The notes below the pieces were generated by a model. That model did not search any database. It was not told the origin of the DNA and saw only the letters and a program-made list of their open reading frames with translations. Shown one piece after another: positions 1 through 64,000 of a stretch of 64,000 nucleotides of DNA (its first letter is position 1; each line of letters begins with the position of its first letter). A program made the position numbers and the translations under genes. Source of the DNA: Sphingopyxis sp. YR583 (lineage in GTDB: Bacteria; Pseudomonadota; Alphaproteobacteria; Sphingomonadales; Sphingomonadaceae); NCBI RefSeq assembly GCF_900108295.1, contig NZ_FNWK01000005.1, positions 1 through 64,000 on the forward strand, read 5' to 3'.

Positions 1-324
1 GTAAAGGGCCTCGTCGAAAAACCGCCGGTCGCCGAAGCACCGTCGAACCTGATCATTTCGGGCCGCTATATCCTGCAACCCGAAGTGATGCGCGTTCTCG
101 AAAAACAGGAAAAGGGCGCGGGCGAGGAAATTCAGCTGACCGATGCGATGGCGACGATGATCGGCACCCAGCCCTTTCACGCCGTTACCTTCGACGGTGC
201 GCGTTACGACTGTGGATCGAAGGCCGGATATATTCAGGCCAATCTGGCAGTGGCGCTCGGACGGCCCGACATGGCGGACGAAGTTCGCGCCTTTGCGGTC
301 GATCTGCTGGAGCGCCGCCGGTAA
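1..324 (+). CDS. galU: UTP-glucose-1-phosphate uridylyltransferase, C-terminal part
   Basis: The frame is open from base 1, so this is the last 107 residues of a gene cut by the window edge. It begins VKGLVEKP and contains SNLIISGRYIL, GEEIQLTDAM and YDCGSKAGYIQANL, which are the usual C-terminal motifs of bacterial GalU. GalU makes UDP-glucose from UTP and glucose-1-phosphate in the cytoplasm for envelope polysaccharide synthesis. The stop is followed by about 600 bases with no convincing gene, so it probably ends its transcript. The family call is firm; the N-terminal nucleotide-binding part lies outside the window. Confidence 0.93.
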   Translation, partial: VKGLVEKPPVAEAPSNLIISGRYILQPEVMRVLEKQEKGAGEEIQLTDAMATMIGTQPFHAVTFDGARYDCGSKAGYIQANLAVALGRPDMADEVRAFAVDLLERRR

Positions 325-345
325 CGATCTGCGCCACAATGCAAC

Positions 346-492
346 TTAAATGCAACCCGCTGCCAAATTCGCACAAAACCCCGGCTGGCGCGCGGCGCGA
401 TCGGAGGCCACCGACTCAGGAAACGACTCGGCGAGGATATTGCGTTTCTCGCCAAAGGTTTCGGGCACATTAAACTCACGTATATGCGGCAC
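346..492 (-). CDS. possible 48-residue protein or gene remnant
   Basis: A short frame from a GTG reads VPHIREFNVPETFGEKRN and ends at a TAA. It has mostly G or C in third codon positions and a protein-like composition, in a stretch otherwise without a gene. No ribosome binding site is obvious and I do not recognise the family. It could be the 3' end of a decayed gene. Apart from this I see nothing supportable between 325 and 844. Confidence 0.2.
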   Translation of the reverse strand: MPHIREFNVPETFGEKRNILAESFPESVASDRAARQPGFCANLAAGCI

Positions 493-844
493 GCTGTGCG
501 ATTAGATCGTAGAGACGCACCCGTTGGCACGGCAAAGCCTCCAACCTCAGCACGACGGGGACGGCATCGAGCAGCGCGTGATTTAGTCGCCCGGCATGCT
601 GCTGCGGAACAATCACTTCGCCAATTACACACCCGACCGTGACCATAATGCACCACATTTCCAGCAGTTAGCCGCAGGGCGAGCTGAGCGCGGCAGGCAC
701 GCATCACTGAACTGTGGCCTCGGCGGCAGGATATAATCCTACACCCCGAAACGCAAAAGAATCACCCATTCGGCGGCTCGTCTCGAATCGGGACAAGCAG
801 CTCAAAAACGGTCTCTTACGATTCGACTCCCGCGCGCAATGCGT

Positions 845-867
845 GTAACTATTATGTTACTAATTAA
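845..867 (+). promoter_or_regulatory. AT-rich box shared by the two PEP-CTERM genes
   Basis: GTAACTATTA followed two bases later by TTACTAATTAA lies about 45-65 bases upstream of the PEP-CTERM start at 911. The same two words occur, rearranged, upstream of the second PEP-CTERM gene at 2990-3009. This is an AT-rich island in GC-rich DNA, consistent with a promoter or a common operator. That role is inferred. Confidence 0.4.
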
Positions 868-910
868 GCAACGGACTGGGGTCGCAACCTTTTCGGGCAG
901 GAGCGCGACT

Positions 911-1546
911 ATGCGTAATTTGATTAAACTTACCGCGGCAATCGCGATGGTCGGAGCAAGCGTTCCGGCATCGGCTGCCGTCACCATTTGCCTCGGCGGC
1001 GGCTGCGCTGCACAGCCGGGTTCGAACGTTCTGGTCACGGAGGGTGTCCCCGGACTCAATGTCACGGGCACGCTTAACAACGCCCCTGGGACTGTGAACT
1101 TTTCGTCGACCGAACAGCTCATCGGCCTCGCTAACGGACAGGCTCGTGTGGGCGCCGTTGACGGCGTCCTCAACAACCCCCTGACCTTCTCGCTGACGGG
1201 CGGCTTGATCACCGCACTCGAGTTCAACATCGACGCACTTACCAGCGGCAATGTTATCTTCTCGTTCTCGGGCGGCGATAGCAATGGCCTCGTGACGAGC
1301 GCCTACGCCATTGGCCAGAACGGCAGCAACTTCTTCAATGCCTTCAACGGCACCTTCTCGAGCGTCACGATGACCTTTGCTGATGGCGCCACGGTTTCCG
1401 ATGTCGGCCAATTCCGCCTCAACTCCGCACAGGCTGTTGCGGCTGTGCCTGAGCCGGCCACTTGGGCGCTGATGATGCTCGGCTTCGGCGCGATCGGCTT
1501 CTCGGTACGTCGCCGCAAGCAGGACGTCCGCGTCCGCTACGCATAA
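911..1546 (+). CDS. PEP-CTERM sorting domain protein
   Basis: A 211-residue exported protein. It starts with a signal peptide (MRNLIKLTAAIAMVGA, ending near ASAAV) and ends with the sorting signal VPEPATWALMMLGFGA, a hydrophobic stretch and the basic tail VRRRKQ at residues 179-211. Such tails are recognised by exosortase EpsH/XrtA-type systems, which process proteins at the envelope, usually in exopolysaccharide producers. The middle is low-complexity, rich in Gly, Asn, Thr and Ser, with no catalytic motif. The start at 911 is chosen over an upstream ATG at 839 because GCAGGAG sits just before it and the signal peptide begins there. No exosortase gene is in the window. Confidence 0.88.
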   Translation: MRNLIKLTAAIAMVGASVPASAAVTICLGGGCAAQPGSNVLVTEGVPGLNVTGTLNNAPGTVNFSSTEQLIGLANGQARVGAVDGVLNNPLTFSLTGGLITALEFNIDALTSGNVIFSFSGGDSNGLVTSAYAIGQNGSNFFNAFNGTFSSVTMTFADGATVSDVGQFRLNSAQAVAAVPEPATWALMMLGFGAIGFSVRRRKQDVRVRYA

Positions 1547-1550
1547 TCGG

Positions 1551-1568
1551 CTGCCCCCTCGGGGGCAG
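1551..1568 (+). terminator. hairpin after PEP-CTERM gene
   Basis: CTGCCCC and GGGGCAG form a 7-base-pair stem with a CTCG loop four bases after the stop. There is no clear T-run, so it is a weak terminator candidate. Confidence 0.45.
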
Positions 1569-1569
1569 A

Positions 1570-2239
1570 TTGGCTCGGCATGATTTTGAGGGCACCACCT
1601 TCTCTCAATGCCGACGAAGTACCCCCGCCCCGGCAGTTGCATCTGGTCCACGGATGTAACTGCCGGGGACGCTTCGTTTGGGGATATAGTCCCCCGGGGT
1701 GATCCGAGCAGCAAATTGTGAGCTACTGGTCGAACGCTTTGGTGCGGAGAATACCGATGCTCGGATCCAAGTATGGCGCGCGCGGACGCCTTCACCCCAT
1801 CGCGAACACCGGCCAATTCCTACTCCCACTAAACTTCGCCAACTGAATTGGCCGGGTAACTGGATCCCGGCCGCCGTCGCATTGCGATCTGCCCGTCCGG
1901 GCGATGCGAATTTGTTTGTTTCCTAGGGGCGAACGGGGGACCCCAACCCGACGCAGAATGGCGCCAACAGGGGCCGCGCGATCCAGAACAGAGAGGCGTG
2001 CCGCAGCTATGCCCGCTCGCCGGCGAACCCTCGCTTCCAAACGGGCCAGCTCATAATCCCAGCCTTGCCGCACTCGCCGTCACGCAAACGCAGCGGTAAC
2101 GGCCGCTCACGCTATCGTTAGACGCATATCCATACTGGAGGCTGGCCGAAAGTCGAGCAGCCAATCTTGCTCATGTTCAGTTCCGACCTGAGGCGCCTTG
2201 ATAGTGTCTGAATAAGGGGGGGCCGCACACGCGATCGAC
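1570..2239. other. gene-free stretch between the two PEP-CTERM genes
   Basis: About 670 bases with several mid-length open frames on both strands, none of which gives a recognisable or well-composed protein or has a ribosome binding site. Its only striking structure is the long hairpin at 1628-1668. It probably holds eroded sequence. Confidence 0.5.
1628..1668. repeat. long perfect hairpin
   Basis: The arm CCCCGGCAGTTGCATC pairs with GATGTAACTGCCGGGG over 16 positions, one of them a G-T wobble, around a 9-base loop. The stem is much longer than the other hairpins here and no T-run follows. It might be a mobile-repeat palindrome, a recombination site or a structured RNA. No second copy is visible in the window. 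Confidence 0.6.
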
Positions 2240-2269
2240 AAAAAAAAGGGGCGACCAATGGCCGCCCCT
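2240..2269 (-). terminator. rho-independent terminator of the minus-strand PEP-CTERM gene
   Basis: On the minus strand AGGGGCG and CGCCCCT form a 7-base-pair stem followed directly by a run of T. It lies 22 bases after the stop of the gene that begins at 2939. Confidence 0.85.
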
Positions 2270-2291
2270 CGAAACCCGTGTGGTTTGTTTG

Positions 2292-2939
2292 TCAGGCGAA
2301 CTTGAGCACGCCGACCTGACGGCGCCGGCGCATACCAAAGCCGACCGCACCGAAGCCGAGCATCATCAGCGCCCAGGTTGCGGGTTCCGGCACAGCGTTG
2401 ATGGTGAAGTTGTCGGCCTCGAACGCATTTCCGGTCGAGCTCAGACGGAGCGAAGCAAGGGCCCCGACATCGCTACCCGTGACGTCGAACCGAACAAGCG
2501 GATTGAGATTCGGGTCCGTCTGGCTGCCATTCGCCGGGTTAAAAATGTTCGAGCCGGTGAAGCTTGCGAGAACATTGCCGCCGCCATCGAGGAATTCGAG
2601 TGTATTGTAGGAGTCTACCGAACCCCAGAGAAAGCTTACATTGAATATGTCGCCGATCGACGACAGATCCAGCACGCCCGATGGGCCATCGGCCGGGCCG
2701 ACGGTCCAATAGTTGCCGGTGCTTCCAAACGGCTGTGCACGGATACCGTCAAGCGAGCCGCTGGTTACGAGACCGCCCGTTACCGGTGCGGCCGTCTCGA
2801 AATTATAGGTCGGGGTCGGGCCCGAATAGGGATTGGTGCCCGGCGTGACGGTTCCCAGCGTGATCGCGGCATTTGCCGCAGCGGGGAGCGCCAGAGCGGC
2901 AGCGGAAACCAGCATTAACTTTGTAATAAAAGTACGCAT
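2292..2939 (-). CDS. PEP-CTERM sorting domain protein
   Basis: A 215-residue exported protein: signal peptide MRTFITKLMLVSAAALALPA, a Gly/Ser/Thr/Asn-rich middle, and the C-terminal sorting signal VPEPATWALMMLGFGA with basic tail MRRRRQ at 183-215. The tail matches that of the protein at 911-1546 almost exactly, while the middles differ. The middle (DGIRAQPFGSTGNYWTVG, SFLWGSVDSYNTLEF) resembles the beta-sandwich exported proteins of this class, but no enzymatic motif is visible. ATG at 2939 is preferred over 2954 because GGAG sits nine bases before it. The two genes converge and probably respond to one signal, since they share an upstream box. Confidence 0.88.
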   Translation of the reverse strand: MRTFITKLMLVSAAALALPAAANAAITLGTVTPGTNPYSGPTPTYNFETAAPVTGGLVTSGSLDGIRAQPFGSTGNYWTVGPADGPSGVLDLSSIGDIFNVSFLWGSVDSYNTLEFLDGGGNVLASFTGSNIFNPANGSQTDPNLNPLVRFDVTGSDVGALASLRLSSTGNAFEADNFTINAVPEPATWALMMLGFGAVGFGMRRRRQVGVLKFA

Positions 2940-2989
2940 CGTCGGTATCTCCATAGCGGAAACAGGCCGTGCGACTCGCCCTGTCGTGT

Positions 2990-3009
2990 TAATAGTTACT
3001 AATCATTAA
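2990..3009 (-). promoter_or_regulatory. AT-rich box upstream of second PEP-CTERM gene
   Basis: On the minus strand TTAATGATTAGTAAC overlaps GTAACTATTA, the decamer also found upstream of the first PEP-CTERM gene. It lies about 50-70 bases before the start at 2939. A shared promoter or operator is inferred. From here to 3291 I see no other gene. Confidence 0.4.
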
Positions 3010-3291
3010 CTCGATTCGCGCCGTTGGCGAGTCAAAAATCAAAAACATGTCCCGATTCGGGATTCTTGGCGCAATCCGCGGCCATCGCGGTCAATCGGCC
3101 GAACCCAATTGGATGAGCGTCGCCGATCGCCATGCGCGCTCCGCCTTCTACAGCAAGAAGCGATGCCTCCCTGCTGATGGAGGAGCTAGCCATACGGCGC
3201 GAGTTCGTGGCCGTCCTCGTAACGGCAATTTAACCTCAGCTTACTATTTGAAAGCTCCAGAACGGAATTGCCCAAGGCGGGAGAATTCGCG

Positions 3292-3579
3292 GTGCTCAAT
3301 GATGTAGCAGGCGAAAAATCGATCATCGGACCTTTAGGTCGATTGACACGAGCGGATTTGCCTTCTTCAAATACGACGCATTGGACGAGCCGCCGAAAAG
3401 CCGAACTGATGGCGGCGATCGACGGCGGCCTCATCGGCCTTGCCGAAGCCTTAGAAGAGTACCGGCTAACTTCGGAGGAGCTTGCCGCTTGGCGAGAAAC
3501 GGTTGGCCGTGCCGGAATTCCGGGACTCCGGGTTACCCGGCATACGCACGCACTTGCCCCCGGTGACCCGGCTGGGTGA
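3292..3579 (+). CDS. SciP-like (DUF1153) small DNA-binding protein
   Basis: A 95-residue protein with the SciP/DUF1153 pattern: IIGPLGRLTRADLPSSNTTHW, then RRKAELMAAIDGGLIGL, a helix-turn-helix EALEEYRLTSEELAAW, and GLRVT. In Caulobacter, SciP is a CtrA inhibitor active in G1 cells. The alternative start TTG at 3268 is rejected because AGGCGGGAG lies eight bases before GTG 3292. Compared with my memory of canonical SciP (PPPDTKRWV, EEFLSWQ) this copy is diverged, with TTHWTS and EELAAWR. It sits alone in a mobile-looking region, so it may be a second paralogue, not the cell-cycle copy. The family is fairly sure; the function is inferred. Confidence 0.75.
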   Translation: MLNDVAGEKSIIGPLGRLTRADLPSSNTTHWTSRRKAELMAAIDGGLIGLAEALEEYRLTSEELAAWRETVGRAGIPGLRVTRHTHALAPGDPAG

Positions 3580-3827
3580 AGACCGCTCCATGATCGCCAT
3601 GAACCGCAACAATCCGTCCTAGGCGTTTTACGCGATCCGCCAGAGCCTGCGGCGAGATGACTCTCTCGGATCTCGTTCTTTCGTCGCTGGCCACTCCTAT
3701 ATCCACTGCCACTTGTCGGTTACGCAGCGCGGAGGGAGCAGTTGAACCCATCGGTTTGCTGCTCGCTGCGATCAGCGATGTATCGGCGACAATGCAAGTT
3801 CAGATGCGCCGCGGTTGCGATGGCGCA

Positions 3828-4019
3828 CTAGTCAGGCAGAAAACGATGGGCAAGTTGATCCAACTCGTCCGGCGTCACCTCGTCGCCCAGCCGCTTATTC
3901 AATATTTCGATGCCCGCGTTGACCTCTACCGCGGCCTCGATTTCGCCAAGCCGATCCAGAACCGAAAGCTGCGCGTATAATGCGTCACGTGCAGCGCGTA
4001 TTGCTATGTCTTTTTCCAT
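3828..4019 (-). CDS. hypothetical 63-residue protein
   Basis: The protein starts MEKDIAIRAARDALYAQL and continues as an almost wholly helical, acidic sequence ending DELDQLAHRFLPD. Third codon positions favour G or C, unlike the overlapping plus-strand frame, which supports this strand. GGAGG occurs about 12 bases upstream of the ATG, a long but usable spacing. There is no signal peptide, membrane segment or recognised domain. It lies between the SciP-like gene and the recombinase, divergent from the latter. Confidence 0.6.
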   Translation of the reverse strand: MEKDIAIRAARDALYAQLSVLDRLGEIEAAVEVNAGIEILNKRLGDEVTPDELDQLAHRFLPD

Positions 4020-4217
4020 CGGCTTCGACCGCCTCCCCAGCCTCGTTATCTGAAAGTCGCCATCTGAAGGACGTTCACCATGTCGTCCAGTAGCAGGCCG
4101 ACTGGAGGCCCGAAACTCAAAATCAAACTGTCAATATCGCATGCGATGGTCGCGGACCGTGTCGGCCGAAGAGGATCACCTTCGAAAGGCGAGCGGTTCC
4201 TATATAGCGGAGACTAT

Positions 4218-5858
4218 ATGTCGCAACATACCTTCATCGCCGGGTCAGCGTGTGAGCTAACTCCGGCAGCGCAATATATCCGCATGTCCACCGAGCATCA
4301 GCGCTACTCGCCGGACAATCAACGTACAGCGATTGCCGCTTTCGCTGCCCGTCGCGGTTTTGATATTGTAGAGACTTACATAGACGCTGGGCGCAGCGGT
4401 CTAACGCTAGCACGGCGCCCGGCCTTGAAGCAGCTTTTCGCAGATGTGCTTTCCGGTCAGGCGAAATTTCGTGCAATTCTGGTTCTTGATGTCAGCCGTT
4501 GGGGTAGATTTCAGGATACCGATCAATCGGCGCATTACGAATATATGTGCCGTGCCGCAGGGGTGCAGGTTCATTATTGCACCGAGCCCTTTGACAACGA
4601 CGGCGACCCTTTGTCGTCAATGATGAAACATATGAAAAGGGTTATGGCCGCCGAATATAGCCGGGAACTGTCGGTGAAAATCTCTCGCGCCCAGCGGCAG
4701 CAGGCGGGCTTGGGGTACAAGCAGGGCGGAGATCCCCCCTTGGGGCTAAGGCGCCAGGTCGTGGACGAGAGCGGCGCACCCCGAATGATTTTGGCTCGCG
4801 GTCAGCGCAAAGCCCTAAGCACCGACAAGGTTGTCTATGTCCGGGGCCCTGCAAGCGAGATTGCGCTCGTTCGCAATATATTCCGGCTCTTCGTGGAAGA
4901 GAAACTCCGCCTCGGGCAGATCGAGAAATGGCTGAACGCTCGAGACAAGCGGCAAGCAAACGGGAAACCGTGGACCACCAGCGCCGTGCGCCGACTACTA
5001 ATGCAAGATCTCTATGCCGGCCGCTATGTATTTGGAAAGAGATCCAATAACCTCGGCCGACCATCATATACGCCACCGAGTCACTGGGTTACGGCGGACG
5101 TGATGGTACCAGTCGTGACGAACGAAATCTTTCGCGCCGCTGAGCGCCGGTTGAAATCCATCACCCGCAGAGTCTATTCGACCGAGGAGATCGAGACCGG
5201 GCTCGAGCGCTTGCTTGCAGAAAGAGGCCATTTATCGGGGCGTTTTATTCAACAATGCAGCTATCTGCCGTCGCCGGAGGCTATCGACACCCGATACGGC
5301 AGTCTAGCGGCCGCGTTTCGAACGGTCGGCTTCGAAATCCCCTCTCGGATCAAGAAGAACCCGGCCGGCCTTCCCTACTCGGATGATGAACTCCTCAACG
5401 ATTTGCGTCGGATCTACCAAGACCGGGGTTATTTAAGTGGGCATGCGGTCGACGCCGATTCCAACTCCCCCAGCAAAAAATACTTCGTCCGACGATTTGG
5501 TTCTTTGGCGAAGGCGTTCGAACTGGCGGGCGTCGAAGTCACCTCAACGGAAAAGCGACGAGCGGCGATCGCATTTCGCGACGAGAACGGGTTATCCCAC
5601 AAGCCACCCAAGAAGGCGGCACGCCGAAACCTTGATGGCTCCGCATTCACGGATGACCAGCTTCTGGGTCATCTACGGCGTCTTCTACGGGAACATGGTT
5701 ATTTGTCCGTGCCACTAATCGACGCGGATCCTGAGGTTCCCGCGAAGAATCTCTTTCGCAGGCGCTTCGGTGGGCTCCGTGCGGCATATGCACGCGTCGG
5801 CTTTTTCAGTAGTCAGAGCGATATTGTACGCGCGGCGCATGCGCGGCTCGCTTCATGA
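4218..5858 (+). CDS. large serine recombinase with C-terminal homing-type repeats
   Basis: A 546-residue site-specific recombinase. The resolvase domain (about 18-160) has YIRMS with catalytic Ser24 and the SRWGRFQD motif at 93-100. A recombinase domain follows (about 185-300; PPLGLRRQ, RRLLMQDLYAGRYVFG). The C-terminal third holds three related units beginning near residues 322, 389 and 479, with the pattern LL..L.R...RGYLS...D and FGSLAKAF..AG, like homing-endonuclease-associated repeats. Zinc-ribbon cysteines typical of large serine integrases are not evident. ATG 4218 is chosen because GGAG precedes it by six bases; an upstream in-frame ATG at 4080 lacks one. No directionality factor or phage genes are nearby, so it may be a stand-alone or stranded integrase. 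Confidence 0.88.
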   Translation: MSQHTFIAGSACELTPAAQYIRMSTEHQRYSPDNQRTAIAAFAARRGFDIVETYIDAGRSGLTLARRPALKQLFADVLSGQAKFRAILVLDVSRWGRFQDTDQSAHYEYMCRAAGVQVHYCTEPFDNDGDPLSSMMKHMKRVMAAEYSRELSVKISRAQRQQAGLGYKQGGDPPLGLRRQVVDESGAPRMILARGQRKALSTDKVVYVRGPASEIALVRNIFRLFVEEKLRLGQIEKWLNARDKRQANGKPWTTSAVRRLLMQDLYAGRYVFGKRSNNLGRPSYTPPSHWVTADVMVPVVTNEIFRAAERRLKSITRRVYSTEEIETGLERLLAERGHLSGRFIQQCSYLPSPEAIDTRYGSLAAAFRTVGFEIPSRIKKNPAGLPYSDDELLNDLRRIYQDRGYLSGHAVDADSNSPSKKYFVRRFGSLAKAFELAGVEVTSTEKRRAAIAFRDENGLSHKPPKKAARRNLDGSAFTDDQLLGHLRRLLREHGYLSVPLIDADPEVPAKNLFRRRFGGLRAAYARVGFFSSQSDIVRAAHARLAS

Positions 5859-5975
5859 TTCACGCGATCCTCGTTATGTGGGTTGCAGTATCATGATCCG
5901 GGGGCGGCCCAGGGAGGACCGGGCAGTCTAAAAAATAGAACCACCCCCGACTGCCGCGAACAAGTTTTCAAACGA

Positions 5976-6003
5976 AAGGCCCTGCCCCAAGGCAGAGCCT
6001 TTC
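5976..6003. terminator. hairpin downstream of recombinase
   Basis: AAAGGC and GCCTTT plus inner CTGCC and GGCAG form an 11-base-pair stem with one mismatch and a CCAA loop. The flanking A and T runs could let it work on both strands. It lies about 120 bases after the recombinase stop, in a 360-base stretch with no gene. Confidence 0.6.
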
Positions 6004-6114
6004 ACACCCCCTTTTGAATACCGAAAGAAAATGTCCTACAAAGCCGGGCGTCGCAGGCTAGGACATGTAAGGCGGACAAGGTACCAGCCACTCGCCCACA
6101 TAGCCTTGATCTAT

Positions 6115-6127
6115 GTTATCAGATAAC
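6115..6127. promoter_or_regulatory. 13-base palindrome
   Basis: GTTATC-A-GATAAC is a perfect palindrome around one central base, in an AT-rich patch about 90 bases upstream of the gene at 6219. It could be an operator. This rests on symmetry alone. Confidence 0.3.
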
Positions 6128-6218
6128 TAACCGAAGTGAATGTAGGGTGGTGCTCAAATCCAACCGCATGGGCCCAGGACCGGGGCCGGTGACGTCGATC
6201 GATCGTTAAGTGGGAGAC

Positions 6219-6647
6219 ATGTTCGTGGATGCGGTCGAACTTTCATTCCAGGCTCTCTCTCGGTGTGACGAGATTTTTGCGAAGAACCATATGTGGGAAA
6301 ATGTCCGCGCTGCGATGTTCCCGATGATCGAACAGAGCAATGACATCCGCGACGCTATCGTCGTCGACGATGAAACCGCGGCCAAGTTTGTGGTTTCTGT
6401 CCTTGCAAGATATGTGGAGCGACAGCTCGCGACGGGTAATTTCCACTGCCATCGCGGTACACTTGGTATCCACGGACAGAACCTTCGAGAGATCGCTGAA
6501 ACGGCTTTGCGCTATCTGGAGGAGCATAAAGCGATTTCGCACGACAGCTATCTAATGAAAATGAAGCATCTCAACGAGGTGGTGTCGACGGCAAGCCGTT
6601 CACAAAATATCGCGCCGACCGGGCGTGCAGACGTCGCCGGATCTTAA
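6219..6647 (+). CDS. hypothetical protein
   Basis: A 142-residue soluble protein starting MFVDAVELSFQALSRCDE. It is largely helical, with AAKFVVSVLARYVERQL and NLREIAETALRYLEEHKA, and has no signal peptide, membrane helix or motif I recognise. The start is uncertain: GGGAG at 6212-6216 is only two bases from ATG 6219 but eight bases from GTG 6225, which would remove two residues. Base composition is less GC-rich than the core genes later in the window, in line with an accessory region. The nearest neighbour on its strand is the recombinase. Confidence 0.55.
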   Translation: MFVDAVELSFQALSRCDEIFAKNHMWENVRAAMFPMIEQSNDIRDAIVVDDETAAKFVVSVLARYVERQLATGNFHCHRGTLGIHGQNLREIAETALRYLEEHKAISHDSYLMKMKHLNEVVSTASRSQNIAPTGRADVAGS

Positions 6648-6746
6648 ATTCAAGCCATTCCGAATCTCATTGCCCTTCGCGCTTCCGGGGTGCGGTGTCA
6701 TGGGACGGCGCGAGCAGACTGATCCCTCTCAAACCGTCCCGCTATA

Positions 6747-7121
6747 TCAGCGGCATTTCAGTTCGCCGCGATCGATTGCTCGCCCGAGCAAGGCTCCGCC
6801 TGCAGCGCCGATGATCGTCCCGACCGTGCGATCACGCCCGCCATCAAGTTCGCGGCCAACAAGGGCGCCGACAGCGCCGCCGATGATAAGGCCGGTGGTT
6901 CCGTTGTCGCGGCGGCAATGGTAGCGACCATCGTCAGCGCGCCAGATGCGGTCGCCGCGCGAGAGTTTGCGCGGCTCGTAATAGCGGCCGTAACTGTCAT
7001 ACAAGCCCCGGTCCTTCGCGCGTTTGCCATGCGCGGGCGCCCAAGGCGGCGGGTCCGCCAGAGCCGGCGGGCTCGGGATAGCGACGGCCACAAGAACCGC
7101 AGCAGCAAGAAGCTTCTTCAT
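6747..7121 (-). CDS. glycine-zipper envelope protein
   Basis: A 124-residue exported protein. The signal peptide is MKKLLAAAVLVAVAIPSPPALA. An Arg/Tyr-rich middle (GLYDSYGRYYEPRKLSRGDR, DGRYHCRRDNG) is followed by a glycine-zipper pair, TGLIIGGAVGALVGREL and TVGTIIGAAGGALLGRAI, ending in two basic residues and a Cys nearby. This layout matches small 17-kDa-antigen-like glycine-zipper 2TM proteins associated with the outer membrane or periplasm. GGAG precedes the ATG by about eight bases. It has no operon partner. The molecular role is unknown. Confidence 0.8.
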   Translation of the reverse strand: MKKLLAAAVLVAVAIPSPPALADPPPWAPAHGKRAKDRGLYDSYGRYYEPRKLSRGDRIWRADDGRYHCRRDNGTTGLIIGGAVGALVGRELDGGRDRTVGTIIGAAGGALLGRAIDRGELKCR

Positions 7122-7366
7122 GGCAAATTCTCCTACTGTGTGAGGCCATATTGAATCGCGAGTCCGAACGATCGCTGAACGATCAATTCAGCAATGGACA
7201 TGCTATCCTATCTGGCCTGATGCGGAATGTCAGCTTATGGACTCCCACATACGAAACCAGACCACCGTTCCTATTCGCGCAGATAAGTCTTGACCGCCTC
7301 CGTCATGAAACGGACGTTAGCTGCCCGTCTGCTTTCGAAGGTGGTGACTCAGTTTGCAATGCGGGG

Positions 7367-7570
7367 TTAGGTAAGTTTTCGATTGACATGCTTTTGCCGA
7401 GCAAGCTGCAAATCGCTTGCCCGGCACGCTCGAACAGGCCCATAGTCAAACCGCTCGCGCCCATGCCTTCTCGGGAAATAGGGCTGAAGACGCATCACCT
7501 GCTCATTCGTCAGCCAGATCAAATCGTTGAAATTCGAGCTCCTCCGCGGCTGCCTGAACATTGCCTCCAC
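7367..7570 (-). pseudogene. truncated IS5-family transposase N-terminus
   Basis: The minus-strand frame contains FNDLIWLTNEQVMRLQPYF followed by PRRHGRERFDY, which matches the N-terminus of IS5-family transposases (typically DLFWLTDEQ...L.PYFP). After about 45 residues the similarity stops and the frame ends at residue 67, so the catalytic DDE domain is gone. No terminal inverted repeats are visible. It is a transposition scar next to the recombinase region. The family is fairly sure; the exact IS is unknown. Confidence 0.6.
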
Positions 7571-7689
7571 CCGAAATAAATCGGTTCTGACCCTAGCGGC
7601 CTAGAGCTCAGACTGTCCCAATATGATTTAGGATAGGACTTGGATTACGCGGCATAGCATAGTAAAATCAACGGTAAGGGGGAACAGCG

Positions 7690-8424
7690 ATGAATGCGTG
7701 CTTAGCTAAGCCGGTGTTTATGCTTGTTGCGACGTTTGCGGCCGCGCCGTCCGCCGCCGAAGAGACGTTCTGGTCTGCCTCCGCCCGAGCTGGGGTTGCT
7801 TCAAACGATTACCGCGCGAGCCTCGCGCACAACGACGCCACAACATTGGCTGAGCCTCCGCTCAAGGAGCACACGCCCGCGACCAACGACGAGACCCCGC
7901 TTCCCGACAGGGCAATTATCTCGATCGGCCCACAGGCCGTCGCGGGCGGAAATCCACGTTACGCGGTGCGAGCAAACGTCGCAGGTTCGGCATTGGTCGT
8001 CTCCTTTTCGTCAAGTCCAACGCAGACGTTCCGGCCAACGGGAGCATCGCCGTTTCTTTTGCCGACCACCGGACGCCTTACGGGCGCATTCGGCTGGCGG
8101 AGGGATCCCATGCATGGAGCGGCTCGTTTCCACGCCGGCGTCGATCTTGCATCTCAGGCCGGTTCTCCTATCAGAGCGACCCAGAGCGGGTCGGTGGCGA
8201 GCGCCGGCTGGTCAGGAAATTATGGGTATATGGTTGTTCTGGACCATGGGAACGGCGTGGAGACACGCTACGCTCATATGTCCGCAATCAGTGTCGAAGC
8301 TGGTCGGTCCGTGCAGCAGGGAGACGTCATCGGATTAGTCGGTTCCAGCGGCCGGTCGACGGGTCCGCACGTCCATTACGAAGTCAGGATAGACGGGCTG
8401 GCGACCAATCCCCTGCCCCGCTAA
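7690..8424 (+). CDS. M23 family metallopeptidase (LytM domain)
   Basis: A 244-residue exported protein with a short signal peptide (MNACLAKPVFMLVATFAAAPSAA), a roughly 100-residue linker, and a C-terminal LytM domain from about 128. The zinc ligands are visible as His148 and Asp152 in HAGVD and His229 in HVHYE; His196 in RYAHM is the catalytic His. The domain is complete, so it should be an active peptidoglycan endopeptidase in the periplasm. AAGGGGG lies eight bases before the ATG. It stands alone between the IS scar and the Tad locus. A role in wall remodelling for pilus assembly is only a guess. The 215 bases after it hold nothing I can support. Confidence 0.9.
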   Translation: MNACLAKPVFMLVATFAAAPSAAEETFWSASARAGVASNDYRASLAHNDATTLAEPPLKEHTPATNDETPLPDRAIISIGPQAVAGGNPRYAVRANVAGSALVVSFSSSPTQTFRPTGASPFLLPTTGRLTGAFGWRRDPMHGAARFHAGVDLASQAGSPIRATQSGSVASAGWSGNYGYMVVLDHGNGVETRYAHMSAISVEAGRSVQQGDVIGLVGSSGRSTGPHVHYEVRIDGLATNPLPR

Positions 8425-8639
8425 GCGGGTTATCCGGGCGACGCCTCTTGCTCGGCACTCATGATCTCAGTCATCCAAAATATCATCGATTCTGGACCAC
8501 TATAGGGGGCAGATCAACTACTTCCCACACGCGTAGCAAAGGGCGCATTGCCCGAGGCAATTTCGATCATCCAAGACTCTGTTTCGGAATTCGAAGTCTC
8601 ATCGTATCCGGAAGACTTTAGGCTGTCTGCCGGGCAAGA

Positions 8640-9101
8640 TCAGACGGCGATCAGGGTTACCCAGAAGCCAGCAGCAATGGCCAATCCGTAAGGGACTTCC
8701 CACCCCTTGAGGATATGCCTTCTACCGGCATGTTTACCAACTTGTCGCCCGACAAGCATCGCCAGCAGCAGGGCCAAGCCGGCAGCGGACGTCCATCCGA
8801 GCAGTGTAAGCGGCCCGGCAGCGGGCGCCGCCGGCACGGCGCAGGCGGCGGCCGCATAGAATTTGGCGTCGCCGCCTCCGATCATGCCCAACCGGAACAA
8901 GAGCATGCCGAGAATCAGCGCAACCACGGCATGGAACAGTGCCCACGGCAACAGTTCCACCCCCTGCGTCGCTATCAACCCCGAGGCTCCGGCAATTGCA
9001 AAGACGGCGCAAAGCCAGTTAGGCAAGCGCCTTGAAGTAAGGTCGAACCATGCTCCCAGCGCCGCAAGCATCAGCGCCAGCCACCATTCGATGTCGGGCA
9101 T
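8640..9101 (-). CDS. cpaA: Tad prepilin peptidase
   Basis: A 153-residue polytopic membrane protein of the A24 (TadV/CpaA) type. It has the two catalytic aspartates of GxGD peptidases: Asp20 in AWFDLTSRRLPN and Asp78 in IGGGDAKF. It lacks the N-terminal methylation domain of PilD, as is normal for CpaA. It would cleave the leader of the Flp pilin and of the TadE/G pseudopilins at the inner membrane. ATG 9101 shares one base with the stop of the upstream TadD-like gene, so it is the last gene of the Tad operon. In many Tad loci cpaA lies next to flp, so its end position here differs. Confidence 0.9.
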   Translation of the reverse strand: MPDIEWWLALMLAALGAWFDLTSRRLPNWLCAVFAIAGASGLIATQGVELLPWALFHAVVALILGMLLFRLGMIGGGDAKFYAAAACAVPAAPAAGPLTLLGWTSAAGLALLLAMLVGRQVGKHAGRRHILKGWEVPYGLAIAAGFWVTLIAV

Positions 9102-9772
9102 CACTCACCCAACGTCGCAGTGATCGGATGGACTTTTGCCGCGGGGACCATCGCCAGACGTTCGCCTTTGCCATTCCGATCGGTTGCTTCTGGAGTTGCT
9201 TCAGCATCACGATAGATCACCGCCATAGCCGGAGCCCGGCCCGGCGCCGATCGGACCAGGACTTCGGCGCGCGAAATGCGCCGGGCTTGTCCGGTCAGGG
9301 CTTCCCGAACGTCAACGCGAGATGGGTTTGTAGGCATCGCGAGCGCCTGTCGTTCCGACGCCCGAGCTTCGCGCTCCCGCGCGAGCAGAACCTGCCCCTG
9401 CAACCGCAGCAGGTTGGCAGCGAATTTCGAATTGTCCGGATCATTCTCGATTGCGGCGCGGAAATAACGTTCGGCGAGGTCGACACGCCCCAGCTTGGCG
9501 TAGGCCACGGCTAGACCGTTGTTGGCCTCGCCACGCGCCGAAGGGTCGACCAGCGCGATACGGAATGAGGCGACGGCAGCCGAAATATTGCCGGCCCGCA
9601 GAAACCGCTTGCCTTCATCGAGAGTGCCCGACGTGTTTCCCACAAGCGCGCCTTGTTTGGGGCCGACGGCCGGCCGGTCTTTGAACATCCAACTGGTCAA
9701 CGGAAACGACTGACAACCACTCAAAACTGCGGTTGCGCCGAATATCGCAACCAATCTGATGGACTTTTTCAT
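9101..9772 (-). CDS. tadD: TPR lipoprotein, TadD-like
   Basis: A 223-residue lipoprotein: signal peptide MKKSIRLVAIFGATAVLSGC with lipobox LSGC, then tetratricopeptide units around residues 50-130 (GKRFLRAGNISAAVASFRIAL, LGRVDLAERYFRAAIENDP). TadD-type lipoproteins act as pilotins or assembly factors in Tad secretion. An upstream in-frame start at 9826 would bury the signal peptide inside the protein. ATG 9772 has AGGGGGAGG just before it and begins two bases after the tadC stop. The C-terminal 90 residues have no recognised domain. Confidence 0.85.
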   Translation of the reverse strand: MKKSIRLVAIFGATAVLSGCQSFPLTSWMFKDRPAVGPKQGALVGNTSGTLDEGKRFLRAGNISAAVASFRIALVDPSARGEANNGLAVAYAKLGRVDLAERYFRAAIENDPDNSKFAANLLRLQGQVLLAREREARASERQALAMPTNPSRVDVREALTGQARRISRAEVLVRSAPGRAPAMAVIYRDAEATPEATDRNGKGERLAMVPAAKVHPITATLGE

Positions 9773-9773
9773 G

Positions 9774-10745
9774 TCACCCTCCCCCTGTAAGAGCCGGAAC
9801 CATTTCCCGAACGATACGCACCGCACCAGGCAGCATCAGTACGCCGACCATTGTCGGCAGCATGCAAACCACAAGCGGGATCGAAATGAGCACGGGCAAA
9901 CGATGCGCCTTTTCTTCAGCCCGCAGTCGTCGTTTTTCGCGCATCTCATCAGCATAAACACGAAGCGTTTCACCGATGCTTGTCCCCAGCTTGTCGGACT
10001 GGATCAGCAGGGTAGCGAAGCTTCGCACTTCCTCCACACCGCTTCTGTCACCCATTTTTCGCAGTGCTTCGTCGCGCGGCGCTCCCGCCCGCAATTGCAA
10101 CGTCGCACCGGAAAGCAAGGCCGAAACCAAAGGATGCGAATGCAGCATCTCGCGTCCAACGCGGTCCATTGCAGCCTCAAGGCCAAGTCCGGCCTCTACA
10201 CAGACCAGCATGAGATCAAGGCAGTCGGGAAAGCCGTTGGTTATGGCCTCCCGCCGCCGGTCGGCGCGCGCGGTCACGAAAAGGTTTGGAAAATACAAGC
10301 CCAACAGCGCCAGAGCGGAACCGAACAGGTAAAGCCTGAAAAACGACAGTTCGTTCCCGCCCGCACTCGCCAGCAGAACATAGATTGTCGGCAAAAGCAG
10401 CACCAGGACGAGACGAGCGAGCGTGAACAGCTTCGGTGCCGCCGGGGAGGTAAATCCCGCCGCGATCATTTTCTCGCGCAGTTGATCGCCTTTAGTATCG
10501 GCCAGATTCAGGCCCGCCTTCTCGATCTGTGCAGCCAGTTTCGTCCATCCGTCATCCCTGTGGTCCTGCAATCGCGTGCTTCTTTCGGACGGCTGCGATT
10601 GGGCGATCGCCTTGATGCCTGACCTCAACACCGCGCGCCGTGTTGCGATGCGTATGACCGCAATTACCAAAAACACCGCGAGCATGAACACCAGCAGCAG
10701 GAAAGCGCTCCGCGCAACCAGATTTGTGGCGAGAAAATCTATCAT
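9774..10745 (-). CDS. tadC: Tad inner-membrane platform protein TadC (GspF family)
   Basis: A 323-residue protein with an N-terminal membrane helix (residues 8-32), a cytoplasmic part, two further helices near 115-155, a GspF/T2SSF domain (PDCLDLMLVCVEAGLGLEAAM; LIQSDKLGTSIGETLRVYA), and a C-terminal helix pair. TadB and TadC form the inner-membrane core that couples the CpaF ATPase to pilus extension. It sits directly after tadB with a two-base gap and before tadD with a one-base gap, so translational coupling is likely. Length and domain order match the family. Confidence 0.92.
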   Translation of the reverse strand: MIDFLATNLVARSAFLLLVFMLAVFLVIAVIRIATRRAVLRSGIKAIAQSQPSERSTRLQDHRDDGWTKLAAQIEKAGLNLADTKGDQLREKMIAAGFTSPAAPKLFTLARLVLVLLLPTIYVLLASAGGNELSFFRLYLFGSALALLGLYFPNLFVTARADRRREAITNGFPDCLDLMLVCVEAGLGLEAAMDRVGREMLHSHPLVSALLSGATLQLRAGAPRDEALRKMGDRSGVEEVRSFATLLIQSDKLGTSIGETLRVYADEMREKRRLRAEEKAHRLPVLISIPLVVCMLPTMVGVLMLPGAVRIVREMVPALTGGG

Positions 10746-10746
10746 A

Positions 10747-11751
10747 TCAGACCTTGACGTTCACCATGCGCCGGATGGCAACCACCCCCATTGCATACCA
10801 CACCAGCATTAGGGGAAAGCCGATGTAGAAGATCGGATCACCCGCTACATCGAGATAGAATGACGGGTTCAGAATGAAGAGCATGACGAATGTAAAAATC
10901 GGCAGGCCTGTCAGCATCAGTCCGGTCATCCGACCCTCCGACGATAGCGCGCGAACCTTGAGGTATAGCGAGGCGCGCTCGCGAATGACCTTGGATAGAT
11001 TATCGAGGATCTCAGCAAGGTTGCCGCCCGTTTCATTCTGCACCGACAATGATACGACGAACATTCTGAGGTCATCGAGGTCCCACCGCTCTGCCATATC
11101 GTTCAAAGCGTGCGTCAGATCAGCACCGTAAGCGATTTCGTCGGTCACCAATCCGAACTCCGAACCTATCGGGTCTTCCATTTCCTGAGTCAGAAGTTCG
11201 AGCGCGCCGGCAATCGGGTGACCCGAGCGGAGTGAACGGACAAAGATATCAAGGGCTACGGGAAATTGTTCCTGCATCCGTTTGCGCCGCCTCTGGGCAA
11301 GGAGCGAAATCACCATCAGTGGCACTCCGACGGCAGCGGCGGCAGCAAATGCGAGGATCAACTGGATGACGCCCGATGTAATCGGATAGGCCGCACTCCA
11401 TACCGCCATGGTCACGATCAGCACCAGAATTGCGAACAGCGCGGCCATGCCCGTAGATACTTGCCAAGCTGTCCAAGGCACTGCGGCCATCGACAAGTTG
11501 CGGCGGAAGCTGAAATAGAATCTGCCCCAGGGGTTTGCCGCATCACCCAGCAACAATGGATCATTTTTGCGCAGAATGTTAACGAGGTTCTCGCGCGTCG
11601 TGCCGCTGGCGATCATCTTCAACCGCTTGTTGACGGCGCCGACATGAGCACGCCGCTCGATGGATGTACGCAGCACCACCTGCATAATCAGGAAAACAAA
11701 CGCAAAGATCGCCAGCAGCACCAGAAATCTGGCGACTTCCCCGCCGATCAC
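10747..11751 (-). CDS. tadB: Tad inner-membrane platform protein TadB (GspF family)
   Basis: A 334-residue protein with one N-terminal helix (FLVLLAIFAFVFLIMQVVL), a helix pair near 100-145, a GspF domain (FPVALDIFVRSLRSGHPI; VQNETGGNLAEILDNLSKVIRER) and C-terminal helices around 255-320. The start is GTG 11751, overlapping the cpaF stop by four bases, which suggests translational coupling. The partner is TadC, encoded next. Confidence 0.92.
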   Translation of the reverse strand: MIGGEVARFLVLLAIFAFVFLIMQVVLRTSIERRAHVGAVNKRLKMIASGTTRENLVNILRKNDPLLLGDAANPWGRFYFSFRRNLSMAAVPWTAWQVSTGMAALFAILVLIVTMAVWSAAYPITSGVIQLILAFAAAAAVGVPLMVISLLAQRRRKRMQEQFPVALDIFVRSLRSGHPIAGALELLTQEMEDPIGSEFGLVTDEIAYGADLTHALNDMAERWDLDDLRMFVVSLSVQNETGGNLAEILDNLSKVIRERASLYLKVRALSSEGRMTGLMLTGLPIFTFVMLFILNPSFYLDVAGDPIFYIGFPLMLVWYAMGVVAIRRMVNVKV

Positions 11752-13130
11752 CGGCTTTCTCCAAGCTTCAGCGATGGACGAAACAGATCGCTCGGCAGGT
11801 CGATGCCATGATCGGTCGCATCCTGGAGGAACTTCGGTCTAATGCCGGTGGCCTCGAAATGGCCAAGTACGTCGCCGGAGTCCGAACGGCCCGCCAGTTT
11901 GAAGCGGAAGATATCTTGCATGGTTATGGTCTGTCCTTCCATCCCCGCTACTTCGGACAGGCTGAGAAGGCGTCTGCGACCATCGGCCTGTCGACCGATC
12001 TGGATTACGACGTTAATTGCGGAAGCGATCTGCGCGCGAGCGGACGTTGGCGAAATTTCAATGCCGCTCATACCGATCATCTGCTCGACACGTGACAAGG
12101 CGTCACGCGCCGTATTGGCGTGAACGGTCGTCATGGACCCGTCGTGACCCGTGTTCATCGCCTGGAGCATGTCGAATGCCTCACCGGCACGCACCTCGCC
12201 CACGATGATTCGGTCCGGTCGCATTCGCAACGCGTTCTTTACAAGGTCCCGCTGGGTAATCTCGCCGCGCCCTTCGATGTTCGGCGGCCGGGTTTCCAAA
12301 CGCGCAACATGCTCTTGCTGAAGCTGCAATTCGGCTGAATCTTCGATGGTGACGATACGTTCGCGCCCGTCAATGAACGAGGAGAGCGCGTTCAGCAACG
12401 TGGTCTTGCCCGAACCCGTGCCGCCGGAAATGAGCACGTTGCGACGCGAACGTACGATCGCCGACATCACCTCGGCCACTTCAGCCGGCACGCTGCCAAG
12501 TTCTATGAGCCGCGCCATGCCGATGCGCTGCTTGGCAAACTTGCGGATCGACAACAATGATCCGTCGATTGCCAGCGGCGCAACGATGGCATTCACACGC
12601 GACCCGTCGGCGAGCCGTGCGTCCACGAAGGGGGACGACTCATCTACTCGTCTCCCGACCGCGCTAACAATTTTCTGGATGATACGCAGCAGGTGTCGTT
12701 CATCCTGAAAGCGCGTCGGAGCCTTCTCGAGCAGCCCGAAGCGCTCCACGAAAACCGTCTTGTGCCCATTGACCAATATGTCTGTGATCGACTCGTCTGC
12801 GAGCAGCGGCTCCAGCGGCCCAAGTCCCAGCAGTTCGTCGAGCACTTCACCGACAAGACGCTCACGCTCGCGTGCATTCAGCGCGGCGTCCTCTTCGATC
12901 AGCAGCGAGAGGACGATATCGCCCACTTCCTCCTGGATCTGCTCGCGCGAGAGCTTGTCGAGCAGACCAAGATTGATCCGGTCCAGCAGCTTGCGGTGGA
13001 TCGCGCTTTTCAGCCCAAGGAAGCGGTCGGCCTCGGTATCAACCGCGTTGCCGAATATGGGTTGAATCAATCCGGTTCCGCTCGCGGACTCGCTGCGATT
13101 GCCTGCCTTGGCCTTTCCGATCTGCCACAT
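11748..13130 (-). CDS. cpaF: Tad secretion ATPase
   Basis: A 460-residue type II/IV secretion ATPase (TadA/CpaF). An N-terminal domain (about 35-130, ending [19 protein letters not shown]) is followed by the RecA-like core with Walker [10 protein letters not shown] at 236-244, an Asp box, Walker B near [15 protein letters not shown], and the His box ([12 protein letters not shown]). It powers Flp pilus assembly at the inner membrane. ATG 13130 overlaps the cpaE stop by one base. The C-terminal extension (about 400-460) is family-like. All catalytic motifs are intact. Confidence 0.95.
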
Positions 13131-14326
13131 CAGGCGAGGCTCCTCGTCTCAAGTTTTCGGCGCAATGCATCGGCAAGCTTGTCGACATCCGCAGCATAGG
13201 GACTCTTCGTCCGAACTTCGTGCACGAGCAGCCCCTGATCCTGGGCTGCGCCGAGATTCTGGGTATCGGCATGGATCGCGCACAGGACGTCATGCCCCAG
13301 TGCTTCCTCCACATCGGCCAGTCTGATCGACCCAAAGAGCCGGCGCTCGACGCGATTCACGACGATGGAGATAGCCTGCCGATCGATCCCCACGCTGCGC
13401 AGAAGGTCCAGTCGCCGCTTTGCCTGGCGAAGACTCTCCAGATTCTGTTCAACAATCATGACGATCGCACCAGCATCGGCCAACATCGACAGGCTCCAGT
13501 TGGTGAGTGCCATCGGCAGGTCCATCAACACGACGTCATAGGATCGCCGTGCAAGTTCGATGGCTTTGTGCAATTGCTCGCTGTCGATGGACTCCAAGGG
13601 GCCAATATCTTGCGGGGCGGCGACCAGCGACACCCCGCTGCTATGCCGTTCCACGACCGACTGAAGCATGGCCTGATCTATGCGGATCCCGGCGTCGAGC
13701 AAATCGGTCAGGCAGCGGCGCGGACGCAATCCCAAGACCTCCGCCGCCCGACCAGATTGAATGTCGAGATCGAACAAGCAAACACCCGTTCCTTCTTCAG
13801 TCAGCTTTGCCGCCAAATGGGTCGCAAGCGTTGTCGCGCCGGAAGCCCCCGGCGTTCGCGCCACCGCCACCAGAGGCGAAAGGACGGTCGGCGCGCCGGC
13901 TTGCGCCGCTCGCGCTTCCATCACCGAGACGGATGCCTGCAACAGTTCCTTTGACGAAAATGGCAAGGACACAACGTCGGCGACACCCTCGCGCAGCAGC
14001 GTGCGCACCAAACTGACATTTGCGCTTTCCAGCGCCACCACTTGCGGCAAGTCGGGCCGAAGCTGACGCACCCACTCGATCCGTTGCATCGACTCCGGAA
14101 CTGCAGGATCTATCTGCACAACCAATATGCCAGCGCCCGCCAAATGCGCAGCAGTAATTGCATCCTTCAGACCCAATGGAACCAACGCCGCATCACGAAG
14201 CCGAGGCATGGCGCTGTCTGCAGTCAGGGTATCAATATGCTCGCTGGCGGCAATGACCGTCAGTGGCGCGGGAAGTTGCAAACGCTGTTCCTTTCCGGGG
14301 TGCGAAGGGTGGTCTGGGCGCCCCAT
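13130..14326 (-). CDS. cpaE: Tad pilus localisation protein CpaE/TadZ
   Basis: A 398-residue protein with an N-terminal receiver-like domain (residues about 20-135) and a ParA/MinD-type ATPase domain beginning near 150. The deviant Walker A lies in GASGATTLATHLA; DLDIQSG and VLMDLPMALTNWSL follow as the A' and B motifs. CpaE/TadZ proteins place the pilus machine at the cell pole. The gene starts one base after the tadE-like gene and overlaps cpaF by one base. The classical P-loop lysine is replaced in GASGATT, as in some TadZ proteins, so ATP turnover could be weak. Confidence 0.9.
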   Translation of the reverse strand: MGRPDHPSHPGKEQRLQLPAPLTVIAASEHIDTLTADSAMPRLRDAALVPLGLKDAITAAHLAGAGILVVQIDPAVPESMQRIEWVRQLRPDLPQVVALESANVSLVRTLLREGVADVVSLPFSSKELLQASVSVMEARAAQAGAPTVLSPLVAVARTPGASGATTLATHLAAKLTEEGTGVCLFDLDIQSGRAAEVLGLRPRRCLTDLLDAGIRIDQAMLQSVVERHSSGVSLVAAPQDIGPLESIDSEQLHKAIELARRSYDVVLMDLPMALTNWSLSMLADAGAIVMIVEQNLESLRQAKRRLDLLRSVGIDRQAISIVVNRVERRLFGSIRLADVEEALGHDVLCAIHADTQNLGAAQDQGLLVHEVRTKSPYAADVDKLADALRRKLETRSLA

Positions 14327-14327
14327 G

Positions 14328-14942
14328 TCAATTCGAACCTGCTCCGTCCCCGTCTTCCATCGTCAGCGTATAGGAAAAATCGGGGAGACTGATATTGCCG
14401 CCGAAGAGCAGAATCGGCGAGAAGTTCAAGTCGGTTAGTCTTACCGTGACCAGCGGCGAGATGTCCATGCCGTCAGGATTGCCCGCAAAACCGAGGCCGG
14501 AGCCACGGTATTCGACGACAAGATTGTCCGATTGGATTGCCGGCATGATCTGCTGCATGCGGGCCAGCAGGTTGGTGAAGGCGGTCGCGTTGCGGGTGGT
14601 CCCGGGATGGGGGCTGGTGCCGACACAATTAGTCTGGTTACAGACCAGAGAGCCCAACGCACCGGCGGGAATCCGGTCGCCTTGCGTCAGCGTCGCTCCG
14701 CCCACGGATGTGCCGACATAACTCGCGGTGGACAGGCTCTGCGCCACCGGATCGGTCACCACCGCCATGCGCGCGCCGATCTGTGTCGCCTTCTCGCCGC
14801 GGTTCACCTCATAGAGGAACCGCCCCGCGTCGATCAGGCCGATGAAGAACAGCAGGAAAAGCGGCAGGATCAACGCAAACTCCGCCGCGCTGGCACCCCG
14901 CCCATCGCGCGCGATGCGGCCAAGGAAGCCTAGCACCTTCAT
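14328..14942 (-). CDS. TadE/G-like pseudopilin
   Basis: A 204-residue protein with a TadE N-terminus: a short basic stretch, then GRGASAAEFALILPLFLLFF as the conserved helix with the Glu of prepilin-like proteins. The rest is predicted periplasmic and includes two Cys (VCNQTNCVG) that could form a disulfide. TadE/F pseudopilins are cleaved by CpaA and help pilus assembly. ATG 14942 overlaps the preceding stop (ATGA). It is the second of two adjacent tadE-like genes, which differ clearly beyond the N-terminal helix. Confidence 0.85.
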   Translation of the reverse strand: MKVLGFLGRIARDGRGASAAEFALILPLFLLFFIGLIDAGRFLYEVNRGEKATQIGARMAVVTDPVAQSLSTASYVGTSVGGATLTQGDRIPAGALGSLVCNQTNCVGTSPHPGTTRNATAFTNLLARMQQIMPAIQSDNLVVEYRGSGLGFAGNPDGMDISPLVTVRLTDLNFSPILLFGGNISLPDFSYTLTMEDGDGAGSN

Positions 14943-15442
14943 ATGCCCATCGCCGCTGCTTGCTGGCTGGCATTCAGGGAGAAGGTCGAATCGATTACCC
15001 CCAACCCGCCGAACAGCGCGTTGTAGTCGACGCTTGCGGAGATGGTAATCCGCGGCGGATTTCCCTTGTCCCTGTAAACGCCTAGATTGGAAAGGTCATG
15101 CGGATCGCAAGCCACGTCGATCTGGATGTCGGCAGCCGCCCAGCCGGGCACCCGCGGCGAGCCGCCGGAGATTGCTCCCGTTCGGGTGATTTCGCGAATA
15201 GCGGCAATTGCCCCCGCATCGACAATCGGGGTGGTTCCGTTGCAACCGATCGCAGTGAAGGGTTGGCGGCTAGCAAAGCGAGCACCGTCGCGAACCCCTT
15301 TCACCACCTGATGCTCGTTATAGAAATAATAGCCAAGTTCGACCGAGCCAAACAGCAGCACAACGAGAAAAGGAAGGATCAGCGCCATCTCGGCGGCCAC
15401 CGCGCCGCGCTTGCAGGACAAAAGGGAAGGACGCGGCATCAT
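14939..15442 (-). CDS. tadE: TadE-like pseudopilin
   Basis: A 167-residue protein. The N-terminus SCKRGAVAAEMALILPFLVV is the TadE motif with Glu in the helix, followed by VKGVRDGARFASRQ, typical of the family. The periplasmic remainder has a Cys pair (GCNGT, DVACDPHD). ATG 15442 overlaps the stop of tadG (ATGA), and a second ATG three bases on would serve as well. Its closest relatives should be TadE of Tad loci; the exact TadE/TadF label is uncertain. Confidence 0.85.
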   Translation of the reverse strand: MMPRPSLLSCKRGAVAAEMALILPFLVVLLFGSVELGYYFYNEHQVVKGVRDGARFASRQPFTAIGCNGTTPIVDAGAIAAIREITRTGAISGGSPRVPGWAAADIQIDVACDPHDLSNLGVYRDKGNPPRITISASVDYNALFGGLGVIDSTFSLNASQQAAAMGI

Positions 15443-17037
15443 TTGACAAGGTGCGGCACGTCACGGCGGATTACCGAACCTGCCGTCTCGCCCGCCGCCC
15501 CCGACGTCGTTTCGCCGACGATTTCGACGTAAATCTGATCCTTCTTGGTCCTGCTCCCCCGATCCAGTGAAGGCTCCACCAGAAACACGTCAATCCAGCG
15601 CCGCACCGGCACCCCGGTCGAATTACCCCGGACATTGTTCCCGACGCAGTTGACCACCGCAACGGACAGGCGCCGGCGATCCGCGGTCGTCGCGGTCGGG
15701 GTCGACGAGGCACCGCACTGCGGCCGCCCATAGGAGCTAAGGGATCCGCTGATGGCCCGCGAGCCAAGCACTACTTGTCCGTCAACCGGACTGCCCGCTA
15801 GCGCAGCGCCGATCTCCCACTTGTAGACCTCGTAGCGCGTCGCGCTGGCCGACAGGCCGGTATTCGTCCGCCAGCGGGACGTTCCGTCGCCGTTCGTCCA
15901 CGCCGGATAGTTGGTCCGGAAATAGGCGTCACGATCCCAGGCGCCGTTGCCAAAGGGGCCGCCCGCGCATGAACCGTTCTCCGAAACAGCATGGCACATG
16001 TCGCGTGGGTGCCCCATGACCGTCGGTGTCTGATTTAATGGAAGTGGGTTGTTGGGATCGACAGGCTGATAGGCCCCGCTTGGCCAGCGCCAGCCTTGAT
16101 TGTGAAGCTTGCAGGCTTGATTCCCGCTGAAGCTGTTCGGATGAACCGCGTCCTTCACGCTATTGACCGATGCCGGGCAGTTGCCACCGCTCGGGCAGGC
16201 ACCATCGTAGATATCGAAGCGCATGTTGATCGCGTCGGCGACGCTGGCGACATTGCCCGGCTCGCTGTCAATCGTCGTATTGCCCGATTGAGAAATGCAG
16301 GTGCCCGGCGTCGAATCCCACGCAAACGCCTTCATCAGGTCGGGCGTGCCACCGCCCGTGCCGGGAAAGGTGTCGACAAACCCAAAATTTCCCGGAGCCC
16401 AACTGCTCCCCCCGCCGCCCTTGGCAAGCAGGCCGACGCCTTTATAGGAATTGGCGTCGAAGTCGGCGTTAACATTACCGCTCGGGGGTTCGCTGGGATT
16501 ACACAGCATCAGCGGAGGCGTCCGGCAAAGCGCGGAACCAACGCCGGCCACCGCCTGCGCGAAGATATCGCCTCGCAACGCGCCGACCACCGGCGTCAGG
16601 GCATAATTCGCGGTGCGGGTATTCACCTGCACGCAAACGAAAGCCGCTTGGGCAAACGCCGTTTCCGCCAGCGCACCCGCAGCTCCGCAAGTTTCGGCCT
16701 GCGCCTGGTTGGCGTAGAAACGCACTGTCAGGTCGGACACGTCCCGTCCCTGTCCGTCGTTGGCGAAACGACTTTCGTTACCGATTAAGAGCGTTGCGGC
16801 CGCGTTGCCACGGCTTATCGCGCCCGCTCGCCGGTCGAGTTGCGTCGCGGCCGCGAGTGCCGCCTGGTCTGCGGCATTCTGCAGTTCGGTGTCCATCGCC
16901 GCCAGGCGAGCATAATCGAACGCAATACCTGCCACCGCGACCAGCGCCGGCAGCGCCAGCGCATAGAGCGCAGCGGCGGCCGCGGTTTCGTTACGCCAAA
17001 AGCTGGACTGGCTGCGCTTCATTTCCGGCTCGCTCAT
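15439..17037 (-). CDS. tadG: TadG-like pilus assembly protein
   Basis: A 532-residue protein with the N-terminal TadE/G-like segment (NETAAAAALYALALPALVAV, then AGIAFDYARLAAMDTELQNA and ADQAALAAATQLDRR). The large Gly/Asn/Cys-rich periplasmic part carries at least twelve cysteines, suggesting disulfides. A von Willebrand A domain, present in some TadG, is not obvious. TadG is thought to anchor or stabilise the pilus at the envelope. It follows the small lipoprotein gene by 16 bases and overlaps tadE. Confidence 0.85.
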   Translation of the reverse strand: MSEPEMKRSQSSFWRNETAAAAALYALALPALVAVAGIAFDYARLAAMDTELQNAADQAALAAATQLDRRAGAISRGNAAATLLIGNESRFANDGQGRDVSDLTVRFYANQAQAETCGAAGALAETAFAQAAFVCVQVNTRTANYALTPVVGALRGDIFAQAVAGVGSALCRTPPLMLCNPSEPPSGNVNADFDANSYKGVGLLAKGGGGSSWAPGNFGFVDTFPGTGGGTPDLMKAFAWDSTPGTCISQSGNTTIDSEPGNVASVADAINMRFDIYDGACPSGGNCPASVNSVKDAVHPNSFSGNQACKLHNQGWRWPSGAYQPVDPNNPLPLNQTPTVMGHPRDMCHAVSENGSCAGGPFGNGAWDRDAYFRTNYPAWTNGDGTSRWRTNTGLSASATRYEVYKWEIGAALAGSPVDGQVVLGSRAISGSLSSYGRPQCGASSTPTATTADRRRLSVAVVNCVGNNVRGNSTGVPVRRWIDVFLVEPSLDRGSRTKKDQIYVEIVGETTSGAAGETAGSVIRRDVPHLVK

Positions 17038-17053
17038 CGCTACCGCTCAAACG

Positions 17054-17329
17054 TCATTCCGGCCCGGATTCCGCGCCCGCGTTGGTCGTGCGGATGCTGT
17101 CGGGCTGCTTCACGGCGTCTGTACGATAACGCTCGATCGCCTTTTGCGCCGTGTCGCCGCTGGATGTCATCGGCGCATCATATACCGGGTCCGGGTCTAT
17201 AACCTGCGCCATCATCGTCTGCCGGTTGGCTTCGCCGAACTGCGAATCCCCCGGCTGTTCATGGATCGAGGGGATGCTGGCGCAGCTCCCGATCAGCGGC
17301 AGCAGCGCCAGGCAGGCCAGCTTGCGCAT
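17054..17329 (-). CDS. small lipoprotein of the Tad locus (CpaD position)
   Basis: A 91-residue lipoprotein: MRKLACLALLPLIGSCAS gives signal peptide and lipobox (IGSC). The mature part contains DSQFGEANRQTMMAQVIDPD and AQKAIERYRTDAVK, a pattern I associate with short pilus-assembly lipoproteins and the end of CpaD/RcpB. It begins four bases after the cpaC stop, exactly where cpaD usually lies, but canonical CpaD is roughly 200 residues. The longer frame from 17488 is rejected because it runs through cpaC and has no signal peptide. It is either a minimal CpaD or an unrelated replacement. Confidence 0.75.
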   Translation of the reverse strand: MRKLACLALLPLIGSCASIPSIHEQPGDSQFGEANRQTMMAQVIDPDPVYDAPMTSSGDTAQKAIERYRTDAVKQPDSIRTTNAGAESGPE

Positions 17330-17333
17330 GGGT

Positions 17334-18728
17334 TCAATAATCATAGTCGCCCTCCTTCGACAGGGGCTTCGGATCATAGGCTTCGCCGAGCAGCACCGAC
17401 GAGGCCGCATCTGGATCCGCCACGCGGTCGGTTGGCATCCGCACCTGATCGGGTCGGATCGGCTGCACCAGCCGCGGCGTGACCACAATCAGCAGCTCGG
17501 TTTCTCCCTTCTGGAACTCGGTCGAGCGGAACAGCGAGCCGATGATAGGAATGCTGCCAAGCAGTGGAACCTGGTTGATGGTGGTGCGGAAATCACGCTG
17601 CAAAAGGCCGGCGATCGCAAAGCTCTCCCCGTCGCGCAATTCCATCGTGGTGCTCGCCCTGCGGGTCTGCAGGCCCGGAATGGAAATACCGTTGAGCTGG
17701 ATCGACGCCGCCGGATCGATCGAGCTGACCTCCGGCTCAACCTTGAGGTTGATGGTCCGGTCACCCAGCACAGTCGGGGTGAAGCCCAGGCTGACCCCGA
17801 ACGGCTTGAACTCGACGGTCACGCTTCCGATGCTACCCTCGCCGCCGCCACCCGAGCGGCCCGACTGCACTACCGGGATCGGAAATTCGCCGCCAGCAAG
17901 GAATGAGGCCTTTTCGCCCGACAGGGCGATCAGCGTCGGTTCGGCCAGCGTCTTGGCAAAGCCCTTGCTCTCAAGCGCGTTGAGATAAGCCTCAAAATCA
18001 ATACCGAGTAGACTGAAGGTATCGCCGAAGATGCCAAAGCCATTGGCAACGCTCCCTACACGGAGCAGTGCGCTGCCATCCGCGGGATCCGGCGTCAGCG
18101 ACGATCCAGGTCCCGTCACGCCGCGAAACGACCCGTCGTTCATAAAGGCGCGCACGCCGATATCCTCGCCAACGCTACGCTTTACTTCGGCGAATTTCAC
18201 CTCGAGCATGACCTGTTGGCTGGCGCCGAGCCCTATCATGTTGACGACTTTCTCGCCCGCATAGGTCCGCGCGAGCTGGACGGCGCGGTCGATCATGCCG
18301 GGATCGTTGGCAAGTCCGGTCAGGACCAGCGAGTCGCCCGAAATCTGTGCATCGATCTTTGCGTCAGGGATCAGCCGGGCAACCTGCTGGCGAAATCCGT
18401 CCGCATCGGGTCCGACCGCGACATCCATCACCACCAGCACGCGCCCGCCGGCATCATAGAGTGTCAGGCTGGTCGTGCCCATGCCCTTTCCGAGCACATA
18501 GACCGAGCGGTCGGTTAGCGGCACGATGTCGGCAATCGTGGAGCTTCCCACCATCGCCTTGGCGATCGCGCGGTCGGCGGTAACGATCTGGCTCTTATTG
18601 ATCGGCACTTCCAGCGTGCCGCCGTGCAGGCCGCCATCGGCCGATTGCGCCGAGGCGGGCGCGGTTGCGCAGGCCAAGGCCAGCGGCAGCGCCATCTGAA
18701 TGGCGCAGCGGAAGAGATTAATAGCCAT
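17334..18728 (-). CDS. cpaC: Tad outer-membrane secretin
   Basis: A 464-residue secretin (CpaC/RcpA). Signal peptide to about residue 28 (ATAPASAQ); N-terminal pilus-sorting domain (VPINKSQIVTADRAIAKAMV; VLGKGMGTTSLTLYD); a BON-like segment near 100-150; secretin domain from about 170 with ALSGEKASFLAGGEFPIPV and the C-terminal GRSG...; PLLGSIPIIGSLFRS and ELLIVVTPRLVQP. It forms the ring through which the Flp pilus crosses the outer membrane. The start overlaps cpaB by 11 bases, with GGGGG about nine bases before. All hallmark motifs are present. Confidence 0.94.
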   Translation of the reverse strand: MAINLFRCAIQMALPLALACATAPASAQSADGGLHGGTLEVPINKSQIVTADRAIAKAMVGSSTIADIVPLTDRSVYVLGKGMGTTSLTLYDAGGRVLVVMDVAVGPDADGFRQQVARLIPDAKIDAQISGDSLVLTGLANDPGMIDRAVQLARTYAGEKVVNMIGLGASQQVMLEVKFAEVKRSVGEDIGVRAFMNDGSFRGVTGPGSSLTPDPADGSALLRVGSVANGFGIFGDTFSLLGIDFEAYLNALESKGFAKTLAEPTLIALSGEKASFLAGGEFPIPVVQSGRSGGGGEGSIGSVTVEFKPFGVSLGFTPTVLGDRTINLKVEPEVSSIDPAASIQLNGISIPGLQTRRASTTMELRDGESFAIAGLLQRDFRTTINQVPLLGSIPIIGSLFRSTEFQKGETELLIVVTPRLVQPIRPDQVRMPTDRVADPDAASSVLLGEAYDPKPLSKEGDYDY

Positions 18729-19617
18729 AGCGCTGCACCCCCACGAAGCTAGTTTCGGTCCCGCGAACGACGGTCATGCCGGGGCCGCTGGGCCGTGGCG
18801 GCGCCATCACCTGTTTCGGAGGCGCCGCCACGGCGTCGCCCCGCATCGGCGGCGCGGGCGACCCGGCGCTCCGCTTCGCGGGAATGAAAAGGCCGCCGCC
18901 AAGTTCACGGCTGGTAACAGCGCGCCGCGCGCCCATTCCTGGATCTTCTACGTTGCGCAGGGCCAGGCTGAGCCGCCCGATCTGGGTAGCAAGCGCGATC
19001 CGCTGCGCGCCTTCGGGATGGACCATCAATGTCGCGGTCTTGCTTTCGGTGGCGTTGGTATTCTGTTCGCCAGTGCGCAGATCGACCGCCAGCACCTGGA
19101 CATTGTCCAGCACCACGGTGGTCATCTTGTCATCGTTGGACGACCCGTCACCGGGGATCTGCCGCGTCAGCAGCACGTCGACGACATCGCCGGGCGTAAC
19201 AAAACCGGCCACGCCGCTGACGGCGTCGATCGGCACGGTGACGGCGCGCATGTCGGGCGGGATATTGGCCGACAGCACCGCGCGTTTGGAAATTCGTGAT
19301 AGCAGGATGGGCTCGCCCCGCGCGATCGGACGGATGGCGACCTTGCCCTCAGCCAGCAACCGCTGCGCCTCGCCATCGCGATAGGCGCCCTGCGGCACCG
19401 AATCGGCAGGCCAGGAAACCAGCCGGACATTGGCGCTCGAAATTGCGGTGCCGAAAGCCAGGTCCTGATCGGCAACAGCGATGCGCGTCAGAACGCGTTC
19501 CTCCGTCACCTGCTCCTGCTGTCGCTCGACCCCGCTGAACCAGGCGTTCGCAAAATAAACCGCGATGAGGCCGAACAATACGGCCGCGCCGATAATAAGC
19601 AGATTGCGCCGTTCCAT
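18718..19617 (-). CDS. cpaB: Flp pilus assembly protein CpaB/RcpC
   Basis: A 299-residue protein anchored by one N-terminal helix (NLLIIGAAVLFGLIAVYFAN), with a SAF domain at about 45-110 (VAVADQDLAFGTAI-like; RGEPILLSRIS) and the RcpC-type segment after it (AVTVPIDAVSGVAGFVTPGDVVDVLLT). It is thought to work with the CpaC secretin, perhaps binding peptidoglycan. The C-terminus is Pro/Arg-rich and variable. It is the first large gene after the pilin, 82 bases downstream of it. Confidence 0.92.
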   Translation of the reverse strand: MERRNLLIIGAAVLFGLIAVYFANAWFSGVERQQEQVTEERVLTRIAVADQDLAFGTAISSANVRLVSWPADSVPQGAYRDGEAQRLLAEGKVAIRPIARGEPILLSRISKRAVLSANIPPDMRAVTVPIDAVSGVAGFVTPGDVVDVLLTRQIPGDGSSNDDKMTTVVLDNVQVLAVDLRTGEQNTNATESKTATLMVHPEGAQRIALATQIGRLSLALRNVEDPGMGARRAVTSRELGGGLFIPAKRSAGSPAPPMRGDAVAAPPKQVMAPPRPSGPGMTVVRGTETSFVGVQRYGY

Positions 19618-19649
19618 GCCGCCCCCATAGTGAAACGATCCGCAGCCAA

Positions 19650-19680
19650 GGGCCCACCCCGCGTGACACGAGGTGGGCCT
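19650..19680 (-). terminator. hairpin between flp and cpaB
   Basis: GGCCCACC and GGTGGGCC form an 8-9-base-pair stem 20 bases after the pilin stop, with no T-run. Such a hairpin could stabilise the short flp transcript or partly stop transcription, so that pilin exceeds assembly proteins. That effect is inferred. Confidence 0.5.
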
Positions 19681-19699
19681 ATACAGGCTGAGCTACATA

Positions 19700-19888
19700 T
19701 TAGGCGCAGGCTGTGGACGTACCTTCACGTACGCATTCGCCGGCATCGCTAAGGGCTTCGCCGATTGCACCGCCAAGAGTGATGGCGCCTGCAACGATTG
19801 CGACGCCAAGAACGGCGAGAATCAGCGCATATTCGGCCGCCGAAGCGCCCGATTCGTCCGCAAGGAACGTCTTCAGAAAGGTCTTCAT
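19700..19888 (-). CDS. flp: Flp-type major pilin
   Basis: A 62-residue Flp/Fap prepilin. It has a short leader ending DESGASAAEYALILAV, with the Flp processing site before the conserved Glu-Tyr pair, a hydrophobic helix and a short polar tail with two Cys (GECVREGTSTACA). CpaA would cleave it and CpaF/TadBC would polymerise it. GGGGGA lies about eight bases before ATG. It is the first gene of the Tad locus. The tail cysteines might form a disulfide in the pilus. Confidence 0.93.
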   Translation of the reverse strand: MKTFLKTFLADESGASAAEYALILAVLGVAIVAGAITLGGAIGEALSDAGECVREGTSTACA

Positions 19889-20347
19889 GTTACATATCCC
19901 CCAATGGGTCCCGTTCCCTCCCCCCGGAGGTCACGGAAATGACACCTAGGCTCCGGCCTCGATTTCCGGCTGGCCCGCTGCTTGGGATGATGTCTTTCGG
20001 AAAACCGGTGCGACCCGTGATGATCCGGCTTTGCACTGGACTCCGAAAAGCAGCCCCCCTTGCAAGCCCGGTCATCTTTTCCCGAATTGCAACGACAGTC
20101 AATCGCAAATGCAACCAGCCGCGATTGCGTTCCGTAATGGCACTTTATAAAGCAACGGAGTTAACCCAGCTTGCATTCCGGCTCCTCCCGGCCGACAGCG
20201 GCCCGAAGCGCGATGCGCGTCAGTCCAGTTGATCGGAAGTTGACCCAGCGTCCGAAGGCGAAAAATGGCGAAATCGCGCGCGATTCGTTTCACATGAGGC
20301 AACCGTCGCGCGATCGATTTACATATGGGAGGCACGATCCGGTTCTG
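19889..20347. other. intergenic region with pilin promoter
   Basis: About 460 bases separating divergent flp and the membrane-protein gene at 20348. It must hold the promoters of both. I see no clear -35/-10 pair, operator or small gene. AT-rich patches lie near 20150-20160 and 20320. Confidence 0.4.
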
Positions 20348-21166
20348 ATGTCACAGGCTGCGAAACTTTCAGGCTTAAAGGCGGTTTTGCACCGCGCGGG
20401 AAAACGTCTGGGCGACCGGTCGCGCGGTTTCGTGCTTGTTATCCAACGGCGCATCGAGACCGCGATTCCGTTTTGGTTGCTTCTGTTCGGCATTGCTGCG
20501 GCAGTGCGAGTCGGTTCGGCCGCCGGGCCGAGTCGCACCGCAAATGATCATGTTCAGCTTTTTATGTTCTATGGTCTGATCGCCCTTGCCCCGATTGCGG
20601 GATATCGCATTGCCATGGCCGCTTTCCCCTCCAATCTTTTGCCCGAACCGACCGGCATTCGCCTGGCCTTTTATGGTCGCTGGCGACGGCTCGATCCGCT
20701 TGCCGCCCGCGCGCATCCAGCCTTCGGCCCGTTCGGTTTCATGGCGTCGCTGCTGCTCGGCATGTTGCTCAACGTTCCCGTACGCAGCTTCGAATTCCTG
20801 CTGGCCGTTCCTGCGGTAAGCCAGCACGGCCCAGCCTGGGCTACGACCATTTTCCATATGATGGCGTTCGACGTGATCGCGATGAACTTTCTGTACGCAG
20901 CCTGCTTCGTGGCGGCTCTGCGTTCGATTCCGCTGTTTCCACGCATGTTGCTGCTCGCCTGGTCGATGGACCTGCTGTTGCAAGTGGCGATCGCGTATCG
21001 GGTCTCCGACGCTCCGCATCTGCCCGCGCCGATCGCCGCGGCGCTGGGCGAACTGCTCAGCGGCAATGTCACTAAGGTGCTGATCAGCATGGCGATCTGG
21101 ATACCTTATCTGCTGCTTTCGGAGCGGGTCAATGTCACCTATCGCTCGCGGGTCGCGGCGGACTAG
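20348..21166 (+). CDS. multi-pass membrane protein, possibly DUF2569
   Basis: A 272-residue protein with about six hydrophobic helices (for example PFWLLLFGIAAAVRV, FMFYGLIALAPIAGY, MASLLLGMLLNVPV, MAIWIPYLLLSERV). The end, IPYLLLSERVNVTYRSRV, resembles the end of DUF2569 proteins. The start is uncertain: ATG 20348 has GGGAGG about 15 bases upstream, and in-frame ATGs at 20294 and 20213 give longer forms. No catalytic motif is seen. It lies 26 bases before the PAP2 gene, so the two are probably co-transcribed. Confidence 0.75.
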   Translation: MSQAAKLSGLKAVLHRAGKRLGDRSRGFVLVIQRRIETAIPFWLLLFGIAAAVRVGSAAGPSRTANDHVQLFMFYGLIALAPIAGYRIAMAAFPSNLLPEPTGIRLAFYGRWRRLDPLAARAHPAFGPFGFMASLLLGMLLNVPVRSFEFLLAVPAVSQHGPAWATTIFHMMAFDVIAMNFLYAACFVAALRSIPLFPRMLLLAWSMDLLLQVAIAYRVSDAPHLPAPIAAALGELLSGNVTKVLISMAIWIPYLLLSERVNVTYRSRVAAD

Positions 21167-21192
21167 GAAGGCTTTTGGGGGAAATCATTGTT

Positions 21193-22242
21193 ATGTCGGG
21201 ACCGGCCTCTTCACTTCGCCGCGGCCTTACAGAAGATCGCGCCATTCTGACCGGGGGCCTGATCATCTGGGCCCTGTTCATGGGCCTGCTGGCAACGAAG
21301 GGGGTCAACGGGTTCAGACCGGTCGGCGTTATCGCAAACCTGATCCTGTATCTCTCGGCCTTGCTGTTCGCCGTCGTGGTCGTGATCGCGGCCCGGCTGT
21401 GGCGGCATCGCCCTGACCGTCCGCTGGCTTTTCTTGGTCAGCTGTTCACGACGGACGATCTTGGCGTCAGGCTCGCTCGCGGCGCGCCGATGCTGATCGC
21501 GCTGGCTGTATTCATGCCCGCCTTCTCGGCCATGAAAGGCGCCATACCGCTTTTCAACGCCTATGTCTGGGACGATAGCTGGATCGCGCTCGACCGGGCG
21601 CTGCACGGCGCCGACGCCTGGAGGTTGCTGCAACCGATCGTCGGCTATCCGATCGTGAGTTCCGCGCTTTCCATTCTTTATCATCTATGGATTCTGCTGA
21701 TCTATGCCGGTGGTATCTGGTTCTGCTTTTTCGTGGACGATCGCAAACTGCGCGCCCGCTTCCTGATCTCCTATTTCGCATGCTGGACCCTGATCGGCGT
21801 GGTCATGGCGACGGCGCTGGCTTCAGTCGGCCCTTGCTTTCTGGCGCCGATGCTGGGCGATTCAAGGTTCGAGGAACAGATGGCATATCTGCGGCACGCC
21901 AACACCCATTTCCCAATAATGGTGCTGCAGGTGCAGGACCAGCTCGCCGCATGGCATCAGGCCGGAAACGAAGGGCTGGGCAGAGGCATCAGCGCGATGC
22001 CGTCGATGCACGTATCGCTGGCTTTCTTGTTCTTTCTCGCGATGCGGCATGTTTCAAGGCGTGCAGGCCTGTTCTTCGGCACCTTCTTTGTCGCCATCCT
22101 GATCGGTTCGGTTCATCTGGCCTACCACTATGCCGTTGACGGTTACGTCTCGATCGCGGTCACAGGCTTGCTATGGGTCCTCGCGGGCCAATTTGTGCGG
22201 CGCAGTGCCGCGGCAGGCCAACGGTCGCCGGCAATGGCCTAG
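21193..22242 (+). CDS. PAP2-superfamily membrane phosphatase/transferase
   Basis: A 349-residue membrane protein with about seven helices and PAP2 motifs in the inositolphosphotransferase (Aur1/Ipt1) arrangement: SAMPSMHVSLAFLFFLAM and later HLAYHYAVDGYVS, which supply the two catalytic His and the Asp. Such enzymes act on lipid phosphates or transfer phospho-head groups at the membrane. GGGGGAA sits about eight bases before ATG 21193, favouring it over the upstream TTG. The gene probably forms an operon with the preceding membrane protein. The substrate is unknown; sphingolipid or phospholipid modification is plausible in a sphingomonad but unproven. Confidence 0.85.
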   Translation: MSGPASSLRRGLTEDRAILTGGLIIWALFMGLLATKGVNGFRPVGVIANLILYLSALLFAVVVVIAARLWRHRPDRPLAFLGQLFTTDDLGVRLARGAPMLIALAVFMPAFSAMKGAIPLFNAYVWDDSWIALDRALHGADAWRLLQPIVGYPIVSSALSILYHLWILLIYAGGIWFCFFVDDRKLRARFLISYFACWTLIGVVMATALASVGPCFLAPMLGDSRFEEQMAYLRHANTHFPIMVLQVQDQLAAWHQAGNEGLGRGISAMPSMHVSLAFLFFLAMRHVSRRAGLFFGTFFVAILIGSVHLAYHYAVDGYVSIAVTGLLWVLAGQFVRRSAAAGQRSPAMA

Positions 22243-22478
22243 GCAGCGGGGATTCGGCGCAGCAGTTTTCGGGCAACAATCAACGGGACCACGACCGAAA
22301 GCGCGATTCCGCCGAGCGAACAGAGGGCGATCCAGATCGCCATCCAGGTGCCTCCCGCTTCGTACATCGCGAAAAGCACGGGCACGGCGAGGATAAGCCC
22401 GCGAACCTCGTTCAAGACGAGCAGCACCGCTCCAGCCTTCAGGGCAAGGCCGACGAAAGAGGAAAGCGTCTGGGTCAT
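22239..22478 (-). CDS. small two-helix membrane protein
   Basis: A 79-residue protein, MTQTLSSFVGLALKAGAV onward, with two hydrophobic segments (residues about 12-38 and 45-70) and a basic end (ARKLLRRIPAA). Its stop overlaps the end of the convergent PAP2 gene by four bases. The longer frame from 22712 is rejected because its N-terminal part is not protein-like and crosses the next gene's start. No ribosome binding site stands out. The function is unknown. Confidence 0.6.
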   Translation of the reverse strand: MTQTLSSFVGLALKAGAVLLVLNEVRGLILAVPVLFAMYEAGGTWMAIWIALCSLGGIALSVVVPLIVARKLLRRIPAA

Positions 22479-22680
22479 GTCGGCGATTTGCCGCAAATTG
22501 GTTAGAATTTGATAAACCCGGAAAGAGGTTGGCCGTTCTGCTTTGCGATCAAAAGGAAAGGCGCCAGTGGACTGAGGCGGAAGCACATCGAAGCGATCCG
22601 AAACCGCCGAATGATATTGCAAGTTTACCTCTGGTTGCTTTTGGCCGATATTGCCGCCGTCGAGAAAGGGGCGTTGAGCG

Positions 22681-23298
22681 TTGACAGAGCCGAAAACGGA
22701 ATTCGGAGCCATCGCGTTCTACTTCGCGTTTGGGATCGCAATGACGGCCCTCCTGTGCGTCTCGTACCTGACGCTGGTGCCCGACAGTCTCACTGCCCGG
22801 GACCGTTTTCGTAAGTCCGTCAGTGTCGATTTGCTTCCCCCTACTCCTTTCAAGCACGAGGAGGCGGCGCAGTTGCGTGCCGATGCCGCCGCCCTGCCGA
22901 CGGACGCCAGCCACATTTTCGCCAGAACGGAAATTCCGACTGGCGCGGGGCATGATGCCCGTTCCACGCATCCCGCCGACCTGGTGCGCGTCAAGTTCGA
23001 CCTGTCCGATCCCTATTCATGGGCCGGCGAAGGCGGTTCGGCGATCGATATGCGCAAAGAACTGCGCGTCAACGGTGTGGATATCGGCCCTGCCGCGATT
23101 CGAGTCAGCGAAGATTCAACGCTGTCCATCGCACGCGACAAGCTGAATGAAATTCTGGTCAGGCTCGGTCGCAACGATGTGGCCCGACGGCTTGGCGGAC
23201 CCCGTTCCGGTGGGTTCGTCAGCTTCGAAGAGATCCGTCGTCGGGGCGTGGAGGTACGTTATGACGCGCCGTCCGATCGTGTCGTGCTGGCTATTTGA
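22681..23298 (+). CDS. hypothetical membrane-anchored protein
   Basis: A 205-residue protein with one N-terminal helix (IAFYFAFGIAMTALLCVSYL) and a soluble, charged remainder ending GVEVRYDAPSDRVVLAI. Start TTG 22681 has GAAAGGGG nine bases upstream and lets the whole helix be made; ATG 22741 would cut it. The sequence has protein-like composition but no domain I know. It precedes the PilZ-XRE gene by 120 bases, so co-transcription is possible but not shown. Confidence 0.65.
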   Translation: MTEPKTEFGAIAFYFAFGIAMTALLCVSYLTLVPDSLTARDRFRKSVSVDLLPPTPFKHEEAAQLRADAAALPTDASHIFARTEIPTGAGHDARSTHPADLVRVKFDLSDPYSWAGEGGSAIDMRKELRVNGVDIGPAAIRVSEDSTLSIARDKLNEILVRLGRNDVARRLGGPRSGGFVSFEEIRRRGVEVRYDAPSDRVVLAI

Positions 23299-23418
23299 GG
23301 AGCGGATGCACATCGCTTGATACCCTGATCGACCAATCCCCAAGCGTTTCCGGGTTGCTTCTTTACTGATACTTTACGGCTTTCGTTACAGATTCCGTTT
23401 CACGATGGAGAAACGGCG

Positions 23419-24159
23419 ATGACGATTGGAGCAAGACTTGAAACGAGCGATGTCGCCAACCTGCGCGGCTATCCTCGGCACCTGCTGCATCTTTCGATAA
23501 CGACCTCCAAGCCAAATGGGCCATCGGCTCAAGCTCTGATCCATAACATCTCGGAAACCGGTCTCTTGCTGGAGAGCAGCGCAAATTTGGAGATCGGCGA
23601 AACCCTTGCGATTCTCTTGCCTCATCGCGAGGCGACAACCGCGGTCGTGATGTGGGCCAGCGACGGGCTCTCGGGATGCAAGTTCACGACACCGCTGAGC
23701 CGCTCGGCACTCAGTGCTGCGCTGCTGCAAAGCGCGCCCGCGCATGACGGGCAGTTCGCTCAGCGGCCAACCCATGCCGGCCATGGAGAAGGGACGCCCG
23801 GTTCTGCCGAGGCTTTAGAGACATTCGGTTCGAGGCTGCGGCGGCTGAGGCTGGCCCGAAGCTTCACCCTGACTGCCCTCGCGAAAGCCGTTGGCGTGAG
23901 CAAGCCGACATTATGGAAGTGGGAAAATGACGACGTGCGTCCGCGCCAAAAATCGTTGGATAGGCTGCGCGCTACACTTGGCGTGTCCGAGCGTGAGCTG
24001 TTGACGGGAAAATGGGTGACGGTAGAGCAACCCGTCACCGTTCCGATCACACCGTCGCTCCCCTCCTCGTTAGCCGGAACCGTAGAGGAATGCAAAGAGC
24101 GCATCGCTGAATTAGCGGGAACACATGCGAATAATGTTACAATCACACTTCGCTATTGA
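23419..24159 (+). CDS. PilZ domain fused to XRE-type helix-turn-helix
   Basis: A 246-residue protein in two parts. Residues about 14-105 form a PilZ domain with both c-di-GMP-binding motifs: R16xxxR20 (RGYPR) and N43xSxxG48 (HNISETG). Residues about 134-190 are an XRE/Cro helix-turn-helix (FGSRLRRLRLARSFTLTALA, then VGVSKPTLWKWENDDVRPRQ). The tail ends VEECKERIAELAGTHANN. The order suggests a c-di-GMP-responsive transcription factor. A convergent paralogue of its DNA-binding half follows 36 bases on. Targets are unknown; the nearby Tad pilus and two-component genes are candidates. Domain calls are firm; ligand binding is inferred. Confidence 0.88.
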   Translation: MTIGARLETSDVANLRGYPRHLLHLSITTSKPNGPSAQALIHNISETGLLLESSANLEIGETLAILLPHREATTAVVMWASDGLSGCKFTTPLSRSALSAALLQSAPAHDGQFAQRPTHAGHGEGTPGSAEALETFGSRLRRLRLARSFTLTALAKAVGVSKPTLWKWENDDVRPRQKSLDRLRATLGVSERELLTGKWVTVEQPVTVPITPSLPSSLAGTVEECKERIAELAGTHANNVTITLRY

Positions 24160-24195
24160 CCCAAGCCGCAAAGCCGAACGTGTCCGAATCGGGAC

Positions 24196-24582
24196 CTAAA
24201 TCTGAATGGTAATCGCAATATTGTCCGCGTCGGTTCCTGCAGCGTCGGCAATTTGTTCCTTGCAAGCGCTGATCACCTCGCTCAATCGCTGCGAAGATGC
24301 ATGGACTGGCCTTGGCTTTACTTCCTGTCCGTCCCCCCGACCAAATATTAGTTCTTTCTCCGACACTCCAAGGATAGAGGCGACCGCTTCGATCGATCTC
24401 TGACGTGGACGCACCACGCCACTTTCCCACTTCCATACCGTTGGTTTGCTCACCCCCACCAGACGCGCAAAGGATAGAAGCCCTATACGGCGTTGCTCAC
24501 GCAGTCCCCGCAATCTTGCCCCAAAGGCAACCTGATGCGGAAAAGGGTCGCGGATCGTTTCAGTTTGGTACTTGCCTTGCAT
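24196..24582 (-). CDS. XRE-family regulator, paralogue of the PilZ-XRE protein
   Basis: A 128-residue DNA-binding protein. Its HTH (FGARLRGLREQRRIGLLSFA, VGVSKPTVWKWESGVVRPRQ) and tail (VISACKEQIADAAGTDADNI) match the C-terminal half of the PilZ-XRE protein at nearly every position, but the PilZ domain is absent. The two genes converge with 36 bases between stops. It could compete for the same DNA sites without c-di-GMP control, or form heterodimers. It also lies divergent to the histidine kinase gene, so it may control that operon. Confidence 0.85.
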   Translation of the reverse strand: MQGKYQTETIRDPFPHQVAFGARLRGLREQRRIGLLSFARLVGVSKPTVWKWESGVVRPRQRSIEAVASILGVSEKELIFGRGDGQEVKPRPVHASSQRLSEVISACKEQIADAAGTDADNIAITIQI

Positions 24583-24733
24583 GCTCGCTTGCCCTTCGTG
24601 AAGGGCTGTGTTTTACCAATTATGCAACAACGTTACCTGATCAGCTCGTCAGGTTTCGCAAAATGCAGCCTGATAACTCGGCTGTGCAATCGGTTTCGCC
24701 TTCGCCGAAGCCGCCTAAGCGGGGATTTGGCCG

Positions 24734-26029
24734 GTGGCAGAGGGAGATAGGCAGCTATTCAGGCTTCGATCCGAGCTCGAGCGAGGGCATGGTTCGTGGA
24801 TTGCAGTGCTGGTAACCTATGCTTTCGGCGCAGTAATTCTCTTCGCGCTGGTGCAGTTCCTAATTCTTTTCGAGCGTTACGACACTGATGCTCATCGCGC
24901 TGGCTTGTATGCGCAGGATACCGCGGCCACCGCGCAACTTCTTCACGGGTTGAACAGCGGGGTGTCTCGGGACGAGATGATCGAAGCCATCTCGCGCTAC
25001 GAGGTGCGCTACGTTGGCGATCCGGCCGTCGGCATGGCACGTCCCGACGCATTGGCTTCCCGCGATGCTCCAACCGCGCTTTTGGAAGCACATCGGCAAG
25101 GAAAGTCGCGCACGACCATCATCGCGCTTGCAAAGGCGTGGGCCGACGCTGAAATGGCGGCCGCCGCGAGAGCCAATCAACATCTGGAGCGGTCAAACCT
25201 TGCGGTAAAGGGCTATGCGGCACTGCTAGGCGTCGCCGTGATTCTTTGTGTATTCGTCGGTGGTTTGCTCTTCTTGAGACGATCGCGGCACCTTGAGCAT
25301 TTGCTTCAGCAGTGGGCTGTGGAACTTGACGAGGTCGATGCTTCCAGACGGCTATTCTTTGCGAAAGCCAGCCACGAACTCCGCACTCCCGTAACAGCGA
25401 TCAGGGGCGAGGCCGAGATGGCGCTGGCAGATGCAGAGGACATCGAGGCGATCCGTCAATCGCTCGAGCACATCAACGCGACCGCGAAATTCCTTAATCA
25501 CCGAATCGAGGAGATGATTGGTATCGCGCGTGCATCCGACGGAAAATTACACCTAGACGCTGCACGTGTTGATCTGCGCACCATCGCAGAAGACGCGGTA
25601 GCGGATGCCAGTTCTTTCGCCGCGTCGGTTTCCGTTTCGATCCAGATAACCATGCCTAACAGCCCTGTCGATGTTGTCGGCGACGCCATCTGGCTGAAAA
25701 GGGCGCTTCTCGCAGTGATAGAGAACGCTCTGAAATTTTCTCCGATGGGCGGACAAGTGACCCTTACTCTTGCAGAGAACAACGGAATGGCCGAGATCAC
25801 CGTGACTGACAACGGTCCAGGGGTCATGCCCGATGAGTTGCCGTTGCTTTTCGACGCCTATTATCAAACCGACGCTGGTAAAGCGCGTGGCGGTAGCGGC
25901 TTGGGCCTCGCGATGACACGATGGGTCGCCGAACAGCACAACGGTCGCGCCATTGCCCGTAACATCGGATCGTGGCGCCGCCCCGATGGCTGCGCCGTGA
26001 CGGTCGCAATCAAGCTGGAGCGAGCATAG
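24734..26029 (+). CDS. sensor histidine kinase
   Basis: A 431-residue membrane kinase. Two helices (about 22-46 and 160-181) frame a helical periplasmic domain of about 113 residues with no named sensor fold. The HisKA box FFAKASHELRTPVTAIRG contains His214. The ATPase domain has the N box (VIENALKFSP), G1 DNGPGV and G2 GGSGLGLAM. The GTG start at 24734 has GGGGA about ten bases upstream. Its stop shares one base with the regulator's GTG. Kinase-first gene order is less common for OmpR-type pairs. The signal is unknown. Confidence 0.9.
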   Translation: MAEGDRQLFRLRSELERGHGSWIAVLVTYAFGAVILFALVQFLILFERYDTDAHRAGLYAQDTAATAQLLHGLNSGVSRDEMIEAISRYEVRYVGDPAVGMARPDALASRDAPTALLEAHRQGKSRTTIIALAKAWADAEMAAAARANQHLERSNLAVKGYAALLGVAVILCVFVGGLLFLRRSRHLEHLLQQWAVELDEVDASRRLFFAKASHELRTPVTAIRGEAEMALADAEDIEAIRQSLEHINATAKFLNHRIEEMIGIARASDGKLHLDAARVDLRTIAEDAVADASSFAASVSVSIQITMPNSPVDVVGDAIWLKRALLAVIENALKFSPMGGQVTLTLAENNGMAEITVTDNGPGVMPDELPLLFDAYYQTDAGKARGGSGLGLAMTRWVAEQHNGRAIARNIGSWRRPDGCAVTVAIKLERA

Positions 26030-26724
26030 TGAATGTCCTCTTGGTCGAAGACGATGTCGGCATCGGACGTTTTATCAGCCATGGTCTCAGGGCTCGCGGC
26101 CTTTCCGTACAGTGGGAACGCGTGGGTAGTCGGGTGCAAAACCTGGCAGCCTCCGGTCGCTTCAATGCCATCATTCTCGATCTCCTGTTACCCGACAGCG
26201 ACGGGCTCGATCTCTGCCGTGCAATCCGCAAGGCGGAACTCGGCATTCCCATCCTGGTTCTGACCGCTCGAACCGGCCTCGATGACAGGCTTGACGGCTT
26301 CTCGGCCGGAGCGGACGACTATCTTGGCAAACCATTTGCGTTCCTTGAGCTGGTAGCCAGAGTGAAAGCCCTTCTCGCACGCGACCAGCTGCGTAAGCCG
26401 GATCCCGTCGTGATCGGCCCGCTCCGTATCGATGCCGACGTCGACGTCGCAACATGGGATGGAAGAACGATCGAGCTAGGGGGGCGCAGCTTCGCCATGC
26501 TGTTGGCGCTCGCCCGGGCGCGCGGCGGCGTAATAAGTCGAGACGAACTGCTGGACGAAATTTGGGGCGAATCTATCGTTACCGATAACGCCTTGGACGC
26601 TTGTGCCAGTGCGCTTCGCCGGAGCCTGTCGGCGGTCACCAACCGTGCGATCGTCGCGGCTAAGCGGCGGGAAGGCTATTCTTTGCACATTGCAGATGCC
26701 GGGACCGACGGTGGAGAGTCATAG
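26029..26724 (+). CDS. OmpR-family response regulator
   Basis: A 231-residue regulator: receiver domain 1-115 with acidic pair Asp8-Asp9, phosphoacceptor Asp51 (AIILDLLLPDSDG) and the Lys of YLGKPF; winged-helix DNA-binding domain about 130-222 (LGGRSFAMLLALAR; VISRDELLDEIWGE; RREGYSLHI). The start GTG 26029 overlaps the kinase stop; the longer frame from 25972 lies inside the kinase. It is the cognate partner of the kinase. Its 3' end overlaps the convergent DUF6118-like gene by six bases. Confidence 0.92.
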   Translation: MNVLLVEDDVGIGRFISHGLRARGLSVQWERVGSRVQNLAASGRFNAIILDLLLPDSDGLDLCRAIRKAELGIPILVLTARTGLDDRLDGFSAGADDYLGKPFAFLELVARVKALLARDQLRKPDPVVIGPLRIDADVDVATWDGRTIELGGRSFAMLLALARARGGVISRDELLDEIWGESIVTDNALDACASALRRSLSAVTNRAIVAAKRREGYSLHIADAGTDGGES

Positions 26725-27222
26725 AATCAGTCGAAGGCCGGAGTAATACGACCTCGCCGGACCGCGCAGGCGCGGGCATGAGTGTTGGCTTTCTCCTACG
26801 GCCTTGGGGATGGCCGCTACGATCGCGACAACAACCAACCAGTACTTCTGCTGCTGCGCGCTGTTCGCCGATGCAGTGACCGCGGTGATGCCGCGCGCCG
26901 CGGCCTCGAGCTGCTGCTGCGCATTGTCCCATGCGCGGTGGTCATCCTGGCGCACGCTCTTGCCCGCCGCCTCAATCTGACCAGCGATCAACTGCGGCGA
27001 CAGGGCCAGCGCCGGGCGATCTTTCATCGCCGCGATTTCCTTGGCGATCGCGTCGCAGCGATCATGGATGCGTCCAAGCTCCGGGCTATAGTCGCGCGCA
27101 TGGAGCTCCTGCTGGCGCGCGGCAAAGCCATCGACGGAAGCCGTCAGGCCGGCAAGCCGCTGTCCCATCGCATCGAACGCCTGATCGGCGGAGAGGATGT
27201 CGGGGGGTGTGTCCTGTGTCAT
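26719..27222 (-). CDS. truncated DUF6118-like protein of an integrative element
   Basis: A 167-residue protein. Residues 1-135 (DILSADQAFDAMGQRLAGL; DYSPELGRIHDRCDAIAKEI; RPALALSPQLIAGQIEAA) look like DUF6118 proteins encoded beside relaxase genes in alphaproteobacterial conjugative elements. After YWLVVVAIVAAIPKAVG the frame turns into an unlike tail (SCPRLRGPARSYYSGLRLIL), suggesting a deletion near 26,790 removed the true C-terminus. It follows the integrase-relaxase chimera by nine bases, as DUF6118 genes follow traA. It is probably non-functional; the family name is from memory. Confidence 0.6.
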   Translation of the reverse strand: MTQDTPPDILSADQAFDAMGQRLAGLTASVDGFAARQQELHARDYSPELGRIHDRCDAIAKEIAAMKDRPALALSPQLIAGQIEAAGKSVRQDDHRAWDNAQQQLEAAARGITAVTASANSAQQQKYWLVVVAIVAAIPKAVGESQHSCPRLRGPARSYYSGLRLIL

Positions 27223-27231
27223 GGGGCAACC

Positions 27232-28821
27232 CTAAAGTCCAAGTCCGCGCGAACGCGAGGGGACGAGCCACTGCTGGAGATCCTGAGACAGCGGTTTCTT
27301 GCTCATGGCGTCCAGACCGAGCTGGGCGCGGCGATTCTGGAGCAGCGACTCGAGCTGCGGGTCGCGGTGCAGGCTCCTGGCCATATCCCCAAGCTGCTTG
27401 CCGGCCCGCTCAGCGCCGACATGATCATGGGCGCGTTTATGCTGCTGGAGCCGTTTCGCGGCTCCCTGCCATTCGGCAACGAACCGGTCGGCGCGGGCCT
27501 GCGTATCGATGCGAAGCGCCCGCTCGGCGCGCATCGCCTGAACCGCCCGCTCGGTACGGCCGCTCGCCGCCTCGGCGGTGAGCGCCGGGTCCCTCGCGAT
27601 CGCGGCGCCAAGATCGCGCGCACCGTCGGGCCGAACCCCGTCGAGTTCCCTTGCCGCCCTGGCCATCGCATCCTTCTGATGGATGGCGACACGCTCGTCC
27701 CAATAGCGTCCGCGATTGTAAATTCCGCGGATCACGTTTGCATCGGCATGCGCGAGCGAACGCTCGATCGCATCGGAATGCCACTTTCCGCTTTCGTTGA
27801 GCAGCGTGGAAGCCGTCGTTCTGAGGCCGTGCGCCGTCACTTCACCCGTGGCATATCCCATCCTACGGAAGGCTTGGTTCATCGTGTTCTCGCTCATGGG
27901 CCGACGCGAGGTGTGGAAGGCGGGGAAGACAAAACCCTTGGGACCGGTCAGGTCGTACAGAGTCCTAAGGTAGTTAAGCACCTGCCGCGATAACGGCACG
28001 GCATGGGGCCGCCGCATTTTCATGCGCTCCAGCGGCACGGTCCAAACAGCTTTGTCGAAGTCGATCTCGCCCCACAACGCCTGTCGCAGTTCGCCCGGCC
28101 GCGCCATTACATGTGGCGCGATCTGGCAGGCGAGGCGGGTGATGGCATTGCCGGGATAGCTGTCGATCGCGCGGAGGAGTCCCCCTACCGCGCCAGGTTC
28201 GAGCAACGCCGCATGGTGCGTCACGCGAGGCGTAATTAGTGCCCCCTGCAGGACTGCAGTTGGATCAGACTCGCCCCTGCCCGTTGCCACAGCGTAGCGA
28301 AAGATGCGGCTGGCGAATGATCGCGCGCGGCGCGCGGTCTCGTGCTTTCCGCGCGCCTCGATCCTCTTTAATGCTGCAAGTATCTCGATCGGTTTAATGT
28401 CGGCTACCGGCATGCCCGCAATGGGCTTGAGCTGATCCAAAAGCCAAATGGCTTTTGTCGTGGTTGCCTCAGCGCGGCCCTCCGCAACCGTCTTTTCGAT
28501 ATATTCCTTCGCAAGATCACCGAAGGTGTTTGCGGCCTTGAATTGCGCGACGAGCTTATCGCGCTTGCGATCGGCAAGCGGGTCGATGCCATCGCGTAGT
28601 TTTCGCCGCGCATCATCCCGCAGTTGCCTCGCCTCCGCCAGCCGCGCTTCGGGATAAGCACCCAAGGCGATCCGGTTCGTCTTTCCGAGAAAGCGATATT
28701 TAAACCGCCAAAGCTTCGCCCCACTCGGTCGCACTTCCAAATAAAGGCCCCTCCCGTCGGTCCGGCTGTAGGGTCTACTTTTGGCCTTCAACGACCGGAT
28801 CATAACATCAGTAAGAGACAT
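27232..28821 (-). CDS. tyrosine integrase fused to the tail of a TraA-type relaxase
   Basis: A 529-residue protein. Residues 1-90 are the arm-type DNA-binding domain (LYLEVRPSGAKLWRFKYRF), about 100-190 the core-binding domain, and 200-378 the catalytic domain with R241, H331-x-x-R334, H358 and nucleophile Tyr368 (GIYNRGRYW), all present. Family members end near 400. Here the frame continues for about 150 residues (ARDLGAAIARDPALTAEA; RADRFVAEWQGAAKRL; MARSLHRDPQLESLLQNRRA; SRSRGLGL) that look like the C-terminus of TraA/MobA relaxases. The gene is oriented away from the 3' end of tRNA-Leu, its likely attachment site. The junction is near 27,690. See findings. Confidence 0.85.
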   Translation of the reverse strand: MSLTDVMIRSLKAKSRPYSRTDGRGLYLEVRPSGAKLWRFKYRFLGKTNRIALGAYPEARLAEARQLRDDARRKLRDGIDPLADRKRDKLVAQFKAANTFGDLAKEYIEKTVAEGRAEATTTKAIWLLDQLKPIAGMPVADIKPIEILAALKRIEARGKHETARRARSFASRIFRYAVATGRGESDPTAVLQGALITPRVTHHAALLEPGAVGGLLRAIDSYPGNAITRLACQIAPHVMARPGELRQALWGEIDFDKAVWTVPLERMKMRRPHAVPLSRQVLNYLRTLYDLTGPKGFVFPAFHTSRRPMSENTMNQAFRRMGYATGEVTAHGLRTTASTLLNESGKWHSDAIERSLAHADANVIRGIYNRGRYWDERVAIHQKDAMARAARELDGVRPDGARDLGAAIARDPALTAEAASGRTERAVQAMRAERALRIDTQARADRFVAEWQGAAKRLQQHKRAHDHVGAERAGKQLGDMARSLHRDPQLESLLQNRRAQLGLDAMSKKPLSQDLQQWLVPSRSRGLGL

Positions 28822-28885
28822 CGACTCAACTCCTGCAAGCAGGCCTTGGCCAGCGTCGGATCATCGACACGACATCTCGGAGATG

Positions 28886-28940
28886 AATGGGGCCACCGGA
28901 AATTGATGTTGGGGCCATCGCCCTATCCGGTGGCCCCATT
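28886..28940. repeat. 15-base inverted repeat with internal third copy
   Basis: AATGGGGCCACCGGA at 28886-28900 is the exact inverse of TCCGGTGGCCCCATT at 28926-28940, with a 25-base spacer that contains a further TGGGGCCAT. It lies between the integrase start and the tRNA. Repeated GGGGCCA words resemble the multi-repeat ends of IS21-type elements, but could equally be integrase arm sites or an operator. Confidence 0.6.
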
Positions 28941-29051
28941 TCCACTGAGATCGAGTGAAATATTCTCGGACGTCAAAAGACAAGACCAAGGAGAAAATGG
29001 CAGATTTCCGCCGTTTTGTCGATGGCGGTGGGTCGTCATGAGAACGGAAAG

Positions 29052-29136
29052 TGGTGCCCCTGGCCGGACTCGAACCAGCACTCCTTGCGGAACTCGATTT
29101 TGAGTCGAGCGCGTCTACCAATTTCACCACAGGGGC
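29052..29136 (-). tRNA. tRNA-Leu (anticodon CAA)
   Basis: The minus strand reads GCCCCTG at the 5' end pairing with CAGGGGC at the 3' end, discriminator A and encoded CCA. The anticodon stem-loop CTCGA-CTCAAAA-TCGAG gives CAA, and TGGTTCGAGTCCGGCC forms the T arm. A long variable arm marks it as a class II leucine tRNA, with 85 bases including CCA. Its 3' end faces the integrase, the usual arrangement at a tRNA attachment site. Confidence 0.95.
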
Positions 29137-29161
29137 CCATGATCATGGGGCGCCGGACAGC

Positions 29162-29190
29162 GCGGCGCTTCCCCTAGGGCGAAGCGCCGC
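29162..29190 (-). terminator. hairpin after aldehyde dehydrogenase gene
   Basis: GCGGCGCTTC and GAAGCGCCGC form a 10-base-pair stem with a CCCTAGGGC loop, 12 bases after the stop of the gene ending at 29202. No T-run follows, so it is a probable terminator or 3'-stabilising structure. Confidence 0.6.
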
Positions 29191-29201
29191 ATCTTGCCAA
29201 G

Positions 29202-30656
29202 CTATTTCTTGAGCTCTTTCGCCAGCGTCTTTGCAGTCGCCTTGCCATAGGGCGGCTTGAAGCCCGCCAATCCCGCAACGTCGAGCTTCGGCTGGCGATA
29301 GACCGCGCGCGCATGGCTGAAGGTGCGGAATCCGTCGACCCCGTGATAATTGCCCATGCCCGACGGTCCGACCCCGCCGAAGGGCAGATCCTCCATCGCG
29401 TTATGGAAAAGCACGTCGTTGACCGTGACGCCGCCCGAGATCGTCCGCGTCAGCACGCGATCTTCCTCGCTCTTGTCCTGACCGAAATAATAAAGGCCGA
29501 GCGGGCGGTCGTTCGCGTTCACATAATCGATCGCGTCGTCGATGCTCTTGTAGGTTTTCACCGGCAGGATGGGGCCGAAGATTTCCTCCTGCATCACTTT
29601 CATGTCGTCGGTCGGGTTGCGCACGATGTGGAGCGGCATCTTGTGGCCGTTCGAGCTTGCAAAATCCTCACCGCCCGGATTGACCTCGATCACCTCGGCG
29701 CCCTTCTCGCGTGCATCGGCGAGATAGCTCTGAAGCCGGTCGTAATTGCGCGTGTTCACAACCGACGTGTAGTCGTCATTCGCCAGCAACGTCGGGTACA
29801 GCGCGGTCGCGCCCTTGGTTACGCTGTCGATCACCGCGCCTTCCTGGTCCTCGGCGACGAGCAGATAGTCGGGCGCGAGGCAGATCTGCCCCGCATTCAT
29901 CATCTTACCGAGCGCGACGCGCTGGCCGACGAGATCCTTGTTTGCGCTGCGTCCGATGAAGGTGGGCGACTTGCCCCCGAGTTCGAGCGTGACAGGCACG
30001 AGATTATCGGCCGCCGCACGCATGATATGCTTGCCGACGCTGGTCGCGCCGGTGAAGATCATATGGTCGAAAGCAAGCTTCGAGAACGCGACGCCAACGT
30101 CGGAATCGCCCGTGAACACCGCCATTTCGCTTTCGTCGAAATAGTCGGGCACCAGCCGCGCCATCAGCGCCGAGACATTTTCGGTGAATTCCGACGGTTT
30201 GATCATCGCGCGGTTGCCCGCTGCCAGAATGCCCGCCATCGGCACAAAGACCATTCCGACGGGAAAATTCCAAGGGCTCACCACCCCTACGACACCCTTC
30301 GGCTGGTACACGACTTCGGCCTTCGCGCCGAGCAGGCCGAGCGGGAAGGTCGGCTTGCGCTTCTCGCCCTTCGACCACGCGGCCATATGTTTTTTCGCGT
30401 GTTTCAGGGCGCTCACCGACGGCATGATGTCGGTCATCAGCGTCTGTTCGCGGCTGCGATGGCCGAAATCCTCGCTCACCGCCTTTGCGAAGTCCTCGCT
30501 ATGATCGACGAGCAGCGCGATCGCGCGGTCGATGCGGTCGGTGCGGACGCTCAGGCTTTCGGGCATGGCAGCGGTAAAGCTCGCCTTCTGCGCCGCGAGC
30601 ACTTCGTGCATGCGCGCCGTTTCGCCGGCAATATCCTGCTTGATCGCGGTAGCCAT
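29202..30656 (-). CDS. aldehyde dehydrogenase, coniferyl-aldehyde-dehydrogenase type
   Basis: A 484-residue ALDH of the group often named coniferyl aldehyde dehydrogenase (CalB). It has SPWNFPVGMV, the cofactor loop FTGATSVGKHIM, VTLELGGKSPTFI with the general-base Glu, and the catalytic Cys in NAGQICLAPDY. EEIFGPILPV and PFGGVGPSGMGNYHG complete the fold. It would oxidise an aldehyde to the acid with NAD(P)+. The exact substrate is not shown; fatty or aromatic aldehydes are equally possible. The C-terminus (ATAKTLAKELKK) is basic. It is a single-gene unit. Confidence 0.9.
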   Translation of the reverse strand: MATAIKQDIAGETARMHEVLAAQKASFTAAMPESLSVRTDRIDRAIALLVDHSEDFAKAVSEDFGHRSREQTLMTDIMPSVSALKHAKKHMAAWSKGEKRKPTFPLGLLGAKAEVVYQPKGVVGVVSPWNFPVGMVFVPMAGILAAGNRAMIKPSEFTENVSALMARLVPDYFDESEMAVFTGDSDVGVAFSKLAFDHMIFTGATSVGKHIMRAAADNLVPVTLELGGKSPTFIGRSANKDLVGQRVALGKMMNAGQICLAPDYLLVAEDQEGAVIDSVTKGATALYPTLLANDDYTSVVNTRNYDRLQSYLADAREKGAEVIEVNPGGEDFASSNGHKMPLHIVRNPTDDMKVMQEEIFGPILPVKTYKSIDDAIDYVNANDRPLGLYYFGQDKSEEDRVLTRTISGGVTVNDVLFHNAMEDLPFGGVGPSGMGNYHGVDGFRTFSHARAVYRQPKLDVAGLAGFKPPYGKATAKTLAKELKK

Positions 30657-30783
30657 GACCCATCTCCCCTAAAGCTGTGCGGGCGACGTTTGATCATGCC
30701 GCGCGTCGGGTTGCAAGGTGAAACGGATCGATCGATCTTCCGTTGGCGGCACAATGGTTATCCCCGGGCTGGCAAGTCGGGCG

Positions 30784-31170
30784 CTAGAAGCAAAGCGCGT
30801 CGCCGCCATAGGCCCGCACATTGCGGATCGTCCCGTCGGAATTGACGAACCAATTTATCTTGAACTCTTTTCCGCATTTGCTGTCGAGTATCTCGAGCAA
30901 CGCCGACCGGCGTTCGGTGCCCCCTTCCGTAATTTCGAATTTCTCGGCGACCAGCCATTTGCGCAGGGCAGCCTCATCGCTTCCTTCGGGAAAGGCGCGG
31001 TGGAACTCGGTCGCGGCATAGGGGTCGTCGAGCGATGCATTCTTCAAAAGCCCGGGTGGTTTGGGTGCAACCTGGTCGATCAGCGCGACGGTCAGTGGCT
31101 CGCGGAAGGCCATGACGCCCGCGGCAGCCATCGCAAGAACCGCAATCACATAGACCAATGTTCTCAGCAT
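30784..31170 (-). CDS. hypothetical membrane-anchored protein
   Basis: A 128-residue protein with an N-terminal helix or uncleaved signal (LVYVIAVLAMAAAGVMAF), a charged middle and the end FVNSDGTIRNVRAYGGDALCF. The end looks like a small beta domain with two Cys (SKCGKEF, ALCF) that may pair. GGGAGG is well placed before the ATG. No family recognised. It is divergent to the thiolase gene, with 193 bases between. Confidence 0.7.
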   Translation of the reverse strand: MLRTLVYVIAVLAMAAAGVMAFREPLTVALIDQVAPKPPGLLKNASLDDPYAATEFHRAFPEGSDEAALRKWLVAEKFEITEGGTERRSALLEILDSKCGKEFKINWFVNSDGTIRNVRAYGGDALCF

Positions 31171-31363
31171 GGTAGCCGACCTCCCTGTTGCGCCCGCGCT
31201 TCTAGATACCCACTGTTGAGGATTTCCTAATCGGCTGCCTCATGGCCAGGCGGCCGCGCGACCGCCCGCCGTCGACCGTCGAATAGGCACGCCCCCTTTC
31301 GCAAGTGCAGCAAAGACGCTAAGCGACCCGCCGACGTATCTTTCCCCTACGGAGTCTCTCGAT

Positions 31364-32551
31364 ATGACCGCCACCGATCCCGTCGTTTTCCTTTCCTACG
31401 CGCGCACCCCGATGGGCAGCATGCAGGGTAGCCTGTCGGACGCGAGCGCGACCGATCTCGGCGCGACCGCGGTCAAGGCAGCGGTCGAGCGCGCCGGCGT
31501 GTCGGGCGACGACATCGAGCGCATCTATATGGGCTGCGTGCTTCCCGCCGGCCTCGGCCAGGCACCCGCGCGCCAGGCCGCGATCAAGGCGGGCCTGCCC
31601 AAGTCGGTGCAGGCGACGACCGTCAACAAGGTGTGCGGTTCGGGTATGCAGACCGTGATCATGGGCGCCGAAGCGCTCGCCGCGGGCAGCGTCGACCTGG
31701 TCGTCGCGGGCGGCATGGAGTCGATGACCAACGCGCCGTACCTTCTGAAGAAGCACCGCTCGGGCGCGCGCATCGGGCACGACACCGCCTATGATCATAT
31801 GTTCCTCGACGGTCTGGAAGATGCCTATGAAGCCGGCCGCGCGATGGGCACCTTTGCTCAGGATACCGCCGATGCGTACCAGCTCAGCCGCCAGTCGCAG
31901 GACGATTATTCGATCGAATCGCTGAGCCGCGCCAAGGCCGCGATCGCTGCTGGCGCCTTCGCCAGTGAAATCGCTCCGGTCACCATCTCGGGCCGCAAGG
32001 GCGACGTGGTCGTCGACACCGACGAAGCCCCCGGCAAGGGCATGCCCGACAAGATCCCGACGCTGAAGCCCGCCTTCGCGAAGGACGGCACGATCACCGC
32101 GGCGACCAGCTCGTCGATTTCGGACGGCGCGGCCGCCGTAGTACTGACGCGCCAGTCGGTTGCCGACGCCAAGGGCGCCAAGCCCGTGGCTAAGCTCGTC
32201 GCGCACGCTGCGCACGCACAGGAACCGAAGGACTTCACCGTCGCGCCCGTCGGGGCGATCAACAAGCTGCTCGCGAAGACCGGCTGGGCGATCGGCGACG
32301 TCGACCTGTTCGAAGTCAATGAAGCCTTCGCCTGCGTCGCGATGTTTGCGATGCACGACCTCGGCATCCCGCACGAGAAGATCAACGTCCATGGCGGCGC
32401 AACCGCGCTCGGCCACCCTATCGGCGCCAGCGGCACGCGCATCATCACCACGCTGATCGCGGCGCTCCAGCGCCACGGCAAGACGCGCGGAATCGCGAGC
32501 CTGTGCATCGGCGGCGGCGAAGCGACGGCAGTTGCGGTCGAACTGGTCTGA
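31364..32551 (+). CDS. acetyl-CoA C-acetyltransferase (thiolase)
   Basis: A 395-residue thiolase, the normal length. The nucleophile Cys91 lies in KVCGSGM, the catalytic His in HGGATALGHPIGASG, and the second Cys in CIGGGEA near the C-terminus. It catalyses reversible condensation of two acetyl-CoA to acetoacetyl-CoA, or the last step of fatty-acid degradation. It is transcribed alone, with a strong hairpin 24 bases after the stop, so the biosynthetic versus degradative role cannot be read from context. The sequence resembles PhaA/AtoB-type enzymes. Confidence 0.92.
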   Translation: MTATDPVVFLSYARTPMGSMQGSLSDASATDLGATAVKAAVERAGVSGDDIERIYMGCVLPAGLGQAPARQAAIKAGLPKSVQATTVNKVCGSGMQTVIMGAEALAAGSVDLVVAGGMESMTNAPYLLKKHRSGARIGHDTAYDHMFLDGLEDAYEAGRAMGTFAQDTADAYQLSRQSQDDYSIESLSRAKAAIAAGAFASEIAPVTISGRKGDVVVDTDEAPGKGMPDKIPTLKPAFAKDGTITAATSSSISDGAAAVVLTRQSVADAKGAKPVAKLVAHAAHAQEPKDFTVAPVGAINKLLAKTGWAIGDVDLFEVNEAFACVAMFAMHDLGIPHEKINVHGGATALGHPIGASGTRIITTLIAALQRHGKTRGIASLCIGGGEATAVAVELV

Positions 32552-32574
32552 ACCGCCCATTTTCGAAAAGTTCC

Positions 32575-32600
32575 ACGGCGCCGTCGCAAGACGGCGCCGT
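32575..32600 (+). terminator. thiolase terminator hairpin
   Basis: ACGGCGCCGTC and GACGGCGCCGT form a perfect 11-base-pair stem with a stable GCAA tetraloop. Only a few T follow. Confidence 0.75.
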
Positions 32601-32744
32601 TTCGTCGCCTAGCCGCGACAATTTGCGACACTAATGTCCTGAAAATAAACGGCGCATTCCGGCTCCGTTCAAATCGAATCGCCTATTCCATATTTGTCAT
32701 CGGGCAGATCCCCTCCCCCTGACCGATTGAAAAGGAATGGCACA

Positions 32745-33212
32745 ATGAAGAGCAAATTTCTCACCGCCGGCCTGATCGCCGCGATGATGATCCCGGCCGC
32801 CGCGCAGGCACAGAACCGCGAGATCCGCAACGATCGCAAGGAATTGCGCGAGGAACAGCGCGACCTGCGGAATGCGCAACGCTATGGCGACCGCGGCGAC
32901 GTTCGCGATGCCCGCCGCGACGTGCGCGATGCCCGTCAGGATCTGCGCGAAAGCCAGCGCGACTGGCGCCGCGACACGCGCTACCAGAATTATCGCGCGC
33001 CGTTCAAATATCAGTCGTTCCGCGTCGGCTCGACCCTACGTTCGAACTATTATGCGCCCAGCTATCGCCCGGCATGGGACAGCCGCTGGGGCGTGCCGCG
33101 CGCGGGCCGCAACCTGACCTACGTCCGCCACTATAACGACCTGCTGCTCGTCAACGAGCGTAACGGCCGGGTGGTGAAGGTATACCGCAACCACTTCAAC
33201 TGGCGCCGCTAA
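32745..33212 (+). CDS. RcnB-family periplasmic protein
   Basis: A 155-residue exported protein. The signal peptide is MKSKFLTAGLIAAMMIPAAAQAQ. A long charged helix with Arg/Asp repeats (RNDRKELREEQRDLRNAQR; DVRDARRDVRDARQDLRES) is followed by the RcnB C-terminal motif (YNDLLLVNERNGRVVKVY). RcnB of E. coli affects nickel/cobalt homeostasis, but most homologues are uncharacterised. ATG 32745 is preferred over 32694 because AAGGA precedes it. It is a single gene with its own terminator. Confidence 0.85.
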   Translation: MKSKFLTAGLIAAMMIPAAAQAQNREIRNDRKELREEQRDLRNAQRYGDRGDVRDARRDVRDARQDLRESQRDWRRDTRYQNYRAPFKYQSFRVGSTLRSNYYAPSYRPAWDSRWGVPRAGRNLTYVRHYNDLLLVNERNGRVVKVYRNHFNWRR

Positions 33213-33238
33213 ACGATAATATCCTTTCGTTTCAAAGA

Positions 33239-33267
33239 GGGTCGATGGGCAACCATCGGCCCTTTTT
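33239..33267 (+). terminator. rho-independent terminator after RcnB-like gene
   Basis: GGGTCGATGG and CCATCGGCCC form a 10-base-pair stem (one T-G wobble) around a GCAA tetraloop, followed by five T. Confidence 0.9.
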
Positions 33268-33340
33268 CGTGGCGCGATTGTCGTTGCTGGAAACGCGCGG
33301 AAAGCATAGCCTGCGCCCATTCCTGTTGGGAGAAATCGAC

Positions 33341-33739
33341 ATGAAAAAGCTCGTTCTTCTTGCCGCGCTGACCGCGCTGTCAGCCTGTTCGCAAAAAGCC
33401 CAAGAGTCGAAGGATACCGCCGCCGCGCCGACCGAAACGGCCGCCCCCGCCCCGGCAGCCAATCCGGGCACCGCGCCGGGCAGCTATGACGTCAAAATGG
33501 CCGATGGGACGATGGCTTCGACGGTCATCAACGCCGATGGCACCTATGTCGACACCGACGCGGCAGGCAAGACCGTCAATAAAGGCAAGTTCACGCACAA
33601 GGACGGCAAGGACTGTTTCGACCCCGACGGCGATGAGGCCGAAGTGTGTTGGAGCCTGTCGCCCGTCGCCGCGGATGGCAGCTTCACCGCCACCGCGCCC
33701 GACCAAATGGCCGTGACGGTTACGCCCAAAAAGAGCTGA
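33341..33739 (+). CDS. small lipoprotein
   Basis: A 132-residue lipoprotein: signal MKKLVLLAALTALSAC with lipobox LSAC, an Ala/Pro/Thr linker, then a compact acidic domain (GSYDVKMADGTMASTVINAD; GKFTHKDGKDCFDPDGDEAE). The domain reads like a small beta-rich periplasmic unit found in sphingomonads, with no enzyme motif. GGGAG is eight bases before the ATG. The upstream in-frame start at 33245 runs through the terminator and is rejected. Convergent with the SH3 gene. Confidence 0.8.
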   Translation: MKKLVLLAALTALSACSQKAQESKDTAAAPTETAAPAPAANPGTAPGSYDVKMADGTMASTVINADGTYVDTDAAGKTVNKGKFTHKDGKDCFDPDGDEAEVCWSLSPVAADGSFTATAPDQMAVTVTPKKS

Positions 33740-33780
33740 TCAAGCGGCGGATTCAGGACCGGCCGATATTGGAAGCGCGA

Positions 33781-34239
33781 TCAGTCGCCCCAGATATGGT
33801 CGGTCTGGATCCAGCCCTTGCGACCCTTGACGTCGAACAGGCACCAGCCGTTCTTGCAATCGGTGATCCGGCCGACGACGCCGGGCTCGGCGCGATAGGC
33901 AACCGCCGCTGACGCGCTCGCATCCTCACGCATCGGACGGATTTCGCCGGTGACGATCGCGGTGCGCGTCCGGCTAAGAAGCCGGGCCGCCATCCAGCCT
34001 TGCGTGCCATCGGGGTCTTCGATCTTGCGCCAGGTTTCAAAGCGCGCGACGACCTTTACCGGCAGGTCCTTGCGCCGATATTCCCACGTCACAGGGACAT
34101 CGGGCGACGGCCCTTTGCGCATCCGCGCTTCGTCGACGTTGATCGACGCCCAATAAGGCAATTCGACATCGGATTGTGCGGCGGCCGGTCCCACGGTGGC
34201 CATCAGCACGGCGGCGATCAAGATATGGCGGCTGGTCAT
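33781..34239 (-). CDS. exported SH3-domain protein
   Basis: A 152-residue exported protein with signal peptide MTSRHILIAAVLMATVGPAAAQ and two bacterial SH3-like units: residues about 33-90 (EARMRKGPSPDVPVTWEYRR; GWMAARLLS) and about 95-150 (RAEPGVVGRITDCKNGWCLF; GRKGWIQTDHIWGD). This matches the SH3 domain family of periplasmic proteins thought to bind peptidoglycan peptides. No catalytic domain is attached. Confidence 0.85.
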   Translation of the reverse strand: MTSRHILIAAVLMATVGPAAAQSDVELPYWASINVDEARMRKGPSPDVPVTWEYRRKDLPVKVVARFETWRKIEDPDGTQGWMAARLLSRTRTAIVTGEIRPMREDASASAAVAYRAEPGVVGRITDCKNGWCLFDVKGRKGWIQTDHIWGD

Positions 34240-34365
34240 TGCTCTGCCTTGTCAAACTCATACCCGCATTTCAACCGTTCGCCGCGCAAAAGGCTGCGTT
34301 CGTCCCCAGCCTTTTTCATCGCGGACGCTCTTGACCGTCCTTGCGCGGCGCGCTCTATCGGCGCC

Positions 34366-35364
34366 ATGCCCGATTCATCCCGTCCCAAACGCCCGCGCGT
34401 CATCGTCACCCGCCAACTGATGCCGCATGTCGAAGGCCGCATGGCCGAATTGTTCGATGTCTCTTTGTCAGCACGCGACGAAGCCTTCACCCGGGACCAG
34501 TTGAAGGCCGCCGTAGCCGACTGCGACGTCTTCGTACCGACGGTGACCGACGAAATCGATGCGGATATCATCAACTCCGCGGGCGACCGGCTGAAACTGA
34601 TCGCGAATTTCGGTGCCGGCGTCGATCATATCGACCTCGCCGCCGCGCGGGCAAAAGGCATTATGGTGTCGAATACGCCCGGCGTATTCACCGAAGATAC
34701 CGCCGACATGACGATGGCGCTGATCCTCAGCGTCCCGCGCCGCCTTGCCGAGGGCGAGAAACTCATGCGCTCGGGCCAATGGGCCGGCTGGGCGCCGAGC
34801 GCGATGCTCGGCCACCGCGTCGGCGGCAAATTGCTCGGCATCATCGGCATGGGCCGCATCGGCCTCGCGGTAGCGCGCCGCGCCCGCGCCTTCGGCCTGT
34901 CGATCCATTATCACAACCGCCGCCGCCTGCCCGAAGCGCTCGAGGAGGAATCGGGCGCAAGCTATCACGCCAGCGTCGACACGCTGCTGCGGATCAGCGA
35001 CGTGGTCACGATCCACTGCCCGCACACCAGCGAAACGCACGAGATGGTCAACGCCGCCCGCATCGGCGCGATGAAGCCGACAGCTTACCTCATCAACACC
35101 GCACGCGGCGAGATCGTCGACGAAAAGGCGCTGGTCGCGGCGCTTCAGACCGGACGCATCGCCGGCGCCGGGCTCGACGTCTACACCCACGAACCCGCAG
35201 TCGACCCCGCGCTGCTCGCGCTCGACAATGTCGTGCTGCTCCCGCACCTCGGCTCGGCAACGATCGAGGGCCGCGAAGCGTCGGGCGAAAAGGTCATCGC
35301 CAATATCCGCGCCTGGTGCGACGGCCACCGTCCGCCTGATCAGGTGCTGGAGGGGTGGGCTTAA
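34366..35364 (+). CDS. D-2-hydroxyacid dehydrogenase (glyoxylate/hydroxypyruvate reductase type)
   Basis: A 332-residue NAD(P)-dependent dehydrogenase. The substrate domain contains IANFGAGVDHIDL; the Rossmann motif is GIIGMGRIGLAVARRA near residue 160. The catalytic Arg lies in NTARGEIVDEKAL, the Glu in YTHEP and the His in LPHLGSAT. Likely reaction: reduction of glyoxylate or hydroxypyruvate. ATG 34366 is used; the frame open to 34000 overlaps the SH3 gene and is not protein-like. Ribosome binding site is weak. It stands alone. Confidence 0.9.
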   Translation: MPDSSRPKRPRVIVTRQLMPHVEGRMAELFDVSLSARDEAFTRDQLKAAVADCDVFVPTVTDEIDADIINSAGDRLKLIANFGAGVDHIDLAAARAKGIMVSNTPGVFTEDTADMTMALILSVPRRLAEGEKLMRSGQWAGWAPSAMLGHRVGGKLLGIIGMGRIGLAVARRARAFGLSIHYHNRRRLPEALEEESGASYHASVDTLLRISDVVTIHCPHTSETHEMVNAARIGAMKPTAYLINTARGEIVDEKALVAALQTGRIAGAGLDVYTHEPAVDPALLALDNVVLLPHLGSATIEGREASGEKVIANIRAWCDGHRPPDQVLEGWA

Positions 35365-35376
35365 GCCGAGGCTGGA

Positions 35377-35784
35377 TCAGCCAAAGACGAAAGTCAGAAC
35401 AGCCACCACCAGCGCCCAGAAGACAAAAGACAGGAAGATAGCTCCAAGCGCATCCTTCGCCTTTTGCGTTTGTCCAATCGACGCAAAAATTATGACGACC
35501 GCGATCGTCCCGAGCAATATCGGACCACACAAAATAAACGCGACCCACCCTGCATTGCTGAGTGGCTCTGTCGCGCGTTCATTGTGTTCTTCCCGCCGTC
35601 CTTGAGCCGCCTCTGCAATGCTGGCGGCAACAGTTTCCGGCAAGCCTCGACGTTCCAGCTCTGCCTTTGCGGCCTCGAACACGTGAGATTCGAAACCACC
35701 CGAATTTTCCGTCGAAACGATCTCTATCAAATCCTCATCAGGCAAGCGAAGTACGCGGCTCGCCGAGCTAACATCGCTCCCCAT
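35377..35784 (-). CDS. hypothetical membrane protein
   Basis: A 135-residue protein: an acidic N-terminal half (LPDEDLIEIVSTENSGGFES; AAKAELERRGL), similar to short helical segments that precede membrane anchors, then two helices (VAFILCGPILLGTIAVVIIF and FLSFVFWALVVAVLTFVF). No family recognised. It ends 12 bases from the end of the convergent dehydrogenase and is followed upstream by the flavin-oxidoreductase gene on the same strand, 19 bases apart. Confidence 0.65.
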   Translation of the reverse strand: MGSDVSSASRVLRLPDEDLIEIVSTENSGGFESHVFEAAKAELERRGLPETVAASIAEAAQGRREEHNERATEPLSNAGWVAFILCGPILLGTIAVVIIFASIGQTQKAKDALGAIFLSFVFWALVVAVLTFVFG

Positions 35785-35803
35785 TCATACCCCGTTAAAG
35801 CGA

Positions 35804-37207
35804 TCAATCCCCCGTCAAAATCCGATCCACGAGCTGCTTCACCGTTGGGGTGAAGTTGTTCGAATAAAAGGGATCGGTCTTGAAATTGAACGCGGCATGG
35901 CCCGCAAACATCAGATTTTGTTCGACGTCGCCGTCATGCGCGATGTCCTGCAAGGTTTTCTGGATACAGAAACTGCGCGGATCGGCGAGGTAGCCGGTGG
36001 TGTAATCGTCATGGTCCTTCCACGACGAAAAACCGCAATGCGACAGACAGCCCATGCAGTCGGTCTGATCCTTGCGGATGATCGCCTTGTCGGCCTCGGT
36101 CACGAAGACCACCGTATTGTCGGGGGTCTTCAGCGCTTCGGTATAGCCTTCGGCGAACCAGTCGCGCGCCCGGGCGCGATCGTGCGGCGTGACCCAGAAA
36201 TTCTTGCCCTTCACCCCGACGTCGAGCTGGACGATGTGATCGCCCGCTTCCTGCTTCGAATAGGGAATCTGGCGCTCCGCGCGCGCTTCGAGGTCGCACA
36301 GGAACGGGTTGCGCACCGCGCTCGAATAGAAACCCGTCGGCGAGAAGCGGTGGAGCAGCACGTCGCCGTCGTCGAGGGTGCGCAGACGATCCTTCCACTG
36401 CTGGGGGATCGGGCTTTCTTCGGTCAGCAGCGGCCGCGTGCCGTACTGGAAGGCGATCTGGCCGAGTTCGGGATTGTCGATCCAGTTTTCCCAGTCGCGG
36501 AGATACCAGACGCCGCCCGCCATCACGATCGGCACGTCGTCGGCGATCCCCTCGGCGCGCATCGTTTCGCGAACCGCGGCAACACGCGGATAGGGATCCT
36601 GCGGAACCAGCGGATCCTCGGCGTTCGATAGGCCGTTATGGCCACCGGCAAGCCAGGGATCTTCGTAAACCACGGCGCCCAGCAAATGCGGAACCTTGCT
36701 GTAAGCGCGCTTCCATAGCGCGCGGAAAGCGCGCGCCGAGCTGATGATCGGCAAATACAACACATTATGCCGCGCGGCGATTTCACTCAGCTTGTACGGC
36801 ATGCCCGCGCCGCAAGTGACGCCTGCGACAAGGCCCTTGGTCCGTTCCAGCACGCCTTCGAGAATTTGCTGCGCGCCGCCCATTTCCCAGAGCACATTGA
36901 TATTGATCGCACCCTTGCCGCCCGACACGTCATAGGCGCGTTGGACCTGCGCGACCGCGCCTTCGATCCCGTACTGGATCAGCTCTTCGTGGCGTTCCTT
37001 GCGCGTCAGCGCGCGATAGATTTGCGGAATGATCTTGCCTTCGGCGTCATAGCTGTCGGCGTTTACCGCCGACACGGTGCCGATCCCGCCCGCCGCGGCC
37101 CAGGCGCCGCTCGACATATGGTTGGTCGCCGACACGCCCTTACCGCCTTCGACCAGCGGCCAGACTTCACGCCCGCCGTAAAGGATGGGCTTCAAACCTT
37201 TGAACAC
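35804..37207 (-). CDS. nitronate-monooxygenase-like flavin oxidoreductase
   Basis: A 467-residue FMN-dependent TIM-barrel protein of the NAD(P)H-dependent flavin oxidoreductase / 2-nitropropane dioxygenase family. It shows GGIGTVSAVN, VAGVTCGAGMP, GAVVYEDPWLAGGHNG and IVMAGGVWYLRDWENW, in barrel order. Unlike short family members (about 330 residues) it has a C-terminal extension with four cysteines (C384, C387, C391, C414) that could hold a metal or Fe-S cluster. GTG 37207 has AGAAGG upstream. Substrate unknown. The barrel call is firm, the cluster is inferred. Confidence 0.8.
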   Translation of the reverse strand: MFKGLKPILYGGREVWPLVEGGKGVSATNHMSSGAWAAAGGIGTVSAVNADSYDAEGKIIPQIYRALTRKERHEELIQYGIEGAVAQVQRAYDVSGGKGAININVLWEMGGAQQILEGVLERTKGLVAGVTCGAGMPYKLSEIAARHNVLYLPIISSARAFRALWKRAYSKVPHLLGAVVYEDPWLAGGHNGLSNAEDPLVPQDPYPRVAAVRETMRAEGIADDVPIVMAGGVWYLRDWENWIDNPELGQIAFQYGTRPLLTEESPIPQQWKDRLRTLDDGDVLLHRFSPTGFYSSAVRNPFLCDLEARAERQIPYSKQEAGDHIVQLDVGVKGKNFWVTPHDRARARDWFAEGYTEALKTPDNTVVFVTEADKAIIRKDQTDCMGCLSHCGFSSWKDHDDYTTGYLADPRSFCIQKTLQDIAHDGDVEQNLMFAGHAAFNFKTDPFYSNNFTPTVKQLVDRILTGD

Positions 37208-37291
37208 TCTAAACCTTCTCTCTCTCCGCCGCTTCGCGCCCGCGAACCGGCCCCCGTTGCCGCTTGCGTAAGCGGAAATTCGGCCCTCTTG

Positions 37292-38470
37292 TCAATCGGA
37301 GCCGACCCATCCGCCGCTGAATGGCCCATAGCCGCTAAGCGCACGAGCATAGAGCTTTTCATAGGCGGCGACCATATTTGATTCGTCGAACCGTTCGGCC
37401 GCGACACGCCGGTTCGCCGCGCCAACCTCGGCGCGCAGCGCGGTGCTGTCGGTCATTTGCGCCAGCGCCGCGCGGAAAGCAGCCTCGTCCGCAGCCACAT
37501 AGAGCCGGTTCGCATCCGACACCATCGCGGCGACGTCGCCGACAGCGGGGCTGACGACGGGCAGCCCTGCCGCCATCGCCTCGACAACCGCAATTGGCAT
37601 CTGCTCGCTGCGCGACGACAGGGCGAGCAGGTCGAAATGACCGATCCAACGTGCGGGTTCGGCCATGAAGCCGGGCATGACAAGGCGGTCGGCGAGACCG
37701 CACGCGGCCGCTTCGGCCCGGATCGCGTCGCGTTCGGGCCCGTCGCCCACGATCACCAGCCGGACATTTTGCGGCAGCGTCGCAACCGCGCGCACCAGCC
37801 TCGGCAAATCCTTCACCTTGCGCAGCCCGGCAACGGTGCCGATCACGACTTCGCCTTCGCGACGCTCAAAGCCGGCGATCGGGACGCTCGGCCCGCTCGC
37901 ATAAGCCGCGACCTCGATGCCGTTGCGGATCAGGTGAACGCGATCGGCGCGCCACTCTTCCTTTGCAATGCGCTGCAGCGAAGTCGAGGGAACCACCAGA
38001 CCGAGAGTATGTTTGAGCGCGACGCGGCGGAACAGATTGCGCTTCCAGTTGCGCTTGACGCTCTCGTCCTCGTTAAAGCCATCCTCGTGATGGATCAGGC
38101 TCGGCGGCATTTGGTCCCACCAACGATTCCAGTAGAGACGATGGGCCATCACCCCGTCCATCGCGCCCCAATTATAGCTCAGCACCAACTCGAAATTCAG
38201 CATATAGCGCATCAGATCGCGATAGCGTCCGGGCGCCGGCTTGCCGTGCAGCGGCGGCGCATCTTTCGGGAAATCGACTTTGATCCCGGGATCGATCGCA
38301 TCGCGCGCGCCGAGCGCTTCGGGCATCGCCGACAGGATCGTGTGATGCGCCCGGTCGCCCATCAGGTTCATCAACCGGACGGCGCGCGCCTCCTTCCCCC
38401 CGAGCGAGAAGCTCGAATGGAGGTGCAGGATGCGAATGGGCCAGGGTGTCTCGGGCTCGTCGTCGCTCAC
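37292..38470 (-). CDS. GT4-family glycosyltransferase
   Basis: A 392-residue retaining glycosyltransferase. The N-terminal Rossmann half starts ILHLHSSFSLGGKEARAV with the glycine loop; the C-terminal half has VIGTVAGLRKVKDLPRLVRA, LVIVGDGPERDAI and the E-x7-E region SSRSEQMPIAVVEAMAAGLP. It would transfer a sugar from a nucleotide sugar to a cytoplasmic acceptor for envelope glycan. Start GTG 38470 overlaps the hydrolase stop by four bases, so the two are translated together. Acceptor unknown. Confidence 0.88.
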   Translation of the reverse strand: MSDDEPETPWPIRILHLHSSFSLGGKEARAVRLMNLMGDRAHHTILSAMPEALGARDAIDPGIKVDFPKDAPPLHGKPAPGRYRDLMRYMLNFELVLSYNWGAMDGVMAHRLYWNRWWDQMPPSLIHHEDGFNEDESVKRNWKRNLFRRVALKHTLGLVVPSTSLQRIAKEEWRADRVHLIRNGIEVAAYASGPSVPIAGFERREGEVVIGTVAGLRKVKDLPRLVRAVATLPQNVRLVIVGDGPERDAIRAEAAACGLADRLVMPGFMAEPARWIGHFDLLALSSRSEQMPIAVVEAMAAGLPVVSPAVGDVAAMVSDANRLYVAADEAAFRAALAQMTDSTALRAEVGAANRRVAAERFDESNMVAAYEKLYARALSGYGPFSGGWVGSD

Positions 38471-39372
38471 GTTTGCGGAAGCTCCGCGACCCAGGCGTCG
38501 ATAGCGGCGCGTGCTTCGGTCTCGTCCATCGTCGGCGCATGGCCGACCCCGGGCACCTCGACCAGCCGCGCGCCTGAAAGTTCAGCCACCATTCTCTCAC
38601 CCGCCGGCCGGGATAATATGTCGGACAGCGCCCCGCGCAGGATCAGCAGCGGAACGTCGCCGAGCGCGCGATATGCGGGCCACAGGTCGACCCCGGCATC
38701 GCCGCCATTCGGTACCCGCAGCGGCGCCGCGATCTGCTTGTCATAATCGGTGACGATGCGCCCCTCGGGCGTCAGCCTGTGTGTGCGCTTGGTCAGTCGA
38801 AGCCAGTCGTGGATGCCATAGGCCGGATAGACTGAGCCGTTGAGCTCGGCAAAAGCGCGCGCCGCGTGCATCCAGGTCGGCTGACTGCCGCCCGCGCCAA
38901 TATAATCGCGAATGCGATCAAGCCCCGCCGTTTCGAGTTGGGGTCCGACGTCGTTGAGCACCGCACCGACGAGTCGTCCCGGCATCGTCGCCGCCATCAG
39001 CATCGCCACCAGCCCGCCGAGCGAAGTGCCGATCGCTGCAAACTGCGCGATCTCTAACTCGTCGAGCAACGCAACCACGTCCTGCACATAGGTCAGCGGG
39101 ACATAGGTCATCGGATCCTTGGCATAAGCACTCTCGCCCCGTCCGCGGAACTCGATGACGATAACCTTGCGATATTGCGCCACATGCGGCGCCAGTGCTT
39201 CGAAATCGCGCGCATTGCGCGCAAGCCCGGGCATGCACAGCACCGGCGGCGCCTTGGCGCTTCCTTCGGGCCCGGCATAGACGCGCGCATGCAGCCGGAC
39301 GCCGTCGTGCGACCACCAATATTGGTCCGACCAGTCGCGGCGCCCGTCCTGCTTTACATCCTGCTGGACCAA
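38467..39372 (-). CDS. alpha/beta hydrolase
   Basis: A 301-residue alpha/beta-hydrolase. The nucleophile elbow is GTSLGG, the oxyanion/HG-type segment is VLCMPGLARNARDFEAL, FRGRGESAY follows, and the catalytic His lies in VPGVGHAPTMDE; the acid is probably the Asp of ALSDIL. The N-terminal sequence WWSHDGVRLHARVYAG is typical. No ATG fits: TTG 39372 with AAGGGGA nine bases upstream is the best start, and longer frames are shadows of astD. It is co-translated with the glycosyltransferase gene. Substrate unknown. Confidence 0.85.
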   Translation of the reverse strand: MVQQDVKQDGRRDWSDQYWWSHDGVRLHARVYAGPEGSAKAPPVLCMPGLARNARDFEALAPHVAQYRKVIVIEFRGRGESAYAKDPMTYVPLTYVQDVVALLDELEIAQFAAIGTSLGGLVAMLMAATMPGRLVGAVLNDVGPQLETAGLDRIRDYIGAGGSQPTWMHAARAFAELNGSVYPAYGIHDWLRLTKRTHRLTPEGRIVTDYDKQIAAPLRVPNGGDAGVDLWPAYRALGDVPLLILRGALSDILSRPAGERMVAELSGARLVEVPGVGHAPTMDETEARAAIDAWVAELPQT

Positions 39373-39523
39373 TATGGCACGTCCCCTTGCTCCGTTCCGC
39401 GTATCTGCTGCGCGGGACTCATATCCGTCTATCGCCAACCGCGCCGCGCGGCGCAAGCAATCCGTGGCGCCGGCGCGGCGCAGGTTGCCCCTGCCCGCTT
39501 TCACCGATAAGACGCGGACGACC

Positions 39524-40969
39524 ATGAGCGAGCCCTTGATTTCCTTCGAACCCGCAACCGGCGAAGAGCTCTGGCGCGGACCGGTCAGCGACGTCGATGC
39601 CGAAGTCGAGATTGCCCGCCGCGCCTGGCCCGAATGGGCCGCAAAACCCGTCACTTTCCGCACCGAAACGCTCCGCCGCTTCGTCGACCGTGTGAAGGCC
39701 GAGGGCGAGGCGCTCGCGGATCTGATCGCACACGAAACCGGCAAGCCGCTCTGGGAAGCGCGCACTGAAGTCGAATCGGTTGCGAACAAGGTTGATATTT
39801 CGGTCAAATCCTATGCCGAGCGAACCCCCAACCGCCGCATCGAGGGTGCGATGGGGCTGCGCAACGCGGTTCGGCACAAGCCGCATGGCGCGCTCGCGGT
39901 GCTTGGCCCCTATAATTTCCCGGCCCATCTACCCAATGGCCATATCGTTCCGGCGCTGATCGCCGGGAATTCGGTGCTGTTCAAACCGTCCGAAAAGACC
40001 CCCGCCGTCGGCGCGCGGCTCGTCGAACTCTTTCACAGCGCGGGCGTACCGCAAGAGGTGCTTCGCCTCATCGTCGGCGGCCCCGAAACGGGCAAGGCGC
40101 TCGCAGGCCACGAAGGCATCGACGGACTGCTTTTCACCGGCTCGGCGCGTACCGGCCTGGCTCTCAATCGCCAGTTCGCAGGCCAGCCGGGCAAGATGCT
40201 CGCGCTCGAAATGGGCGGCAACAACCCGATCGTCGTGTGGGACACCGCCGACATCCGTACTGCCGCGATCATCGTCGTCCAGTCGGCCTTCCTCAGCGCC
40301 GGACAGCGGTGCAGCAATGCGCGCCGCCTGATCGTCAGGGACAATCTCGCCGACGCGCTGATCGACGAGATTTGCCAGCTCGCCAACCGGCTGATCGTCG
40401 ACCATCCCCATGCCGACCCGGCGCCCTACATGGGGCCCGTCATCGACAATGAGGCGGCCGACGGCCTGACCGAAAGCTTCCTCGTCCTGATGTCGAATGG
40501 CGGCAAGGTGATCCGGCACATGACGCGGCCGATTGCGGGACGCCCCTTCCTGACGCCCGGCATCATCGACGTCACCGCGATGCCCGAACGGCCCGATATC
40601 GAGCTATTCGGCCCGCTGCTCCAGGTCATTCGTGTCGACAGCTTCGAGGCGGCAATTGCCGAGGCGAACAACACCTCCTTCGGCCTGTCGGCGTCGCTGA
40701 TCGGCGGGACGCCGCAGCTTTACGACCAGTTTTGGGCCAATGCGCGCGCCGGTGTCATCAACTGGAACCGGCCGACCAACGGAGCATCTTCGGCTGCACC
40801 GTTCGGCGGCATCGGGCTTTCGGGCAATCATCGACCAAGCGCCTTCTATGCCGCCGATTATTGCGCCTATCCGGTGGCATCGGCCGAAAGCGATACGATG
40901 CGTGCTTCGATCGGCGTCGGCCTGCGCGATCCCGAAGGGTCGCAACTGGTGACAAAGAAGTATCTTTAG
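39524..40969 (+). CDS. astD: succinylglutamate-semialdehyde dehydrogenase
   Basis: A 481-residue ALDH with the AstD signature sequence LGPYNFPAHLPNGHIVPAL, followed by the cofactor loop FTGSARTGLAL, LALEMGGNNPIVV (general-base Glu) and catalytic Cys in SAGQRCSNARR. AstD oxidises N-succinylglutamate semialdehyde to N-succinylglutamate in the AST pathway of arginine degradation. No astA, astB or astE is in this window, so the rest of the pathway lies elsewhere or is absent. ATG 39524 is chosen; the upstream frame to 39374 is divergent to the hydrolase start and not protein-like. Confidence 0.9.
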   Translation: MSEPLISFEPATGEELWRGPVSDVDAEVEIARRAWPEWAAKPVTFRTETLRRFVDRVKAEGEALADLIAHETGKPLWEARTEVESVANKVDISVKSYAERTPNRRIEGAMGLRNAVRHKPHGALAVLGPYNFPAHLPNGHIVPALIAGNSVLFKPSEKTPAVGARLVELFHSAGVPQEVLRLIVGGPETGKALAGHEGIDGLLFTGSARTGLALNRQFAGQPGKMLALEMGGNNPIVVWDTADIRTAAIIVVQSAFLSAGQRCSNARRLIVRDNLADALIDEICQLANRLIVDHPHADPAPYMGPVIDNEAADGLTESFLVLMSNGGKVIRHMTRPIAGRPFLTPGIIDVTAMPERPDIELFGPLLQVIRVDSFEAAIAEANNTSFGLSASLIGGTPQLYDQFWANARAGVINWNRPTNGASSAAPFGGIGLSGNHRPSAFYAADYCAYPVASAESDTMRASIGVGLRDPEGSQLVTKKYL

Positions 40970-40977
40970 CTGCATTG

Positions 40978-41043
40978 CGTCATGCCGGACTTGATCCGGC
41001 ATCCATTGGTCCCCGGATCAAGCCCGGACTGGCGAGGATGACG
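40978..41043. repeat. REP-like palindromic repeat
   Basis: CGTCATGCCGGACTTGATCC and the nearly inverse CCGGATCAAGCCCGGAC, closing with ATGACG, flank a short centre. The sequence class is common between genes in sphingomonads. A related copy lies at 55228-55317. It sits between the astD stop and the next gene, where it could also end transcription. Confidence 0.75.
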
Positions 41044-41108
41044 GTGCAGCAATTTTACCTTCACCGTCGTCAATAAAGCCTGCTTTGCGCTTTCGGGGCG
41101 CGCAAACC

Positions 41109-41909
41109 ATGTTCGGCATCATGGAAAAGATTTCGCTTCTTTCAGGCAAGCTCTGGCTCGTCGGTGCCGGTCCGGGTGACTCAGACCTCCTGACACTGCG
41201 CGCCGCGCGATTGCTCGAAAGCGCCGATCTCGTCGTGCACGACGGCCTCGTCGGCGACGGTGTGCTGGCGCTGATCCCGCCCCACGTCGAGCGTATCAGC
41301 GTCGCCAAGCAGCGCAGCCGCCACACGATGAAGCAGGAACTGATCAACGAATTGCTGGTTCGCGAGACGCTTGCGGGCAAGCAGGTCGTCCGCCTCAAAG
41401 GCGGTGATCCGTTCATTTTCGGCCGCGGCGGCGAAGAACTCGATGCCGCGCGCGAAGCGGGCGTTGCATGCGAGGTCGTTCCCGGCATCACCGCCGCGGC
41501 CGGCTGCGCCGCGCAGGCCGGCCTCCCCCTCACCCACCGTGAGGATGCGAGCGCAGTCAGCTTCGTCGCGGGGCAGTGCAAGGATCTGACCGATCAGGAT
41601 TGGTCGGGGCTCGCAGGACATGGGCGCACACTCGTCATTTACATGGGCCTCGCGACCGCCAGCGCCATCGCCGACAAGCTGATCGCCGACGGCGTTTCGC
41701 CGGACCTTCCGGTAGCGGTCGTCGAACGCGGCACCACCGCCGATGCGCGCATGTTGCGCACGCTTCTGACCGATCTCGGCGACCTCGTCGCACGCGAGAA
41801 AGTAGCGAGTCCGGCGCTGATCGTCGTCGGCAAGGTAGCAGCGCGCGCAGACGCGCTCGATTGCCTCGGCGCCCCGGGCGTCGCGGCTCAAATAAGGGAC
41901 TTCACATGA
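41109..41909 (+). CDS. cobA: uroporphyrinogen-III C-methyltransferase (SUMT)
   Basis: A 266-residue SAM-dependent methylase. It has VGAGPGDSDLLTLRAARLL, ADLVVHDGLV, VVRLKGGDPFIFGRGGEEL and VPGITAAAG, the classical SUMT motifs. It makes precorrin-2, the precursor of siroheme. It opens an operon with cysI, whose siroheme it supplies. No siroheme dehydrogenase/ferrochelatase (CysG N-terminal) domain is fused here. The start is uncertain: ATG 41109, or 41121 four codons later. Its stop overlaps the next gene by ATGA. Confidence 0.92.
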   Translation: MFGIMEKISLLSGKLWLVGAGPGDSDLLTLRAARLLESADLVVHDGLVGDGVLALIPPHVERISVAKQRSRHTMKQELINELLVRETLAGKQVVRLKGGDPFIFGRGGEELDAAREAGVACEVVPGITAAAGCAAQAGLPLTHREDASAVSFVAGQCKDLTDQDWSGLAGHGRTLVIYMGLATASAIADKLIADGVSPDLPVAVVERGTTADARMLRTLLTDLGDLVAREKVASPALIVVGKVAARADALDCLGAPGVAAQIRDFT

Positions 41910-42202
41910 AACTGCTCACGGGCAATGACCTGAAAACAGGATTTGTCACCTGGTGGACCGGCGCCGACTGGTCGCTGCATATCGAGGACGCCGCCGACGT
42001 CGGCGAACATGGTGAGGCGATCCTCGCCGCCGAGGAAGGCGCGCGGCGCGTCAACGCCCCCTATATCATCGCCGGCGAACAGACGGCCGAGGGCCCGCGC
42101 CCCGCGCATATCAAGGATCGCATCCGCGCCTTGGGCCCGACCGTGCGCCCCGACCTGACATTGAAACCCGCCGATCCCGCGGCCGGCGACTGGGTGATCT
42201 GA
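41906..42202 (+). CDS. DUF2849 protein of the sulfite reductase operon
   Basis: A 98-residue acidic protein (MKLLTGNDLKTGFVTWWTGA; WSLHIEDAADVGEHGEAIL) of the DUF2849 family, which is regularly encoded directly before cysI in alphaproteobacteria. ATG 41906 overlaps the SUMT stop and the gene ends one base before cysI, so all three are likely translated together. Function is unknown; a role in sulfite reductase assembly or electron delivery fits the context only. No cysteines or membrane segments. Confidence 0.88.
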   Translation: MKLLTGNDLKTGFVTWWTGADWSLHIEDAADVGEHGEAILAAEEGARRVNAPYIIAGEQTAEGPRPAHIKDRIRALGPTVRPDLTLKPADPAAGDWVI

Positions 42203-42203
42203 C

Positions 42204-43835
42204 ATGTATAAATATGACGAATATGACCAGCAGATGGTCGACGCCCGTGTTGCCGAATTTTCGGATCAGGTGCGCCGCCGCCTTGCGGGCGAAATCACCG
42301 AGGACCAGTTCAAGCCGCTGCGGCTGATGAACGGCCTCTATCTCCAGCTTCACGCCTATATGCTGCGCGTAGCGGTGCCCTATGGCACGCTCGACAGCCG
42401 TCAGATGCGGATGCTGGCGCATATCGCGCGCAAATATGACCGCGACTACGGCCATTTCACCACGCGCCAGAACCTTCAATATAACTGGATCAAGCTCGAG
42501 GATGCGCCCGCGATCCTCGCCGACCTCGCGTCGGTCGAGATGCATGCGATCCAGACGAGCGGCAATTGCATCCGCAACATCAGCTCGGACCAGTGGGCGG
42601 GCGCCGCCGCCGACGAGATCACCGACCCGCGCCCGTGGGCCGAACTGCTCCGCCAATGGTCGAGCTTCCACCCCGAATTCAGCTATCTGCCGCGCAAGTT
42701 CAAGATCGCGGTGATCGCTGCCGAGGAAGATCGCGCCGCGATGCGCCTTCACGACATCGGCATTCAGATCGTCGAACGAGATGGCGTCCATGGCGCCGCC
42801 TTCTACGTCGGCGGCGGCATGGGCCGCACCCCGATGATCGCACCGCTGATCAAGGATTTCGTGCCTCTCGAGGATATGCTGAGCTATGCCGAGGCGTGCT
42901 TGCGCGTCTACAATCGCTACGGCCGCCGCGACAATATCTATAAGGCGCGCATCAAGATCCTGATCCACGAGCTGGGCGCCGACGAATATCGCCGCCAAGT
43001 CGAGGAAGAGTTCGCGCATGTGAAGTCGCTGGGCATCGACCCGCCGAAGGCCGAGTTCGACCGCATCGCGGCACAATTCGCGCCGCCTGCACTCGACACG
43101 TCGGCACCCGATGCCATCGACCGCAGCGATCCCGACTTCGCTGTCTGGGTCGACCAGAATGTCGCTGCGCACAAGGCGCCCGGTTATGCCATCGTCAACA
43201 TCAGCCTGAAGCCCGTCGGCGGCATCCCCGGCGATGCGTCGTCGGCGCAGATCGACCTGATGGCCGACCTTGGCGAGAAATACAGCCACGACGAGCTCCG
43301 CGTCACCCACGCGCAGAACATCGTGCTGCCGCACGTCCGCAAGGCCGATCTCTATGCTATCTGGCAGGCGCTCGACGCCGCGGGTCTCGCGACGCCGAAC
43401 CTCGACCTCATCAGCGACATCATCGCCTGCCCCGGCCTCGATTATTGCAGCCTTGCCAACGCGCGCTCGATCCCGGTCGCACAGAAGATCGCAACGCGCT
43501 TCTCGGACCTCGGCCGCCAGAAGGAACTGGGCGAACTCAAGCTCAAGATTTCGGGCTGCATCAACGCCTGCGGGCATCACCACGCCGGCCACATCGGCAT
43601 CCTCGGCGTCGATCGTAAGGGCACCGAAAATTACCAGCTGTCGCTCGGCGGCTCGGGCGCGGAGGACGTCAGCCTCGGCACGATCACCGGTCCCGGTTTC
43701 GACGAGGATGGCGTCGTCGATGCGATCGAGCGCGTCACCGACAAATATCTCGCCGAACGGACCGAAGGCGAGCGTTTCGTCGACACCTACCGCCGTATCG
43801 GCATGGCTCCCTTCAAGGAGGCTATCTATGGTTGA
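42204..43835 (+). CDS. cysI: sulfite reductase hemoprotein (siroheme, 4Fe-4S)
   Basis: A 543-residue nitrite/sulfite reductase. The repeated NiR/SiR halves are visible: YDRDYGHFTTRQNLQYNWIK and SGNCIRNISSDQ in the first, and HDELRVTHAQNIVLPHV in the second. The cluster ligands are C-x5-C in ACPGLDYCSLA and C-x3-C in SGCINACGHHHAGH. It reduces sulfite to sulfide with six electrons. No cysJ flavoprotein is in the operon, so the electron donor may be ferredoxin or a partner elsewhere. Overlaps the next gene by eight bases. Confidence 0.93.
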   Translation: MYKYDEYDQQMVDARVAEFSDQVRRRLAGEITEDQFKPLRLMNGLYLQLHAYMLRVAVPYGTLDSRQMRMLAHIARKYDRDYGHFTTRQNLQYNWIKLEDAPAILADLASVEMHAIQTSGNCIRNISSDQWAGAAADEITDPRPWAELLRQWSSFHPEFSYLPRKFKIAVIAAEEDRAAMRLHDIGIQIVERDGVHGAAFYVGGGMGRTPMIAPLIKDFVPLEDMLSYAEACLRVYNRYGRRDNIYKARIKILIHELGADEYRRQVEEEFAHVKSLGIDPPKAEFDRIAAQFAPPALDTSAPDAIDRSDPDFAVWVDQNVAAHKAPGYAIVNISLKPVGGIPGDASSAQIDLMADLGEKYSHDELRVTHAQNIVLPHVRKADLYAIWQALDAAGLATPNLDLISDIIACPGLDYCSLANARSIPVAQKIATRFSDLGRQKELGELKLKISGCINACGHHHAGHIGILGVDRKGTENYQLSLGGSGAEDVSLGTITGPGFDEDGVVDAIERVTDKYLAERTEGERFVDTYRRIGMAPFKEAIYG

Positions 43836-44241
43836 GCATCTGCACGCCGATGGCGAAGAACCCGCGGTCACCCTCGACGCCTTCCTGTCGCAGTCGAACG
43901 CGACCGCAGTGCGGCTCGAACCCGACGAGGATGCGCGGGCGCTGATTCCGCACCTCGACCGGCTCGCGCTGATCGAAGTCGCCTTTCCCAAATTCCGCGA
44001 TGGCCGCGGCTATTCGTCGGCGCGTATCCTTCGCGAGGCGGGATATATCGGCGAACTGCGCGCGCAGGGCGACGTCCTCGTCGACCAGATTGCCTATATG
44101 AAGCGCTGCGGTTTCGACACCTTCGCGCCCGAAAAGGCGCTCAATCCGGCCGATGTCGAAGCGGCGCTGACGCGCTGGCCCGAACATTATCAGGGCGCCG
44201 CCGACGGTGCGGTGCCAATCTGGAAATTAAGGCATGGCTGA
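43828..44241 (+). CDS. DUF934 protein of the sulfate assimilation operon
   Basis: A 137-residue protein of the DUF934 family with its signature AFPKFRDGRGYSSARILREA and GELRAQGDVLVDQIAYMKRC. DUF934 genes lie between cysI and cysH in many proteobacteria. ATG 43828 is inside the end of cysI and the stop overlaps cysH by eight bases. The exact role is unknown; the context says sulfite reduction. Confidence 0.9.
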   Translation: MVEHLHADGEEPAVTLDAFLSQSNATAVRLEPDEDARALIPHLDRLALIEVAFPKFRDGRGYSSARILREAGYIGELRAQGDVLVDQIAYMKRCGFDTFAPEKALNPADVEAALTRWPEHYQGAADGAVPIWKLRHG

Positions 44242-45031
44242 TCTGAAGGCCTCTTCTTCGCGCGCGGACCGCACCCGCGACCGGATCGATGTCGCGCCGC
44301 GCTTCACGCAGGCCGATGTCATACGCCTCAACAACCTCTTTCGCGGTCAGGATGCCGCCGAGGTTGTCGCGAGCGTGATCGGCGCGGGGCTGCTCGGCGA
44401 GACCGCGATCGTATCCAGCTTCGGCGCCGAAAGCGCGGTGCTGCTGCACCTCGTCGCTCGCGCCGCGCCCGACATGCCGGTGCTGTTCCTCGACACTGGC
44501 AAGCATTTCCCCGAAACGCTCGCCTATCGCGATACGCTCGCCGCGAAGCTGAAGCTCAACATCGTCAACCTGACGCCCGATGCCGAAGACCTCGCGCAAA
44601 AGGACGCGACCGAATTGCGCTGGTCGTACGACCCCGATGGTTGCTGCGAAATCCGTAAGGTGAAGCCGCTCGAAAAGGCGCTTGCCGATTTCGACACCTC
44701 GATCACCGGGCGCAAGGGCTTCCAGTCGTCGACACGTCAGGGACTCGCCCGCTTCGAACTCGACGGCACGACCGGCCGCCTCAAATTCAACCCGCTCGCC
44801 AATTGGACACGCGAAGAACTCGACGCCTATTTTGCGGCGCACGACTTGCCGCGGCATCCGCTGGAGGCCGAAGGCTATCCATCGATCGGCTGTTCTCCAT
44901 GCACATCGAAGGTCAAGCCGGGCGAAGACCCGCGCTCGGGCCGCTGGCGCGGCTGGGACAAGACCGAATGCGGCATTCACGCCGAAGTGACGCCGCTGGG
45001 CGACGATCCGGCGAACGACCCGGCGTTCTAG
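44234..45031 (+). CDS. cysH: adenylyl-sulfate (APS) reductase, CysH family
   Basis: A 265-residue PAPS/APS reductase. The nucleotide pocket SSFGAESAVLLHL and VLFLDTGKHFPETL are followed by the [4Fe-4S] cysteines C137-C138 (DGCCEIRKV) and C220/C223 (IGCSPCTSK), then the catalytic Cys in KTECGIH (C246). The two cysteine pairs mark an APS-type enzyme that uses adenylyl sulfate directly. It reduces APS to sulfite with thioredoxin. It is the last gene of the operon and ends nine bases from the convergent dnaB. Confidence 0.93.
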   Translation: MADLKASSSRADRTRDRIDVAPRFTQADVIRLNNLFRGQDAAEVVASVIGAGLLGETAIVSSFGAESAVLLHLVARAAPDMPVLFLDTGKHFPETLAYRDTLAAKLKLNIVNLTPDAEDLAQKDATELRWSYDPDGCCEIRKVKPLEKALADFDTSITGRKGFQSSTRQGLARFELDGTTGRLKFNPLANWTREELDAYFAAHDLPRHPLEAEGYPSIGCSPCTSKVKPGEDPRSGRWRGWDKTECGIHAEVTPLGDDPANDPAF

Positions 45032-45040
45032 GCCGCGTCG

Positions 45041-46552
45041 TCACTCATAATCTTCGAATGCCTGACTGCCGTCCGCAAGGTCGCTGAATTTCGTCGTCTT
45101 CGCCTCGAAGTGCAGGCGCACCTTGCCGATCGAGCCATGGCGTGACTTTGCGATGATCACTTCCGCCAGGCCGAAGACTCGTTCCATCTCGGCCGCCCAT
45201 TCCTCGTGCTGCGCATGGATTTTGACATCGTCGCCCTCGATCGGGCGCTTTGGTTCGCGCGAACCGACATAATAATCCTCGCGAAACACGAAGATGACCA
45301 TATCGGCGTCCTGTTCGATCGATCCCGATTCACGCAGATCGGACAGCATCGGCCTTTTGTCTTCGCGGCTTTCAACCGCGCGGCTGAGCTGCGACAGCGC
45401 CATCACCGGAACATGAAGTTCCTTTGCCAGAGTCTTCAAACCGCGGGAAATTTCTGAAATTTCCTGCACGCGATTGTCGCCGCTTTTCGAAGTGCCCTGC
45501 AACAGCTGAAGATAGTCGACGATGATGAAGCCGATGCCGTGTCGGCGCTGCAGACGCCGCGCGCGGGTACGCAGGCCCGCGATCGTCAACCCCGGCGTGT
45601 CATCGATGAACAGCGGCAGCGTTTGAAGTTGCTGCGCCGCGCGGCTCAGTTGCTGAAACTGCTCCTTGCTGATCTTGCCCATGCGCAGCGCTTCACCCGA
45701 AACGCCCGATTGCTCGGCGAGCACGCGCGTCGCGAGCTGGTCGGCGGACATTTCGAGGCTGAAGAAGGCAACTTTCGCGCCCATATTCTTCTCGGGCGGA
45801 ATGCCGTCATCCTCGTCCCGCCGCCAGCGTTCAGCGGCGTTGTAGGCAATATTGGTGGCAAGCGAGGTCTTGCCCATACCCGGTCGGCCCGCGAGGATCA
45901 TCAAATCCGAATTGTGCATGCCGCCGATCTTGGCGTTCATGCTCGCGATGCCGGTCGTGATACCCGACAGATGACCGCCCGAATTAAGCGCGCGCTCGGC
46001 CGCCTGCAGCGCCGTCAGGCTGGCCTGATTGAAGCTTTTGACCGACCCCATCTCGGCCTCACCGCCCGCGACGCGATAGAGCGCGGTTTCAGCCTCTTCG
46101 ATCTGTGCCTGCGGATCGACGCGTTCGCTGGTGTCGAGCGCATTGTCGACCAGCGTGCGCCCAACCCCGGCCAGTTCGCGTAGCAGCGCCAGGTCGAAAA
46201 TCTGCCGCGCAAAATCGCGCGCGCCGATCAGCCCTGCGCCGCTGCCGGTGAGCTGCGCCAGATAGCCGACCCCGCCGACCGCCTTCATCGCTTCATCGGC
46301 CTCGAAATAGGGTTTCAGCGTCACGGGGGTCGCGATGCTGTTGCGCTCGATCAGCGCCATCGTCTGCTGAAAGATGCGGCCGTGCAGCGGTTCGAAGAAA
46401 TGGTCGGGCGTCAGTGCGACGGGCAGATCCTCGACGACTCGGTTGTCGATCAGGATCGCTCCGAGAAACGCGGCCTCGGCCTCGATATTACGCGGCATCT
46501 GGCGCTCGTCGCCAGTGGGGACGGCGGTCGGGATAAGGGCTAGTTCGGGCAT
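45041..46552 (-). CDS. dnaB: replicative DNA helicase
   Basis: A 503-residue DnaB. The N-terminal primase-binding domain starts MPRNIEAEAAFLGAILIDNR, the RecA-like core has Walker A GRPGMGKTSLA, Walker B GFIIVDYLQLL, the arginine-finger region and the C-terminal DLRESGSIEQDADMVIFVFR. It is the hexameric helicase at the replication fork. The start is placed at ATG 46552 (PELALIPTAV follows); ATG 46564 or TTG 46588 would add four or twelve residues, and no binding site decides. Divergent to the UPF0262 gene. Confidence 0.95.
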   Translation of the reverse strand: MPELALIPTAVPTGDERQMPRNIEAEAAFLGAILIDNRVVEDLPVALTPDHFFEPLHGRIFQQTMALIERNSIATPVTLKPYFEADEAMKAVGGVGYLAQLTGSGAGLIGARDFARQIFDLALLRELAGVGRTLVDNALDTSERVDPQAQIEEAETALYRVAGGEAEMGSVKSFNQASLTALQAAERALNSGGHLSGITTGIASMNAKIGGMHNSDLMILAGRPGMGKTSLATNIAYNAAERWRRDEDDGIPPEKNMGAKVAFFSLEMSADQLATRVLAEQSGVSGEALRMGKISKEQFQQLSRAAQQLQTLPLFIDDTPGLTIAGLRTRARRLQRRHGIGFIIVDYLQLLQGTSKSGDNRVQEISEISRGLKTLAKELHVPVMALSQLSRAVESREDKRPMLSDLRESGSIEQDADMVIFVFREDYYVGSREPKRPIEGDDVKIHAQHEEWAAEMERVFGLAEVIIAKSRHGSIGKVRLHFEAKTTKFSDLADGSQAFEDYE

Positions 46553-46722
46553 TGATGTCTTCATGCTCCGATCGCTCGGCAGGTGCAACGGGCTTGGATA
46601 TGCTGATCGGCAGCGTCGGGGGTGCTTCTGGGGATAAGTCTCTAATCCCGGTGGTCGAGCGGCGAGAGGGCCGCGTCAGCCCTCTTGCCCTTCGCCCCCG
46701 TCCAAGTAGAAGCACGGACAGC

Positions 46723-47220
46723 ATGGCCGACGCAGACCCCTCGAAACAACGGATCATTTCGATCGAACTCGACGAGGGTTCGATCGTCTGGCGCAATCCC
46801 GACGTCGAGCAGGAGCGCCGCGTCGCGATCTTCGATCTGATCGAGGACAATAAATTCGTTCCGCAGCGGGGGCATGCCGATGGCTATGCCGGCCCGTACC
46901 GTTTGATGCTGCGCGTCGAGGACGGGCGGTTGATCTTTGAAATCAGCCGCGAAGACGGCACACCGCTCGAGGCGATCATCCTTGGCCTCGGCCGTTTCCG
47001 TCGCCCGATCCGTGACTATTTCGCGATCTGCGACTCATATTATCAGGCGATCAAGACCTCGACCGCGCAGCAGATCGAAACCGTCGACATGGCGCGCCGC
47101 GGGCTGCACAATGAAGCGGCAGAGATGCTGATGGACCGGCTCGACGGCAAGATCGCAGTCGATTTCGCTACCGCGCGACGACTGTTCACGCTGATCTGCG
47201 TGCTCCACATCAAGGGCTGA
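46723..47220 (+). CDS. UPF0262 family protein
   Basis: A 165-residue protein with the UPF0262 signature: ISIELDEGSIVWRNPDVEQE, RLMLRVEDGRLIFEI, LGRFRRPIRDYFAICDSYY and ARRGLHNEAAEMLMDRL. The family is alphaproteobacterial and uncharacterised. It starts the cluster UPF0262, GH25-like, cdd. The frame back to 46552 overlaps dnaB and is not kept. The next gene begins three bases after its stop. Confidence 0.88.
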   Translation: MADADPSKQRIISIELDEGSIVWRNPDVEQERRVAIFDLIEDNKFVPQRGHADGYAGPYRLMLRVEDGRLIFEISREDGTPLEAIILGLGRFRRPIRDYFAICDSYYQAIKTSTAQQIETVDMARRGLHNEAAEMLMDRLDGKIAVDFATARRLFTLICVLHIKG

Positions 47221-47222
47221 CG

Positions 47223-47978
47223 ATGGCATCGGGGGCAATCAGAAGCAGGAAACCGGGGAAAGCCGGCGGCGACTGGGGCGCGGCGATTACGCGCACCTTG
47301 CGCAAGATCGGCGCCGCCATCGTGCTGCTGCTGCTCACCGCGGGCCTTGCATTATGGTGGGCCGCCCGCTGGATTCCCGACCGCGCCCTCTATCCGACGC
47401 AGGGTGTCACGATCGATGCGGACAATGGCGATGTGCATTGGGGCTCGATCAAGGCGGCGGGCGCCGATTTCGCTTATATTATGGGCACCGACGGCTCTTC
47501 GGCGGTCGATCCCCAATTCGCGCGCAATATGGCGGCCGCACGCGAGGCCGGCGTGCAGGCGGGCGCGATCCACCGTTATAGCCTCTGCCAGCTCGCGACC
47601 GATCAGGCCGCGAACTTCATCCGCCATGTTCCCCGCCGCGCCGACGCGCTGCCCGCCGTGGTCTGGCTCGATTACGACGATCGCTGCCCCGACCGCCCGA
47701 CGCGCGCGCTTTTGCTCTCCGAACTCGCAACCTTTCTGGCACAGATCGAGGCGCATATGGGCAAGCAGAGCGTGATCGCGCCCGGCCCGGCGTTCGAGAG
47801 TGATTACAAGGTAACCCAGGGAATCGCGCGCACGACCTGGCTGCGCCGCGACTTTTTCGAACCCGATTATGGCGCGCACCCTTGGACGATGTGGCAAGCC
47901 AATAACTATGTGCGCCTGTCGGGCGCCGAGGGCACCGTCGGCTGGAACGCGCTGCGCCCGCAAGGAGAGATGCGATGA
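47223..47978 (+). CDS. GH25-like (lysozyme family) protein with altered active site
   Basis: A 251-residue protein: membrane anchor at residues about 31-49 (AAIVLLLLTAGLALWWAARW), then a GH25-type barrel from about 60 (GVTIDADNGDVHWGSIKAAG; FAYIMGTDGSS; EAGVQAGAIHRYSLC). In GH25 muramidases the catalytic pair reads like DVE; here the strand reads VVWLDYDDRCP, with Asp where Glu is expected. It may be inactive or work differently. Its stop overlaps cdd by ATGA, so it is translated with cytidine deaminase. Confidence 0.75.
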   Translation: MASGAIRSRKPGKAGGDWGAAITRTLRKIGAAIVLLLLTAGLALWWAARWIPDRALYPTQGVTIDADNGDVHWGSIKAAGADFAYIMGTDGSSAVDPQFARNMAAAREAGVQAGAIHRYSLCQLATDQAANFIRHVPRRADALPAVVWLDYDDRCPDRPTRALLLSELATFLAQIEAHMGKQSVIAPGPAFESDYKVTQGIARTTWLRRDFFEPDYGAHPWTMWQANNYVRLSGAEGTVGWNALRPQGEMR

Positions 47979-48424
47979 CCGATACACGTGATGCCTTGAT
48001 CGACGCTGCTCGCGACGCGGCGGGTCGTGCCTATGCACCCTACTCAGGCTTCCATGTCGGCGCCGCGCTGCTCCTGAAAAATGGCGACGTCGTTACCGGC
48101 GCCAATGTCGAAAATGCGAGCTATGGCCTTACCCTCTGCGCCGAGACCGCCGCAGTTGCGAAAATCGCGAACGAGGGCTGGATCGGCGAGCTTGCCGAGG
48201 TCGCCATCGTCGGCGGGCGCCCCGACGGCGAGGCGCTGCTCGGCTCTGACCCGGTCAACCCCTGCGGCCGTTGCCGCCAGATCCTCAACGAGGCCGCCGA
48301 GCGGTCGCAGACCGACATTCTCGTCCATTGCGCCTCGGGCGACGGCAGCGCGGTGAAGACCTATAAGCTCAGCGAACTGCTCCCCGCGGCCTTCGGGCCC
48401 AAGGACCTCGGCCTCATCGACTGA
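47975..48424 (+). CDS. cdd: cytidine deaminase
   Basis: A 149-residue zinc deaminase (homotetramer type). Motifs: [18 protein letters not shown] gives C55 and Glu57, and NPCGRCRQ gives C97 and C100 as zinc ligands. It deaminates cytidine and deoxycytidine to uridine forms in pyrimidine salvage. ATG overlaps the GH25-like stop. The dcd gene follows after 38 bases, so the end of this operon handles dC/dU nucleotides. Confidence 0.93.
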
Positions 48425-48462
48425 CCGCTTGCGCAACACCCACAGGACCGACAAGAGACACC

Positions 48463-49017
48463 ATGGCTATTCTTTCCGATCGCTGGATTCGCGAAGCCGC
48501 CCAGACGCAGGGCATGATCGAACCGTTCGTGGAGGCACAGCGCCGCGACGGCTGTATCAGCTATGGCCTGTCCTCCTACGGCTATGACGCCCGCGTCGCG
48601 CCCGAATTCAAGATTTTCACCAACGTCGATTCGACGATCGTCGATCCCAAGGATTTCGATCCGAAGAATTTCGTCGACCGCGAAACCGATGTCTGCATCA
48701 TCCCGCCGAACAGCTTCGCGCTTGCGCGCACGGTCGAATATTTCCGTATTCCGCGCGACGTGCTCGTCATCTGCCTCGGCAAATCGACCTACGCCCGTTG
48801 CGGCATCATCGTGAACGTCACGCCGCTCGAACCCGGCTGGGAAGGTCATGTGACGCTCGAATTTTCGAACACGACACCCCTGCCCGCCAAAATCTATGCC
48901 AATGAGGGCGCCTGCCAGTTCCTGTTCCTGCAGGGCAACGAGCCGTGCGAGACGAGCTACGCCGACCGCGCGGGCAAATATATGGGCCAGAAGGGCGTCA
49001 CCCTGCCCAAGCTTTAA
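48463..49017 (+). CDS. dcd: dCTP deaminase
   Basis: A 184-residue dCTP deaminase, the normal length. Recognisable parts are [38 protein letters not shown] with the catalytic Glu region ([20 protein letters not shown]) and the C-terminal [12 protein letters not shown]. It converts dCTP to dUTP, feeding dTMP synthesis. AAGAGA precedes the ATG. The upstream neighbour cdd shares the deamination theme. Confidence 0.94.
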
Positions 49018-49099
49018 GGCGGCCACGCCGCGCAGGCATGGCCCACACCGAGATGTCGGGTTCAGACGAGCGGGCAGCATGACACTTATGTGACACGAA

Positions 49100-49117
49100 A
49101 TGTCACAAACACGTCAC
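49100..49117 (+). promoter_or_regulatory. Pho box upstream of pstS
   Basis: The heptamers ATGTCAC and ACGTCAC lie 11 bases apart, the spacing of PhoB half-sites (two 7-mers with 4-base gaps). A weaker word TGTGACA lies one further turn upstream. The site is about 80 bases before the pstS start. PhoB binding is inferred from pattern and context. Confidence 0.7.
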
Positions 49118-49198
49118 ACAACTCCCTCATTGGCGGCTCAGCGAGTCGCCGCGGGGGTGGCGGCTTGGTTCGGTAACGACCCCCGACAGGATTACCCG

Positions 49199-50248
49199 AT
49201 GTTCCAGAAATTTGCCCTTGTTGCTGGCGCTGCGACGTGCGCGCTCGCGCTTTCCGCGTGCCAGGATCAGGCATCTTCGGGCGGCGGCGCGCGCGATTAT
49301 ATCAGCGCGGTCGGCTCTTCGACCGTCTATCCCTTTGCCACCGCGGTCGGCGAAAAGTTCGCCGAAGCGACGGGCAACAAGACGCCGAAGATCGACAGCA
49401 CGGGCACCGGCGGCGGCTTTGAACGTTTCTGCAGCGGCGTCGGCGGCGACACGCCCGACATCGCGAACGCCTCGCGTCGCATCAAGAAGAAGGAATATGA
49501 CACCTGCGTCAAAAATGGCGTGAAGGACATCGTCGAAGTCCAGATCGGCATTGACGGCATCGCGCTGGGCGAAGCGCAGCGTGGCCCGGGCTTCAAGCTC
49601 TCCGAAGAAGATGTCTACAAGGCGCTGGCGGCGAACCCCTATGGCAAGCCGAACACCGCCAAGACCTGGAAGGACGTGAACCCGGCCCTCCCCGCCGTGG
49701 CGATCTCGGTCTTCGGCCCGCCGTCGACCAGCGGTACCTATGATGCGTTCAAGGAACTGATCCTTGGCAAGGGTTGCGATGCCAATGCCGAGATGAAGGC
49801 GCTGAAGGACAGCGACAAGGAAAAGCACGAAGCGACCTGCACCACGCTGCGCGGCGCGCCCTATTATGTCGAGCAGGGCGAGAATGATAACCTCATTATC
49901 TCGAAGCTCGACAAGAACCCGACCAGCCTCGGCATCTTCGGCTTCAGCTATCTCGATGCGAACAAGGACAAGATCAAGGCGGTTCCGGTGCAGGGCGTTT
50001 CGCCCACCTATGCCGCGATCGCCGACGGCAGCTACCCCGGCTCGCGTCCGCTGTTCATCTATATCAAGAAGGCGCACGTCGGCGTCGTCCCGGGCCTCGC
50101 CGAATATGTCGCCGAGTTCCTGAAGGGCGCGGGTGACGGCGGCTATCTGAACGCCAAGGGCCTGATCGTGTCGCCGAAAGCGATTGCCGACATCGCGGCG
50201 TCGAACGGCAAGGCGATGACCGCGCTGAACGGCGCCGAACTCAAATAA
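49199..50248 (+). CDS. pstS: phosphate ABC transporter substrate-binding protein
   Basis: A 349-residue lipoprotein or periplasmic protein: signal MFQKFALVAGAATCALALSAC with lipobox LSAC, then the PstS fold (AVGSSTVYPFATAVGEKFAE; IDSTGTGGGFERFCSG; VFGPPSTSGTYDAFKEL). The SSTVYP and TGGGFERF loops bind phosphate. It delivers phosphate to PstCA. ATG 49199 is used; the frame from 49100 starts inside the Pho box. A GC-rich hairpin follows before pstC. Confidence 0.93.
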   Translation: MFQKFALVAGAATCALALSACQDQASSGGGARDYISAVGSSTVYPFATAVGEKFAEATGNKTPKIDSTGTGGGFERFCSGVGGDTPDIANASRRIKKKEYDTCVKNGVKDIVEVQIGIDGIALGEAQRGPGFKLSEEDVYKALAANPYGKPNTAKTWKDVNPALPAVAISVFGPPSTSGTYDAFKELILGKGCDANAEMKALKDSDKEKHEATCTTLRGAPYYVEQGENDNLIISKLDKNPTSLGIFGFSYLDANKDKIKAVPVQGVSPTYAAIADGSYPGSRPLFIYIKKAHVGVVPGLAEYVAEFLKGAGDGGYLNAKGLIVSPKAIADIAASNGKAMTALNGAELK

Positions 50249-50261
50249 GTTTCCTCCCGCT

Positions 50262-50302
50262 GGTGGCCGGGCGGGCTCGCCCGGTCCGGCCGCCGCCTTT
50301 TT
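50262..50302 (+). terminator. hairpin with T-run between pstS and pstC
   Basis: CCGGGCG and CGCCCGG pair around GGCT, with GGTGGCC/GGCCGCC-like outer pairing, and five T follow at 50298-50302. It probably ends part of the transcripts so that pstS exceeds the membrane genes. Confidence 0.65.
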
Positions 50303-50329
50303 GATTTTTCTGAGGACGGAAATAGCGAC

Positions 50330-51706
50330 GTGACCTTCAACGCCGCCGCCCTTCTGCTTTTGATCGCGGGTCTCGCGCTGATCGGCTGGCTCGCCGGTCG
50401 CGCGCGGTCAAACCTGCTGGCCGGCCGCGCCGGTGAAAAGCTCCATTCGCGCCCGCAATATCATGGTTGGTACGTCGCGCTGTGGCTCTTCGCCCCCGCC
50501 GCGCTGTTCCTGGCCGTCTGGTCGTCGGTCTCGCCCGCGCTGGTCACCAATCAGGTGCTCGCGACCGAGGCGGCGCAAGGTCTCCCCTCTTTCGGCTTCG
50601 AGCGCGGCGCGATCCTGTCGGACGCGCGCAGCGTCGCCGAGGGCAAGCAGGCCGCGGTGCGCTTGCCCGCCGCGGCGCCGCTGGTGAAGCCCTATGCCGA
50701 CGCCAGCCACAAATATGCGTGGATCGGCATCGCCGCGATGCTCGCGCTGGCGCTCGCGGGCGGACTCTACGCCTTCACGCGGATCAAGCCCGATTTCCGA
50801 GCGCGCACGCGGGTCGAAAAGATCGTGATGCTGTTCCTGCTGCTCGCGTCGCTCGTCGCGATCCTCACGACATTCGGCATCGTGCTGTCGCTGCTCTTTG
50901 AATCGATCCGCTTCTTCCGTCTCGTCTCGCCGGCCGAACTGCTGTTCGGGACCGAATGGGCTCCGACCAGCGGCGCGCCGCAGCCCGACACCTTCGGCGG
51001 CATTCCGCTGTTCTGGGGCACGATCCTGATCGGCGCGATCATCGCGATGATCGTCGCGATCCCGATCGGGATGATGACCGCGGTCTACCTCACCCAATAT
51101 GCCGCGCCGACGGTGCGCAAATGGGTGAAGCCGCTGCTCGAAATCCTCGCGGGCGTGCCCACGGTCGTCTACGGCTATTTCGCCGCGCTGACGGTGGCCC
51201 CGGCGCTGCGCGAATTCGCGGTGATGCTGGGTATTCCCAACGCCTCGACCGAAAGCGCGCTCGCCGCGGGTATCGTGATGGGCGTGATGATCATCCCCTT
51301 CGTCTCCTCGATGGCCGACGACAGCATCAACGCGGTGCCGCAGGCGATGCGCGACGGATCGCTCGCATTGGGCGCGACGCCGAACGAGACGATCCGCCAG
51401 GTGCTGATCCCCGCCGCGCTTCCCGGCGTGATGGGCGGCATATTGCTCGCGGTCAGCCGCGCGATCGGCGAGACGATGATCGTCGTCATGGCCGCCGGCC
51501 TGTCGGCGAACATGACCGCCAACCCCTTTGCCAGCGTCACCACGGTGACCGCGCAGATCGTAAAACTGCTCACCGGCGACCAGGAGTTCGACAGCGCGAA
51601 AACGCTGGCGGCCTTCGCGCTCGGCCTCGTCCTCTTCATCGTTACGCTGCTGCTCAACATCGTCGCGCTGCGCATCGTCAAAAAGTATCGTGAAGCTTAT
51701 GAATAG
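50330..51706 (+). CDS. pstC: phosphate ABC transporter permease
   Basis: A 458-residue inner-membrane protein, longer than the roughly 320-residue E. coli PstC. An N-terminal extension of about 160 residues carries three helices (AAALLLLIAGLALIGWL; YHGWYVALWLFAPAALFL; YAWIGIAAMLALALAGGLY). The permease core then shows GTILIGAIIAMIVAIPIGMM and the EAA-type loop DGSLALGATPNETIRQVLIP. GTG start at 50330. The long form is usual in sphingomonads. Pairs with PstA. Confidence 0.92.
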   Translation: MTFNAAALLLLIAGLALIGWLAGRARSNLLAGRAGEKLHSRPQYHGWYVALWLFAPAALFLAVWSSVSPALVTNQVLATEAAQGLPSFGFERGAILSDARSVAEGKQAAVRLPAAAPLVKPYADASHKYAWIGIAAMLALALAGGLYAFTRIKPDFRARTRVEKIVMLFLLLASLVAILTTFGIVLSLLFESIRFFRLVSPAELLFGTEWAPTSGAPQPDTFGGIPLFWGTILIGAIIAMIVAIPIGMMTAVYLTQYAAPTVRKWVKPLLEILAGVPTVVYGYFAALTVAPALREFAVMLGIPNASTESALAAGIVMGVMIIPFVSSMADDSINAVPQAMRDGSLALGATPNETIRQVLIPAALPGVMGGILLAVSRAIGETMIVVMAAGLSANMTANPFASVTTVTAQIVKLLTGDQEFDSAKTLAAFALGLVLFIVTLLLNIVALRIVKKYREAYE

Positions 51707-52955
51707 GCAGACCGCCCCCACCGACTGGAAAGGCTCCGTGATGCAGACGCGCATCGCGAAGCGCTACGCCGCCGAACGCCGCTTCAAGCTGATGGGGCTG
51801 GGCGCGGTGCTGCTCTCGGGCGCTTTCCTCGCTTTCCTGCTGTTCGTGATGGTCGGCAACGGCGCACGCGGCTTCATGTATACGCATGTCGAAGTGCCAG
51901 TCGATTTCAAGGCGATGCCGCTGACGATTGACAAGGCGCGCCTCGGCGATGCCGACGCCGATCAGGTCATCGCGAATGCCGGCCTCTCCGACATCGTTGC
52001 CTTTGCCGCCGACGAGGCGCTGGGCACCGACGGATCGAAGCTGATCAGCGAGAATGCGTGGAAGGAAGTGCGCAGCGCGATCAAGGACGATCCCGAATTG
52101 CTCAACGGCAAGACGGTGTTCGAGCTGCCCGCCTCGTCCGAAGTCGACATCACCGCCAAGGAAGGCGCCAAGGGCGCGCTCGGCGCAAAGGTCGACGCGC
52201 TGGAGAAGGACGGCAAGCTGTCGACCGGCATTCACTGGCCCTTCTTTAAGAACGCCGACGCCACCGACCCCGCGGTCGCGGGCATATGGGGCGCGCTCAA
52301 GGGATCGGTGCTGACGATCTTCATCGCCTTCCTCATCGCCTTCCCGACCGGCGTGCTCGCGGCGCTTTATCTGGAAGAATATGCGCCGAAGAACCGCTGG
52401 ACCGACCTCATTGAAGTGTCGATCAACAACCTCGCCGCAGTGCCCTCGATCATCTTCGGCCTGCTCGCGCTCGCGGTGTTCATCAACTGGTTCGGCCTCT
52501 GTCAGGCGAGCCCGCTCGTCGGCGGGCTGACCTTGGCGCTGATGACGATGCCGGTGATCGTGATCGCCAGCCGCAACGCGATCAAGTCGGTGCCGCCGTC
52601 GATCCGCGACGCGGCGCTCGGCGTCGGCGCCAGCCCGGTGCAGGTGGTGTTCCATCATGTCCTGCCGCTCGCCCTGCCCGGCATCCTGACCGGCACGATC
52701 ATCGGCATGGCGCGCGCGCTGGGTGAGACCGCGCCTTTGCTCCTCGTCGGCATGCGCGCGTTTATCGGCGACGTTCCGGGCGGCATCTGCTCGCCCTCGA
52801 CCGTGCTGCCGATGCAGATTTTCCTCTGGTCGGACGAAGTCGACCGGGGCTTTGTCGAGAAAACCTCCGCCGCGATCATCGTGCTGCTTATCGTGCTGCT
52901 GTCGATGAACGCCTTTGCGATCTATCTTCGCAACAAATTCGAAAAACGCTGGTGA
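51699..52955 (+). CDS. pstA: phosphate ABC transporter permease
   Basis: A 418-residue permease with an N-terminal helix ([20 protein letters not shown]), a periplasmic insertion of about 140 residues (about 55-190) and a permease core ([43 protein letters not shown] loop [20 protein letters not shown]). The insertion is long for PstA. ATG 51699 overlaps the pstC stop by eight bases; GTG 51690 is an alternative. Forms the channel with PstC. Confidence 0.92.
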
Positions 52956-52960
52956 CCCCA

Positions 52961-53743
52961 ATGACCCAAGACGATCTTACCATCGCCGACCCCAAGATGA
53001 AGGCGCACGGCGTCAACGTCTTCTATGGCGAAAAACAGGCGATCAACGACGTGTCGATCGACGTCGGCACCGACCTCGTCACCGCCTTCATCGGCCCGTC
53101 GGGCTGCGGCAAGTCGACCTTCCTGCGTTCGCTGAACCGCATGAACGACACGGTCGCCAGCGCGCGCGTCACCGGGCAGATCGAACTCGACGGCGAGGAC
53201 ATCTACGCACCGTCGATGGACGTCGTACAGCTCCGCGCCCGCGTCGGCATGGTGTTCCAGAAACCGAACCCCTTCCCCAAGTCGATCTATGACAATGTCG
53301 GCTATGGTCCGCGCATCCACGGCCTCGCGCCGTCGAAGGCCGACCTCGACGTCATCGTCGAGCGCGCGCTGGTGCGCGCCGGCCTGTGGGACGAGGTAAA
53401 GGACCGCCTCGGCGAGAGCGGCACCGCGCTGTCGGGCGGCCAGCAGCAGCGCCTGTGCATCGCGCGCGCGATCGCGGTCGACCCCGAAGTGATCCTGATG
53501 GACGAGCCCTGCTCGGCGCTCGACCCGATCGCCACGGCGAAGATCGAGGAATTGATCCACGAACTGCGCGGCAAATATGCGATCGTGATCGTTACCCACA
53601 ATATGCAGCAGGCGGCCCGCGTGTCGCAGCGCACCGCCTTTTTCCACCTCGGGACGTTGGTCGAATATGGAAAGACGACCGACATCTTCACCAACCCGAA
53701 GCAGGAACGCACCAAGGACTATATCACTGGCCGCTACGGTTGA
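52961..53743 (+). CDS. pstB: phosphate ABC transporter ATPase
   Basis: A 260-residue ABC ATPase: Walker [11 protein letters not shown]-loop [15 protein letters not shown], signature [14 protein letters not shown], Walker [15 protein letters not shown] and H-loop [26 protein letters not shown] is characteristic of PstB. ATG 52961 begins five bases after the pstA stop. It energises phosphate import and, with PhoU, signals phosphate status. Confidence 0.96.
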
Positions 53744-53768
53744 TCCGCAGCGCAAAAGGACAAGAGTG

Positions 53769-54488
53769 ATGGCACTAACCAACGATCATACGGTCAAGGC
53801 TTTCGACGAAGACCTCAATCGCCTGCGCGGGCTGATCAGCGAAATGGGCGGCCGCGCCGAACAGGCGCTGCTCCAGGCGATGACCGCGCTCAACAAGGGC
53901 GACCTCGATCTCGCCGCACAGGTCGTGCGCGACGACAAGAAAATCGACGCGCTGGAAGCCGAGGTCGAACAGCTCGCGGTCCAGACCATCGCGCTCCGTG
54001 CGCCGATGGCCGACGACCTGCGCGAAATGATCGCGGCGCTAAAGATCGTGTCGGTCGTCGAGCGTATCGGCGACTATGGCAAGAATATCGCCAAGCGCGT
54101 CGCGCTGATGGACCAGACGCGGTCGATCGAGGCGATCCCGCTTCTGATGTCGATGTCGAACATCGTCGTCGAGCTGATCCACGACGCGCTCGACAGCTTC
54201 GCTGCACGCGACGCCGAACTCGCGATCCGCGTCACCGTCCGCGACAAGAATGTCGACGATTTCTACAACAGCATCTTCCGGACGCTCGTCACCTTCATGA
54301 TGGAAAATCCGAAATATATTTCGGAAAGCGCGCACCTGCTGTTCGTCGCCAAGAACCTCGAACGCATGGGCGACCATGCGACCAACATCGCCGAGATGGT
54401 CTATTATGTCGTGACCGGCGAGCGGATGGAAGAACGCGAGCGCGGCGAACAGCCCGAAGATGGCGCCGCGGAGCAGGAGCAAGGCTGA
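53769..54488 (+). CDS. phoU: phosphate signalling regulator
   Basis: A 239-residue helical protein with two PhoU repeats: LRGLISEMGGRAEQALLQAM / PMADDLREMIAALKIVSVVE and the second with HALDS-like DALDSFAARDAELAIRVTV / YISESAHLLFVAKNLERMGD. The metal-binding E(D)xxxD-type sites lie in VERIGDYGKNIAKR and LERMGDHATNIAEM. It damps Pho regulon signalling through the Pst complex. AAAGGAC precedes ATG 53769. Its stop overlaps phoB by one base. Confidence 0.94.
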   Translation: MALTNDHTVKAFDEDLNRLRGLISEMGGRAEQALLQAMTALNKGDLDLAAQVVRDDKKIDALEAEVEQLAVQTIALRAPMADDLREMIAALKIVSVVERIGDYGKNIAKRVALMDQTRSIEAIPLLMSMSNIVVELIHDALDSFAARDAELAIRVTVRDKNVDDFYNSIFRTLVTFMMENPKYISESAHLLFVAKNLERMGDHATNIAEMVYYVVTGERMEERERGEQPEDGAAEQEQG

Positions 54489-55186
54489 TGCCGCAGCCCG
54501 ACCTGTTGCTCATCGAGGATGACGAGGCGATTGCCGAGCTCATCGTCTGGCATTTCGCGCGCGAGGGCTTTTCGGTCCGCCAGACCCCCGACGGCGAGCA
54601 GGCGCTCGTCCTCGTCGAGGAGCGTGTGCCCGATATCGTCCTGCTCGACTGGATGATCGAGAGCCTGCCCGGCATCGAGGTCTGCCGGCGCCTGCGCCGC
54701 AACCCCAAATCGGCGAACGTCCCGATCATCATGCTCACCGCGCGCGGCGAGGAAGAGGACCGCATCCGCGGCCTTGAAACCGGCGCCGACGATTATGTCA
54801 CCAAGCCGTTCAGCCCTCGCGAGCTGGTCGCGCGTGTGCAAGCGGTGCTACGCCGCCTGCGCCCCGCGCTGGCCGGCGAGATGCTGACCTATGCCGATAT
54901 CGAACTCGATTCGGTCGCACACAAGGTCGTGCGCAACAGCCAGATCGTCGCCATGGGCCCGACCGAATTCCGCCTGCTCCGCCATTTCATGGAGCATCCG
55001 GGCCGCGTCTTCTCACGCGGGCAATTGCTCGACAGCGTGTGGGGCCAGGACAGCGACATCGAACTGCGAACGGTCGACGTCCATATCCGCCGCCTGCGCA
55101 AGGCAATCAACCTGCCCGGCACGAGTGACATCATCCGTACGGTGCGCTCGGCGGGCTATGCGCTGGATGCCGGCAAGAGCGTCTGA
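54488..55186 (+). CDS. phoB: phosphate regulon response regulator
   Basis: A 232-residue OmpR-family regulator: acidic pocket Asp11-Asp12 (LLIEDDEAI), phosphoacceptor Asp54 (VLLDWMIESLPG), Lys in VTKPFSPRELVARVQ, then the winged helix (GPTEFRLLRHFMEHPGRVFS; VDVHIRRLRKAI; TVRSAGYAL). Strong match to PhoB. It is the last gene of the pst operon. Its kinase PhoR is not next to it. It would bind the Pho boxes noted upstream of pstS and of the porin gene. Confidence 0.93.
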   Translation: MPQPDLLLIEDDEAIAELIVWHFAREGFSVRQTPDGEQALVLVEERVPDIVLLDWMIESLPGIEVCRRLRRNPKSANVPIIMLTARGEEEDRIRGLETGADDYVTKPFSPRELVARVQAVLRRLRPALAGEMLTYADIELDSVAHKVVRNSQIVAMGPTEFRLLRHFMEHPGRVFSRGQLLDSVWGQDSDIELRTVDVHIRRLRKAINLPGTSDIIRTVRSAGYALDAGKSV

Positions 55187-55227
55187 TCAAGACGACGGCA
55201 AACGACCGATTGCGGACATCACCCTCT

Positions 55228-55317
55228 TCGTCACCCCGGGCTTGACCCGGGGCCTGCCTTATCTTTTCAACGTCAGGCGGGAGGAAGGCGGATCCCGGGT
55301 CAAGCCCGGGATGACGA
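55228..55317. repeat. REP-like palindromic repeat pair
   Basis: TCGTCACCCCGGGCTTGACC and the near-inverse CCCGGGTCAAGCCCGGGATG enclose about 35 bases. The arms match over more than 20 positions with two or three differences. It sits between the convergent ends of phoB and the porin gene. The same class as 40978-41043. It probably also terminates both transcripts. Confidence 0.8.
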
Positions 55318-55362
55318 AATAAGGAACGTCCGCCCCCCACCCTAAACAGACTCACTGATAAA

Positions 55363-56721
55363 TCAGAAATCCATCTGCGTCCGCAGGCCGAACGTATCCG
55401 CCGTATAGTTGCGATCGCCCGTGACAGTCGGGATGCGCGCGTCGTCGATCCACAATTTGCCGTAATTGGCGATGATGCGGATATAGTCGATCGGCGCCCA
55501 GACGAGGCCAATCAGCGCCGCCCTTTGCTGACCGCCGACGATTCCGGCGTCGTTGAGATCGAGATGATCGTAGCGCGCGTTGATCTCGATCGCGCCGATC
55601 CCGCCGGCAGTGATCGGTTTCGACGGTTTTAGCCGGTCGAACGCGCCATCCCTGTAACTGCGGCTGTCGCCGGGGGTCAGCACCATGCCGACCTCCGCAT
55701 AACCGCCGAAGAAAGTCGGGTCGGCAAAGCCGGGACGCTTCATCGTCTGCCAGAAGCTCTCACCCGACGCATGGAACGGGCCCGAGACCAGCGCAGCCTC
55801 CAACCCATAGCCGCGCTCGCCCTTGGCGCTGATGTTGCCGGTATCGACCAGACGCACGTCGGTCGTATGGACATAGGGCCGGGCACGGTAGCGCGCGGTG
55901 GGCGACTGGTCATTGAAATCGCGAATGTGGAGCGACCCGCCCAGATGCAGCTGGGTTTCGCCGAATTTGGGCATCCACACCAGCCGTCCGTCAGCGCTCA
56001 CGCTGTTGTTCGCATCGTCCAGCAGGTCGTTTGCATTGTCGCCGAACACGCCCGCCTGCGCGAGAATCTGCTTGCCCTTATATTGCGCGCCCAGGCCGAC
56101 GCGGCGTTCGAAACCAAAGGCCGGGACAAAGGCCGCACGCTCGGTAAAGCTGGTGAACAGGTCGCTCGTTACATCTTCGAGCGAGGTGAAATGCCTGATG
56201 TGCCCCACCGTCACCGACAGCGGCCCTTGCCCATAAGTCAAATAGACGTCGGTCAGTTCGGCCGAGCCACCGGCGAAATCGGCCTCGACGCGGTACGAAA
56301 AACCGCCCGGAATCTTGCCATCGACGCCCAGGAATACGCGCCGGATTTCGGTCGTCAAACCGCCACGCGGTCCCAGCACGCCGGTGGGCGCATCGACACT
56401 GGCCACATCGAACTGCATCCGCCCGCGCGGCTTGAAGCTCCAGCCGTCGGCGGTCTTGATCTCGGGCGCACCCTTCCAGCTGATTTCGGTCGCCGGTTTG
56501 GCGGTCACCGACGGCGGCACGAGTGTCGGCACCGGCGCGGGAGCCGGCTGCGCCGTCGCGGCATCCAGCCGCGTTTCGAGCATTTGCACCTGCGCCTTCA
56601 GCGCGGCAAGTTCGGCGCGAAGCTGCGCGGCCTCTTCGGCGGTCATGGCCTGCGCATGCGCAGCGGTTGGCAAGCTGAGCATCGACGTTGCCAGCAAGGT
56701 GGCAGTGAGGACATGGCGCAT
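55363..56721 (-). CDS. OprP/OprO-type phosphate-selective porin
   Basis: A 452-residue outer-membrane protein: signal peptide MRHVLTATLLATSMLSLPTA to AHAQA, a coiled-coil segment at about 25-60 (EEAAQLRAELAALKAQVQML), a Pro/Ala linker, then a beta-barrel (SFKPRGRMQFDVASVDAP; EIRRVFLGVDGKIPGGFSYR; ADFAGGSAELTDVYLTYG) ending in Phe (LRTQMDF), the outer-membrane signal. The layout matches OprP/OprO porins. A four-part Pho box lies 44-83 bases upstream, supporting phosphate control. ATG 56721 starts the signal peptide. Confidence 0.9.
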   Translation of the reverse strand: MRHVLTATLLATSMLSLPTAAHAQAMTAEEAAQLRAELAALKAQVQMLETRLDAATAQPAPAPVPTLVPPSVTAKPATEISWKGAPEIKTADGWSFKPRGRMQFDVASVDAPTGVLGPRGGLTTEIRRVFLGVDGKIPGGFSYRVEADFAGGSAELTDVYLTYGQGPLSVTVGHIRHFTSLEDVTSDLFTSFTERAAFVPAFGFERRVGLGAQYKGKQILAQAGVFGDNANDLLDDANNSVSADGRLVWMPKFGETQLHLGGSLHIRDFNDQSPTARYRARPYVHTTDVRLVDTGNISAKGERGYGLEAALVSGPFHASGESFWQTMKRPGFADPTFFGGYAEVGMVLTPGDSRSYRDGAFDRLKPSKPITAGGIGAIEINARYDHLDLNDAGIVGGQQRAALIGLVWAPIDYIRIIANYGKLWIDDARIPTVTGDRNYTADTFGLRTQMDF

Positions 56722-56764
56722 AGAGTTGCTCCGGTGCGAAAGGTTACAATCTGAGGGCGCTGCT

Positions 56765-56804
56765 ATGACGCTTAGATGACAGATGCACGTCATTTGCATG
56801 ACAT
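56765..56804 (-). promoter_or_regulatory. four-heptamer Pho box upstream of the porin
   Basis: On the minus strand four 7-mers follow each other at exactly 11-base steps: ATGTCAT, ATGACGT, CTGTCAT and GCGTCAT, each with a 4-base gap. The last two match the CTGTCAT-N4-CTGTCAT Pho box in orientation; the second is inverted or degenerate. The array sits 44-83 bases before the porin start. Confidence 0.8.
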
Positions 56805-56921
56805 TTTTGTTTCGGTTGCCGTTTTTTTTCGCCCTCTTGCCAGTCGAGCGCGAACGGCTAAGGACGGTCCGGTTTTTTCGGGCAACCTTTCTTTGGGTGC
56901 GGCCCCTTTCGGGAGACCATC

Positions 56922-57824
56922 ATGACGATCAAGTTTGACGGACGCGTTGCAATTGTTACCGGCGCCGGCGGCGGCCTTGGCCGCGCCTATGCGCTCGAAC
57001 TCGCACGCCGCGGCGCGAAGGTCGTTGTCAACGACCTCGGCGGATCACGTGACGGCACCGGCCATTCGGACGCGGCGCTGCAGGTCGTCGAGGAAATCCG
57101 CGCCGAGGGCGGCACCGCGATGTCGAACGGCGGCAGCGTGACCGAATATGAGCAGATGGTCGAAATGGTCGCCAAGGCGAAGGAAGAATGGGGCGGCATC
57201 CACATCGTCATCAACAACGCCGGCATCCTGCGCGACAAGAGCTTCGCCAAGATGGAGCCCGCCGATTTCGACCTCGTGCTGAAGGTGCATGTCAGCGGCA
57301 GCGCCAATGTCACCAAGGCAGTGTGGGACACGATGCGCGAACAGGCCTATGGCCGCTTGCTGATGACGGCCTCGTCGACCGGCCTCTATGGCAATTTCGG
57401 CCAGGCAAACTATGGCGCGGCGAAGCTGGGCCTTGCCGGCCTGACCAAGACGCTGCATCTTGAAGGCGCGAAATATAACATCCGCTGCAACACGATCGCT
57501 CCGGTCGCGGGCACGCGCATGACCGAAGACATTTTCCCTGCCGAGCTGTTCGAAAAGTTCACGCCGGAGAATGTCGTGCCGGCCGCGCTCTACCTGGTCA
57601 GCGAAGACGCACCGACCAACATGATCGTCGGCGCGGGCGCGGGCGCGTTCCACGCCGCTTATGTCACCATGACCCCGGGTGTCGCGCTTCCCGAAGGCGA
57701 ACGCACCCCGGAGGGGGTCGCCGCAGCGTGGGAGAAGATTATCGACCGCAACGGCGAAACCGTCCCGCAGTCGGGCAGCGAGCAGTCGATGGCCGTCATG
57801 CGCGCCTTGCAGGCGCTGGGCTGA
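56922..57824 (+). CDS. short-chain dehydrogenase, 3-hydroxyacyl-CoA type
   Basis: A 300-residue SDR. Cofactor motif GAGGGLG with VNDLGGSRDGTG (a long loop typical of the multifunctional-enzyme-2 type 3-hydroxyacyl-CoA dehydrogenases), NNAGI, catalytic Ser in TASSTGLYG, YGAAK with Tyr and Lys, and the tail. It should oxidise or reduce a hydroxyacyl-CoA or similar with NAD(P). Stand-alone domain without hydratase. The C-terminal 60 residues (TPGVALPEGERTPEGV) fit that group. Confidence 0.9.
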   Translation: MTIKFDGRVAIVTGAGGGLGRAYALELARRGAKVVVNDLGGSRDGTGHSDAALQVVEEIRAEGGTAMSNGGSVTEYEQMVEMVAKAKEEWGGIHIVINNAGILRDKSFAKMEPADFDLVLKVHVSGSANVTKAVWDTMREQAYGRLLMTASSTGLYGNFGQANYGAAKLGLAGLTKTLHLEGAKYNIRCNTIAPVAGTRMTEDIFPAELFEKFTPENVVPAALYLVSEDAPTNMIVGAGAGAFHAAYVTMTPGVALPEGERTPEGVAAAWEKIIDRNGETVPQSGSEQSMAVMRALQALG

Positions 57825-57839
57825 GCCTGATACATCTTT

Positions 57840-57874
57840 CCGCATGGGAATGCCGGGGCGGCGTTCCCGTGCGG
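57840..57874 (+). repeat. long hairpin before DUF4328 gene
   Basis: CCGCATGGGAA and TTCCCGTGCGG pair over 11 positions (one T-G) with a 13-base loop containing a second small stem GCC/GGC. It follows the SDR stop by 15 bases and ends at the edge of the next gene's ribosome binding site. It may be a terminator without T-run or influence translation of the next gene. Confidence 0.5.
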
Positions 57875-57884
57875 GGGATGGAGT

Positions 57885-58538
57885 ATGGCAGAAATGGATC
57901 TGGGCAGCGGCATCGACCTGCTGCAACAACGGGCAAAACTCGTCAAAGCCCTGCTGATCGCAGGTTTTGTGCTCGTTATCGCGGTGATGGTCGGCGAAAT
58001 CGCCGAATATGGCGGGGTCATCAGCCTCGACGAAGTCGAGCTTTCGCCCCCGGCGCAGCTATACGCGAGCGTCGCACTGTTGAGCGTCGCGGTCACGATC
58101 GCGACGATCATATTCTTTTCGATGTGGATCTACCGCGCCGCGGCCAATGTCGCGGCGGCCGAAGTTGTCGGTTTCGACTATACGCCGGGCTGGTCGGTTG
58201 GCTGGTTCTTCATCCCCATCGCCAATCTCGTGAAACCGTTTCAGGCGATGCGGCAGATCTGGAACGCCAGTCACGGCCATCGGGCTGATGCCCTCGATCA
58301 CGGCAACGGTCTGCTCACCATATGGTGGGCGACCTGGCTGGTTTCGAACATTGCCAACAATATATCGACCCGATTGTCGCTGCGCGCCGACACGATCGAC
58401 GACGCTCAACTGGCGACGATGTTCGGCATCGTGGGTTCGGTCGTCAGCCTGATACTCTATCCCTCGGCGCTACGGCTGGTCGATCGCATCACAATCGCGC
58501 AGCGCGAAAAGCTGACAGCATCGCATATATTTTCCTGA
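57885..58538 (+). CDS. DUF4328 membrane protein
   Basis: A 217-residue membrane protein with four helices (LLIAGFVLVIAVMVGEIAEY; ASVALLSVAVTIATIIFFSM; TIWWATWLVSNIANN; VGSVVSLILYP) and the DUF4328 core YTPGWSVGWFFIPIANLVKP / FQAMRQIWNAS. GGGGGATGGAG precedes the ATG. Function unknown. It lies between an SDR and another membrane gene without overlap. Confidence 0.88.
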   Translation: MAEMDLGSGIDLLQQRAKLVKALLIAGFVLVIAVMVGEIAEYGGVISLDEVELSPPAQLYASVALLSVAVTIATIIFFSMWIYRAAANVAAAEVVGFDYTPGWSVGWFFIPIANLVKPFQAMRQIWNASHGHRADALDHGNGLLTIWWATWLVSNIANNISTRLSLRADTIDDAQLATMFGIVGSVVSLILYPSALRLVDRITIAQREKLTASHIFS

Positions 58539-58615
58539 CTTATTGTATTGCATCACCAATACAGTTCGGATAATAGGTCGTTGGGGCAAGGGGATCGGAC
58601 AGAAGGACGACCCCG

Positions 58616-59689
58616 ATGTATAGTGAAAGCGACCTGCAAGCCGCGGTCGATGCAAAGGTATTGACGCCGGAGGCCGCACTGGCTTTCCGGTCGCATATCG
58701 CATCGGTGCGCGCCGCCCCTGGAGCGGATGAGGAATCATTCCGCCTGATCACGGGTTTCAACGATATTTTCGTCAGCATCGCCGCGGTGATCCTGCTCGT
58801 TGCGGTCGGCTGGATCGGCGCTTCGATCCATCCCGCGCTCGGCGGAGCGTTCGTCGCCGGCTCGGCGTGGCTCCTCGCCGAATATTTCACCCGTCAGCGC
58901 CGTATGGCGCTGCCCAGCATCGTACTCGTGCTGGCCTTTTCGGGCGGCGTATGCGCAACGATGATCGGCTTCCTCGTCAAGCATGGCGAGGATATTTTCG
59001 GCCATAATCCGGGCGAGACGACGCTGGCCGTCGTCGCCGGCGCGATCGCCGCGGTTACCGCGGGCGCGACCTGGCTCCATTGGAAACGCTTCATGGTGCC
59101 GATCACCGTCGCCGCCGGCACCGCGGCGCTAGCAGCCACGGCCGTCGCACTCGTCCTCGCCATCACCGGCGCCCCGGGCCCCGACGGCACGCTGCCGATG
59201 ACGCTGGTGCTGATCGCGGGGCTCGGCGTCTTCACGCTTGCGATGTGGTGGGACCGTAGCGACCGCGTACGCCAAACGCGCCGCAGCGATGTCGCCTTCT
59301 GGCTTCACCTGCTCGCCGCGCCGATGATCGCGCATCCGATCTTCCATCTGCTCGGCGTCACGCGCGGTGACGACATCGGCAGCGCCGCGGCGGTGATGGT
59401 GATCGGCGTCTACATCCTGTTCGGCCTGATCGCGCTCGCGATCGACCGCCGCGCCCTGCTCGTCTCGGCGCTCGCCTATGTGCTGTTCGCGATGACGCAG
59501 CTGTTCAACACCTTTGGCGCGGTCGAACTCAATGTCGCGCTGACGGCGTTCGTGATCGGATCGGCGCTGCTGCTGCTCTCGGCCTTCTGGCAGAATGCCC
59601 GAGCGGTGGTCGTGGGCTTCCTGCCCGACAATCTCGCGAACCAGCTGCCCGCGACAACGCGGACCGTCAGTCTCCAACCAGCTTCATAA
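58616..59689 (+). CDS. multi-pass membrane protein (DUF2157-like start)
   Basis: A 357-residue protein. The N-terminal 50 residues are soluble and helical (SESDLQAAVDAKVLTPEAAL), resembling the start of DUF2157 proteins, followed by about nine to ten hydrophobic helices to residue 330. The C-terminus (ANQLPATTRTVSLQPAS) is polar. GAAGGAC precedes the ATG. No catalytic motif. The gene overlaps the end of the convergent DUF2794 gene by 23 bases. Function unknown. Confidence 0.82.
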   Translation: MYSESDLQAAVDAKVLTPEAALAFRSHIASVRAAPGADEESFRLITGFNDIFVSIAAVILLVAVGWIGASIHPALGGAFVAGSAWLLAEYFTRQRRMALPSIVLVLAFSGGVCATMIGFLVKHGEDIFGHNPGETTLAVVAGAIAAVTAGATWLHWKRFMVPITVAAGTAALAATAVALVLAITGAPGPDGTLPMTLVLIAGLGVFTLAMWWDRSDRVRQTRRSDVAFWLHLLAAPMIAHPIFHLLGVTRGDDIGSAAAVMVIGVYILFGLIALAIDRRALLVSALAYVLFAMTQLFNTFGAVELNVALTAFVIGSALLLLSAFWQNARAVVVGFLPDNLANQLPATTRTVSLQPAS

Positions 59690-60017
59690 GTTTGCGTTCG
59701 ACGGGGGCGAGCACATTGGCAAGCTCGTCCCCGCGTTTCAGGATCGCCCCGGCTTCGGAGACAAGGGCCCACATGCCCTGCCGGCTCCGCAAGGCGGGGC
59801 GTTTTTCTATGCGATATTCGGGGCGCTCGGCGGCGCGGCGAAAGGCCGAGAAGATCGCGGCGTCGCGGTGGAAATCCATCGCATAGTCGCGCCAGTGTCC
59901 CGCCGCGACCATGCGGCCGTAGAGATCGAGGATACGCATGAGCTCGGGACGCTCGAAACCGGTCTGCTGCGGAACCGCCCGGTTATTTCCGAACGGCAGG
60001 GGTGTCACGGTCCCCAT
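59667..60017 (-). CDS. DUF2794 protein
   Basis: A 116-residue protein with the DUF2794 signature LMRILDLYGRMVAAGHWRDY, FHRDAAIFSAFRRAAERPEY and RSRQGMWALVSEAGAILKRG. The family is small, cytoplasmic and alphaproteobacterial. ATG 60017 shares a base with the cysE stop, so they are co-translated. Role unknown. Confidence 0.88.
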   Translation of the reverse strand: MGTVTPLPFGNNRAVPQQTGFERPELMRILDLYGRMVAAGHWRDYAMDFHRDAAIFSAFRRAAERPEYRIEKRPALRSRQGMWALVSEAGAILKRGDELANVLAPVERKLMKLVGD

Positions 60018-60730
60018 CAGGCGCCGGTCCGGCTCCCCTTGCGCCGCGGCGCCTGTTCCTCGGCGATTTCGCGTTCGTCGAGCAGAGCCTTGAGCTGCTT
60101 CTGCATCTGATCAAGCTGGCATTGCAGCAGTTCGATCTTCTGCGTCGCGGGGTCGAAGGTTTCGCTGCACGGCGTACCATAAGGCACGAACTCGCGCGCA
60201 TATTCGGTGGCGTCGAGCAGGGTCGAGCGCGCCGGGATGCCGACCATCACCGCACCCTCGGGCACATCCTTGGTCACCACGGCGTTCGCGCCGACGCGCG
60301 CGCGCGCGTTGACGGTGACGGGCCCCAGGATCTGCGCGCCCGATCCGACGATCACATCATTGGCAAGCGTCGGGTGGCGCTTGCCGCCGACACCGTTCGC
60401 GGGATCGGTACCGCCGAGCGTCACGCCCTGATAGATCGAGACATTGTCGCCAATCTCGGCGGTTTCGCCGATCACGACGCCGAAACCATGATCGATGAAC
60501 AGATGCTCGCCGATCGTCGCGCCCGGATGGATGTCGATCGCGGTCAGGAAGCGCGAGAGATGATTGACGAAGCGCGCGAGGAAAAACAGCTGCGCCTCGA
60601 AAAGCCAATGCGCGATACGGTGCATCCCGACCGCAAGCAGGCCCGGATAGAGTAGAATTTCCCAACGCGACCGCGGCGCAGGGTCGCGCGCCTTGATCGA
60701 ATCGAGATAGGCGACCAGCCCGTTGAACAT
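60017..60730 (-). CDS. cysE: serine O-acetyltransferase
   Basis: A 237-residue acetyltransferase of the EpsC/short CysE type. The N-terminal helical part ends near 70, then hexapeptide-repeat beta-helix (GATIGEHLFIDHGFGVVIGE; GDNVSIYQGVTLGG; HPTLANDVIVGSGAQILGPV) with the catalytic His of DHGFGV. It makes O-acetylserine, the acceptor of sulfide from the cysI/cysH pathway encoded 16 kb away. The C-terminus after 195 is a coiled coil (IELLQCQLDQMQKQLKALLD), an extension beyond the catalytic core. AGGGGAC precedes the ATG. Confidence 0.92.
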   Translation of the reverse strand: MFNGLVAYLDSIKARDPAPRSRWEILLYPGLLAVGMHRIAHWLFEAQLFFLARFVNHLSRFLTAIDIHPGATIGEHLFIDHGFGVVIGETAEIGDNVSIYQGVTLGGTDPANGVGGKRHPTLANDVIVGSGAQILGPVTVNARARVGANAVVTKDVPEGAVMVGIPARSTLLDATEYAREFVPYGTPCSETFDPATQKIELLQCQLDQMQKQLKALLDEREIAEEQAPRRKGSRTGA

Positions 60731-60814
60731 CGCATTGTCCCCTGCGACCCCGTTTGTTCTGGCGAAGATAGTTGTTTGGAGGTGCTATTTCCACCCCCGA
60801 CGCATTTTTAGTCG

Positions 60815-61414
60815 TCAGCGGCCGAAAAGGCCGATGCGCAGCAGCAGCAGGCCTTCGCTGCGCAGGTGCCGTTCGCCGTCGTTCGCCGCAATCTCCGCGG
60901 CCCAGCGGTCAAGCATCAGGAGCGACCGGTTTCCGACAAAACCGCGGCGTGGCGGCGCGGCCAGAATCTTGGCATGGCCCAGAAGATCGCGCGCTTCGCG
61001 CTCACCTTCCTCTACACCCGCGCCCCAAACGAAACCCCAGCGTTTTCCGCCGGCTTCGTCGCCGCCGGACAGCGTGAAAAGCTGCCCGCCAAAGCTTTCG
61101 GACGCGGCTTGCCGTTCCTCGTCCGTCTCGGCGAGCAGCATCGCTTCGGCGGCGTCGACGAGCGTATCGAGACCGCCCTGCCCCGCCCATGTCGCCTGAA
61201 GCTCCGCCAACAACGGTTCGCCCTTGGGCAATGACGCCGGATCGCTCGCGATCATCGCCGCCATGTCACGCCACCAGGCAAGCTTGATCTGCCCGATCAG
61301 CGGCTCGCGAGCATCGAGCAGCAGCTTGGTCAGCCGCGCGGCAAATCCCCACAACGCCGACATGGCGGCGCGCCGCGCGTGCGGCACGGAGACCAGCACG
61401 CGCGGATCGCGCAT
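60815..61414 (-). CDS. short squalene/phytoene-synthase-like protein
   Basis: A 199-residue protein. The N-terminal half (VSVPHARRAAMSALWGFAAR; REPLIGQIKLAWWRDMAAMI) matches the start of squalene/phytoene synthase-family proteins, including the REPxxGQxxLAWWR stretch. At 199 residues it is shorter than a full synthase (about 280), and the Asp-rich DxxxD motifs for the diphosphate are not seen, so it may be a non-enzymatic NDUFAF6-like member. Start ATG 61414; the frame cannot extend past an upstream stop. It follows pdhB by 28 bases. Confidence 0.65.
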   Translation of the reverse strand: MRDPRVLVSVPHARRAAMSALWGFAARLTKLLLDAREPLIGQIKLAWWRDMAAMIASDPASLPKGEPLLAELQATWAGQGGLDTLVDAAEAMLLAETDEERQAASESFGGQLFTLSGGDEAGGKRWGFVWGAGVEEGEREARDLLGHAKILAAPPRRGFVGNRSLLMLDRWAAEIAANDGERHLRSEGLLLLRIGLFGR

Positions 61415-61442
61415 ATCGGGATAGAAGGCCGTCTCTTGGTCG

Positions 61443-62828
61443 TCAGGCGCGATTGCGGACCGCCTTCACGGCTGCGACGACGCGCGGGGTATCGATCAAC
61501 GCGGCCTTTTCGAGATTGTGCGCATAGGGCAGCGGCACATCCTCGTTGCACACGCGCATCACCGGCGCATCGAGATCATCGAAGCCATGCTCCATCGCGA
61601 CCATCGCGAGTTCGCTGGCGATCGAGCATGTCGGCCAGCCTTCCTCGACGATGACGAGGTGGTTCGTCTTTTTGAGGCTGGCGAGTACCGTCGCAGTGTC
61701 GAGCGGGCGGATCGTGCGAAGGTCGATGACCTCGGCGTCGATGCCCTCGCCTGCCAACTGGTCGGCGGCTTCGAGCGCGAGCCCGACGCCGATCGAATAG
61801 CTGACGATCGTCACGTCGCTGCCCTGACGCATGATCCGCGCCTTGCCGATCGGCAGGACGAAATCATCGACTTCGGGCACGTCGAAGCTGCGGCCGTAGA
61901 GCAGTTCGTTCTCGAGGAAGACGACGGGGTCTTCGGTGCGGATCGCGGCCTTCAGCAGCCCCTTGGCATCGGCCGCGTCATAGGGCGCGATCACGATCAG
62001 GCCGGGAACGCTGGCGTACCAGGGCGCATAATTCTGGCTGTGCTGCGCACCGACGCGCGCTGCGGCGCCGTTCGGACCGCGGAACACGATCGGACAGCGC
62101 ATCTGGCCGCCCGACATATAGTTGGTCTTCGCCGCCGAATTGATGATGTGGTCGATCGCCTGCATCGCGAAGTTGAAGGTCATGAATTCGATGACTGGGC
62201 GAAGACCGCCCATCGCCGCGCCCGCACCGAGACCGGCAAAGCCATATTCGGTGATCGGCGTATCGACGACGCGCTGCGGTCCGAATTCCTGGAGCAGGCC
62301 CTGCGTGACCTTGTACGCGCCCTGATATTCGGCGACTTCCTCGCCCATCACGAAGACGCGGTCGTCCTTGCGCATTTCTTCCGCCATCGCGTCGCGCAGC
62401 GCTTCACGGACGGTCAGCTTGACCATCGCGGTGCCTTCCGGGATCGCAGGGTCCGACGCGCGCTCTGCGGCGGCGGGCGCCGCAACCGGTGCGGCCGCCG
62501 GTGCCGGAGCTGGCGCCGGTGCTTCGGCCTTCGGTTCAGGCGCAGCGGCAGGTGCGGCGGCCGACACCGGAGCGGCCGCTTCCTCACCCTCACCGGTAAT
62601 CGTCGCGATTACGGTGCCGACCTTCACATTATCAGTACCCTCGGCGACCAATATCTGGCCGATCGTGCCCTCGTCGATCGCTTCGAATTCCATCGTCGCC
62701 TTGTCGGTCTCGATCTCGGCGAGAATGTCGCCCGACTTCACCGCGTCGCCTTCCTTGACGAGCCACTTGGCGAGCGTGCCTTCTTCCATCGTCGGCGACA
62801 GCGCCGGCATTTTCAATTCGATGGCCAT
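61443..62828 (-). CDS. pdhB: pyruvate dehydrogenase E1 beta with lipoyl domain
   Basis: A 461-residue fusion: lipoyl domain 1-78 ([20 protein letters not shown]; lipoyl Lys in [13 protein letters not shown]), an Ala/Pro linker to about 132, then the E1 beta transketolase domains ([57 protein letters not shown]). Typical of alphaproteobacterial PdhB. With PdhA it decarboxylates pyruvate using TPP. ATG 62828 lies one base after the pdhA stop. Confidence 0.95.
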
Positions 62829-62829
62829 C

Positions 62830-63900
62830 TCAATATTGCTCCACCAGCACGTCGGTATAAAGTTCATGAAGTTCGGGTTCGGGCGCGCTTTCCGCAAAGT
62901 CGGCCGAATCCGCAACGATCTGGCGGATTTCCTTGTCGATATCCTTGAACTTGTCCTCGCTGATGCCGGCGTCGGTCATCAGCTTTTTCAGATGTTCGAT
63001 CGCGTCGCTCTTGTCGCGCACCGCCTGCACTTCCTCGCGGCTGCGATATTTGGCGGGGTCGGACATCGAATGGCCGCGATAGCGATAGGTCTTGAGCTCC
63101 ATCAGCACCGGCCCCTTGCCCGCGCGCACCCATTCGAGCGCCGCTTCGGCCGCACCGCGCACCGCGAGCACGTCCATGCCGTCGACCTGCATGCCGGGGA
63201 TACGGAAGCTTTCGCCGCGGCGATAAAGCTGGTCCTCGGCCGACGCACGGTTGACCGACGTGCCCATCGCATATTGGTTATTCTCGATCACAAAGATGAT
63301 CGGAAGCTTCCACAGCTCGGCCATGTTGAAGCTCTCGTACACCTGGCCCTGGTTCGCGGCGCCGTCGCCGAAATAGGCCATCGCCACGCCGCCGTCGCCG
63401 CGATATTTGTGCGCGAAGGCGAGCCCGGTGCCGAGCGACACCTGCGCGCCGACGATGCCATGACCGCCATAGAATTTATGCTCGACGCTGAACATGTGCA
63501 TCGAGCCGCCCTTGCCCTTCGAGATGCCGGCTTGGCGTCCCGTCAGTTCGGCCATGATGACCTTGGGGTCGATGCCGTAAGCGAGCATGTGGCCATGGTC
63601 GCGATAACCGGTGATCACGCTGTCCTTGTCGCCGTCCAGCGCCGACTGCAGGCCGACCGCCACGGCTTCCTGACCGATATAAAGGTGACAGAAACCGCCG
63701 ATCAGGCCGAGGCCGTAAAGCTGCCCCGCCTTTTCCTCGAAGCGTCGGATGAGCAGCATCTCGCGATAGAATTTCTCCAGCTCTTCGGGCGTCGCGTCAT
63801 AGGGGACGGGTTCGCGCGGTTGCTCGCGGTTGGTCGCGGCGGCCGGAGTGGATGCAGTCTTTTTGGGCGCGGGGGAGGTTCGCGCAGGTGCTTTGGCCAA
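62830..63900 (-). CDS. pdhA: pyruvate dehydrogenase E1 alpha
   Basis: A 356-residue E1 alpha subunit. TPP-binding motif [20 protein letters not shown], phosphorylation-loop region [20 protein letters not shown] and [20 protein letters not shown] are all present. The N-terminal 30 residues are Ala/Pro/Lys-rich and flexible. TTG 63900 is the start, with AAAGGA seven bases upstream, which is unusual for such an abundant protein. It opens the transcript pdhA-pdhB-(squalene synthase-like). E2 and E3 are not in the window. Confidence 0.95.
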
Positions 63901-64000
63901 GACGGGTTCCTTTGCATTTAGCCGTTACGGCAAGCCGCCATATAGGAGAGCGGCGACGCACTTGGCAACGCCCACCATGGATGGGGGCGCGTCCAACTTA

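Follow-up and report, generated by a model that had tools for sequence, protein, structure and literature searches.

What does an open reading frame represent when it runs, without a stop, from a tyrosine integrase into the end of a conjugative relaxase: a working chimera, or the scar of a deletion? The question is raised by a locus in Sphingopyxis sp. YR583, analysed here as a stretch of 64,000 nucleotides (contig NZ_FNWK01000005.1, positions 1 to 64,000; hereafter the window), for which an original prediction made from the sequence alone had proposed the joining of an integrase gene to the 3' end of traA within an ICE. Here we argue that the fusion ORF is, with a probability of roughly 0.85, a microhomology-associated scar, left by an internal deletion in a relaxase-bearing island that is integrated at tRNA-Leu(CAA) and produced by recent decay, and not a selected chimera. 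The coordinates of the features are collected in Table 1.

Table 1. Features of the int::traA' locus and of its island (window coordinates unless a contig is named; G000 is the YR583 assembly, with contigs numbered from C1)
Feature	Position	Strand	Remarks
int::traA' fusion ORF, 529 aa	27232..28821	-	ATG to stop, 0 internal stops
Integrase-derived part, codons 1-382	27676..28821	-	arm, core-binding and catalytic domains; without native C-terminal WWS segment
Junction int/traA	27676..27690	-	CATCAG at 27681-27676
traA-derived part, end of Ti-type TraA relaxase	27235..27681	-	82.6% aa identity to Root154 TraA 839-987
DUF6118 gene remnant, 167-aa ORF	26719..27222	-	homology to 234-aa Root154 gene
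tRNA-Leu(CAA), integration target	29052..29136	-	
attL core GAGTCCGGCCAGGGGCACCA	29052..29071	-	attR copy 19/20 at G000:C2:36018-36037
Window share of the ~65-kb island	1..29051	.	remainder probably G000:C2:1-36037
Window island genes			PEP-CTERM genes; serine recombinase (4080-5858); Tad pilus genes (8640-19617); PAP2; histidine kinase; response regulator

The first part of the fusion carries the Pfam domains Arm-DNA-bind_3 (residues 3-87), Phage_int_M (100-194) and Phage_integrase (214-370). The residues R241, K268, H331, R334, H358 and Y368, which we take to be the R-K-H-R-H-Y catalytic set of a tyrosine integrase, are all present and are invariant in an alignment of 10 sequences; R241, H331/R334, H358 and Y368 had been named at the outset, and the tail motifs quoted with them are likewise all found in the translation. 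The integrase domain had been called complete, which holds for its arm, core-binding and catalytic domains but not for its end: 14 native residues are kept after Tyr368, and the native C-terminal ∼22 residues (WWSDYLD...), which include the WWS segment, are replaced by 147 TraA residues.

Beyond the integrase part (aa 1-382) the reading frame stays open through a further ∼147 aa, which constitute the end of a TraA. The NCBIfam profile PRK13889 (TraA relaxase) matches the second half of the fusion, up to profile position 991 of 992, with an E value of 5.4e-36, so that the likeness to TraA is not due to chance. The score of 123.9 bits lies below the whole-protein cut-off of 1015 bits, which is expected since the fusion carries only a fragment of TraA; the MobA/MobL nicking domain and the helicase are absent from it by Pfam, and the C-terminus alone matches the TraA profile. 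The best traA relative of the tail is 83% identical, and the fusion end matches the TraA of Sphingopyxis sp. Root154 (988 aa) with 82.6% identity over 149 residues, after which DUF6118 follows. The relaxase identity originally assigned to the tail is borne out by the profile and Root154 matches. Structure prediction yields an all-helical tail with a pLDDT of 87, and its last 30 residues contain 4 K/R against 2 D/E. The adjoining DUF6118 gene is itself truncated: its homology to the Root154 gene stops at 26811, leaving ∼30 terminal residues of the ORF unaligned, which indicates that the 3' part of the gene has been lost.

Searched separately, the two halves of the protein have different relatives, the tail matching relaxases; the outcome named in advance as contradicting the prediction, a second half shared with integrases of many strains instead of relaxases, did not arise. 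Residues 379-529 as query retrieved 116 proteins, many with relaxase or helicase domains and several with none, and P0144 alone among them carries integrase N-terminal domains. Tail relatives were found at 115 loci in the genome collection, of which 80 were kept; the tail ORF aligns to Root154 TraA in all 80, the alignment extends well in front of the tail in 79, and an integrase in the tail's ORF occurs in none. Plasmid matches to the tail number 132 records, and among the 20 listed, 17 are annotated as TraA, 2 are featureless there and 1 is an unannotated record. Other arrangements of the tail were seen among the proteins retrieved: behind a PF00872 (transposase) domain in P0146, with a MobA/MobL domain and no helicase domain listed in P0160 and P0218, and continuing into DUF6118 in P0170.

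From the integrase side, a search with the fusion gave 7962 matches from 7997 candidates scored (those with most shared words). The best 120 of the 7962 are 396-434 aa in length and cover 72-77% of the query, with a top identity of 96%, and the TraA tail is matched by none of these 120; nor is it present in the six integrase alignments that extend past residue 440 among the matches listed (G020, G003 twice, G038, G055 and G023). The WWS segment is kept in all 120 best-listed homologues, directly after the point at which the fusion switches to TraA, and its fuller form, (H/Q)WWxDYLD, fits 95 of the 120. At the DNA level, a 301-base probe across the junction was searched in 80 genus genomes, with up to 9 candidate places scored per genome; 57 of the 80 match it somewhere, and a match spanning the junction occurs in the YR583 genome and in none of the 79 others. 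The full-length architecture was found in none of 79 other genus genomes, 80 tail loci and 120 best-listed proteins, and the natural int::traA join of this kind is, as far as these sequences go, without a second case in what was searched. Among the papers listed in literature searches, judged by titles and abstract openings, none deals with a tyrosine integrase that has acquired a relaxase tail in nature, the nearest report being of an engineered domain exchange involving a relaxase and the AAV integrase (PMC6049929).

The alignments place the switch of homology from int to traA at 27676-27681, close to the breakpoint near 27,690 that had been predicted. In blastn comparisons with six relative loci, the integrase-side homology stops at 27676 in four and at 27677 in one; in the sixth (G038) it stops at 27853, and the G038 integrase match is itself incomplete. 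Homology to intact traA begins at 27681. The sequence over the join is GTCGCCATCCATCAGAAGGATGCG in the window, GTCGCCATGCACCAGTGGTGG in the two closest unfused integrases (G019 and G027) and CTTCATCAGAATGATGCG in the Root154 traA. The CATCAG of the join is common to the traA relatives, while the two closest integrases have CACCAG; in both int and traA, CAYCAG falls in the same phase and specifies His-Gln. The join lies 27 kb inside the contig.

An intact arrangement is present in the same genus. The integrases of G019 and G027 are 95% and 96% identical to that of the fusion and are unfused, and G027 carries a full-length traA on the same contig as its integrase. In G019, int and traA lie unfused on one strand of one island, at the same tRNA-Leu(CAA) as in the window, which agrees with the prediction that an internal deletion had joined int in phase to the 3' end of traA. 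The G019 locus has 90.5% DNA identity to positions 27676-30724 of the window, tRNA and flank included; its island extends from the tRNA 3' end at one edge to a 19/20 repeat ∼61 kb off at the other. A 970-aa traA ORF and a DUF6118 gene of 239 aa in this island share the strand of int. About 8.3 kb of the G019 arrangement is missing from the window: the 3' end of int, DUF736, ArdC, the genes for a nucleotidyltransferase-HEPN protein and a MucR-type regulator, and the beginning of traA. When this stretch of G019 was searched in the YR583 genome, only paralogous pieces of 68-74% identity on C1 and C4 and three ∼40-base pieces of 86-89% were found. The sole MobA_MobL domain in the genome belongs to another TraA, 62% identical to that of Root154. 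The 870-codon frame with this domain, at C1:1405267-1407877, was considered as the other half of a reciprocal exchange and rejected, as it represents a different TraA (62% to Root154 TraA 4-783) with other end residues.

We propose that the ancestral island resembled that of G019, with int and traA on the same strand ∼8.3 kb apart, and that a short, imperfect stretch of microhomology (..GCCATGCACCAG.. in int, ..CATCAG.. in traA) gave rise to the deletion, through recombination or slippage. If the content of G019 is taken as a guide, the deletion would have removed all the genes and gene parts named above, including the first ∼838 traA codons, and would have joined the two genes in phase, an outcome with a chance of 1 in 3. 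The fusion gene would still be transcribed from the retained upstream region. As the relaxase domain is gone, the island would no longer be able to mobilise itself, and as the conserved C-terminal segment of the integrase has been replaced, recombinase activity is probably altered or lost.

The island appears to be split by a contig gap. C2:1-36040 largely follows the order of the left part of the G019 island, one segment being inverted, and the start of the window continues C2, which suggests a single island of ∼65 kb. The att core (allowing ≤2 mismatches) has two sites in the YR583 genome, at the tRNA and at C2:36018-36037 (1 mismatch, the same 20 bases as the G019 attR); the two island ends marked by these direct repeats lie on two contigs. 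Window position 1 and C2:1 are both contig ends inside the island; they align collinearly with neighbouring portions of the island in G019 and probably represent one locus interrupted by an assembly gap. Pfam scans covered 20 of 27 window ORFs (DUF6118 was also scanned) and 8 of 28 C2 ORFs, and the scanned ORFs include polysaccharide and PEP-CTERM genes, Tad pilus genes and a serine recombinase. The latter (4080-5858) is a large serine recombinase with an HNH-associated repeat, and its G019 homologue adjoins attR. A small conserved gene at 6210-6647, which lies beside DUF6118 in G019 and Root154, is here 20 kb off in the opposite relative orientation, pointing to further rearrangement or insertion.

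The original prediction took the parent element for an ICE. No VirB4 (PF03135) was found in the YR583 island, the own-genome matches lying only on C1 and C3, and none of the four VirB4 matches of G019 lies in its island; the parent is therefore better called an IME-like island than an ICE. Coupling-protein (PF02534) matches are likewise absent from the YR583 island, and in this genome occur only on C1 and C3.

Two features of the genome favour decay. The truncation of the neighbouring DUF6118 gene counts for a decay scar, and a second in-frame chimera of transfer genes occurs at G000:C1:550788-551975 (L148:16789-17976, -), where a 396-codon frame joins the N-terminus of a TraG coupling protein to the C-terminus of TrbG/VirB9; this TraG::TrbG fusion favours decay by internal deletion over selection for int::traA'. 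A TraG that lacks its N-terminal third (PRK13876 235-650 of 667) is encoded at G000:C3:68526-69902 (L147:13527-14903, -).

Sequence evolution was assessed for both halves. The omega of the tail against Root154 is 0.24-0.25, the median for 641 pairs among 80 other tails being 0.21 (range 0.05-0.88), and the truncated DUF6118 neighbour has an omega of 0.15. Against seven more distant tails the window tail gives 0.59-0.69; since Root154 gives similar values with the same seven (0.45-0.70), the high omega reflects distance and not fusion. The dN to 10 distant tails is slightly lower for the window tail than for Root154 in 10 of 10 comparisons, and polarised residue changes in the tail number 4 on the window branch, 9 on the Root154 branch and 12 unresolved. 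The tail has thus neither speeded up nor decayed, which fits a recent deletion, or else a tail under continuing constraint. In integrase codons 1-380, synonymous/nonsynonymous changes are 42/13 on the window branch, 16/1 on the G027 branch and 8/2 unresolved (Fisher p 0.16). The frame open over 529 codons, the 42/13 integrase changes and the undecayed tail are points against a scar, and the selection tests give no date for the fusion.

The foremost alternative is a working chimera, a natural Cre-TraA. In it the TraA tail would either serve as a signal for type IV secretion, so that the integrase reaches the recipient, or tether it to the coupling protein and thereby to the machinery of transfer; a tether to transfer proteins had also been envisaged in the original prediction. 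Intact catalytic residues and a tail without decay speak for it, as does the region C1 1405-1432 kb of the genome, where a TraA and VirB4 occur together with a partial match to a coupling protein. There are also published precedents: a VirB/VirD4 system translocates Cre that is fused to the tBID2 domain of a TraA relaxase (PMC6509941), and VbhT, a naturally occurring Fic toxin fusion whose tail derives from TraA, is secreted in the course of conjugation (PMC5675462). However, the island itself shows neither VirB4 nor coupling-protein matches, a BID domain in the tail is at best putative, as Pfam and further searches did not recognise one, and in P0144, the one further integrase-TraA join encountered, the catalytic domain is missing. 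The loss of the WWS segment, universal among the 120 best-listed homologues, also argues against this possibility. In Tn1549 Int, dimerisation is under the control of the swapped C-terminal helix, and removal of the entire helix compromises function, yet short truncations raise activity (PMC5871717). The recombinase activity of the fusion could be lost, lowered or deregulated. We consider a working chimera very unlikely, and equally so its most specific form, in which an active integrase with a relaxase-derived secretion tail would have arisen by VbhT-like terminal reassortment and, travelling with the transferred DNA or docked on it, would catalyse integration in the recipient.

It is highly improbable that the join is an assembly chimera of two distant loci: the microhomology at the join is short and the join is known from the assembly alone, but the genome is assembled in 5 contigs, in which no second copy of the fused integrase and no other part of the fused traA was found, and G019 has both parents in one island, in matching order and strand. 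An ancestral family of long integrases, with a C-terminal extension that merely resembles TraA, has next to no probability, as its support is limited to a single ORF, the extension is unmatched in the 120 best-listed integrases, and in five of the six loci compared homology stops at 27676-27677.

The deletion scar therefore remains the preferred reading, and the locus would show, at the level of single bases, that a recombinase can acquire a relaxase tail through a single internal deletion within a mobile island. Such fusion events are a proposed source of secreted effectors like VbhT. If the hybrid were active, it would be a natural link of site-specific integration with protein translocation; more likely, it is a record of decay in an island that has lost self-mobilisation.

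The fusion can be compared with several known systems. With the P4-type (Arm-DNA-bind_3) integrases of sphingomonad islands it shares three domains, a tRNA 3'-end target and up to 96% identity, whereas those integrases keep the native C-terminus with WWS where the fusion has TraA residues. With Ti-type TraA (PRK13889/NF010464) it shares the last ∼147 residues, ∼83% identical in Root154, and the DUF6118 gene that follows, but it is without the MobA/MobL nickase and helicase domains of that protein. P0144 (a metagenome protein of 318 aa, on a 2183-base contig) also joins integrase N-terminal domains to a TraA tail, but involves another integrase, another joint point and no catalytic domain; it is either an independent event or an assembly artefact. 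VbhT (Bartonella pVbh; Fic toxin with a TraA BID domain) is likewise a mobile-element protein placed on a TraA C-terminal tail by rearrangement (PMC5675462). It differs in its N-terminal enzyme and its BID tail; for int::traA' the BID identity of the tail is only putative, no T4SS was found in the island, and no sign of selection after the join is seen. Finally, the engineered Cre-TraA proteins of translocation assays (PMC6509941, PMC5675462) resemble the fusion in placing a tyrosine recombinase before TraA sequence; they are products of design, whereas int::traA' is natural and has a truncated integrase C-terminus.
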